From contig CAIIXF020000007.1 of the NCBI GenBank assembly GCA_903813345.2, positions 15,544,714-15,608,713 of the forward strand: a stretch of 64,000 nt of DNA, in the 5' to 3' direction. The notes beneath the pieces are model-generated. The model saw nothing but the letters and a program-made list of their open reading frames with translations. It did no database searches and was not told the DNA's origin. How positions within the stretch are numbered: the first letter of the stretch is position 1; each line of letters opens with the position of its first letter. Below are positions 1 to 64,000 of the stretch, piece by piece. The stretch is from Owenia fusiformis (taxonomy: Eukaryota > Annelida > Polychaeta > Sabellida > Oweniidae). Made by a program: the position numbers and the translations under genes.

Positions 1-176
1 AAGTCAGAATTTGATTGAACAACAAATAGAGTATATCTATATTTTACCATTACATGTATATAAAACTGTACAGAACTGCAAGAAAATGAGGTCTTTCAAA
101 CTTAAGATAGAAATTATGTGAGATATGCAAAACCATTGAGGAATTTGAATAAGTGTCATTCTCATTTTATTTCTAG
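1..176. other. Intron end upstream of the first exon
   Basis: AT-rich sequence ending in a pyrimidine-rich tract and the acceptor TTTCTAG. No coding exon was seen. Confidence 0.6.
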
Positions 177-376
177 CTCTAAGTGAATTCAGTGACATGT
201 CTGCTGCCAGTGTGACCACCGATGTGGTCCCTCCAAAGTTCACACAGCTCCTCAAAGATATACACACAGAGGGAGACAAGCGAGTGGTGATGACATGTCG
301 TATTGTCGGACATCCAGAGCCTGATGTCTCCTGGTACAGAGAGGATGAGACCATAGTCAACTCACCAGACTTCCAG
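177..376 (+). CDS. TTN: Titin exon 1 of window: first half of Ig domain a
   Basis: Reads in phase 1 from the acceptor and ends CAG|GTAAAA in phase 0. The product opens with an A-strand (PPKFTQLL), then the B-strand cysteine in MTCRIVGHPEP and the core tryptophan in VSWYRED, the normal first half of an intracellular I-set Ig. The second half is in the next exon, so the intron cuts the domain in its middle, as it also does in several M-band Igs downstream. Confidence 0.85.
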
Positions 377-3300
377 GTAAAAATAGTCCCTGCTTGGATT
401 TTAGAATAAAATTATAGTCTTGCATAAAGTAGATGTGAACATCTGCCAATTAGGGACATTTTATCATAATGTATATTTTCAAGTTTTTCTATAGATTTTT
501 CATGAAAAGAGAGGAGAAACTCTGACAGACTGTGATTTGAATTTTCATTTTCCTATTGCCAGAAAGACTTTACTAACTACTGCATTGATCTCAACTGGAG
601 CATTTTCGTTTTTTATGCAAGCATTTTTTTATTATTAAGCTTATTGTAAGTAAGCTAAGAGGATTGTGTTATCTAGGTTATAAGCAAGTTAAAAAGCCAA
701 AAGCTTATATTTTACACTTGACATACTTGTCATTTATCCTATGTATTACACTGCTTACCAAATGCAAACCTATTTATTAAATACTGTCTATGATTTAAAT
801 AATCTGGATTACTCTACCTTTTTTTCAATGATTGTTTCCCTAAATATAGACCAAATCTCCCTAATATGGTTTATGATAAAATGTCACATCTTTTGGCTTT
901 TGTTAAGTGTATGTTGAAGTCATTCTTTAGCCTGGTCAGTAGTGATGATGCAAATTTGCTCTTGTAGCTGAGTGCTTCCTTTTATGAATTATTTCCTGTA
1001 TACATTGTAATTATTATGCTAAAATGTGTGATGATTTGTATTATTTATTGTGTTTATCTGTTGTGTAGATATCTGCTGATGGTGAGGTGCACTCTCTTGT
1101 GATACCCACAGCCCAACCAGCCGATGCTGGATGCTACCAAGTTAAAGCTATCAATGCTGCTGGTGAGGCCAAGTGCTACTGTGGACTATTTGTTAACCAA
1201 CCAGGCAAGATGGAGAAAACCTTAACAGAGAGAATAACAAAGACCACATCGATCACCCGCACTATGCAACAAACAGTGATCCCTGGACAGTCACCACCTG
1301 AGTTCAAGGCCCTGTTTAGGGATATGAGAGTAGGCGCAGGAGAATCCGTCACCTTTGAGTGTATCATCACAGGCAGCCCTAAACCTAAGGTTTCCTGGTT
1401 CTTCAACGGTGATGCAGTCGTCTCACAGGACTACCAAATCACCATGGAGCAGGATAGATACAAACTCCACATCCCTGAGGTCTTTGATGAGGACTCTGGA
1501 CGATTTGCTGTGACAGCTGAGAACCCATCTGGTAAAGCAACATGCTCTGCCATGCTACAAGTGATTGAGTCCCCAACCCCAGGGGCGGGACCATCACAGA
1601 TGGATTATACCCCAGAGACTGTAGACACTGCTGCGGCTCCTATACACCCCCAGCAGCAGCCACAACAGTTTGCACCTCCAAGCTCCTACCAGGAGACTAT
1701 TACAAAGCAAGTAACAAGGCCAGTCTCAGCACCATTCCAGCCGATTGATCTGACTGTGGCGCTACCTATACCCCCCAAGTTTATTGAGCCATTGAGAAGC
1801 ATTGTTGCCAAAGAAGGCACACGAGTCTCTCTTGAAGGATGTGTAGATGGTAAGGGCTATTCTTACATTGAACTTAATTTAAGATAACACTTCTTGAAAT
1901 TATCATGAATGACAATTCACCTTAATCATCATTTATGCTGCTCTAGTTTAAGTTGATATTGGGAATTTATAATCTATGAAATCTTTCTCTGCTTCTGTTT
2001 AAAATATGAAATAAATTTAACGAATTCCTGATATATTTCTTATTGATCTACAGGTAAACCTGAGCCAACTATAAAATGGTTCAAGGATGGCAACGATGTC
2101 ACTGACCGTGCCGATTACGAGATCTCATTCCAAGGGGGCAGAGTTGCACTGACCATCCCAGAACTATTTGACGATGATGGTGGTAAATACACATGTCAAG
2201 CTCGCAACGTAGCTGGCACTTCATCCAGTAGTGCAGAACTCATTATAAAAGGTATGTGACATATTTTACATTTACATTCTGGGTTGAGTATCAAAGAAAA
2301 AGATTCAACTTCATATTTAGTGTCTCTAATGTAAATTATGAAATTCTCTGAGTGCCTGTATTACGGCCACAATGGTATTCTTCCAATCTTTCTAGATACT
2401 CACCTCAGACTCATTTCTCAATCTCCATTGGATAGTTCTATTCCAAAAAAGCACTGAGACAAACTCTTGAATTTTGAGTATTGTTCATGCAGTGCAGACT
2501 NNNNNNNNNNNNNNNNNNNNNNNNNNNNNNNNNNNNNNNNNNNNNNNNNNNNNNNNNNNNNNNNNNNNNNNNNNNNNNNNNNNNNNNNNNNNNNNNNNNN
2601 NNNNNNNNNNNNNNNNNNNNNNNNNNNNNNNNNNNNNNNNNNNNNNNNNNNNNNNNNNNNNNNNNNNNNNNNNNNNNNNNNNNNNNNNNNNNNNNNNNNN
2701 NNNNNNNNNNNNNNNNNNNNNNNNNNNNNNNNNNNNNNNNNNNNNNNNNNNNNNNNNNNNNNNNNNNNNNNNNNNNNNNNNNNNNNNNNNNNNNNNNNNN
2801 NNNNNNNNNNNNNNNNNNNNNNNNNNNNNNNNNNNNNNNNNNNNNNNNNNNNNNNNNNNNNNNNNNNNNNNNNNNNNNNNNNNNNNNNNNNNNNNNNNNN
2901 NNNNNNNNNNNNNNNNNNNNNNNNNNNNNNNNNNNNNNNNNNNNNNNNNNNNNNNNNNNNNNNNNNNNNNNNNNNNNNNNNNNNNNNNNNNNNNNNNNNN
3001 GTTTTCGATTCCCCCACCTAACTACACTTTTCTACTCCAGATACATTTTATTGACAAATCCCAAAGGACCCCTTAAGGCTCTACCTGCTATCAACATATA
3101 CAGTGTATTATTTTTCTTGAATATGGTTCAGTACCAATTTTGTATATTGTGGTATTTATTTATTACAATGTGATATTTTCAAATAAAATGTGCAATATGT
3201 CCTTTCATATCCCTTTTGGGATTCCTTTTTGGAATTGAAAGCCACAGTTCATTTTTAGCTTATGTTTGAAAAGAGTGAATGTTGAAATTTTATAGTGGGT

Positions 3301-6300
3301 AAAAGCTAGGGAAAAGGGGCAACTTTCGACCCTCACTTATAATTTACTTCATGCTATCAATCTGTAATTGTTTTTTACCTCTCACCCAAATATAGTTTGT
3401 TATTTGCTAATGTATATTGTTCACTTAGATTCAGTCTGGGTGATGGGTTGATTATTTACATCTTTCCTATAGATGCTATTCTTTTGGTCTAATATTAATG
3501 AAAATAAAAACCTCAGCTTCCTTTATATGATGTGTTATGTTGATTTTATTATTCAAATAATGGCTTGTTTGTTATATTGTAAGTTCAAGTGTGATGCATA
3601 AAATACGCCAAATACGTACGTATACCTCTACATGTGAATGAATAAAAATAGATACATGACCATTTTACTAATTCAAAATATGATATCAGAATAAGAAATT
3701 CTACTTAGATATCTGTTTATTTGTTTTTATACAAATAACAAGGTGCCCCTTCATGCTTCCTGATAAAAAATCCCCTATTTATATAGCCTTAAGCTTTTTA
3801 ATGCACAGTGGCCAATGTATCACATCTAAACCTGTACTTAATCAAACATAATACATGTACTGATGATTGGTATTGAATGATGTACCCCTTGAAGATAGCG
3901 ATGACTTAATCATATTGAGGCAGTGTCTTAATCCCAAATCATTAATACAGTATTTACACAGCTAGGCAAGGTATGTCCGATTTGAGCCAATCTGAACACA
4001 GTATTTCATATAACTGCACTGCATTATATGACCAGCAAACCACCCAAGGTCATTTGTTCAATGGTTGTCAAGGTGACAACTTTAGTCTACATATTGAAAT
4101 TGATACTTTGCCAACTTGACCCTTGCAGAAAATATTTTGCTACAATGGTCGATCAAAAAATTTCATACCATTGGCTCTAGATTTTATAATAAGAGGAGTT
4201 GGATTCTCAAACTTCATACCGAGACAGGGCAGTAAGTTTGCTTGAACCGCAGCTTAGCAGATTTTTTTTGAATAATGCTGCTCCACCTAACTCAGTCATT
4301 GAAAACATTATTGACTCTGTGTCACTACCAATAAACCAATTTCAAGCAAACTAACTACCCTGTCTTGTGTTAAAGTTTGAGCATCCAACTTCTCTTATTA
4401 TGAAATCTAGACCCAACTGTAAGAAACTTTATGATCGACCCTTGTATGTGTAAAAGGAATTCAAGCCAAGACTCAATGCGTTGTGGCTGACTCATTGTAC
4501 TCAGACGTTGTTTCCTAAACTTTGCACTTAATACTGCAAGCCTTGTCCCAAGCTTGAAACAACACCTTCTTGAGGAATGATTCAGTCCACAATTCCAGGG
4601 GTTAAATCCTTAAGAATAAATGTACAGTAAAACCTGCAAAGTGGAACAACTCTGAAAGTGAAATAACTCAATAAGTGGAGTACTTTTCAAAGTCTTCTTG
4701 CCCATCAACTAAACTGAAACTCTGCATGTGCAACACCTCCCAGTGGAACACTATTTTGAGGTACCCTAAGGTGTTCCATTGACACAGAGTTTACTGTATA
4801 TGTAACTTTTACTTTGCACATTACAGAGTAATAACTTTTGATAATGTTGAGTAAATAATTATTCTATAACTGCAAATTGCTCTGACAGTTTTCCTTATTT
4901 TACTTCCTGCATTGCAATTGATGCTGAGAGGGAAATAATACCCATTTTTACAATATTAAGTATGATTTTGAATCATGGCTATTTCAAATATATCTTGTGA
5001 AACACAGATGTTCTATCAGTTTGAGTTTCCAACCTTGACGATTTGTTTAAATTCTTGATGCAAAATATGATAAATAGTAAATCTAAGGAAAATCATTCAA
5101 ATCAATTGGAATGGAGATAGTATTATATTTTCAGTGAATAAATGCTTTCTACAATTTTGTTTCAAAATTTCTGTTTTACTAAGTGGTTACTTTCCCTAGT
5201 TAAGAATTTAAGAAGTTTACAACATTGATACAATATGCATTAAAAATGCAATATATGTGTGTCAGTGGCATAACTATTTTACACTAAGTACACCAACCAC
5301 ACACTTTCTTTTATTTATTTATCTTTTATTTTTAGCAAAATAAAATCTTGGTGAAGATGAATATATTTGAGTTAAATACAAAATCTTTCCCAGGTTCCCA
5401 TTTTTCTGGACTGGCTATCAAAAAATGGGTATGGAAATGCATGAGTTTGATTTAATGCTACTTTCAAAAAATACATTTTCATGTACTCAAAGCTGCATGA
5501 TGTGTGAATTACAGAACGCTGTTCTCCTCCTGGAAAGCCAAACATTTTTGAAGTTGGCCGAGACTATGTGACCATTCAATGGAGTCCCTCTACTTATGAA
5601 ACTACCTCTAAACCTACTGCCTATATCATTGAGAGGAAAGAACTTAGAGGAATGTACTGGATTAAAGTGGATGTTGTGGGCCCAGAAACTAGTACCTATA
5701 CAATAGAAAACCTGATTGAAGGGAATGAATATGAGTTCAGGGTGTATGCTGAGAACATAGAAGGCCTCAGTGATGCATCTCCAATGTCAGAGTATGTTAT
5801 GTGTAAAGACAATATAGGTGAGTGGGTGCATGTATGTGCAAGGCACTTAAGATTTTTATTAAGAAGAATGTGTAACATAAATTACAATTATATTTATACA
5901 TATCTCAAAAGATTTTTAAATTTAAATTTAAATCATATAAGACACTCTAATAAGTTGCTTAAAAGGACAATGTTATTAAATAGCAGCAGGTCCAAAATTG
6001 AATTTTCCTATTTGGATCCTTTTCAATATTAACATGTTCAGTTTCTACAATAGCAATTTGTTCAATCTGTACAGAAAAGAAGGTTCATAGTAAAGCCTAT
6101 TTATGTTGCAAGTTAAATATTGTTCAAAATTGAAAACATTTTGCATCAGAATTGCAGATAGTGGACCTTTAACTAAACAATTGACTTACCATTTAATCAG
6201 CAGGGTCCCATATTGAAACTGCATCCTTCCCAAAAAGTTCCTTTGTCCAAGTGAATGAATGTAGAATTCTATCCTAATTTATATCATGAGTGTTCACTTC

Positions 6301-9300
6301 CTCGTGGCATAGTTATCCTGCCAGTATAGGGATACTGATAATTTCAACTTCCTACTTCAAGGAAGTGTGATGTTTATGAGGATCTGTGTCCCTGTCTTTA
6401 AGGATATTTGAATATGATTTCCTCTTGTTGTGTAATCAATGAATTGTTCATCTAAAAAATTCAGATTCCGTTAATTTTGATTTTGACAAGTTACCATCTT
6501 TAGTTCAAAATGCTCTAAGTTTTTATTTTTGGTTCCATTTATATCATGTTGATAAAATACTTTTCCAGTCTCTGTTGCTGTTAAAAAAGAAAATGAATTT
6601 CAGAAATATTTTATGGATGAACAGGAACTTTATTGAAATTATGTTTCTTCCTACTATTCAGTTTTTCCCTTTCCTTTATTATTAATAGCATTTGGTTTTC
6701 CGCTAGTGTCAAAATGTATCATTTTCAAGTTCTCAAAATACCTCAAAATAACATCTACATATTTTTGCCAATTTGTGATTTGCTTATCCTATTGAAGAGA
6801 ATTATCAAACAATTTAATGTCCACTAGAAACATTTTGCTGAGAAAATATTTTCACTTTTATTTTAACACCATGCTTTCCCTGTGTATGGATATCAGTTAA
6901 ACCTTCAAATTAGTCCATAGTAATATGTATGCAGAAGAACAATGATAGCAAGGGTTAATTGTGAGCTGAACTCTGGACTTGTCTGGGAAATCTGATCTCA
7001 TGCATTGTCTTAACTTTTAATTGAAATAATGAATCAATTAGAATGAAAGTAAACAATGATTGAATGTCTTACATAATACCGGTTCAGTCTTTTCTCTCAT
7101 AGAATAATCTATCTTCAGAGCTTTTTGGGGAATGTAGCTATAAATAATAGTTACATTCAGTTATTTATAATTTTATTTGTACTATCTTGTTATTATTTGA
7201 TCCATACAGTTGTTCTATCATGATGTGACCATTCCTTTAAACAAAACACTAAATTAAATTAACTGTTGAATAAACTTTTAGTTTTAGTTTTATTTGATTT
7301 AACAAACATCACATGTTTTTCCTTTATGTAGTACTTGAAGCTCCTCGGTTTACTGAGAGACTTGACAGTGTGCACGTAAAGCAGGGTTCCAAGGCTAGTT
7401 TTACATGCCAAATAGATGGCGTTCCAGAGCCACGCGTGGTATGGTACCATGGTTTCCGAGAAGTTTATGACGGTCGCAAAACTCAAATTGATAAAGATGG
7501 AAGTCAGCACCACCTAGTGGTGAAAGATGTGACTAAGCAGGATATGGGAGATATTGAATGCCGGGCCAGCAACAAGGCAGGACATGCTACATGTACAGCA
7601 CAATTAATTGTTAATGGTAAGAATAGCAATATATAGATGTGCAGTGAAACCTGTGAAGTGGAACACGTATAGAAGCGGAACACCTCTGTAAGTGGAACAC
7701 TTTTCAGAGTCCAAGACCAATTGACTTAATGTTACGTGAACACCTCACAAGTGGAACAAATTTTAGAGGTACTAAAGGTGTTCTTCTAAGACAGGTTTTC
7801 CTGTATTTTTGTTTTGCATGTCAAAGAGAAGGAGGTTAATCTTTATATGGAGATAAATTCATGTAAGAATTATGAGATATCCCCCTCATTCCAGATTAAG
7901 CTATGATGAATGTATTACCCATTTGTTATCACAGGGACACTGAAAAGCAATGAATCACCCAAGCAATCAATCAATAAACGTATCAACTAATTAATTAATT
8001 ACATTGTTAGAGTTCACCCTGATCAAATACTTCAACAATTAGAGGAAAACTGGTTTATTTCAGTCTTCCTGAAACCAGAATTAATAGTAGTTTATGCAAT
8101 GTATGTCATAATGACCTACCAGTATAAAATTATAGGTCATAACAACCTTTATCAATGTTAAAATTGTTCTACCGATCTTAATTGTATTCATCAATATTAG
8201 GGCCTATTTATTTTTTATTTAAACATTTTCATCAGCTTTGAATTATACCACAAATAGATTTATAGAAAATCAATATCATGATCAATGAGCTGAATTCACT
8301 TTATCAGATTTGATTGACAGCTCTAATTTTGCACTTTCCATATTTGGAATGAAATGTATTACATGTGTTACAAATTGAAGGTCAAGCTGATCTGGTCACT
8401 CTCTAAGACAATCTTAAAAACTGATTTTCTGTGACAAAGGTCAATTTCTAACTTATATTTCTCAACTTTTGCACATTTTAAGGAAAAATTACCTTTCAAA
8501 CCATTGTTAGGTATCCAATACTTGGTGATTTATGAACTTTTAATCATGAATTGTTTTTATTTAAAAGGATATTATGAAGAATATTTTAACACTATTTTGT
8601 GAAAGGATTTCACAAGGAAATGAAACCCAAATGAAAAAGTAGAGAATATCAAATAATGAAATTATATTAATTTCTATTTTTGTTGTTGCTTCTCTGTGTA
8701 GAATAAAAGTAATGCTTGTCAAAATTCTTTTTTGAAATTATAATATTATCTTATGATATGATTAAACAGAATGCAAAATTCAAGTTCCACTTATATTTTC
8801 AGTTCCCCCAAGGATCAACCTACACCCAAGGTTCCACAAGACATTGACATTCAGTCGTGGTGACACAATGAAGCTAAAAGTCCCTATAGAGGCCTACCCT
8901 AGACCTAGAGTGACCTGGTGCAGGGACCAGGAGGTTGTTGAGTCTGGGGATAGGGTCACCATACAGCTAAGGGAGTGGTATACAGCACTTATAGTGGCTG
9001 ATGTGGAGAAGGGAGATGCAGGAAGGTACACTCTGTCTGTAGAGAATGATCTAGGTGTGGACCAAACCAGTATCTCTGTTTTTGTAATAGGTGAGTATAT
9101 CATAGAATAAGAATAGCTAGTTGAGTACAAATACATAGTCAAACAGAGTACCTAGTTGAGTACTTGAATACATAGTCAAATAGAGTATCTGGTTGAGTAC
9201 ATGAATACATAGTCAAATAGAGTATCTGGTTGAGTACATGAATACATAGTCAAATAGAGTATCTGGTTGAGTACATGAATACATAGTCAAACAGAGTACC

Positions 9301-12300
9301 TAGTTGAGTATTTCAATACATAGTCAAATAGAGTACCTGGTTGAGTACATGAATAAATATTTGAATAAAGTATCTAATTGAGCATTTGAATAGAATCAAT
9401 AGATACTTGTATAAGAGTACCTTTTTGAATATTTCTGTACATAGTTGAATAGAGAACCTAGCAAAGTATTTGAGTACAAAGAGAATAAAGTTGCATATTT
9501 CAATACACATTTGAACAAGAAGACTTAGTTAATTATTTGAGTATGTAGTTGAATAGAGTACATATTTGAGTTCTTGAATAGATAATTGAATAGAATATCT
9601 AGTTTTGAGTACATAGTTGAGCATTTTTTGAAGTACCTTGTAGTGAACCTTGCAAAGCATCTTTCTGTACCTTGTTGAGTTTAAGTTATTTGAGTACTTT
9701 AGTTATGAACGCTTTATGTGCCTAATGTTATGAGGACCGTCTGTTTTGTAGATGTACAATTTTTACTAAACACTCAATTTTATTATATTATATCACACAT
9801 TGCATTGAACCTTCTTCTTCTTCAGATCACCCCGATCCACCACAAGACAAACCAGAAATAATTGAGGTTCACCATGATTCTGTGACTCTTAAATGGCAGG
9901 AACCCATCCAAGATGGAGGCTCGGTTATAATCAATTATGTCGTAGAAAAACGTGAAATTGGTACATCTGATTGGCTGTTTGTGTCTGCGACTCGATATAC
10001 TAAATACACCATACGGAGGTTATTGGAGAATGTAGAGTATGAGTTCAGAGTGAGGGCGGAGAACTTGTATGGTCTGGGGGAACCTAGTCAGCCTTCAGAC
10101 AGTGTACTCACTCAGGAGCCCAAGCTAGATCACAGATATGACTCCATGGGTTTGAAGCATTTTAGTTTTTTATTTGGCTATTGCTAAAATAGATGTGTTG
10201 TTAATTTCAAAACACATAATTTTTGTGTTGATGGGTTAAGCCTGAATCATTTCTGAAAAATTTGGTTATAGTATCCAACTTTTTTGTGGATGTTGTTTGG
10301 TGGTTTGGCGATTGGTGTTTAGTGTCTGTAACAAATGGCAGGTGGTGACATTTACATGTTAATGCCTTGTTAAACTGTATCATCTTCTCTTGTCTGTCAA
10401 ATGCATTTTGTATTGATATTAATATGATAAATATTTAATTACTGCAGTGATTCGGGATCACAATATCTACAGAACAGTTGACATTGACTTCCTTCGGCAA
10501 GATCCTTTGGTGAAATACATCATCCATGAACAGTTAGGAAGGTAAGAGGCCATATATGTGACCTTTTAAATCTTTCAAAACTTCTCTGACCTAAAACTTG
10601 GACTTTCAAGTGACCTTGTTTGACCTTCCTTGACCTCATTTTGTGATTTTTGTTTCAAAAATGTTTCATGTCAAATGGGACATTGCAGATGTCTACGTAT
10701 AATAACCCAATAAAGTTCATATTCAATTGGACATATTGCTTTAACTAAGGTATACCAGGATAACAAGAGAAAAAAATTGATTAAAATGTGTGGTTCATCG
10801 AACACACCCTTTTGTGTTTTCATTAACTAATCATTAACTACATATAAGGCGGTATTATAATTCAAATTTGAATTATCCTTGGATAAGAATAAATCATATT
10901 TTGAATTGTGTATCTGTTATGTTTCAGTGGTGCATTTGGCACAGTACACAGAGCAGTAGAAAAGTTAACAAACAGAACCTGGGCAGCTAAGTTCACAAAA
11001 TGTGACGATGCATCCAAGGATTTGATAAAGCGTGAGATAGATGTGATGAATAGTCTCCATCATCCCAGAATATTACAGCTACATGAGGCTTTTGAAACAA
11101 CTAATGAGATGGTCCTTATTGTAGAATTGTAAGTACTAAGTAATTATATGATCTCCAGGAACAACATATACATGTACTCACATGGTCGTAGTGTAAATGA
11201 GTGGGAGCAATGCTTCCGGATCCAATCTGTTTTACATTTGATTTTTGCCTCATTTATAGTTTTATACATTTTGTAGATAGCTAGATGTTGAATGAAAGGT
11301 CAGATATAGTTTCCCTTTGCAAAATGTTGATTTTTGTGTTAAATTGTGTAAATTGTTTTGCCTTACAAGATCATATACTCTTATTACATTGTAACCTAGT
11401 CCCTTTGCCTCAATTCAGGCATAGTCAACTTGAATGATCATCATATGTTCTGATATTACAGTGTATCAGGTGAGAATCTACTTGGGAGACTCACCAGAGA
11501 AGACTACCAGCTCACTGAGGTGGACTGTATTCACAATATCAGGCAGGTCTGCCAGGCGTTAGAGCACATGCACAACAATAATGTCATTCACCTGGATCTA
11601 AAGGTACATAAAAGTATACAAAATTAGATTTGAATTTTCTCTCTCTTTCAGCTCATTTTGTAGGGATTCACAGATGTAATATTTATATTTTACTTTTTGA
11701 ATGCATTCAGTGATCTCCATGATTTCTTTCAGCTTGAAAACATTCTATGTGTGACAAAGCATAGCAAGGAAGTAAAGCTGACAGACTTTGGCCTGGCACA
11801 GTACGTCGATCCACGCAGGAAGGTGAAGGCTCTCTGGGACACCGCAGAGTACTGCGCTCCAGAGATCATCGATCATGAGCCTGTCAGTTTCTGCACTGAT
11901 ATGTGGTCCCTGGGTGTGCTCACCTATGTGTTGTGAGTGAACATATCTCAACTTACATTTTTATTGATAATCCAGGGTAGTTTAAATCAGACCTTGTACA
12001 GCTCATACCCAAGAGGATTAATAGACCCTCTACCCTGTGCTACATTCATATGTATTGCCAAATCCTGGTACAACTGGAACATGCTACTTTGAAATAATAT
12101 AACACAATAACAACTCAGCATTGAAACAAAAATATTATTAAAAATCTCACAATTTTTACATCAAACCTCATCCTGTTGTGTTGTAGATTGAGTGGCTCCT
12201 CCCCATTCAGTGCTGACTCTCAGCAAGAGATATATGAGAAGATCCAGAGTGGCAGAGTAGACTTTGATGATGAGTGTTGGTCCAGTGTATCTGAAGAGTG

Positions 12301-15300
12301 TGTGGACTTTATTGAATCACTACTTGTTGTGGACAAGAAGAAACGCATGACTGTAAAAGAGGCACTGTGTCACCCTTGGTTAAATGTAAGTACATGTTTT
12401 GGGCAACCTATGAACACATTTATTTCATGAGAGTTTGTTTCCTCGTTGTCATACATATTCCACTAGCTTCCTTATAAAGATGGCGCTTGAATAATTATCA
12501 ATTCACCTTTAATTGATCTTTCTTCGATCAATTACATGAGCGGTAGGCTAGGCTGTTAGGTGCAGACTTGTAACTTGCACTTAATTCTCAAGAAATTGAA
12601 ACCAAAAACAAGTTGAGTGATCGAGGCAAAACTATATAGCATAACATCTGATCTTTTGCCAGAGCTAGAGATAGAACTGACCTGATAATTTAATTTCTGG
12701 TAGAGGAGGGTCATCTCCTGATTTACATGTACATCATGTTGTAGATTCAGTCCAAAAAGTTGTTTACAAGTTATAATATTTTACTTTATTCAAGGGTCTA
12801 GCCAGACATTATGTATGGAGGCAACCACTTCATCAAACTTTTGCAAATTTATATTAATTTAGACTTTTTTCAGCTAAACTGAAAATAAAAATTAAAAATA
12901 AACCTACTTTAGCCTTTTCGATGCTTGTTTTAACTTGCCTCACCTGATGTTGATTCTGTCAACACCCTTATTATTGCTTTGAATTCAGTGAAAATAAAAT
13001 CATGAGAATCAAGATCAGAATAATCCAAATTGGACCTTTAATATCAATAATATTGACTGTCATACCCCTGAGTCTCAGGGTACCTACACCCATCAAGAGA
13101 GCTTGACTTCATCGGCTCTCTTTAGATGAGAGGCAATTTTTTGACATAGCCTATATATCTAATGAGAAATTACAGTCAAAAAGTAATGACAATACATTTT
13201 TTCTATAGATGAGTAAATAGCTTTCACTTTCAAACTTCCAAAAATCTGCAAGTACATTTGAGCTCATTAAGTTCTCATAAACATCAAAACTGTAAAATAA
13301 TCAGAGGATAGTGTGACTAACTTATGGCAATTCAGGGTTTTCCTGATTTTACAAATCTCAACTGTTACATTTTAAACTGGCCAGTGGATGCACCTACCTA
13401 TCTATAGGCAGCAGAGATCAAAGTTGAAACCCAAGTCTTACCAGGATTAATGAACCAGCCCTAAATAGCATTGAATATAATCAACAGCTTGCTAGCAGGA
13501 CATCTGGCCAGCTGGGGAGAGAACTTTCAATTTCTATCAATAACATTGGAGAACTTCTGTTGTTGGAGTATAGGAGTTCACTTGGATATTGTTCACCTGG
13601 GTTCATAGGTAAATCATGGATTTTATTTAAAGGTAAGATGGAGTTTTTGTCATGAGTTTGGTTGCCAGGGTCTATATAACAAGTCAAGAATCAATTGATT
13701 GGGACATTAGATTTATATTAATGTAAGTTCTTTTAGACAAAAACAATTTTTTGAAGGATATTCAAATAAGCAATATCTTTTTTCATAAAAGTTCTTCATC
13801 AAGCAATAAATGTGTTTGTAAAATGTAAAATGTGTGGATTAACCCATAGACATCATGTGCATATGGTAAATATTAAGCCAAAGAGTTGGTCAGAAGGTCA
13901 GAAAAGTTACATAAATTATATATTGTGCTTCCCAGATAAAAGAGGCATATATAAATATAGGACAGTTATAAAAGAGCCAAACATAAATATTGGTCATTAA
14001 AAGAGGCAAATACTAATATCAGCATATGAAATAGGCCGTTCTTGGAGGCAAATTAGGTCTAGCATGGAGGGAAAGCCAGTGATGTAGCCAGGTAGCCAGG
14101 TAGAAAAAAGCGAGGAGGCAAAAAAATGTTCAAACCTTGCCTCGCTTACTTGGCAATAGAAGAACATCATGACAAACCTTACGTAATGAGATTAAATCAA
14201 AAATTGATGATTTAAGGTTAAAAATCAATAAAAGTTATAAAATTAATTAACAACTAATTGCTAGAGGAACATTTCTCAAAGGATGTTAAAAAGCGCCTGC
14301 CTTATCCTGGCTACGCCAGAGAAAGTCACAGTTTTTCAAATTCGTCATATTGGTAGGCACATGTAAAGTATAAAAGAAGAGGGGGATGTCAGAGGGGAGG
14401 TACCTAATGTGAAATAATACCCAGGATGTTCCATGTTTGTGTACCATGGATTGAAAATAATACTATGACCTCTACTGGATGAACATCTTGAAATATTCCT
14501 TGAAGAGAACATATCCAATATAAACACTGCATGGAGATCTTCAGCTTTATCTACAAAATTGAAAAAAGATCTCATGTGGTCCGAAAATACCCAATCTAGC
14601 TTCTAACTCAGTGTGAAAATGGAAAATGAATTCTTATACTGATGAAGGTTATATACTATTGGGCCCACTTATGTACTCCATTTTTGCAGAATTGCAGCTT
14701 TTGCTCAGTCCAGTACATGGTTGATTGTATTACAATGTACTCTACTACCTATCCTTTGCCAGAGCTTGACTCTAATTGCCCTCTTTAAATGAGAAATCAT
14801 TCTTCGATATCAGTGGTGTACCTTTATGTCCAATCAGAATAAGACATCAGAAAATGAAGATAACATATTTTCTGCTTATAAACAGCTTATTTCAAATTCA
14901 AACTGTGATCAAAGACCATACATGAAAAACATGAAAATTACATTTGAGATGGTTAAGATCTCATTAGTATCAAAACTTTACAACCATTTTTAAGTATCAG
15001 AGGATAATATGCACATATTCTATGTGGGCTAGAACTGGGTATCTACTACTGGATTATTTTGCAGTATTTTAATGTTTCTATGTTTATCTAGAAGCACTTA
15101 TGTAGAAATCAAGCAGTAATTAAATGAAAGGGAAGATAAGGAAATGCCAGTTTACTGAAGTTTGGCTGCTGAAAAATTCATTAGGAATGCAAGAACTTGA
15201 TTTGAACTTACCAGTCAAATCACCTATAAATATATATCAGCTTTGGTTGATAAAGTTATACAATTAATAAGAGTTACATTCATTAATTAGATTAATAATG

Positions 15301-18300
15301 TTAAATTACTGTGAATAAAATGATATTTCAAACATGCTATATCTCAAACTATCCTGTTGGCTTTGAGGCTAGTAGTAAAAACATTAGGAAAGTGAGACAA
15401 TCGTTGAAGAAACTCTTATCAGAGAGCAAGAGGGATAGAGGGAATCATTTTCAAAACATATGTTGAAATACTAGTATAGTACCCTTCAGGGCTTGACCCT
15501 GAGAATATCTCAATGGATTCATGTCAAGAAATACACATGGTTTCCTATGTTAAGATTTAGGTTTATAATCCAGTTATTTTTGTATCCACCAACCTAAGAA
15601 TCTGATACTATTTTTGCAACTTTGCCACTTGTCTTGTTATTTTTGTATTCCCCTGAGATTTTTTATTCAACTTTGCCACTTGTCTTTGTAGAAGATAAAA
15701 GAGGTACATGGTAATTTCTAAAGTACATGTACTCTCATTGTTACGCTATTAAAGAGCCTTCATCTCATGCCTTTTCGGAAAGTAAAACATATTTATGTAT
15801 ACATGATGAACAGTATATTGAATATATTTAGAATTTACAAGATGTCCGGAATCAGATTATTTTTGTCATACCTTGAAAAGGTACAATATTGTCATTAAGT
15901 ATATGAGCAGCAGTATGTCACTTTTCTTGTCAGCACATTTAGTGACAAACTGCTTGATGGATTGATTTTCATCACTTTCTCATTTTGGAAAATGAGAACT
16001 TGTTAGTTTTTGGGCATGCTTGCTAAATGTTAAGTTGGCCACTTTAATGATTATTATGTGCAATATTGTTCACTGTGTGCCTTGTACTTGCATACATTTC
16101 ACTTTTCTGCAGGGGGAGGTTGATGGCAGACTGACAGAACAGGTTCTTACTACCAGCAAACACAAGCAACTGTACACAACAAGGACAGGCAAGGTAAGGA
16201 AACATTTCCTTTAGGAGAGCTATATGAAAGCCATATCATAAGAGTTCAGTGATCTCCCCAGCATTAAAGCAAGTGGGTGCAGCACCCACCTGGGATTTTG
16301 AAAATAGGCTTCACCCATCTGAAAATGAGAAAAAATCATGAAAAATTGGCATATTTTTATCAAAATTGGTCTAAATTGTGAAAATGAGAGTTTGCACCCA
16401 CCTGAGAAAAAATCCTAGGGAGATCACTGAGAATTGCTACCAACATTGCTCTAGCTGGGATAAGATAAATGGACCAGTATCAACACTATCTACAGTCTTT
16501 TAATCTTAGGAAATAACACAATCATGCATGATCTGTATCAAAATGGCAATGCCAGACATGTGGAATAATCTTTAGATAGAGCCCTGCTGGGTGCTAGTTG
16601 GATAGAATCATCCCTTGTGGAGGAGATAGCTTCAGAAAGACCTCACTCATGAAAGAAAAAGTTAATGAAATCAAAAGTAATACACACAATGGAACATGGA
16701 TTAAGATGATCGAATCAGGAGTAAATCTGACAGACAAAATTAAGATACTACTCAGTAACAGTTTGTTTATTGAGGTGTTGAATCGAATCATCTTCTTACC
16801 AGATGATCTGCTAAATGGTTAAATGAAGACCCCTGATGTGAAACATTTGAGAATGTGCCAGTAAAGTGTAACAATTCCTTCATCTTAGTTAGATATTCTA
16901 TTACTCTTCATTAGAGTTTCAATTCATGACCTACACTCATTAAATTCGAGATCATTCATTGATATACCCAATAAGCTTATTTTGTCACCATTTTGGATGG
17001 CGGTTGGTGTTCTGCGGGTCGGCTTCTGCAACAATAACAAATGGCAGGTGGTGACATTTGCATGGAAATGTCTTTTTCCATATAGTCATATATTGAGAAA
17101 GTCAAAATAATATTTATTTCACACTCAAAACTCACACTCAAAAATCAGCATCTAATATGAAAATCATTTGAAATAGTAAGAGGGTAGCATAGGTAACCCA
17201 TTGGATTACAGGGTATTAATCTCTCTGGCCTGATGTAGATACTGGTATTATATGTAACCATTACGCTTTTCAACATGGGACTTACTTTAAGAGTTCATAC
17301 TGACTGGAGATATTAGATAATCAATCTTGTAATAAAACACAAGCTAGAATTCAGTTTAGATTTATAAACTATGAAAGAGAACATTGCCCAGCTGTATCGG
17401 ATAAAACTACTGTGATATTAGTGTTGATTGAAAAAAACAAAGGATAATGTTAGATAAAAAGAAAACAATCCCCTGTTAACCTCTTGACTACCTGGAGTGA
17501 CGAGATTTCTTGTCACCTCAGAAATGACCTTGAAACCCAGAGTGACGAGAAAATCTGTCACAAAATTGTTCACTAGAATTGCTTTTATTTGAACAATTTT
17601 CATTCAATTTGCTCAAAAAAATACTAAAATGTGTAGAAATGATCTCTGCCATCTGATTCTAAGTTGAGCTCCTAAAGTTGTATAGGTATGTAATAAAATG
17701 TCAAAAGGTGGCAAAAAACGAAAAATTCTCTGGTTTCAATCGAATTTCTTACTGTCTCTCTTTAGAGAATGCGAGACTAATCTCATCTCTAAAAAATAAG
17801 TCCATGTATATCCATGCTGGGACTTAAATATTTGGAAAGATCAAATAGTATTATATACTTTATGAGGGATATGTATCAAATCTATCAATTCATAGAACCT
17901 TTAATTAGTGAGCTCCAGACAGCAGATATATCAGTGGGTAGCAGCATTAAATGAAACGTGATCCTTTAAAAACATGATAACTTGTTAATTGGACTAGTAC
18001 CCTTGTAATAAATTACTAGATGTATCAGGGATGATAAAAAACTTATTTGCATAATGTAAAAGTAGGTATATGTATAAGTATATACATGTAGTAGATAAAA
18101 TTGATATTTCCAAAACCAAGATCATAATATCTCAAGAATTCATGCTCATAAAATAAATAATGGACCTCCATTCCACTGGAATATTTCCAAATTAATAAGA
18201 TATCAAGTTAACATACCCATTTGAAAAGGATCTGTTATATGTTCATGAAATCAATATCATTAGATTATTCAGAAAATGTTTTAAAAAAGGTGTGTATTTA

Positions 18301-21300
18301 TCTAAATTGTTTTTTAAGCCTACAGAATGTAAGGTATGCTTTAATCTAGTGTGGATATGATCAGTATGATGATGTGATATAAGACAGTACGTATATAGGG
18401 GTTATGCACTGGGAGGTTTTGGATACAGGAAATATCCCAAGGGATATTCCATGTATCCAAACCAACCGTGCATAACTGGTGTATCTCATGCTTGAGTGGG
18501 TTTAGGGTAGATATAACCTTTTGCACCTTTTTCAGATGACAAGATATTTATATTGAACATTTTCGTAATATTCTTTTTGTTCAATACAATGAAATTGTAA
18601 CATTTAAACTTAAAACATTTTAATTTTAAAATTAAAAAATTAAAACTTTTGATATTTAAACTTTTTTAAACTTTTGAAAAATTCCCAGGAGTGGGATGGA
18701 TATATTATATCTGCCCGCATTTGGCCTTGAGCGGGACAAATACAATATATCCTGCCCGCTCCTCAGATACGATATATATTCCCGGGTCATATCTACCCCA
18801 AACCCACTCAAGTATGAGATACATCCCTGTATTTCCTAACATATTAGAATCAAAGACCAGAGAAGGGGTAACATTTGAATAAAACAATCACATGCAAATC
18901 AAATAAAAGATATCAACCAATTCATAAAAAAACATAAATCGAAACCAGGTTGTACAATTTATAAATAAAACATTTGTGTGAATTAAGAGTCAATCGCCTC
19001 AAATTCAAATCAAAATTATTCTAATAATTAGACTAATTCCTGTGAAATGTAGACAATATAACATTGTAACAATATTTGGAGTGTAGAAAAAGACAAAAGT
19101 ATGGTAGTGATTTACTTCGAATCTTTTCATCAAGTATGCCAATTTTTCCTGATTTTCCAATTTTCAAATGTGTGTACAAATAGATTCTCAATTGCATTCT
19201 CGTATTTTCAAATCTCAAGTAGGTGCAACACCAACTTGCTTTAATGCTGGGGAGATCACAATATGATGGTCTTGAAGCCCATAGGCTTGCTGCACTACCT
19301 TAGTAGATGAAACTCTCTTTTACAGGAGAGAAAAACAAATAAATAGGCCATCTTATGGTATAAAATCCCCTTTTCAATATTAGCATTGATTTGACTAGTT
19401 CTAAGACTGAGAAGATATTTCGGCCAAGTGTGTCTGTTCTCACTTACTATCTGGCTAGAATGCAGTTCCTGATCTACTGACGTCATACCCTCTACAAGAC
19501 TGATTGACATGCCTGACACTCTTTACACAATTGATAAACTCTGAACTCAGAGAACCAATCAGTACCTGTCATTATTCAGAATTATGGATCGAATTTATAA
19601 AGCTAAACATATAAGAAGCATACATGTATATCCATAGTGCCCATTGATTGATCAAATCCCAGAGTGTAAAGTTGTCACTCCCAGTCAGAGGTTAGTGTAC
19701 TACTAGCCAGTGGTATTAGGGTAATGACGTTAGAAACCTCTCTCCATATATTGTGCTATACTTCTATATACTTCACTAATTACCCTCTGCTGTCCACTAA
19801 TCAACCTAATGATGCAATAATATTAACTTAATCTGGAAATAATGAAACATTTTGCACTTGGAACACTTGGGGAACATTATGGGTTTTGAACTTAGTATAA
19901 GTATCAAGTTCAATATATTCAAATATAACTTCACATTTTGAGATATATTCAAATAATAGTTTTCTGATGTTTAATGAATATCATCTATGGATACTCGATA
20001 AATAAGGGACAAGATAATTTTAGTATGTGTTTTAACTGATTTGAGATGTGATTCAAAGGTACAGTATCTGACAAACATCATTCTTTCTTTAGTCAGCCTT
20101 TGATTAAACACAACCTTCTAATTGTCAGAATAATTCAAAATTCAAAAATTAAATAAAGTTGAACAACATTTCTTATGTGTTTCTAAATATTTACTTATAG
20201 TAAAATACCTGAGACAGAAATTAATAATAGAATCAAAAAATATGTTATATGGTTGAAAATAAATACAGGAAAGGCTTCTACATGTAGGTAGGTATACCTG
20301 CAGGATATCCACTCAGTATCTAATATCAGGTAAATGCAAAAACTGAAAATGTTTATGGTTGTGGCAGGAATATTTTGATCCTAGAATATCTAATTGAGCC
20401 ATGCTGTGTCTGAATCTGGTGGCTATTTTTGTCTCACTTTTACCCTGTGCACAATGGCCAGAATATCCCCCTCTTACTAGGAACAATCATTTCTGATTCG
20501 GTGTTTAACCAGCCAGAGATCACCATAAAGCCATGCTAATATGGGTACATATGTACAGAACTATATTTTATGGACAACACACTGATAAGTCATCAAGTTC
20601 AAAGGTTTATCAGTAATATAAAGAGGGTGATTATGCTTATTGCTCTTTCAAAGGGTAGTCTCACCTCACCTTCATTGGAATATTCTACATGTCTGCCAGC
20701 CTCTACAGGGTAAATATCTTTTACCATGATATCAAATTAATTAATTTTAATGAAGTCTGGCAAAATGAAACAAACAAATAGGTTTCTGTTCAGTAGAGGT
20801 GTTAAACTGGAAAAAAAATTATTCAAAAATGTAAAAAAGGTAATTATGATGTGCTTGAATAACAGGATGCATAAATCAGAAGTGAAAAGCCCAAAGAGAC
20901 AGTATATCCAAAGAATGCTAATCATTAGAGCAAGCCAAAGCAGTTCTAATAAAACCATACTAGTATTTGAAAATGAAAGATATAAGTATTAACTGTATTT
21001 GTTGATTTCTATTCTTCTATGTCATGGTTGATATGCCTGAAAAGGATATCAAAGATAAAGCCTCTCACCTTTGGAGTGTTATCACTTATGAAAACAAAAA
21101 AAAACGCATCCAACAACAAACAAGCTGAGATAATACACCAAATCCGCAAAACAAAAAGAATTATTTAATTTTCCATCCCAGAAAATATGCCAAACAGATA
21201 AAATGTCAGGAAAATATATATATTTCTTATATAATTCTTATTATAGACATATTGTGCTATATGAAGCAAATTGTTCAAGTTTCAAAATCACACTAAATAA

Positions 21301-24300
21301 AGAGATGGTAAAGAATTGATCTCTGTAATTCCTTTATTGGTCATCAACATTTTCAAGAAAACTGTATGGGCCAGAGCAAAAGTAAGCTCTATATAATTAT
21401 CTCATGGCTTTCTCAAGAGAAACTAATAGAAGGTCATAATAGGCATAGCCAGGGGGGTACACCCCCCCCCCAATAACCCATAAAATAAAACCATGAAAAG
21501 AAAAAGAAAAGAGCTTATTTGCATCAATTTTTTGTAAAATTCAAAATAAATCTCATTTTTGGCTTGTTTATGCCACAATCGCACAACCGAACGCACCCTC
21601 TGACTGAAAGCTGGCTATGCCGCTTGCCATGATTTCTCATATTGGTTTCAGTATGATAGTGGAGGCTATGACTTGTGTGGATCTTTGAAGAATAACCTTC
21701 AATAATACAAAGTCTTTCAAGGGAATGATGCTTATATATGGCTATCTTCGTCACTTTACTCTTTTGATTTAGCTTGATGTAAGGCTGCTTGAAATGTTGC
21801 TTGAGACTATGTAAATATATCCCAAGACGAGCACACTCTTGCTTAAAAGGCCATTTCTTGTAAAAAGTAAGATAGTGAGCACTGAATCTGTGAGAATGTG
21901 TGTGAATGAAAGCATATGCAAGTATGGACAGTAATAGAAGCACTTGACCAGTTTGTTTGCCATATCAGTAGAGGTCGAGTTCTCCTTGATCTTGCAAGAG
22001 GTAACATTTCAACAGTATCAGAGACAAACTTATCATATGAACACCTTGCCACCTTATCATGTAAAGACCCTTTCATTGGAAGACCTTATCATTTGAACAC
22101 CTACCACCTTATCATGTAAAGACCATTTCATTGGAAGACCTTATCATTTGAACACCTTGCCACCTTATCATGTAAAGACCCTATCATTGGAAGACCTTAT
22201 CATTTGAACACCTTAACACCTTATCATGTAAAGACCCTATCATTGGAAGACCTTATTATTTGAACACCTTACCACCTTATCATGTAAAGACCCTATTATT
22301 GGAAGACCTTATCATTTGAACACCTTACCACCTTATCATGTACAGACCCTCTCATTGGAAGGCCTTGTCATTTGAACACCTTACCACCTTATCATGTAAA
22401 GACCCTATCATTGGAAGACCTTATCATTTGAACACCTTACCACCTTATCATGTAAAGACCCTCTCATTGGAAGGCCTTGTCATTTGAACACCTTACCACC
22501 TTATCATGTAAAGACCCTCTCATTGGAAGGCCTTGTCATTTGAACACCTTACCACCTAATCATGTAAAGACCATCTCATTGGAAGACCTTATCATTTGAA
22601 CACCTTACCACCTTATCATGTAAAGACCATCTCATTGGAAGACCTTATCATTTGAACACCTTATCATGTAAAGACCATATCATTGGAAGACCTTATCATT
22701 TGAACACCTTATCATGTAAAGACTTAATCATTGGAAGACCTTATCATTTGAACACCTTACCAGTGGTAAGTTACCACCTTATCATATAAAGACCCTATCA
22801 TTGGAAGACCTTATCATTTGAACACCTTACCACCTTATCATGTAAAGACCCTATCATTGGAAGACCTTATCATTTGAACACCTTGCCACCTTATCATGTA
22901 AAGACCCTATCATTGGAAGACCTTATCATTTGAACACCTTAACACCTTATCATGTAAAGACCCTATTATTGGAAGACCTTATCATTTGAACACCTTGCCA
23001 CCTTATCATGTAAAGACCCTATCATTGGAAGACCTTATCATTTGAACACCTTAACACCTTATCATGTAAAGACCCTATCATTGGAAGACCTTATCATTTG
23101 AACACCTTGCCACTCATCATGTAAAGACCCTATCATTGGAAGACATTATCATTTGAACACCTTAACACATTATCATGTAAAGACCCTATCATTGGAAGAC
23201 TTTATCATTTGAACACCTTAACACCTTATCATGTAAAGACCCTATCATTGGAAGACCTTATCATTTGAACACCTTACCACCTTATCATGTAAAGAGCCTA
23301 TCATTGGAAGACCTTATCATTTGAACACTTTACCACCGTATCATGTAAAGACCCTATTATTGGAAGACCTTGTCATTTGAACACCTTATCACCTTATCAT
23401 GTAAAGACCCTATAATTGGAAGACCTTATCATTTGAACACCTTATCATGTAACACACCCGGGAATTTCGCGTCATAATTATTCCTCCCCTAGAGGCGCTA
23501 TGAGCGGGCGGCCATTTTGCCGGTCAATTCGGGTCAAATATTGTCCAACTTTACACACGATTTTCTAGTAGTTGATGCTGCCCTTTAACGTATCCAATGA
23601 TTTGTATATAAAGCTTACATGTATCTGAATTAATATATTTTTATCCTGTGCAGTTCAAACAATTCGTTTTCTTCCAACTCTATTATGGAATTACATCATA
23701 TTTTTTTCGAAAATCGGCGGTAAAACTTGACACTGGTTAGCTATTTTTTCTCTAATTGTAATTTGAATTTTAAAATTCCGCCTCGGACAAGACACAATTT
23801 GTATATTTAGCTCAAACGTGTTTCAAATTTGATAAAGATTCATCCATAAATGAAGAAATGCCACCGGCGCAAAAATGTTGTGTTTTTATCAAATCTTTGC
23901 TGACGATGCGGTTTCTAGTTTACGAAGAAATTGCCCCTCCATAGTGAAGCCGTAACTTTACTAATATTGAACCTATAAACTTGAAATAAACAGGATTAAA
24001 ATAAGCAATTCTTTAGAAACACGATGATATGTATCATGCCTATTTAACAATATATATTATGAAAGAAAATCATAGTTTAAAACACCTATCTGAATAGAAA
24101 ATTTCATTGCAAACATGAAAAAATGACGGGTTGTACTTATACGTCCGCGCGATGTTTATACACGTTGCATAGGACGTTGCTATGCACAACAGCGCACCAA
24201 GCGGAGGAATAATTATGACGCGAAATTCCCGTGTGTGAAAGACCATATCATTGGAAGACCTTATCATTTGAACACCTCACCGCCTTATCATGTAAAGACC

Positions 24301-27300
24301 CTATTATTGGAAGACCTTATCATTTGAACACCTTGCCACCTTATCATGTAAAGACCATATCATTGGAAGACCTTATCATTTGAACACCTTTTAAAACACC
24401 TTATCATATAAAGACCCTATTGCTGGAAGACTCTGTCATTGGAAGGCCTTATCACATGAAGACCTTCTCAGTTGAACACCTTTGACTATACATGTATTAC
24501 CATTTATTTATTTATTTCATTTTTTAATCATTACGTATTTTCAAAATTAACTTTTCTAATCATGGGGTTGATAGTTTAGTCCATTGGTTTGTTACAAAAT
24601 AAACAGTTGTGTTTATTTAGACTGAAAAGATTACTTTATGCATCACTTAGGGCCTGGTTGTAATCCAAACCTGGCTCTGCAGGTACCATCAGACAAATTG
24701 CATCAAATGTTGTCTTTGTACCCTCCAGTTACCATGGTAACCAGAGGGTGGCAATTATTGTAGATCACTATTGAAAGCTTTATGAGAAAACATCAAGATA
24801 AACTTGGGTAACTTATCTTAACTTTGGGAACCATGGTGAACTTGAATTAATTTCATATACACCCAATTCCAGTGTTATGTGGAGAATTCCATTATTTTTT
24901 ATAGGGAGGTTGTAACTAAAGGTTAACGTGGTTTAATGTAATCAACAAATTGTATTGTTGATAAATATGGTAGATGGTAGTAGATGAAGGGACCTCGTCC
25001 TATTTACTTTTCTCTCTTTGCAAATCTTTCCAAAAAAAACAAAGACATATTCTCGATTTGACTTAGAATGTTAAGGGCCTAAACAATGATATTACAGATC
25101 ATTCTTTCCAGGATCATATGCATGATCAAAGAGGTTTGAGATCTAATCAGCTGATTGTATCTTTATTCCATGTCTTGACTGCTTCATAAATTGTGTACAA
25201 ATGTTTCATGTTTGCAGGTTCTGTAAACATGAGTGCCTTAACATCTATTTTGTGATAATATGTTATCCTTATTCTTAAAGTCTAAACTGGTTCTTTGCCT
25301 GTGGTTATCTTGAAATCATAATTCATTAAGTTTATCTTAATGGTGTTAATTACATGCCAACTTCAGAATGTAGGCCTCTGTGGCAATATGGAGCAGTTAT
25401 TATATAAATTTATAGAATCCTTAAATATTGTGTTAGGGGGTCAGAATACCCTTTATACATAAGCTGTCGACACCAACCTCTGAGAAAGACAGTTGATTTT
25501 ATAGTTTTGATACTGTAATTTTCACTGGCTTTTATGGAAGGTTGAATGTGAAATGAATTTTGCTACTTAACCAAAAAGTTGAAAATTGAGTAACTAATGT
25601 TTTCATAATCGTCATCATATGAAAACATTTTAAGTGTCATTCTGCCAGACCTACCTTAATGATTTTACTCATATTTTGATTTCCAACTGATACATCTCCA
25701 TTTTCTAATCAAATGATACTATAACATAACATTGAGACATACTTCTTATATTGTAATATACACATATTACAAATATATTTTTAAAGGAAGATATTTTTAA
25801 CCTCTTGATTCCTAAAATCAGTTGACACTAGAGAATTTTTCATATTTGCCAACTTTTGCCATTTTACTACATATACATACAACAGGTGATGCTTAATATA
25901 GTGAAATTAGTCAGCAGATATCAATTCTACACATTTTCTAACGTTTTGTGTAATTTGGATGAAATTTGTGAGCAATTTTCGTGAAGAAATTGTGACCCTA
26001 GGTTACAAGGTCATCTCTTAGGTGACGAGATACTTCGTCACTCTGGGTAGAAAGACTCTCTTCTGTGATTCATTGAATACTAATATTCTCAAAGATCATG
26101 GCCAACATCAAAGAACATATGCACTCTGCATTTCCTTGAGAGATAGAACATATTCATTTGACATTCATCTCTCTTTATGTTATCATTGGACATGAGAGCT
26201 TCAAGTGAAATCCAGGTTACATGCATGATCATTACCAACACTTACATACACATATATTTTGTTAAGGTAGGGAGAGTTAAATGTTGAAATGTATTTCTTT
26301 GCAGTAAATTGTATCCACAAAGAGATTCAGTGGTTGGCGTTAAGTATCTGTAACAAATGGCTAGTGGTTACTTTTCGCATGTCAATGCCTTGTTATTGAA
26401 AATGATATGTGCATGCAAGGGAAACCTTTCATGAGTTCTAGGATAAGTGCTATGAATGATATAATATACATGTACAGGGTGGTCCAAAAAAAATTGGAAC
26501 ATTTGTTAATTGAACGCAAAACCTTTATTTTTCTTCTAGAATGTACCAAACTTTTACTGAGCATAGTTCAGTCACTTATTTATCTGATGTAAAGTTTATA
26601 GGTGAAAACCTCAAAGTTAATGCATTAAACTAGTCAATATTTGATATGACCCCTCTTCTCCTGACTTACAAGTTGAAGCCTGGGGCTCAGATTTGTAAAT
26701 ATTCAATTAGTTTGCTGTTCGTTTGTTTTGTTCAAGCCATCTCAATTAAAAATTTCAGCTTGATCAAACTTCCTATTTGTTTGCCTTGGAAGATCAAATC
26801 TAGTAACATATTTAACATTTTTTACCCAAATTCATGAGTATCAAGCATATTTTGATGGCTATTGTTGGGTGTATTACTGATTGAATATTCTCCAGAAAGA
26901 GGCCAGGGCAGTCTGATTTGACTGGTAAATGAAGCCCCCGCCCCTTAATTGTTCTGATATGAATGATATCCATTGGATATATCAATATGTCTATCAAAAT
27001 CATAGAGAGAACACAAATGGTATATTATTAGACTCCAGATTGAAAATCTGGAGTCTATTGTTTTTGCCTGTTTTCTTATTATTATTATTCTTTTTTCTTC
27101 CTCCTTGCCAAATTTCTCGTCAACTATAACAGCTTACTTAATCCAACTTACATGGTTAACTTAAGACTGTATCCGGCTTTCTGGGAAATTAGGTCAAATT
27201 TTTATCTAGGTCAAAGGTCAAGAACTAGGTCAAATCCAGTACTTTGTCACTTTTTCCCATTATCTCAATCGTCCTTCAATATTTTTGATCCTGGTTTTTT

Positions 27301-30300
27301 TCATTGTGTTCCTCATAAAAAAGTAGAAAACCTAGGGTCGATTTAGTTTTTTGGTATCTCAAACCGATTTCGAGATATCAGTGTCCGAAAACGAGGTCCA
27401 AAAAATATTTCTCCGAATCCAATGTCCAGGATATCAGTCTTATAGGAAATTTTCTCAGGATTCCGAATCTGAAAACAAAATTTCGATTTGACTTCCGGTT
27501 CAGAAGTTATGGCGTTTTGAAAATTCAAAAATCGCTAAATTTGGTACCCCATGTTAATTCAATGGGAAAAAATATTTTTTTGAAGTGTAAAATACGAGAT
27601 ATAGACTTAGCACAGCTAAACATAATGGAAGCCCATAAAAGAAAGGGACCACAAGACCTTGTTTTCATAAAAATTTGGACACCAAAATGCCTAGGTCAAA
27701 ATCTAGGTCAAATTCAAAGTTTTTTTTTATTTTTGCGATTCTGACACTACATATTAATTATATTCTTCGAAATTTTGTATACATGTAGCCAAGAGTGTGC
27801 CAATAGTGTTAGCCTTTTGCCGTCAGAAAGTATTTTGACCCACTTTTGAGATATGGTGTCCGAAAAGTAGGTCAAACTAAAAAGTTCTCCAAATTTAACG
27901 TATGAGTTATGAATTAAGGGTAGCATTTTCTCAGGAATCCAAATCTGCAAACCAAATTTCAATCCGACTGCCGGTTCGGAAGTTATGTCGTTTTGAAAGC
28001 TCAAAAATCGCTAAATTTGGTGCCCCATGTTATGGCAATGGGAAAAAAGATTTCTTTGAAGTGTAAAATACGAGATAAAGACTGAGTACAGCTTCACATA
28101 ATGAAAGCCTATAAAAGAAAGGGACCTCAAAAGCTAGCTAGCTTCACAATTTGGTCACCAAAATGCCTGGGTCAAAATCTAGGTCAAATTTATAGTTTTA
28201 ACTTATTTTTGCGATTCTGACACTACACTTTAATTATTTGCTTCAAAATTTTGTATACAGGTAGCAAAGAGTGTGCTAATAGTGTTAGCCTTTTGCCGTC
28301 AGAAAGTATTTTGACCCACTTTTGAGATATAGTGTCCGAAAAGTAGGTCAACATGAAAGTTTCTCCAAATTTAACGTATGAGTTATGAATTAAGGGTAGA
28401 ATTTTCTCAGGAATCCGAATCTGCAAATCAAATTTCAATCCGACACCTGGTTTGGAAGTAATGGCGTTTTGAAAAATTAAAAAATTGGTATTTTGATATC
28501 CCATGTTATGTCAATTATCTTTGTCACTATTCGGCATTATTCCTTTATCTTTTTTTCAGCATGTAGCTTAAAGACAGTCCTTTCATTATTGTAACTGTCT
28601 TTTTTGATTACTCTTACCGATTTTGAGGAATGGCGTCCGGAAAGTAGGTCAACATAAAAAGTTCTCAAAATTTAATGTATGAGTTATGACACAAACGTAG
28701 AATTTTCTCAGAAATTCGAATCTGCAAACCAAATTTCGACCCAAATTCTGGTTAGATAGTTATAGCTGTTTGAAGTCTCGAAAAGTCGATATTATGATAT
28801 CCCCATGTTAAGCCAATGTAGACGAAGATAAGCTACTTAAGAGTTGTCTAAATGTCTGTATTCTGGATGACTCAGCTTATTCTGAATGGCTCAGCTTACA
28901 GTATTTTGGATGACTCAGCTTAAAAAAAGTTTTAAATCTGGAGTCTTAAATTGAACTTGTTCAATTTACATGTCTAGTTATATTATACACTGTATGTGTG
29001 CTTAGCATTGGTTTTTAATGTGAATAACTGGCCATGGTCAGTTTTGCCTTTACTGAAAAGTGGGAACAATTCTTTTGACACTTGAGTAGCTGTGAGGGTT
29101 ATGCAATCACTCACCTCTGACATGTTCCTTTTTTCCCTACTCTTAAATGAAAATGATCATTTTGGGTATTGTTTAAGTTTAAGTTAACACAATATTTTTC
29201 TGGCAAACCCCAGATGTAAATATTCTTTGTCAACTGAATATGATTTTATAAAATATTTATAGCAATTAACATGTGCATTAAAGCTTTGAAATAAATAATA
29301 CTTGAAAAAGTAGCCGCGGAATTGACAAGTGTATATTTAAGAAAAGGGGGTCCTATCAAACATTGACTAGTTTAATGCATTAACTTTGTGGTTTTCACCT
29401 ATAAACTTTACATCAGATAAATAAGTGATTGAACTATGCTCAGTAAAAGTTTGGTACATTTTAGAAGAAAAATAAAGGTTATGCGTTCAATTAACAAATG
29501 TTCCAATTTTTTTTGGACCACCCTGTATATATAGGCCAATGGGTGTTTGCCTACTGGATTATCTTATCATATATTCCATGTTTACAAATCCTATAGACAT
29601 TAGCTAATTGAATTAATCACAGACAGACATGTAAGGATTAGATACACTAAGTTTGTATTTCCAGGACTTCTATCAATAACATACGCTTTGAGAATTTTTA
29701 CAAAACTCTGAAGACGTTACGGTATGGATTGATGGGTTATTTGGCTATCACATTTTGAATTGTATGTTTTATAGGAATTGTAATTTGATTATTTTAATAA
29801 AGATTTTTGATATTGTTTTATTCAATTAAATTTTGATATATTTTCAAGTTTATATCGTTTGTTGGGATTCTTTTATTTTAAGTTGTCATTGTGTTTTTGA
29901 GTTCAGAAGAGTACAATTATTGTCACATCAAAATCCATTTTATTTTAATACATTAATTGACTGGACACTACAACCAATGGCATTATACATGTAGCTACAT
30001 CACATGTATCATTGCAGTGGTATCTTGTAAAGTTTCAGGTACTTATCTGACAACATATTGGAGAAACATTTCCTGGTTTGTAATACAGTATATAATCTTA
30101 CTATAGATTGTAAACATGATAGATATGTATGTTTGGGAGACACATACAAGCAGAATCAGTTCATTTGTAATCAACAAGATATGTTAACATCATTATGCTG
30201 TACCTATACATTTTATTTAGGCCAAAAGACTCGTTCCATTGTTTCCAATCAAGGTGGACAATTTGCTGGTTTAAAAATGGGATTCTCTATTATGAAATAA

Positions 30301-33300
30301 CCTGTATAGTACTGAACAAAAGCCTATCATGGATAAGTTAACAGAATGACTAATTATACTAGTTGCTAGATCCTTTGAAGTATGTATGAGTATATGTAAT
30401 ATGCAGTTGATCAATAAGGGATAAACTGTGCGCTTCAAAATGTTTTGTTTTTATGTTACCACCAAAAATGGTGACATATTGTTGTTCAGAGTTTGGCATC
30501 TGTAACAAATGCAAGGTAGTGACATTTTGCATGTTAAAGGACAACTGAAATAGCTTTTCTCAACTTGCAGCTACGAAAATGCGGGTTTCTCCATTGTAAG
30601 ACCAACGTAGAGTTCTTGCGATAGCCATTATAAAACAAATGTTAGATAACTGCTAACGGTCATAAATAACGAAATAAAACTAGCTGATCAATCAAATTGG
30701 CCCCCACGTGATAAGTAACGTCATATACAAAATATAGCTTTGGTTTGTTGGTTCCTTAGTAATCACAACGTCATGGCAACCATAGGATTGTAGTGTAAAC
30801 CAAAACAAATCATTTTGGCATTATGACGTTATGGGCCACGTGGGGACCAGTGAGAGATCACGTGGGGGCCAATAACGTCACAACCAATTCGAATATTGCT
30901 TATTAAGCAGCTATAATGATCGTTAGAGTGAAATAGTTTTCGCACTACTGATGAGAAAACATGTCCAAATACATTTATCAAAAAATTATATTGATTCCTG
31001 TAGGTTAAAAATACCATTTCATATCTGCTTTAATGCCTTGCTTTTAACAATTTGAGATTGTCGAGTTTGTGTATAGAGGTAGTCAAGGGTAATGGATATG
31101 TGACGTGAGGGAATTCGTGCCCATTTCCATTTTACATATATTTCTATACAGTTGACTGGACGATTATATTATATTAGGGGCTTTAAGGATCCAAAGGCAG
31201 GAATAAGTTAACAGAACCTGTGAGATTATAAAAATGAAATCTTATCTGATTTATTTATGTTTGATTATCAGGAATGTTGTTTATTAGGCTTCTACAACTA
31301 GAAGCAATAAAAGTTGATTCATCAAAGTGTTGCTTGCAAGTTGGTTGCTGGCAGGAACACATATCATTCAATTCCCAACACATGCAGGCCCCTAGCCAGG
31401 GGGAGCTGAGGGAGTGGCTGCTCCACCCCCACCTCTTTATTTATATATATGCTCCTACCCAACAACTATTAATGTGCTCTTATTTATACGTATTTATTAA
31501 TTTCTACAAACATGTTATATAGTTCTCCATATGTATCACAAATTTCTCTTTACATATTTTATATCTCTAAAGATATATATATGAAATATAAAATGAAATA
31601 AAATGTATATTATTATTTCAGGACTCTGATAGGTCAGTGCTAGCCATAGGGGACCATGTCCGTTCCAGTTCCATTATCAGGCAACTCTCTAATGTTGGCA
31701 CTTTCGAAAGAGAATTAAGTATGGGTATGTACTAGAAGTCTATCGATGAGACTTATTATCCCATCGAACAAAGTTCGGAGGGATATAGGGAACGCCTCCG
31801 TCCGTCCGTCCGTCCGTACGTACGTCTGTCCGTCCGTCCGTCCGTCCGTCTGTCCGTCCGGGCAATAACTCAAATACCGTTGGCCCGATTTTGTTCATAT
31901 TTTGTACACATATACCCAATGGGGGTAGAAGTTCTGCTAGAAAACCGATTTTCAAAATGGCCGCTCATTTAAAAATGGCGGCCATTTTAGTGCCGATTTT
32001 ACAGTAATTTAGGTACTGCATATAAAACTGTAATAGCAATATGTTTTAAATGTAAAAAGTTATATAGGACATTGATTAAGCTGGCTGCCTTTGCACGTCA
32101 TTTTTCGATTTTTGCTGTAACTTGAAAAGTAGTGGAGCGATTTTGTTCATATTTGGTATGTGAATACTTTAAGCATGGCACAATGTCTAATGACATTTTT
32201 GGTAGTAGGCGGCCATTTTGAAAAATGGCCGCCATTCACGTGTTATTTAACATTTTTTACTGTAAGTCAAAAAGTAGTGGAGCGATTTTGTTCATATTTG
32301 GTATGTCAATGCTTTAAGCATGGGACAATGTCTAATGTCATTTTGGGTAGTAGGCGGCCATTTTGAAAAATGGCCGCCATTTTTACGTGTGTTATTTTAC
32401 ATTTTTTAGTATAAGTCAAAAAGTAGTAGAGCGATTTTGTTCATATTTTATATGTGAATACTATAAGCATGGCACACTGTCTAATTACAGTTTTGGTACT
32501 AGGCGGCCATTTTTACGTTTTTTACTATAACTCGAAAATTATTGGAGCGATTTTGTTCATATTTGATATGTGAATACTCATGAGCTCAGCACACTGTCTC
32601 ATGACACTTCACGTAGTTGGCGGCCATTTTAAAAATGGCTGTCATTTTTACATTTTTTACTATAACTCGAAAAATATTGGAGCGATTTTGCTCATATTTG
32701 ATATGTGAATACTTTAAGCATGGCACATTGTCTAATTAAACTTTGGGGAGTAGTCGGCCATTTTGAAAAATGGCCACCATTTTTATGTGTGTGATTTTAC
32801 ATTTTTATTATAACTCATAAAGTAATAGAGCGATTTTGTTCATATTTGATATGCAAATACTCGTAAGGATTGCATACTGTCTTATGACATTTTGAGTAGT
32901 AAGCGGCCATTTTAAAAAATGGCCACCATTGGCAATCTTTTAAGAATTTTATATGTGGCTACTTAAAAGCATATTACTTCTGATGACAACTTGGTTAGTG
33001 ATCAACCATTTTGAAAATGGTGGCCTTTCTTATGGGTGTCATTTTATGATATTTGATATTTGCTATATATTTCGTATGTAAAAATGCCAGCCATTTCTGT
33101 TCGATGGGATTCGCTACGCTTTGGCGTTGCCGTTGTTCTGGTTTAAAATAATGATAATTTTGTAAGTTTTTCTAATGATTTTGTTTATTTATTGTAAAAC
33201 TCCCCTGAATTCTGATATGCATCTTCAAGTCTCTCGATCCCCACCCTTATCTAGCTCATTAGGGTGTGGAGGGGATGGAACAGGGGGGGGGGTGGTTCAG

Positions 33301-36300
33301 GGTTGATCACAACAGATCACAAGCAAAATTAGAATATGACATAATTTACCACGATGCTCTGTATAATATTTGCCTACCTTTTTCATGCCAAACAATGATA
33401 GCAATTCATCTTGATAAAGTTGATGATAAAATGTATAGAATGCAACAATGTTCTAACAAAGTATATATCCTTTCAGAACTAGCAGATCAGGCCCCCAGTT
33501 TCCAGAGAATTTTGCAAGATGTACAGGCATTTGAGGGGGCATCAGCCAGGTTTCGCTGCAAGGCACAGGGGCAGCCTCGGCCCACAGCCACATGGTAAGC
33601 TGTACACTAAAAACTGAGAAAAATGCACTGGGTCCTAATATGCAAAAAATATAAATAGAATGGACCCAATGTGTTTTGGGTCTTAAATGATGCTGTCAGT
33701 GTTCCAGTACCATGTTCGAATCATTAGTCATAATACTCAATCTAGACCTACCTTAATTTTGTTCCATATTAAAAGATATCACTGTAATCAATGTTGATTT
33801 TAAATACTTCTGTTCGCTCTTGAAAGCTTGGAATTGAATCTTTGTTGTATATGTTTCTTTGCTTTGCTCGATGCAACAGAACAACGATATCAAATTATAA
33901 GGAAGTGAGCTTGCCACTTTCATTTATTGCAAAAAGTACAGCATGGTATTATGAACATGGAAAATACAAGTCACATTAAGTAAAAACGCAGGTAACGATA
34001 CTGAAGATCTAAACGTAGCCCTATTACATGATTAACTTAATAGCATGAAATAGCGTTAAATGAAATCGTTAAGACTTGACGAATCAGCTAAATATACATT
34101 TATCGAAATTGATTGATCCCGGCCATTAAAAACCTCAAATTAATGCGGAAAAGGTACGCGATCAATCAAAGACATGTAAATGTTCCAAATCTTGGTTTAA
34201 TTAATTAAAATGAACTGTCTCGTGTTACGTGTGGCAAAGCTCAGAATGAAGTTACACTCCGTTCCAACATACACTCATGCAAAACAACTCATCGTCAACT
34301 CGAACACCTGTTCCATTAACACGACGCCTAAAGAAATCATTTATGAGCTTATGTCGCTGCGCTCAAACGCACATAAATGTCAATTATAATATACATGTAG
34401 GTACAAAGATGGGGTGCAGCTAGAGGCAGGAGAAAAGTATGCTATATCAAGCCATGAAGGAACCCTCACTCTCTATGTACATGACTTGACAGGACATGAT
34501 GCAGGCCAGTACACATGTCAAATCTCCAATGATCTGGGCAGTTGTAGCACAACAGGAGATCTCATAGTGCAAGGTAGACATCTAGCTTTAACTCAGAAAG
34601 AGTATGATTCTGAAAGTCATTTACATTGATCGATTCACACATTCAATGGGACAATCGCTCATTCAATCCATACAGGCTGTCATGGTACTCAAAGTTTACT
34701 TTTATTCAATGTATCATGATACTCGAAGTATAAACTCAAATTACCATTTTACTCAAAGTATAATTTTACCAATTCTATATACCTTGATAATGACTCAAGG
34801 TATTAAAGTACAAAATATACTCATGTCAATGTATCATGATGCTCAGTGTAAGCTTACACAAGACTGTTTCTTTCCAGGTGCTGGAGCGATGAGACGTAAG
34901 AGAGAATCAGAAGATCACTGGGAGAAGAGCAAGATAAAACTTCAGAAATATGATGTCCCAGATCTACCATTTGAATACACAGGGACAGCACCAGTGTTTA
35001 ACCTCCCCCTAATGGGACAGACTGTAAAGGCAGGCCGTAACACTGAGTTCACAGTTTGTGGTAAGTAGGCTTGTTCCTTATAACTCATTTTGATTCATGT
35101 TTAGCTCCTTTTAAGGTACTGCACTATTTAGCTCCCTATTAAGTAATTGTATTATTCATATAGCTCTTGATAGAGATTTCAAAGTAAATTGAGTTTTTAT
35201 TATGTTACCACCAGAAACGGTGACCTATTGTAGTCTCCATCTTTTTTGATGGTGTTTGGTGTTCAGTGTTTGAAATGGCCATTGGTGTTTGGCATCCGTA
35301 ACAAATTCTTGTGGCATCTGTAACAAATGACAGGCAGTGACATCTTGCATGTTTATGCCTTGCGTTGTATTGAAATACATGTACATTTCAGTGACATGTA
35401 CACCTGAGGCTGAACTAACCTGGTTCCATAATGGCTCCAAGATTGAGGTCAATGACAAATATGGTTTGGAGGATGTATCTGGGGTTCACACATTATACAT
35501 CAAGGGCACAAGTGCAGAAGACGCAGGAGAATACAGTTGTCTTGGTCAGAACTCTTACGGCCAGGCCACCACCAGTGGTGTGCTTACTATAATAGGTAGG
35601 TGACTTTAAGGACATGCATCAGATCTTCTTTTTCATGAACAATTTTTTTCTCAAGCTTAAGTTGCATTTAATTATATGCTTGCATTCATCCTCATTTTTA
35701 TGTCACCACCAAAAGTGGTGACATATTGTTATGGTCTCCGTTTTTTTGACTTTAATTTTTTTCTAAATCATCTACATGTTCTCAGAAGTTCAAATCTGAC
35801 TTTAGATTTGACATTTGACCTTTAATGACCTTCTCAAGGTCAAAAAGGTCTTTTTTCAACTTGCTTCACATTGACTAAATTTTTTTTCAAAATCATCTAC
35901 ATGTTCTCAGAAATTCAAATCTGACTTTAGATTTGACATTTGACCTTCAAATCTGACTTTAGATTTGACATTTGACCTTCAATGACCTTCTCAAGGTCAA
36001 AAAAGGTCAAAAAGGTCTGTTTTCAACTTGCTTCAAATTGACTCAATATTTTTTTTAAAATCATCTACATGTTCTCAGAAATTCAAATCTGACTTAAGAT
36101 TTGACTTAAGATTTGACATTTGACCTTCAATGACCTTCTCAATGTCAAAAAGGTCTGTTTTCAACTTGCTTCAAATTGACTAAAAAAAATTTTCAAAATC
36201 ATCTACATGTTCTCAGAAATTCAAATCTGACTTTAGATTTGACTTAAGATTTGACATTTGACCTTCAATGACCTTCTCAAAGTCAAAAAAGGTCAAAAAG

Positions 36301-39300
36301 GTCTTTTTTCAACTTGCTTCAAATTGACTAAAATTTTTTTTCAAAATCATCTACATGTTCTCAGAATTCAAATCTCACTTTAGATTTGACATTTGACCTT
36401 GAATGACCTTCTCAAGGTCAAAAAAGGTCAAAAAGGTCTGTTTTCAACTTGCTTCAAATTGACCAAATGTTTTTTTCAAAATCATCTACATCTTTTCAGA
36501 AGTTCAAATTTGACTTTACAAGTTCTCAGAAGTTCAAATCTGACTTTAGATTTGACCTTTGACCTTCAATGACCTTCTCAAGGTCAAAAAGGTCTTTTTT
36601 AAACTTGCTTCTCATTGACTAATTTTTTTTCAAAATCATCTACATGTTCTCAGAAGTTCAAATCTGACTTTAGATTTGACATTTGAACTTCAATGACCTT
36701 TTCAAGGTCAAAAAGGTCTTTTTTCAACTTGCTTCAAATTTACTTAATTTTTTTTTCAAAATCATCTACATGTTCTCAGAAGTTCAAATCTGACTTTAGA
36801 TTTGACATTTGACCTTCAATGACCTTCTCAATGTCAAAAAAAGTCAAAGAGGTATTTTTTCAACTTGCTTCAGATTGAACAATTTCTTTTTTCAAAATCA
36901 TCTACAAGATCCCAGAAGCTCAAATCTTCAAAAACCTTCTTAGAGTCAAAAATTATTTTCCAACTTGCTTTAAATTGACCAAATTGTTTTAGGTGGTGAC
37001 ATTTTGTCATGTTAATGCCTTGCTTTTATTTTGATACAATGGGAAGAAATATGAACATGTACATACATGAAAATGTTACTGCCAAAAATAGTCACCGTGT
37101 CCAAGTCACATAAACTTTTTGAACTTTAGAAATTTATTTTAACCTTTTTGGCCTTTTCAATTGCTCATTAGAACTTGTGTTGGCAGCTTGAATGTTATTT
37201 TTTTTATTATGTATGTTGTGTTTTGTATCAAGACTTTATTATACATCAAACATAATATAAGAACTACATAGTTAATGTGTTTCTAGTAGGAAGCCAGACT
37301 TACAAGTGTCTGCTATAAGCATGGTAATCTCAGTTAAGGGTATCAGATATCTTACATGTCTTAATGACCAGAACTGAAACCAGATACATAACATCTCCCT
37401 TCTTTTAGTTTAAAAACAAGTTAAACTTTTAACAGTCATCTCATTGAAATATGATCATTACTTATTCTGAATATTTTGTAAGGGAGCTCATTTAAACTTT
37501 ACAAGCCATGTAATTTGAACTATCTGACCTGTCTCATGAACTTTAGTATTCATTGATAAAATGTCCAGTGCATATGTTTGTACTACATGCTAATGAGGTT
37601 CTTGACCTAAGAGTTTACTACAGTCTTACTACAATGTTTATTTTGATATGCTAATTTGGTCTATCCTTGACCTTCATTGCAAATATGGATATTTCCATTT
37701 CACTTCCAGTCTTGGGTCTACACTATATTATTGACAGTCATTTCACACATTTTATGCTGGAATTAAATGTCTCCTATTCCTTCTAAATTGTCCTCCATCT
37801 GGGGTTTCAACTAGATATGATCTGGGCGAATCTAGTTTCTCAGTCACTGTTGCATTTCTCCAGATGTATTTATTGTTCCTTTTCTCACGGACTTTGACAG
37901 GGGTATTAGGTTGAAGAGGGGCAAGGGGACGAGCGCGGAGGTCATACTTTCTCTTCTCCATCTGCTTTTTCTGCTGAAGTTTTGTGCAAACGTTGGGATC
38001 TGGGCTTTGGGGATTCAGTAGAACACCACTGGTAGGAATTTTAGATCGCAATTTTCTACCCATAAGTAATTCTGCTGGGGATTTGTTGATCTTCGCATCA
38101 ATTGGGGTGTTTCTCAAATTCAGCATGGCTGTGAAAATATCATCCGATTTTCTGATAATATTTTTTACAGTCTGTATTGTCCTTTCAATTTGGCCATTGC
38201 TATTTGCTAGATTCGGGCTTGATGTAGCAATGTCGAAGTTGTAGTCTTCGCTGAATTTTACATATTCTGATGATTGAAATGGTGGACCATTGTCACTGAA
38301 TACTGTTTGGGGAATACCATTTCTGCTGAACGAGGCTTTTAGGCAATTTATTATGGGTTTTGCCTTGGTGCTGGTGAGTGAGTACAGCTCAGGGTACTTG
38401 CTGTAGTAGTCTACTCCAATTAGGTAATCCTTGTTATTATGTGAGAATAGGTCAACACCTATCTTTTCCCAGGGGCGCATAGGAACCTTATGTGGAATCA
38501 TAGGTTCTCTTTGATTGGCATTTCTGTGGGTTTTGCAAATGTCACAGTTTTTTATCATATCCTCGATCTGGGAATTCATGTTGGGCCAAAAGAGTGTCTC
38601 TCTTGCTATGGATTTTGTTTTAACGATTCCCATATGGTTTTCATGGATAAGCGACTTTACTTCGTCTCTCATTGATGTGGGAATTACCAGTTTCAGGCCT
38701 TTGAACACGAGACCATCAACTGTACTAAGTTCATCATGAAAGGTGTAATATGGCATGACTGACTCATGTATATCAGTCTTTTCAGGCCATCCAATTCTGC
38801 AATATTCCATAATGCGTTGCAGTACAGGGTCATTCGAGGTCGCGTTCCTGTACTCTTGCTGTTTTGGTTTAGACATGGGTAAAGCTTGAAGTAATCCATC
38901 TGCTTGTTGATCAATGTCGTTCATGATAGAAGCAATAATTTTCGAGCTTTCTGTGTCACTGTCTACGCATGCTCTGCTGAGAGTGTCTGATATAACCATG
39001 TCTTTTCCAGGTTTCCACTTGATTGTGACATCGTACTTTTGCATTTGCAAAAGCATTCTTTGTAATCGAGCTGGGGCTTTATTTAGAGCTTTCTTTGCGA
39101 TCACCTCCAGGGGCTTGTGATCAGTTTCCACGACAAAGGGCTTACCATAGAGGTATTGGTGAAACTTAGTTGCTCCAAAACATATACTCGTCATCTCTTT
39201 CTCTATTTGGGAGTAGTTTTGTTGGGCAGGGGTTAGCGATTTTGACGCGTAGCATACAGGCATATCATCCTGTAGTAGGACAGCTCCAAGACCATCTTTC

Positions 39301-42300
39301 GAAGAGTCTACATTCAGCACTGATGGCTTATTGGGGTCATAAAACTTGAGAACTGGCGCTGTAGTTATAAGCTTTTTCAGCTGCTCATAGGCTTCTATCT
39401 GTGGCTTATTCCATTCGAAAATAATATCCTCTTTCAGTAGTTCTCGCAAGGGAGCATTTAGCTCTGATAAGCGTGGTACGAACTTGGCAACATAATTCAC
39501 CATGCCAAGGAATCGACTCAGTGATTGTTTATCTGTAGGGGTTTTCATCTCAACTATCGCTTTTATCCGATCACCCGGGATACTCAGTCCATCTCTCGAC
39601 CATGTATGTCCTACATATGTGACTGATGGCACATTAAACTGGCATTTCTTCCTGTTAAACTTGAGGTTGTTCTCACTTGCTCTTTGGAACACTGCTTCCA
39701 TTCGATGCTTAAGCTGTTCTTCATCTTTGCCAGAAATCAATATATCATCCACTTGGACTTCAACGCCATCTATTCCTTCTAGGACTTTACAAACTTCCAT
39801 CTGGAACTTTTCAGTAGATATGTTTAGTCCATATGGCAGACGTGTAAATCGATATCGTCCAAAGGGTGTGTTGAAGCAAGTAAGCAACGAACTCTCGTGA
39901 TCAAGTTCAAGTTGCCAAAATGAGGTTGTCGCATCCAATTTGGTAAACCTCGTAGCACCTTTCAATCTTGTGCTGATCTCTTCTGTTGTGGCCGTAGGGT
40001 ACGGTTCCCTTTTAATAACTTTGTTGAGGTTTGCAGGATCAAGGCATATCCTAAGAGATTTGTCGCTCTTCTCAACCAAAACTATATTATTCACCCAATC
40101 AGTGGGCTCATCCACTTTGGCAATTACTCCTTGTTTTTGCATTCGCTCTAATTCAGTTTTCAATTTGTCTCTCTGATGAACAGCTACCTTGTAAGGGGGG
40201 TGTACCACAGGCGTGACATTTTCTTCAAGGGTAATGTGCACTTTGCTAGGCAGACAGCCTAGGCCTTCAAATATGTAGCTGTAATTAGATACCAACTGGT
40301 CTGTGGTCAGTGTGCTGTCAGAGCCAACTGTAGAAATGTTACTTCTGGAAACTAAGCCAAAGAGAATAGCTGATTGCAGACTAATTAAAGTGTCAGCTTT
40401 CTCCTTAATGACTATGAATTTCACTTTGTAGTTTATCCCTTTGAAGTAACAAGACATATGACATTCACCTATGACGTCCAGGGGCTGCCTGTTGTAGGTA
40501 AATAGCCTTGTGGTAGAAGCTTTCATAGGGGGGTGTCTTAACCTCTTGAATAGTCCATGTGAGATCACATTGGCCTGGGCACCTGTGTCCACCTTAGCAG
40601 TAAGGGTGTGCCCACCTGTTTTTAGTCGTATAATCCAGGATTTGGAGTTGGGTATATCTGGGGTTTTGGCGGGAATCTGGGCTATCTTTGATGTCTGGGT
40701 GTCTGGGATTTCAGTGGTTACAGATCCCAAGTACACTTCATCTTCTGAAGATACTGATTCCTCCACCTGGTTCACTTTTCGGGGGTTTCTACGTTTTCCA
40801 AATTTGCCTTGCCTCCGTTGTCTAGAGTCCTTTTCACTAGATTTCCCACTACGGCAACATCTTTTAAAATGCCCGAATTTTAAACATCCGTTACACTGCT
40901 CATTAGCCGCAGGACACGTGCCTCCTTTATGTATCAGTCCACAGTTGTCACACCTTTGTGACTGCGACTTCTTTACAATACTGACTTCCTCATGTCCACT
41001 TTCTGTGCGGGAATTTAGAGAGTTCTTATGGACGTTACTCTGCTCATATAAGCGTGCTATCTTTAGAGCATGGTCTAATGTGAGGTCCTCCTCGTATCTT
41101 AGTAGCTTCTCTTGGACTTGTGTTGAATGGCAATGTGTCAATATCATGTCAGCGATCATCTCGTCAAGATCGGGGAATTTACAGTCTCTGCCAATAAGTC
41201 TAAGTTTTGTAACAAACTCGTCAATAGACTCATCCTTCAACTGGTAGCATTCATAGAACATTTTCCTCTGGATCGACCTGTTTTTCTTGGGTGTACAATA
41301 TTCCTCAAATTTATCAAGGATGGTTTTAGACTCCTTCTTTTGTGATTCCGAAAGTACCCCAGTGGCAATCCACGATCTGCAAACGTCCCTTCCTTTCTCG
41401 CCGATGAGAAGGAGAATTTGAGCGGCTTTCTCTTGCTCTTTCCATTTTGTGGCATCAGGAGAATCAAACATTAATTCAATAAGTTCTCTCCATCTCTTCC
41501 AATCTTCTGAGAGATTAGGGCCATAAAAGTCTAATTCCTTCACTATCTTTGAGTATCCACTTGCCATTGTTATTGTCTCTGATCTACTTATTCATGTGAG
41601 ACCACATCTGACACCATGTTGTGTTTTGTATCAAGACTTTATTATACATCAAACATAATATAAGAACTACATAGTTAATGTGTTTCTAGTAGGAAGCCAG
41701 ACTTACAAGTGTCTGCTATAAGCATGGTAATCTCAGTTAAGGGTATCAGATATCTTACATGTCTTAATGACCAGAACTGAAACCAGATACATAACAATGT
41801 ACATTGTAGTGATTCGATTAAATATCATTATGATAACATTTTGTGTGTCAAAAAGTTCCAAACCCATTATGAAACATACTTGCCCCAAATCTACATCTCG
41901 AAAATAACTAACAAGAAATGATCTACATTGCTACAAAATATAAATAAGATAAAATAATGAGTGGCCATGTATATATTGCAGAGGAAGTAGCAGATCACCA
42001 TATACACCCTGAGTTCAGCACTAGGTTACATCGGATGCACATCTCAGAGGGTCAAGAGGCAAGATTTGAATGCCACATCTCTGGGGAACCAACCCCAGTT
42101 GTGCACTGGTATGTGGGTTTGTTATATGCATGATAACTGTAAGTCTTGGAACAGCCACCTGGATAACACTCACATGGGGTTAGAGGAGAAATAGATACAA
42201 GGGGAAAGTGGCTTCATCCAAAAATGATTGGGACATCCACTCGTCTGTTTGTCAGTCCATCTGTCTATCCATCATTTTTATGGGGAGACCAACTTGGGGA

Positions 42301-45300
42301 TGCTTTCCCATCAGAACAGTTTAATTGTTCCAGACTACAACATAACATATTCCTCTATTCTCTATCTGAGAGGGTCACTGATATGGAAATGAGGTTCTTA
42401 AGTCAGATATTGTTTAAAGTAGGTGGTATAGAAGCCAGGTACCATCAATCCCTGAGACACTCTTGTGTGTTGTAGATAGTAATATTTAATAAACAACAAA
42501 AGCTTGCCTTGAACTTAATGACCTGTTTTATATTGATACATTTATAGCACATAAATATTATTGTTTATACTATATTGAGTGCAATTGTTTGATAGTAATG
42601 CACTTGTTTGTTAAATTGCAGGTACAAAGATCGCAAGCTAATACACGATGGTCATCATTATAACATATCTTTTGATGCTGATACACAGTGCCACCTATTG
42701 GTCATTGAGGAAGCGATGTATGAGGATAATGGCTGGTTTATGTGCCGTGCATCAAATGAGGCGGGCACGGAAAGTTCCGAAGCTAGGCTAACAGTAGATT
42801 TCCCAGGTGAAGAAATTACCCTGAGCCTATCAGTCCCTTGTCCATATATCTTACCCTGGAAGGGTGTGCCATAATATAATTTAGTTTTTGACTTACTCTG
42901 ATAGTTTGGGCGGAGGCAAGTTTGTCACCGATAAAACACTTGACTCAGCTAAATGACAATGTTTTTTTAAATACTTTGGAACGAGCCAGTTCTCGAGTTT
43001 ATCTCATTGTGCCACTTACGGAATTATTATAAAGAGATTACAAGATATTATATGAGATTTCAAATGATTAATCTGACTGTCTAAACACAGTTCTGATAAA
43101 TAGCTTTATTTAGATTTTCAAGTGTTGTCCAATTCATAACACTGGAGAAAGGTGTATTTATGAGTGGCCCAACTACATGTATTATTCTTAATACATCTTA
43201 TATTTACTATAATATGGACAGTTTACAAGTGTCATCAGTGCAAGTGAATTATTATTATAGAGGATTGCCTTTGTAAGTTACATAATTAGTAATTTAAAGG
43301 AATAGTGAGAAATGTCCGCGATGAAACCTAGAGGTCAAGAACTCTATAACTTTTTAAATTTCATTTTGGAACATTATTAGTTATTACTAATTGATAATCA
43401 TTGGTTTTACTGGATATAAATACAAAATGTGATTTTCAAGTTGAAATTACTAATAAATGTATGCTGAATTTGAAAGAAAAGTACTGATGGCAGATGCTTT
43501 TTAAATTATGGATATGATTATACATGTGCAGGAGATAAATAACAAGATGTAAATGTGTCTTTAGGTTCTGAATGGACTGAAAGATTCTACAGCAGGAGAT
43601 GCTCTGATACAACTTCTCAAAGTAGCTTAGATAGGATCAGCTTCAGCAATCATAGCAGGTCTCAGTTTCACTATGCCACCTGTCCCACCTTCACAACCAA
43701 ACTACGGAGCAAGCGCGTTGAGGTTGGGATGAGCGTGACATTGAGTTGTTCAGCAACTGGAACACCGATGCCATCTATTCGGTGGTTCAAGGATGGTGAA
43801 ATGATTACTACTGGAGGAAGATTTATTGTAAAGGTAAGGTGTTAATATTAACTCATTTATTGGGGTGTTGAGTCTTTCTCCTCGGCTAGATTTTTTCAAG
43901 CCTTGACCTTTTGTACCTCTAAGGAAAGGGATTGCAAGGCCTGAAATATAGGTCAAGACCACAAATTATTTAAAACATATTGTCATACTGTTATCAATAC
44001 TATTGATAATATTGCTGATAGGTTTTTTCACTGTCACATACTCTATTGATATATTGAACTTCCTATCATATGGTTGAAAATTAACTTTTGAAACTTTGAC
44101 ATTGAAAGTAGTTGGTATCCAATACATAAATCATACTAAAATAGATAGCGTTAAATCAGTTGGACTTTTTTCATTCATGATATTTTGCAATATCTTTTTA
44201 TTGGATTTTATAACTACCACCATGGGCTTTTAACAAGAGAATTCCCATTGACTACAAAAAGAGGGTATCCTTCAAAATCAGTGTGTAAAGAGCAGATTTT
44301 GGAAGGGAGGTGTTTAGCCAACCTGTGGATGACCAAAATGTTGGGACAAAATTGCTGCCCAGTATTTGAAAACAATAATATCCTCTGTCCCCCCTGGTTA
44401 TTTCCCGATTTCATGTAATGTGTTAATTAGATAAATTAAATATGATTTTTTTGATAATATGGACCCAAAAGTAAACATAACATAAATGTATCAATCGTAA
44501 AACTCTTTTCACATGTATACACAAGAGTTCTACCTATGTAGTTCACCTTTGAAACAATCAATTGACAATTATTTCAACAATCAATTTAGAATGTAGTGTT
44601 AAAATAAATTGATTAAGTAGCTATATCTCTTCAATGGTACTATGCAACTTGATACAACTTGACTCTGTAAACATTCAACAGTTAGAAAGAGATGTGTAAG
44701 CCCTTCATAGACATTTCATTGTCTAGTTGTGTTTTGGTCCAACTTGGACAAGGAGGGAGGAGACATTTTCAAATTTTATTGAAGTGAAGCACTGTATTAG
44801 TCTAATTCAATATATTACAAGGGTCTTTCGATCATTGAATGCTTTCACTAAACTCTATATTTTGACCTGACCCCTTAACAATCAAAACAGCACAATTTCA
44901 ACATCAAAGAGTTTATTCTATTTGATCTTGAAATTTGTAGTCAGTGTACGTGTATACATGGACTTGCAGTATTATACATGTTCTTGAAACATGAAAAATG
45001 TCACACAACTTTATTATTCCTTGAGATTTATAGATTCTGTAGTATAACAATACAGCAAATACATGCAAATGCGATACAAAACAATTGCATTTCATGAATC
45101 TTAATATATGAAATGTGCTTAAGTATATACATAAGTATAGCATTTTGAAATTGATTGATCTGAATATTTTGTCAAGATGTTATTAAGGAGCTTTCAAAAC
45201 GATGTTATATTAAAGTTAAGTGTTGTCTCTACCATGTTCACATATCTCAGTCGTTGGAATGGAGGTGTCATCATGCGCAAAAAGGAATTCCGATCGACGG

Positions 45301-48300
45301 AACATTCATTTGAACAAGCATTGAGAAGTCTAAGTAAACAATAAGAAAGTGTGAATGTTAGGGTGACCCACCCGATGTTGAGATAACAGATGTCGGCGTC
45401 ATATAAAATAACTGTAAATTAGAGATAATTGACACTCATGGAGATTGTGTAATTATATATATGGTCGTCTTGAATTTATAAAATCATAAAAAATTAATTT
45501 TGGATAATAGAGATATGAATGGAGTTCCAGTTTTCAATAGGTAATATTCTGTTAAGTGTTAATAGATAGTTTTGAAGAAGTTAGTGACGCATTTTGGTTA
45601 GATTTATGCTAAGATTTATGAAGCGACCTTTAATTGAGATAACAGTCGAGAATATATATTGCAATAGTTAGACACTAGTCTTAATCACCAATATGCCTAA
45701 GGCTAACCGTAAACTTAAAAAATTGTACTCAGATTCAGTTATTCTTGCTACCGATGAAACACCGGGAGACCTTGGCGAAATACTTACATATTTGTCAGTG
45801 ATTACATCGAAACTATTGAGATTTGAAAGTAGATTGGAAAAATTGAATCACTTGGAGGCAACAAAAAGTATTTTAGTTGCATCATCTGGAGTTTCTTGCA
45901 ACACATCATCCCTTAGCAGAGGTCAGGTTCAAGATGCTGTCTCTTTGATAACATTAATGAAAAAGGATATCGAAGAAACAGATGGAAAAATATCAAAGTT
46001 AGAGTTCAAAATTCGTGATCTCGAAACGGAAAGAAGAGCAAGTTTAACAAAGCAAAATATTCAATTCATTTTGGACAAAACTGAATTTGAAACCTTAAGG
46101 AAGGAAAATCAAACACTTAAGGAAGACAATGAGTTTCAGGAAATTGAAATCAGTAGTCTGAGAAAAAGTATAGAAGCCATTGAAGCTTCCCTTCAAAGGA
46201 GAAACAGCCAGCTTTTAAAGCTACAATCACATGTCAAAGTCCTGGAATCTGAATTAGAGGCTAAAGAAACTGAAGTAATATTCCTTCAGGATGATGCTAC
46301 CAATCTGCGACATAAATGTGAAGCTCAGTTGGGAACAGCCCAGACCTTACATGCTGTAAACAAGGAGCTGAAAATACAACTACAAAACAAGGAAAGAGAA
46401 CTAGAATCGTACATCCATGAATTTGAAGAAATGGAAAAGTACTACAATTTAGAGGTGGATGAGTTGAATAAACTCACTGATGAACTAGATGTTGAACTGG
46501 AGAAAAAGAATATTGAGATTGGACATATGAGAAATGAACTGAAGTCTGCAAAAATGTCAAAATCAATGAATTATTTTCAGTCAGTATTGGAGGATTCAGG
46601 AGATTGTTCGGAAAAAAGTCTAAAGGATTTAAAGGATTGTAGATCCAATGATTTGGACAAAGTTGTTTCCATGATGATTGAGGGTGAGTCTTGTCATTTT
46701 CCTGTTGATAATGTTAACAGTAACAAAGTAGACTATGATAATAATAACACTACTGCCAATAATGTAGACATGAGAGATGATGATCCGAAAGAGGGGCTGC
46801 CCATAGCACAAGTTAATAATGCTGATGTCTTATCAAGTGAGACAGATCAAATAGAGTCAACATTCACAATATCATTTACTGCCTCTACACAAGATGTTGA
46901 TGAAGATGATCCTGATGCTGATAGTGCTCAGAGCAATGCTCCTGACAAAGTTGATGATGACAAAGCTAACAAGGCTGCAGCATTTACTGTACAATGGGAT
47001 GCCACAACACAGGATGATGACAATGATAACACATTTGTAGTTAACATGAACTCTGGTCATGTTGACGGTGATGAAATGTGTCACGCCAGTGATGAGAGTA
47101 ACTCTGGTGAAGTAACTTTTACATTTAATTTTGAAATTCCTAATCAGGAAGAAGTAACAGGCAATGCAGAAGGAAATGATGGAAAAGTGAATTGTGATGC
47201 CAGTCTGAATGAGTCTAATGAAGTTACATTCACATTGAACATTGATGCTCCTAGTCAGGAAGAAATAGAAGATGAGGAAGATAATGATGATGACAATGAT
47301 GTGTTCTTTGATATCAATGACCCCAAGTATGATTACTCCAGTGAGTTCAGTGGCTATGATGATGATGGTGTACTCTGGACTCCTAACATCTACAGAGTAC
47401 ACAGGTCTTCCTATGCCATGTCTAGTAATTGGGGCTCAATTTCTGACCTCAATACAATTACAGAGGAGGGCCATGACACAGTTGCCACTACGCCAAATGC
47501 CAACCCCAGTAAAAGTGATAGCTCAGATCAGCTCTGTGGGTTTTCTATGAATGAAAGCATTAATGAAGCTGATGAATCAGAAGATGAAACAGGAAGGTCA
47601 ACACCCAAAGAAGATGTTGGATGTGTTAAACTTGAGATCAGCACATCAATTGAGTCCTTGGATATTGGAATAGTTGTAAAATCTGAGGGAATGGAAAAGG
47701 ATGAAGAAGAGGCCCCCTATATTCCCCTTAAAAGAGCCTCTAAGGAGGGTAACTTTGATAATCTATCCAATGAGAACAATGTTCAAAATAATGATACACC
47801 GGAGGTAGAGGGACTAATCAATGAAGGAAAGAGGGATGAACACTCAACATTGAGGAAAATAAAGCCAGTGGATAACCTTGCTGCAGGGGATGACCTAATT
47901 GAACTGGTAACACTCCCACATGATGTCACTCCAAATACATCTAGAAAAAGGAAACGGGGTAGCATCATATCTCCAGATGTTGAAACAGTTGATCTGAAGG
48001 ATCTTATAGAGGATTTTAATAAGAGGATTTCAAGAGAGGAAGAAGGTGATGAGAGAACAAGAGGACTTAGTGGTAATCTCGTATGGGATATTGAAGAGGA
48101 AAGTGGGGTGGATAGCACATTTGAAAAAGATAATGAAAGCAAAGAGAACCTAACCTCAGGAATAGATGATGATAGTGTAGATTCACCTAGAGAAATTGTA
48201 AAATTCTTCATACAAGAGAAGGATGAAGAAAGTGATTTGGATAGCACTGTACAGAAAGATAATAAAATCAAAGAGAATGTAGCATCTGGAACAGAAGACA

Positions 48301-51300
48301 GTAGTACAGATTCACCAAAAGTAGATGTAAAGTTCTTTTTACAAGATGAGGAAGATTCTGATGAATCTGTAGCTGAAACGTTCTATGTGAAAACTCAGCC
48401 CTTCACAGACAATAATGCAATAGAAAGTGGTAACACACATACCATCCTGGACACATGCACGGATGATGAAGTATTCGCACACTCAGACAGTAGTTATGTT
48501 GAAGAGGGCAAGCATCAGACTAGTCCATATGGAAAGTGGAAACAACGTAAGGTCTCAGTATCAAGGAGGCTGGATTACTTGAGTCCACAGGAGTATGAGT
48601 TCACGAAGAAAATAGAGACATTTATTGATAAATTTGGAAATAAAGTAGAAAATAAAAATGTTGCACCAGAGAGGCGTATAAGTCTTGTCATTGGACATGA
48701 TCATTTTACATATGATACAAGACACCAGCCTAAACAAGAGGAAGTAAAAGTACCCAAACCTGGGCACTTAGTACTGCATAGAGAAATAAGACAGGTAAGT
48801 GGTTCGTTCCCTTACATTCAAAATAAGATATTTTTGTGCTTCGTAGTCTATTTTGTTGCATTTATTTTGACAGGATTACCTCAAGTGGTAAGTCAAATCC
48901 TGTCTGGCCCCTTATGTTCTCCACCTCTATGATGCAACAGAGAGGGAGGGAGGGAGGGAGGGAGGGAGGCCAAAGGAATGTGTGTGAGAGAGATGCTATG
49001 AATATTACCCTGGGATTCCCTTAATATACTACCACTTTTATGATTGTGAGAAATAATTGTTGAAAATTAAATTTTAATCGATTCTATTTATGAAGATGAA
49101 GTGTATTCAAACATATATTGAGATGACATTTTTTACGATTATATTTTTATCTCAAGGTCATCCAAATATAGTGATCCAATTATGTTCTTTAGTGACATGA
49201 TTGAGGACCATTCTATTATCTTAACATGTGTTTTAACCATCTAGCTATGAACCTTTCAAAAGAAAACAATTAGGAAATTATAACTACAATGCATGTATTA
49301 AGCAACAAAATCCATGTATAACAATTGTTTTCTGTGGGTACTTTCATTCAATGGTTTGTGAATTTGAGAAAAAATTAACTTCTGTTACAAGGTTAATATA
49401 AATTTAATAGCCCTTACAGGTGATTTTTATGGTTTAAAATAATAGGGTTAAAGTTTGACAATGATGACTGGACTATGAATTAGATATGATATGTATGTAA
49501 AACAATACACACCTATAAAAAATAATATAGCTGAATGTATAGGAAGATAGAGAGTTATATTATGGATTATCGAACTACCATATATCTATTTTGACTTTTG
49601 GGATATGTTTTAAGGTAGACCTTCAAAGAGAGAGATTTTTAGAATTGTAGTTATACCTCGCCATGTTCAAAATGGGTATATTACCTTATCTTTGTAAAGT
49701 ATCCTTGTTACATCTTTCAAATGAGAAGTTAATATAATATTGGGGAAATGTTGTTCAGAAACTTGGAGAAGGATTTTGGAATATCGAAAATCTGATTTTT
49801 TAAATTTAGATATCTGTTTTTCCTGGAGTTGGCATTTTAACCTTTGATCAGATTTTCAAAAAGTGGATGATGTAATGATACTTTCCCAAAAAGTACTTTG
49901 CTTTATTTTGAACCAGGAAATAACATGGCTGGGTATAGCAATTCTTTATAAAATGTGAATTAGGACATTAGCCTTGTGCAGAAAATGGTTTTCACAAAGT
50001 ATGTTATGGTAAGTCCATTGTTATTTTGAAAATTGATTTAATGAATGGAATTTAATGGGAAGTGACATTGCTTCAGATTTAATAATGCATAATCCATGTA
50101 AATACATGTAAGGTTGATTGCTAAATAGCATGTGCTATAATCTGATCATGTGACTTTAATGTATGTAAACATACCTGTAGAAATGTACACAAAGGTCACA
50201 GGTTACTGTACATTAGCCACCTTGAGGAATGGCCATAAAGTTTAAATCAAATATTGTATTCCTACTGGATTTTTATACAACATGGAGAGTGAGAAGGAGA
50301 GAAGCTTCCATTATAAGATATTCAGGAAGTATTGTAGAAGTGAAAGACAGGTAAGTACATTGGAGATAAGTGTAGATACAGTGCCACCTGCAAATAAGAT
50401 GTACCTGTACTTGTATTAGCTGTGAGGATTTCCGATGTTAAAAATCTTAGAATTTACAAGTAGAGGCCTTTTTGACACATAACTGTGACATCAGTAGTTG
50501 AGAGTACACATGTAAATCACAGATCTATCACAGCTGATCACATTATTTTCATTTCATAAAACGGATTAAAATTGACACAATGGATGCTAGAAAGAAAAAT
50601 GAACTTCCTAATTAATTAATGATCTATATGTAATACAGGCTACCTGACTGGAGAGATAAGCTGGTTTCAAGTTTTCAAATCAGTGTATTCCTTCGTGAGA
50701 CCTTTGATCAGTCAACATGTCTATAAATTAGTCATGGAAAAATCTGAGAGTCTAATATCAGTGTTAGATTTGATGATAGGATATCCATGTCAACATTTTT
50801 TCTCAAATGTAAAAAATCATAATTTTTCATTTTAAGAACGGTGTATTTTTAAATCTAGAACCTTGTAACTCAGTTATTGAGGCTCTTAACAATATACAAT
50901 TTTGATGCTTACTTAAGGTCTTAATAACTCCAAAAGTAGGTTTTTGATGCTTATATAAGGAGCTATAAGGCCTTAATAACTCCAAATGGGAGTTTGCAAT
51001 GGAATATATGCCAGCTATTATTTACCTGTACTGGGTTTTAGGGGAAATATTAGGGGGTAGGATATCCAGTGAATATGTTATTTGTCTAATTTCATGTTTG
51101 TCTTTTGCAAAAGTTAAAGTATTCACATAACATCACAAATATCAAGTGTCTCCAAATTGCTACTCTGAGTGTTATTTTTAAATCTTGTTATTTTTATTTT
51201 ATACATTGTTGTTATTTTTAGATTATATTGTCATTTTTAGTAAGAATGATTCAGTCATAGGTTTAGTATTTGTAGGTATCCTGTTTCCTAATTGATAGGG

Positions 51301-54300
51301 TGGTATTCTGTCCAATGGATCTATGAATAACAATGTCATACTTTGTACAGATTAAAACATTTCATGGATCATGATGTAATATATAGTTTGCACAAAAACA
51401 AGAATGAAAACCTCCATTGTTAAGTTCACAAGTGAGTCAAAACTTTAGGTTGCTCTTCAAGTAATTGATTGTCACAATAAAATGATAAAGTTGTAATAGT
51501 TAACACTGCCCTATAGCCAACAGTCAATTCCGAGACACTGCATGGGAGTTTTTTTGTTTTAAACTTATTAACTATTTTATTGGTTATGTCCTGTCCCATC
51601 CCGAAATGGATAATTCCCATCCCGTCCCGTCCCAAAATATTTTTGTCCCATGACATCCCTAGCCAACACCAAAGAAGGGTGATCAACATATTAAATGTCA
51701 TGGTCTTATCTATTGAGGAAGCACAAAATGCAACATAAAAAGGAAATCAATTGAGAATTATAATATCTGTATAGGTTATAGGTAGTATATTGCTATATGA
51801 TGAGCCCAAGTGATATCCCCTATTTAGAGGTTATACCTAGGGGACAAAAGTGTATCTAGTTTATCCAGTTGGATGATCCTGAGGAACATATCAGTAGTTT
51901 ATTAATATGCATGTACATGAAGCAAATTGTTAATGTTAATTTAATTGTTAAATTGTTTGTACTAATGCTAATATACTGTAATCTGATTCCAGAACAAGTA
52001 TGGCCTGTTGTCACTAGAGATCAGCCCAGTGAAGAAGGTAGATACAGGCCACTATACTGTCACTGCACACAATAGTGAGGGAGAAGCCACATGTACAGCT
52101 GAAATAGATGTTGATGGTTAGCAACCTTTCTCTATTCTGTTATTAAATCCCCTGTTCTTTGTTCATTGAAAAACTGATGAATTTGTATAAATGATGTCAT
52201 ATTAATAGCTTGGTGATTACAATAAAGGCACGTGAAAATTCAGAGGGAGCTGTCAAGTCAAACACTACAATGAGTCCCGAAATGGGTCGGGCAAGTCAAA
52301 AGCTTAGTGGGTGATTACAATAGATTACCCCATGCTAGCTAAAAAGGATATTTGTGATGGCATTCAAGTTCAAATATTCAAGAATTTAGAGCTATTGCTC
52401 CTTTTTTCAGATTTTATACCTTGTACCTTAGCTTTACAAAACCAGGAATTTTGTACCCCTCCCCTGCATGATTACTAAAAGAATGCTGAAAAAATAAAAG
52501 TTCTATAATATTGAGCATGTTTGTTGATTGCAGACAGCAAAGTTGTTGATGAATGTGACTATGAAAGACCAGAGTTCCTATCCAGGATACGTCATACTAT
52601 CGCAGATGAGGGCACCCGGGCTGTCTTTGAGTGCCAAGTTATTGGACACCCAATGCCTGATTTTACATGGCAAAGGGATACTTTTGAACTCTTTCCTGAT
52701 GAGAATTTACAAATGACCTCTAATCCCCGTGGTTACGCCAAACTTGTTGTACGTGAGTGTGCTAGTACTGATGCCGGCATGTACTCTTGTATTGCTCATA
52801 GTATTGCAGGTCGGACAAAATGTTCAGCATCCCTTAGAGTTCTTGGTAAGAATTTTTGCCTATTCTATAACATTTACAATTGCATTAAGTGTATAATTCA
52901 CAAAGTATGTAAAAAAGTTAGAGGTTAATTATGGATAACAAAGCATTGAGTAATGATTGACCTAATGTTCATACATTTTGTATATTTAGTATTATTCTCA
53001 AACTCAAGTTATCTCTGTTAGACTATCTCGCTTTGTTGATGAAAAAGTTGGCACAAAACACATTGTTGTTTCATCCCAAATTATTTTTGTTTCTCATTTT
53101 GGTTAGCAAAATTGCATGAAATTACTTAGATGGACTATTTCTTCTACTAATCATCAATTATCTGCTTTTTTGTAGAGAAATCAGGCTACACAGGTAAAGG
53201 AATGGTAATGAAAGGCAATCGGGAATCTCTAAGCTTTTCCAGACGTCCTCTGGACTCCAGCTATTCTAGTCACTCTTACAGTAATAGATCCCATGAATCC
53301 ACCCCCGAGCGAAATGACACCACAGCACGAACACACAGATCCACTGAATCTACCCCCGAGCGAAATGACATCACAGCACGAACCCACAGATCCACTGAAT
53401 CTTCCCCCGAGCATATGGACGTCACAAGACCATTACGGGAAATACAACACAGCAATCTCAGTCATCAAAACTATGAAATGAAATCTGAATCACAAAAACC
53501 TACTGCGCCAATGTTTGCTCAAATGTTACCAGAGACTTTCGAGGCTAAGGAAGGAGAGAATGTTATGCTTAGTGTTCGTATACATGGTGACCCACTTCCT
53601 TCAGGTAATGCTTATAACCAGTGGTTGACATTCCCTAGTCAATCTAGCCCTGGGTCTAGTATAAGGAACCCCCTCCCAAGACAGGTGTATGCAATTGAGG
53701 GCCAGGCGCTACTTCTAAGTGTAAGGGTCCTTGGGGGACCTTATCACAAAGGTGAGTCAATGTAAATTCACTTGTCTTTTTATATTACAATACTTGACAT
53801 TTGATATTACATTATTTTATCATTTTTCATTTCGTTATGACAGTCCACAAATGCAAAGCATACAATTTACAGTGCAGTATTTGTCAGTTTACATGTATAT
53901 TCCAATATTTGTCCGTTTATATTGCAATATTTGTCAGTTTTCAATCCAGGATACAAATACAAAATATGAGGTTTTACATTGCAATATTTGTCTGTGTACA
54001 TTGAAATGCTTGTCAGTTTACATTGCAATATTTATCGGTGTAAATTGTAATAGTTTTCAGTTTATATTGCAATATTTGTCAGTTTATTGCAAAACTTGCC
54101 AAATCTTGTCATCCATGTTACATTATATGACAGTTAACAATATAATACAACAGATTGATAACAGTGAATATATACATCTCTCTTTTACATCACAATACTT
54201 GTCTGTTTTCATCACAATATTCTGCCTCTAACACAGCTGTCTCTATTCAACATGCTCATGATCATGTATACAGGTACAGCATATCTATTTGAATTCTTAA

Positions 54301-57300
54301 AAAAATCTTTTAACAACTACACTATTTATGAACTATATAATAATAGGCCTATACTTCTAATACTAACCTGCAGTCTAATACACAGACTCATTAAATCCAT
54401 AATGAGACTACTGTATACTGGCAATATTTCTGGTAATGTGCAACAGACTGAGTCACTCAGGTAACATCTTAGTCTTGCATCATACCCCAATTTCTACATG
54501 CCCCACCACCCTGTGTTATATAGAGAGAATGAGGAGGTGTGGCAAAACAGGAACTTGATGCAAGACATATTTCTCTCAGCTAACATCACTTAATCTTTTG
54601 TAAAGGGCTGTACTAGGGATCAAGGTAAACAATAAATATTCTTTTCTTTTCCATCTCTATTATCTTTTTGTATAACTTAATAATTTTAATGAATATTCAT
54701 TTTCATCTATTTTCACTTTTATCTAACTCATGCTGTATAAAAGATTGACTTATCTACAGATGTTCTAGAGAATTAAATATATATTATAGCACTGCATTAC
54801 ATTGATTTATTGACTTTATAATATGTTGACTGAACTATTACATTGACTATAAATATTGCATACTGACTGTATTGAACAAAAATTAGATTGACTGTGTTAG
54901 TTATGACTCCATTATTGAGTGTTTGATTGTATTGACTTTATATTGAATGCATTGACTCCTACGTTTTATTAGAATTTATTCATTTATTGACTATTATTGT
55001 ATTGACTCTATAATGAATGTATTATTATATTGACTATAAAGTGAATGAAATATTATATTGACAACATTTTGACCAAATTGTATTGATTGTATTATTATAT
55101 TGACTTTATCATATTGACTATATAATGAATGTATTATTATATTGACTATAAAGTGAATGTAATATTATACTGACGATATATTGACCATATTGTATTGACT
55201 GTATTATTATATTGACTTTATCATATTGACTATATAATGAATGTATTATTATATTGACTGTGTAGTGAATGTAATATTATATTGACAATATATTGACCAT
55301 ATTGTATTGACTGTATTATTCTGTTGACTGTATCATCATTTTTGACTTCATCATCATTTTTATTGACTATATATTGACTATCATAGTAATGACGATTTGT
55401 TACATTGTACAGGGTGTTTCATAATGACCATAATATATTGACTATATTTTGAATATAATTGCATTTCTAGTAACATGGCATAAAGGTGCTAGAGATCTAC
55501 AATTTAGCAGTAGGCACAGAATTTTTCATGAAGGTGACACCCACCGCCTGCAGATAGATGAATGCCTAGTTACCGATGCTGGGCAATATACTGCCATGGC
55601 AACAGGACCAGATGGTGACCAGCAGGAAACTACTGCCCATGTACATATCACTGCCCATCCTGCACACTCACAGTAAGTACTATGTCCTTATGATATACCA
55701 ACATGAGAGCACATACCCCTAGACAGTCATTGGACAATTTACACTCAACTCCAAAAGAATGGTTACACCTACTCCCCATTAGATGTTTTTTCTTTCCCCA
55801 GTTACAATTGCCAAATATAAACAATGGGGAGAAGTTCAGGTTTCCAAACTTTTGGAAGATACATATCGTAATTTTGAGATAGATATCTAGAATGTAAATT
55901 ATTAGGCATTCATAGGAATCAACCAATCTACCATTTATACTTGGACTTATACTTACCATTTTTGCAAAAGGATATGTGTAAATGTAATGTGACTACATAC
56001 TGTAATGTCATTTTGAACTTTTATTGCAGAGATGAGATATTGTATGTTCCACATCTGAATGGCGATACAGGAGACCATGATCATGTGCATCAACACTCAC
56101 TTGATCATCAATGTAAGTAAATTCAGCATATCATTTCATACATTTATTATTAAATCATAGTGTTTTTGACAGGATGATTTGTATTTTTAGATCAAAGGCT
56201 TTTGTCGGAAGTTTGTCACTTTTTTATTTTAAGGATAATAGGTTTAAATTCCCAAATGTTAATGCATGAAGTTTTAGATGTACATACATGTACTCCCAAT
56301 TGATATCTTCTCTAGCTGTCACACTCACGTTCCTCAAAATTGAAATGTTTACGATTTTTTAAAACTCAGTCCAAGACACAGCCACAAGAATTGATTCATT
56401 AGATGGTGGCACTTTTTCAAAAATTAGATGACACTTATTTATTATAAGATGATACCAGTTCATTGATTTACAATATGGGGCAATTTTCTGAAAGTTGTTT
56501 CTTGTTGCTACTGCTTTTGGATATAAAATGGATCTATGATTAGCCTAAAATTGTAATTCTGCATGTGGTGTGGTGTTAAACAATCCTCCTGTTATCACAC
56601 CAAGGATGAATGGTGCAAGTCTGGAGGGATGGCATAGAAAGTACCAGCTTGGAAATGTTAACTTAAGAATTGACTGTAAAAATGGGCTTACTTTTGTAGC
56701 CTATCCATATGTGTCATATGGACTTCTGACCTACTTTAATAGTGAATAACGGACCATTTTCACACCCATTTCGATTGGACAAACTTTCCCATGCTGCACC
56801 CTCCTTGCATGCACCATTCACCCAAGGTGTAACAGTTATTTGGGGATTTGTGTTCAGTTTTTAAGAGCTTATTTCTTTTCATTTCAGCCAACAGAAAATA
56901 AAGACTTTCAATATAACACTCTTTTCTAATTTAGTTTAACAAAAATTAACAATGTGTGTTTAATTATTTATACCTTTGTACTATTTCATTCTTATACAAT
57001 TTTCTTATATTTTTTTTTCTTGTATATACGAGGAGTGATCAATAAGTTATAGACGCTTTAAAAACAATTATCCATTTTAGGTTCTTTTTAATATTTTACA
57101 ACCATGGACTATATTCTCTGCTTTTTAGCCTTACAATACAAAAAGAGAGGTACATTTTTTTATTTGTAGCACAGCAAATTAGATACCATTTTCAAGCATT
57201 TCATTTTGCATCTTAAGAAAGAACTTCATCTGCTTTAATAGTAGTAAACACTTCAAGCATTTGAACATCAGGATTTGAATTAGCTATTTAGTTGTTTTAA

Positions 57301-60300
57301 TTTTTTCATTATGGGCCATGATTGTTATTCTCATCAAATGTCTTCAGAACAGAACATCAGTGACTTGATATATTTGATGTCACCAAACATTAGAACAATG
57401 TGGTATATGGGTCACTATAAATGATATGACAGCCTGTCTGTGCTCCATACATTATCTGTGTAGACATTGTAAATCTTATTATCACTTATTTAATCTACTC
57501 AGCATTATTTACGATTGAACCTGCTTGAACTTCTTAATATTTTCTACAGATTATGATTTAATCTCTTTTTTAGTCACTTATATGTATAGCTTTTACTTTG
57601 AACTAAATTAATACACATAGTACTCTTTGCTGCAAATTCAATCTATAGCCTCCAGTATATTAAAAATACAAGCATGTTTCTAAAAAAGTAACACGAAAAA
57701 TTAACTAACTAAACTAATTTTGCACGAAAGCATGACCTTGCATGCTGCTCACTAGGAGAATGTCATCAGATGCAGTTTCTCATTTAAAAGGTATATTTAG
57801 ATTTTTTTTTTGTTAGTTTTATTTCTTTTTTTCAGTGAAAATCACTCAGCTGAGTTGGGTGGTGACATTTATTTTAATTTAATTGCATGTATTATTGGGT
57901 TTTTGAAAAGGCTTAATAAAGGTTGGAGGAGGGTTATTGTTAACTTAAGTAGCTGTAATAAAAATAGTTATTGTTGTTTTTTTAAACATATGTATTGGTG
58001 AATTTTCAATGGAAAATCAATTTTGCAGATCGCATGTGAAATTGAGCCTTCAGTCTTTTGATAACATCTGACATGAAAATACTTTGTATTTTATAAACTT
58101 TAAGTTAAATCTCATTTGTTTGTTTTAGATGAATGATCAAATATTTGTGTACATTTTGGCTTTGGATTGACTCATTTTCCTTGTGATTTATTTTCTGATT
58201 GAAATTGTGGTTAAAGGTTTAAGTGCAAGTCAACAAATATTCAGTGAAATTGTACATGTTTATTGTAGCCAAATAAATGTCATTAAAATACACTGAAAGA
58301 TCTTCAAGTTGACCTGGAACCTTACGACCTGAAACTCTTAGCAGATATTCATAGAGGATTTATGTACAGAAGAAGCAAATCGAAGAATCTTAAATATCTA
58401 AGAGTTCAGTGAGGGTCATTTACTGTTGCGATAAGGGTTTAGAATAAATGCGAAAAACACATGGATATATTCAGGAAACTTACCTGGCTTATGTAGTACT
58501 TTCCACAGGGCAGGATGAGTATAAGAGTAAAATGTGATCACGTTAACGTCTTACAACATTCTGATTTGCGGTTTTCAGCACCAACATTTGTGACAGAATT
58601 ACCAAAAAATGTTCAGATATTGGAAGGAAGCTCAGTTAGACTGGACTGTCGAATATTTGGACGGCCTGACCCAGAAATAACATGGATGCATGATGGGAAA
58701 GAGCTTGAAGAAAGTAGAAAATATAAGACAGAGTTTGCGGGAGAGGATGGTGTTTCATTGGTCATTACTGAGGCAACCATAGACGATGGTGGTACATATC
58801 TCGTGAGAGCTGACAATCGTAAAGGCTCCGTCACCAGCACAACAAAACTCATTGTACACTGTGAGTATACCCATTTTTTAACAAATGAAAATTATATCTT
58901 TGGTTGTCATTTCTAAAGCCATTCAGTAATATTGATCCATGCTAAAAACAACATAATTTCATGATCCAGAAACAGTGGATAAGTAATTTCCCATCCCTCC
59001 CCTCAACATATTTTTCCATCAGTAGGGGAGGGGAGAACTGCGAGGGGTGGGTTTGTCCTGAAGAGACATTTGAATGGTGCAGAGCATTTATAAAAACACA
59101 CACGGGTTATCTTGTTCAGTAGATTTAACTTTTGTGTAAAGATAAACTTGGATTATTGTTTTGTTTAATAATAACAGTAATGCTGTAATATGTACACAAT
59201 ACACATAACATAGCTTGCCAAATTAATACACTTGGGCAATATTTTGGCAATATTTCAGGACTTAAAACAGTACTCATAATTTTAACCTAAGATTGTAATT
59301 TTTTGATTCAAGTACACCTTTCTCTACACACATCATTTATATCCAAATATTTAAAAGTTGATTTATTTATTGTTGGAAAAATTGTGAGATAAGCTGCAAA
59401 CTGATATTGAATGATAAATGACACATATGACCTTGGTGAATAGTTATTACTTCAGCTAAGTGCCAAGGTCAACCAATATACATGTACTGATGTAAATCTA
59501 CAAAATGTTAATAATTACATCAATTATTAAAAAGAAACTACTATTAATTTTTAAAAACCAGTTAAAGTTCTATTATAGGTTTGGTGGGGGGAGGGTCAAT
59601 CTGAAAGTGTAATTTATGACATTTTAGGACAACATCAAAAATAACAATCAAAAACATATTAAACTGATCCCAAATACAATATAAAACAGTTCGGTTGAAT
59701 AATATACAGAACTAAATGAATAAAAACAATAAAGCCAGCCACTCAATAAATAATCAATGAAAAATAACTCTATGATATAAAAATCTCAAATGGATATTAG
59801 TATGAGTGATCAATGGCCCTGGCGTTTTAAAAAACAAGAGTTATAATGGTGATATTTGAAATTCTGGTGTCTTTCAGAGTGACAGCCAGAAGACAAATGA
59901 ATATTCCTTGAATCATAATTAACCTTGTTTTAAAGAAAAGTTTTACTGACATCTCTACCAATTGATTGTTTACCTGTAATTCTGATATTCTAAGGCTAGT
60001 GTTGATCTTTGTTTATCTCCCCGTGTTAGCACCTTGGTGCTGTATCACTGTATCAATGATTAAATGCACCTGCTAGGTGCCTGTTTAACTGAATCTCAAT
60101 CACGCTTTATTTCTAGTTCTGCACATCCCCCCCCCCAATATTCTCTCTTATTTAGTTGGAGGAGCATATATTGGGGGAGCAGAGGCAGGAGGAAGACTAC
60201 TTTATTGCTAAGTTCATTGTGTAAATTAATGAGTGTACATATACATGTATTTATATGGGGTTTACGGTAGATACAGATCAGATCAAAATGTCATTTTTAA

Positions 60301-62467: not shown

Positions 62468-62636
62468 GTAGGTTGAATTCATTCTCATATGAAAGGGGTA
62501 ATTAGACATTCCTACATTTTTATGTTGCCACCAGAATAGGTGACATATAGTTATGGTCTCCAACTTTTTTGTGGCGGTGGTTGGAGTTCAGGATTTGGCA
62601 TTCTGCATCTGCACTGGTGCTCCACTAGATTACGCC

Positions 62637-62998
62637 GGTTACCAAAACAAACTGTTTCGGAACAAAATCTGGGAACCTCGAAGGTACGATTTTTCTTTTT
62701 TCCTTATTCCACGCATTGTTAGCAGAATTCCCAGAACTTCAAAGAATGGTTAAAATTTTCATTTCTAACCCATTCCATTTTGTAACTTAAATGAGGTATT
62801 CAATTGACTATTATGTTGTCTTGTGAACTATTTGTTCGCGAACATGTACGTTTTCTTAAACATATGATACTGACACACGTTTGTGATACAAATGTAATGG
62901 GAATTCTGCCTACAACGCATGAAATAAGGAAAAAAGAAAAATCGTTCCTTCGAGGTGGTTCTGATATTTTGTTATTGAAATGATTCATTTCGGTAACC
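62637..62998. mobile_element. 362-bp foldback element inside a GTGACAT copy
   Basis: Ends GGTTACC and GGTAACC are inverses; arms of about 100 bases share ACGATTTTTCTTTTTTCCTT and GCAGAATTCCCA with a few mismatches. No coding. Confidence 0.8.
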
Positions 62999-63256
62999 AT
63001 CATAATCGAATTGATGACCAGTGATCTGTAACAATTGGCAAGTGGTAACATTTTGCTTGTTAATGTCGTGTATGAATTTGGGATACAAGTCTTTGATTTT
63101 TTGTGAATTTTTTATTTCTACTTCTGTATTTTAGGTTACAATATACACATGTATTTGAAAAATTAGCTGAAAGTGCTCTGAACCAATTAAATGAATTCTT
63201 ACAAACATTACCATAAAATCTATAAACTCCATTAATTTATTTAATTTAACTCAGTA

Positions 63257-63262
63257 TTTATT
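63257..63262 (-). terminator. Candidate polyadenylation signal AATAAA
   Basis: Minus-strand AATAAA, 124-129 bases after the TAG of the membrane protein. In AT-rich DNA this hexamer is common, so it is weak evidence. Confidence 0.35.
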
Positions 63263-63385
63263 GAGATATGAATATGTAGCATAATGTCCATTGCCAGAGG
63301 TCATTTTATACATTTAAACACAACACTTTGAAAATTAAATAAATCGCTGAATTAAGATGAAACTATCATGGCTGTATGTCCCTTG

Positions 63386-64000
63386 CTATTTTGGACTCAG
63401 TTCACTTTGTCCTCTTTTTGTCTGTTCTTTTTGCTTTTTGCGATACTTCTTATTATCAGAAGCTCCAAATATGTTTGCATACATTTTCTTTAAGTGTTCA
63501 AACAACCTTCCTAAGTCTGAGAGCACAATTAACAATAGAATTCCTAGGACCAATAGTGACACAGACAATCCTATGGCTTTTGCACCTGGAGCTTCTGATG
63601 GTGAATGCACCACTCTCTTGATTGGCCAATGGGATGTAGAATCTGGTGAAATTTTGCCAATTTTATATTGGTTTAGCATTATCACTATTTGTGAAAAGGG
63701 TTTTACTCCAGCTGCAGTTGTAACTTTGCCAGTAGTTGTTACTTTGCCAGTAGTTGTAACTTCATCTTCAGTTGTTTCCCCAGTTCTAGTTGTATTCAAT
63801 ATTTTAGCTGTATTTCTTACAGCAGCAGTATTTATTATCCCAGGTGAAGCTGTTACATCAGATGTATTTGTTACTTCAGCTGTAGCTGTTTCATTAGGTG
63901 TATTTATTACCACAGCTGTATTTGTTACATCAGCTATAGCTGTTACATCAGATGTATTTGTAACTTCAGTTGTAGCTATTACATCAGCTGTAGCTGTTAC
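63386..64000 (-). CDS. 3' end of a Thr-rich single-pass membrane protein gene (partial)
   Basis: Open on the minus strand from the window edge to TAG at 63386-63388 (204 codons plus stop). The outer part is a Thr/Val/Ala/Asn-rich repeat (VTNTSDVTA, VTTTGKVTTTGK) with many possible O-glycosylation sites. A short folded-looking stretch follows, then one hydrophobic segment, AIGLSVSLLVLGILLLIVL, then a basic tail (KKYRKKQKEQTKRG). This is the layout of a mucin-like type I membrane protein whose N-terminus lies beyond the window. A minus-strand AATAAA lies about 125 bases past the stop. I do not recognise a family. It is transcribed against titin, either nested in a titin intron or just downstream. 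Confidence 0.6.
   Translation of the reverse strand, partial: VTATADVIATTEVTNTSDVTAIADVTNTAVVINTPNETATAEVTNTSDVTASPGIINTAAVRNTAKILNTTRTGETTEDEVTTTGKVTTTGKVTTAAGVKPFSQIVIMLNQYKIGKISPDSTSHWPIKRVVHSPSEAPGAKAIGLSVSLLVLGILLLIVLSDLGRLFEHLKKMYANIFGASDNKKYRKKQKEQTKRGQSELSPK

What the first reader, a model, noticed from the sequence alone, without database searches (positions are those of the whole stretch)
45693..48794. A 1,034-residue acidic coiled-coil exon hidden inside the intron that splits titin Ig M4
The exon has a clear ATG after an in-frame stop, no acceptor-like tract in front, and a perfect CAG|GTAAGT donor in phase 0 on the titin strand. Exon 22 (51993), which completes Ig M4, is the only exon downstream in the window that begins in phase 0. 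The simplest model is an internal titin promoter making an M-band-only isoform: coiled-coil acidic head, half of M4, then M5-M9 and beyond, without kinase. Vertebrates have an internal-promoter titin (Cronos) that starts at the I/A junction; an M-band form with its own new head domain is not known to me.
Basis: partly seen in the sequence, partly recalled or inferred. Interest (0 to 1): 0.9.

Follow-up and report, generated by a model that had tools for sequence, protein, structure and literature searches.

The report
Coding exon inside titin-like gene's intron
A giant muscle-protein gene of an unnamed animal holds, inside one intron, a real 1,034-codon coding exon with promoter-like DNA in front of it; it may start a short new form of the muscle protein or be a separate gene, and RNA data would tell which.

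Summary
On the host strand an open frame runs 45672-48932: in-frame TAG just before, ATG 45693, CAG|GTAAGT donor after 48794, 1,034 codons, 22% Asp+Glu. It is coding: codon scores fit only this frame, and a 43-codon internal duplication shows dN 0.26 against dS 0.74. New here: the 5' end lies in a CpG-normal patch (45234-45833, observed/expected 1.06, 17 CpG against 3.4 expected) in a CpG-depleted intron (0.2), as a promoter would look in an animal with gene-body methylation. No good acceptor stands in frame before it. Of nine downstream host acceptors that I identified, 51993 is the one in phase 0. But acceptor scores cannot choose: held out of training, 51993 ranks 16 of 192 AGs. Against the fusion: it would carry only the last 41 residues of an Ig domain. 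The host is a titin/twitchin-family giant whose kinase scores nearer to twitchin than to titin. No relative was found, in a search limited by protein length. No RNA, methylation or comparative data were available.

The parts
45234..45833 (.). CpG-normal patch over the 5' end of the exon; proposed promoter and start region
   Evidence: CpG observed/expected 1.06 against about 0.2 on both sides; 17 CpG against 3.4 expected; scan P 0.0002 within the intron; top 2.2% of 1,249 windows of the whole window
45693..48794 (+). 1,034-codon exon: helical N-terminal part (about 1-310), acidic middle (311-930), basic C-terminal part (931-1034)
46863..47263 (+). Four copies of the motif FTxx[FWI]xxxxQ[DE], residues 391, 431, 476 and 513
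   Evidence: 4 found; at most 1 in 20,000 shuffles of residues 301-930
47946..47957 (+). KRKR (residues 752-755), possible nuclear localisation signal (motif recalled, untested)
   Evidence: read from the translation
48093..48350 (+). Tandem in-frame duplication, 2 x 43 codons, 74% identical DNA
   Evidence: dN 0.26, dS 0.74
48795..48932 (+). Open continuation past the donor, with a hydrophobic stretch; intron, or the tail of a one-exon gene
   Evidence: purine bias ends at the donor; hydropathy reached by 2.6% of 307 stopless intron stretches
50282..50350 (+). Second ATG-to-CAG|GTAAGT stretch in phase 0 (23 codons); candidate small exon, weakly supported
43596..43833 (+). Host exon with the first half of the Ig cut by the intron (exon start uncertain)
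51993..52113 (+). Host exon with the last 41 residues of that Ig; proposed splice partner in phase 0 (exon end not pinned)

Best explanation
The exon is an alternative first exon of the titin/twitchin-like host gene. A promoter inside the host intron (the CpG-normal patch at 45.2-45.8 kb) starts a transcript; translation starts at 45693; the donor after 48794 splices in phase 0 to the host exon at 51993. The product would be a 1,034-residue helical and acidic head joined to the last 41 residues of the cut Ig and then to the remaining Ig domains, without the kinase. Shown by sequence: coding frame, start, donor, phase match, poor acceptor in front, CpG patch. Inferred: that the patch is an active promoter, that the splice to 51993 is used, and that the head gives the tail of the giant protein a new partner or place.
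For: Coding frame under selection. CpG-normal patch at the 5' end only, exon body depleted. In-frame acceptor in front scores below all 22 host acceptors. Donor 9 of 9; a donor of that score is expected in 138 nt with P about 0.013; the purine bias of the exon ends at the donor. 51993 is a real host acceptor and, of 9 identified, the one in phase 0. Eleven other acceptors above the lower quartile of host scores lead to tails of only 0-28 residues. Precedents for internal promoters in such genes: Cronos and telokin (passages).
Against: The fusion would hold only I-set positions 56-90 of an Ig domain, which is not expected to fold alone. Held out of training, 51993 scores 4.9 and ranks 16 of 192 AGs between the donor and itself, so other splice partners are open. 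Codon preference is nearer to the neighbouring retrotransposon ORF (0.80) than to the host (0.66). KRKR stretch and no MEF2 or CArG site in 45034-45750. CpG-rich patches occur elsewhere in the window (9 regions, 3 of them without known repeats). No RNA data.
Confidence: 0.42

Rival explanations
1. An independent protein-coding gene nested in the intron on the same strand: own promoter, giant first coding exon, splice to a short terminal exon between 48795 and 51992, own polyadenylation site. Its acidic, helical, perhaps nuclear protein has nothing to do with the host.
For: The CpG patch fits equally well. Fifteen AGs in the intron score above 51993 when it is held out. AATAAA at 51476 and ATTAAA at 49066, 50565, 51351 and 51690 exist. 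KRKR and no muscle sites. No half Ig needed.
Against: No terminal exon with coding signal was found; the candidates add 0-28 residues. Phase match to 51993 would be chance (about one third or more). No relative of similar length was found although the database holds animal proteins, but the gene may be fast-evolving.
Confidence: 0.4
2. A one-exon nested gene that does not use the donor: 1,079 residues to the stop at 48932, with a hydrophobic C-terminal tail that could anchor it in a membrane.
For: Frame open to 48932; tail hydropathy 2.22 (19 residues), reached by 2.6% of 307 stopless intron stretches; ATTAAA at 49066.
Against: Perfect donor before it; purine bias ends at 48794-48802, not at 48932 (likelihood gains 5.1-5.8 against 0.1); codon score of the tail lies below 99% of ORF windows, though hydrophobic tails score low anyway.
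Confidence: 0.07
3. A cassette exon of the host, included in frame between 43833 and 51993 from an acceptor before 45672.
For: TTAG|ACA at 45671/45672 is in phase 0 with both neighbours.
Against: It scores -1.2 against 1.8 to 11.5 for 22 host acceptors; an insert of more than 1,000 residues inside an Ig; does not explain the CpG patch.
Confidence: 0.04
4. Part of a transposable element or a decaying insertion.
For: An intact LTR element and many repeats lie in other introns; codon preference resembles that element's ORF.
Against: No Pfam match (best E 0.15), no PDB match, no second copy in the window; exon body CpG 0.20, so not young; synonymous changes exceed replacement changes.
Confidence: 0.05

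Closest known systems
Cronos titin (internal-promoter isoform of vertebrate TTN)
   Same: Transcription start in an intron of a titin-family gene, in-frame ATG before a host exon, C-terminal product (passages).
   Different: Cronos starts at the I/A junction, keeps the kinase and adds about 7-12 residues; here a 1,034-residue head, a start after the kinase and inside an Ig; promoter not shown experimentally.
Telokin (MYLK)
   Same: Independent promoter near the 3' end of a muscle kinase gene gives a kinase-free C-terminal product (passages).
   Different: Telokin is 17 kDa, from the last three exons; it has no large new head.
Myorod/catchin (molluscan myosin heavy-chain gene)
   Same: Product of a muscle filament gene with a unique N-terminal domain on the shared C-terminal part (passages).
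   Different: Different gene; the passages call it alternatively spliced and name no promoter.
Twitchin/projectin/TTN-1 and titin kinases (host gene)
   Same: Ig-Ig-Fn3-kinase-Ig order; kinase 270 and 250 bits to the two twitchin chains 1kob and 1koa (Aplysia and C. elegans, species recalled), 233 to titin; AAK and DFG, the canonical form of invertebrate members (passages).
   Different: At least 8 Ig domains follow the kinase, more than I recall for twitchin; Ala and not the Val noted for mollusc twitchins in the ATP pocket.

Membership tests
Internal-promoter isoform of a titin-family gene (Cronos type) | Promoter and transcription start inside an intron of the gene | tested here: inconclusive
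   CpG-normal patch at the exon's 5' end; no RACE, CAGE or chromatin data
Internal-promoter isoform of a titin-family gene (Cronos type) | In-frame ATG joined to downstream host exons | tested here: inconclusive
   ATG and phase-0 donor fit 51993; use of the splice not shown, 51993 not singled out by score
Internal-promoter isoform of a titin-family gene (Cronos type) | Product made of whole downstream domains | tested here: not met
   The first host exon supplies only I-set positions 56-90
Independent nested gene | Own promoter | tested here: inconclusive
   Same patch
Independent nested gene | Own terminal exon and polyadenylation site before the next host exon | tested here: inconclusive
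   Signals exist, acceptors exist, no coding terminal exon recognised
Transposable element ORF | Element domains or multiple copies | tested here: not met
   No Pfam or PDB match; no second copy in the 64-kb window; genome copy number not testable, the genome search gave no answer
Titin/twitchin-family giant kinase (host) | Titin-like kinase with Ig/Fn3 domains around it | tested here: met
Titin (as against twitchin) for the host | Kinase closest to titin | tested here: not met
   270 and 250 bits to twitchin chains, 233 to titin; no tree was built
Titin (as against twitchin) for the host | Long Ig tail after the kinase | tested here: met
   8 of 8 whole Ig constructs matched I-set; the exon 53178-53750 matched nothing

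The most novel reading that the evidence does not exclude
A titin/twitchin-family gene makes, from a promoter hidden between the two halves of one Ig domain, a kinase-free tail isoform with a new, fast-evolving 1,034-residue helical and acidic head; four repeated FTxxFxxxxQ[DE] motifs and a KRKR stretch would let the tail of the giant muscle protein act as an adaptor, possibly outside the sarcomere or in the nucleus.
Probability: 0.3. Interest if true: 0.75.

Novelty: new variant of a known kind. Interest (0 to 1): 0.5.

Why it matters
If the fusion exists, a titin-family gene makes a kinase-free C-terminal isoform with its own large new head, far beyond Cronos, which adds about ten residues; it would show that such isoforms can gain wholly new domains through an intronic first exon. 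If it is a nested gene instead, it is a clear case of a CpG-marked start inside a CpG-depleted giant gene. One splice junction decides between the two.

Tried and rejected
Cassette exon: unlikely on acceptor score. Transposon: no domain, no second copy in the window, wrong CpG pattern. Relative in viral contigs: 19 stretches matched a pattern, none confirmed; in prokaryote genome contigs: 73 matched, none confirmed. PDB: none at E 1. Rfam: none in the window at gathering scores. Small exon 50282-50350 as a second start: striking at first because CAGGTAAGT occurs only twice on the + strand, but donors of that score are as common on the minus strand (5 against 6), its acceptor is poor (-0.2) and there is no CpG patch; left open. 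A phase-1 donor at 46683 could join in frame to 52534, the start of a whole Ig: only a lead. A TRAF-like reading of PxQE in two of the four motifs is recalled and untested. Promoter sites in 45034-45750: no MEF2 or CArG; E-box, GATA, ETS-like and Inr near chance on most strands; TATA-like strings 5 and 4 against 1.4 expected per strand, in AT-rich DNA. The bacterial-type scan says nothing here.

Corrected on re-checking: I had taken 51993 as the best acceptor of the intron (8.2). That score came from a model trained on 51993 itself; held out it is 4.9, rank 16 of 192. The model is weak in general: true host acceptors have median rank 8, and 1 of 19 ranks first. I therefore moved the odds from 0.45/0.37 to 0.42/0.40.

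Limits: the protein search scores only proteins of 0.55-1.75 times the query's length, so a relative annotated within a titin-sized protein would be missed, and one search scored only the 8,000 candidates sharing most words. One search shows that the database holds animal proteins, not that it holds close kin of this species. The host exon list is my own reading of ORFs, splice scores and domains, not an annotation. In one search, 4 of 26 acceptors and 6 of 27 donors that I listed were dropped because the dinucleotide was not at the listed base, so the models rest on 22 and 21 sites. The Poisson P for the CpG patch (1e-7) is post hoc; I rely on the scan test.
Full report
WHAT IS THERE. On the + strand an open frame runs from 45672 to a stop ending at 48932. 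The in-frame TAG 45669-45671 precedes it, the first ATG is at 45693, and CAG|GTAAGT follows base 48794: 1,034 codons, ending in phase 0. The two other frames of the stretch hold 70 and 175 stops. The exon lies in the host intron 43833-51993, which cuts the fourth Ig after the kinase; joined, the halves match Pfam I-set at 3e-25, and the second half alone covers I-set positions 56-90.

IS IT CODING? Yes. Codon scores trained on 1,565 host codons give +209.7 in frame against -270 and -486 in the other frames, which their stops penalise. Codon preference correlates 0.66 with the host and 0.80 with the neighbouring retrotransposon ORF, while host and retrotransposon correlate 0.63, so codon usage does not tie the exon to the host. 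A tandem 43-codon duplication (48093-48221, 48222-48350) has dN 0.26 and dS 0.74; the two other frames show the reverse. Fisher one-sided P is 0.0125, and 0.0076 with one further pair of internal repeats; the samples are small. Four copies of FTxx[FWI]xxxxQ[DE] lie in the acidic part; 20,000 shuffles gave at most one.

DOES IT HAVE ITS OWN PROMOTER? Probably. CpG observed/expected is 0.20 at 43834-45033, 0.20 at 45934-48794 and 0.19 at 48795-51992, with raised TpG, as germline methylation would leave; host exons have 0.42. At 45234-45833 it is 1.06, with 17 CpG against 3.4 expected; a scan test within the intron gives P 0.0002. In oyster, methylation rises sharply after the transcription start and stays on a plateau along the gene (passages of PMC4378273); that this animal is similar is inference. 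Caution: 9 merged regions of the window reach 0.7; 4 overlap self-repeats in part, 2 lie in the retrotransposon, and 3, this one among them, have no known repeat. The ATG-centred 600 nt are in the top 7.2%, the patch in the top 2.2% of 1,249 windows. A young insertion is not a good explanation, because the exon body is depleted.

WHERE DOES IT SPLICE? In front, the in-frame AG (exon start 45672) scores -1.2, below all 22 host acceptors (1.8 to 11.5), so a first exon is more likely than a cassette. Behind it, 51993 is a real host acceptor and, of 9 downstream host acceptors that I identified, the one in phase 0, apart from an alternative AG at 53178. Scores do not single it out: held out of training it ranks 16 of 192 AGs, and over 19 host acceptors the median rank is 8. 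Eleven other acceptors above the lower quartile lead to tails of 0-28 residues; such a short terminal exon is all that a nested gene would need. The donor itself is credible: a donor of that score is expected in 138 nt with P about 0.013, and the purine bias of the exon ends at 48794-48802, not at 48932. The hydrophobic read-through is unusual for intron DNA (2.6% of 307 stretches), so a one-exon gene with a membrane tail stays as a minor rival.

WHAT IS THE HOST? A titin/twitchin-family giant: Ig and Fn3 domains, a kinase at about 10.9-12.4 kb, then at least 8 Ig domains. The kinase scores 270 and 250 bits to the twitchin chains 1kob and 1koa and 233 to titin 1tki, and has AAK and DFG, the canonical form reported for invertebrate members, while vertebrate titin has MAK and EFG (passages of PMC4042850). 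The same passages note Val in the ATP pocket of mollusc twitchins; here it is Ala. 'Titin M4' is therefore a label by position. The species is not known.

RELATIVES. None found: Pfam best E 0.15; PDB none at E 1; protein database none at E 0.01 among 8,000 scored candidates and none at E 1 among 27 candidates for residues 930-1034; none in viral or prokaryote contigs. The database does hold animal proteins: the neighbouring retrotransposon ORF has 123 relatives at E 1e-20 or better among 8,000 scored, Magallana gigas and Lineus longissimus among them, the best at 41% identity. But only proteins of similar length are compared, so a copy annotated inside a giant protein would be missed.

WEIGHING. 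The CpG patch favours a transcript of its own but does not choose between host isoform and nested gene. For the isoform: strong donor, phase match, no terminal exon recognised. For the nested gene: half an Ig in the fusion, KRKR, no muscle promoter site, and acceptor scores that leave other partners open. I put 0.42 and 0.40 (0.45 and 0.37).

IN PRINT. The nearest cases seen are Cronos (passages), telokin (passages) and myorod (passages). Searches (24 papers, 15 listed; 23, 12 listed; 76, 8 listed; 10, 8 listed; 53, 10 listed) showed in their listings no titin-family isoform that starts after the kinase with a large new head; I read passages of ten papers and none in full. Searches for internal promoters or small isoforms of unc-89 held no paper. 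The library is open-licence only, so this absence is weak evidence.

Noticed in passing
window 37213-41796, minus strand: Intact Ty3/gypsy-type element with one open 1,279-residue frame (protease, reverse transcriptase, RNase H, integrase) and identical 181-nt LTRs (37213-37393, 41616-41796), so a recent insertion in a host intron.
   Followed up: partly
window 33551-34700: Another CpG-rich patch (maximum 1.31), without self-repeats, in the intron that cuts the first Ig after the kinase; a second internal promoter or an unrecognised element.
   Followed up: no
window 49982-50008: 27-nt phase-0/phase-0 exon candidate with good acceptor (7.2) and the strongest donor of the intron (11.7), ATG|GTAAGT.
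   Followed up: no
window 45288-45302: Palindrome TTCCGATCGACGGAA inside the CpG patch, flagged on both strands by the terminator scan; could be a binding site.
   Followed up: no
window 46683: Strong phase-1 donor (AGG|GTGAGT) inside the exon; would join in frame to 52534, the start of a whole Ig domain.
   Followed up: no
window 16113-16193: Small in-frame exon candidate with strong splice sites in the long gap after the kinase; may encode part of the kinase tail.
   Followed up: no
window 22029-24482: Large tandem arrays with a 56-nt unit in a host intron.
   Followed up: no
window 53176-53751: Host exon with a Ser/Arg-rich linker and a 51-nt tandem repeat (53286-53412); the exon gave no Pfam match.
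   Followed up: no
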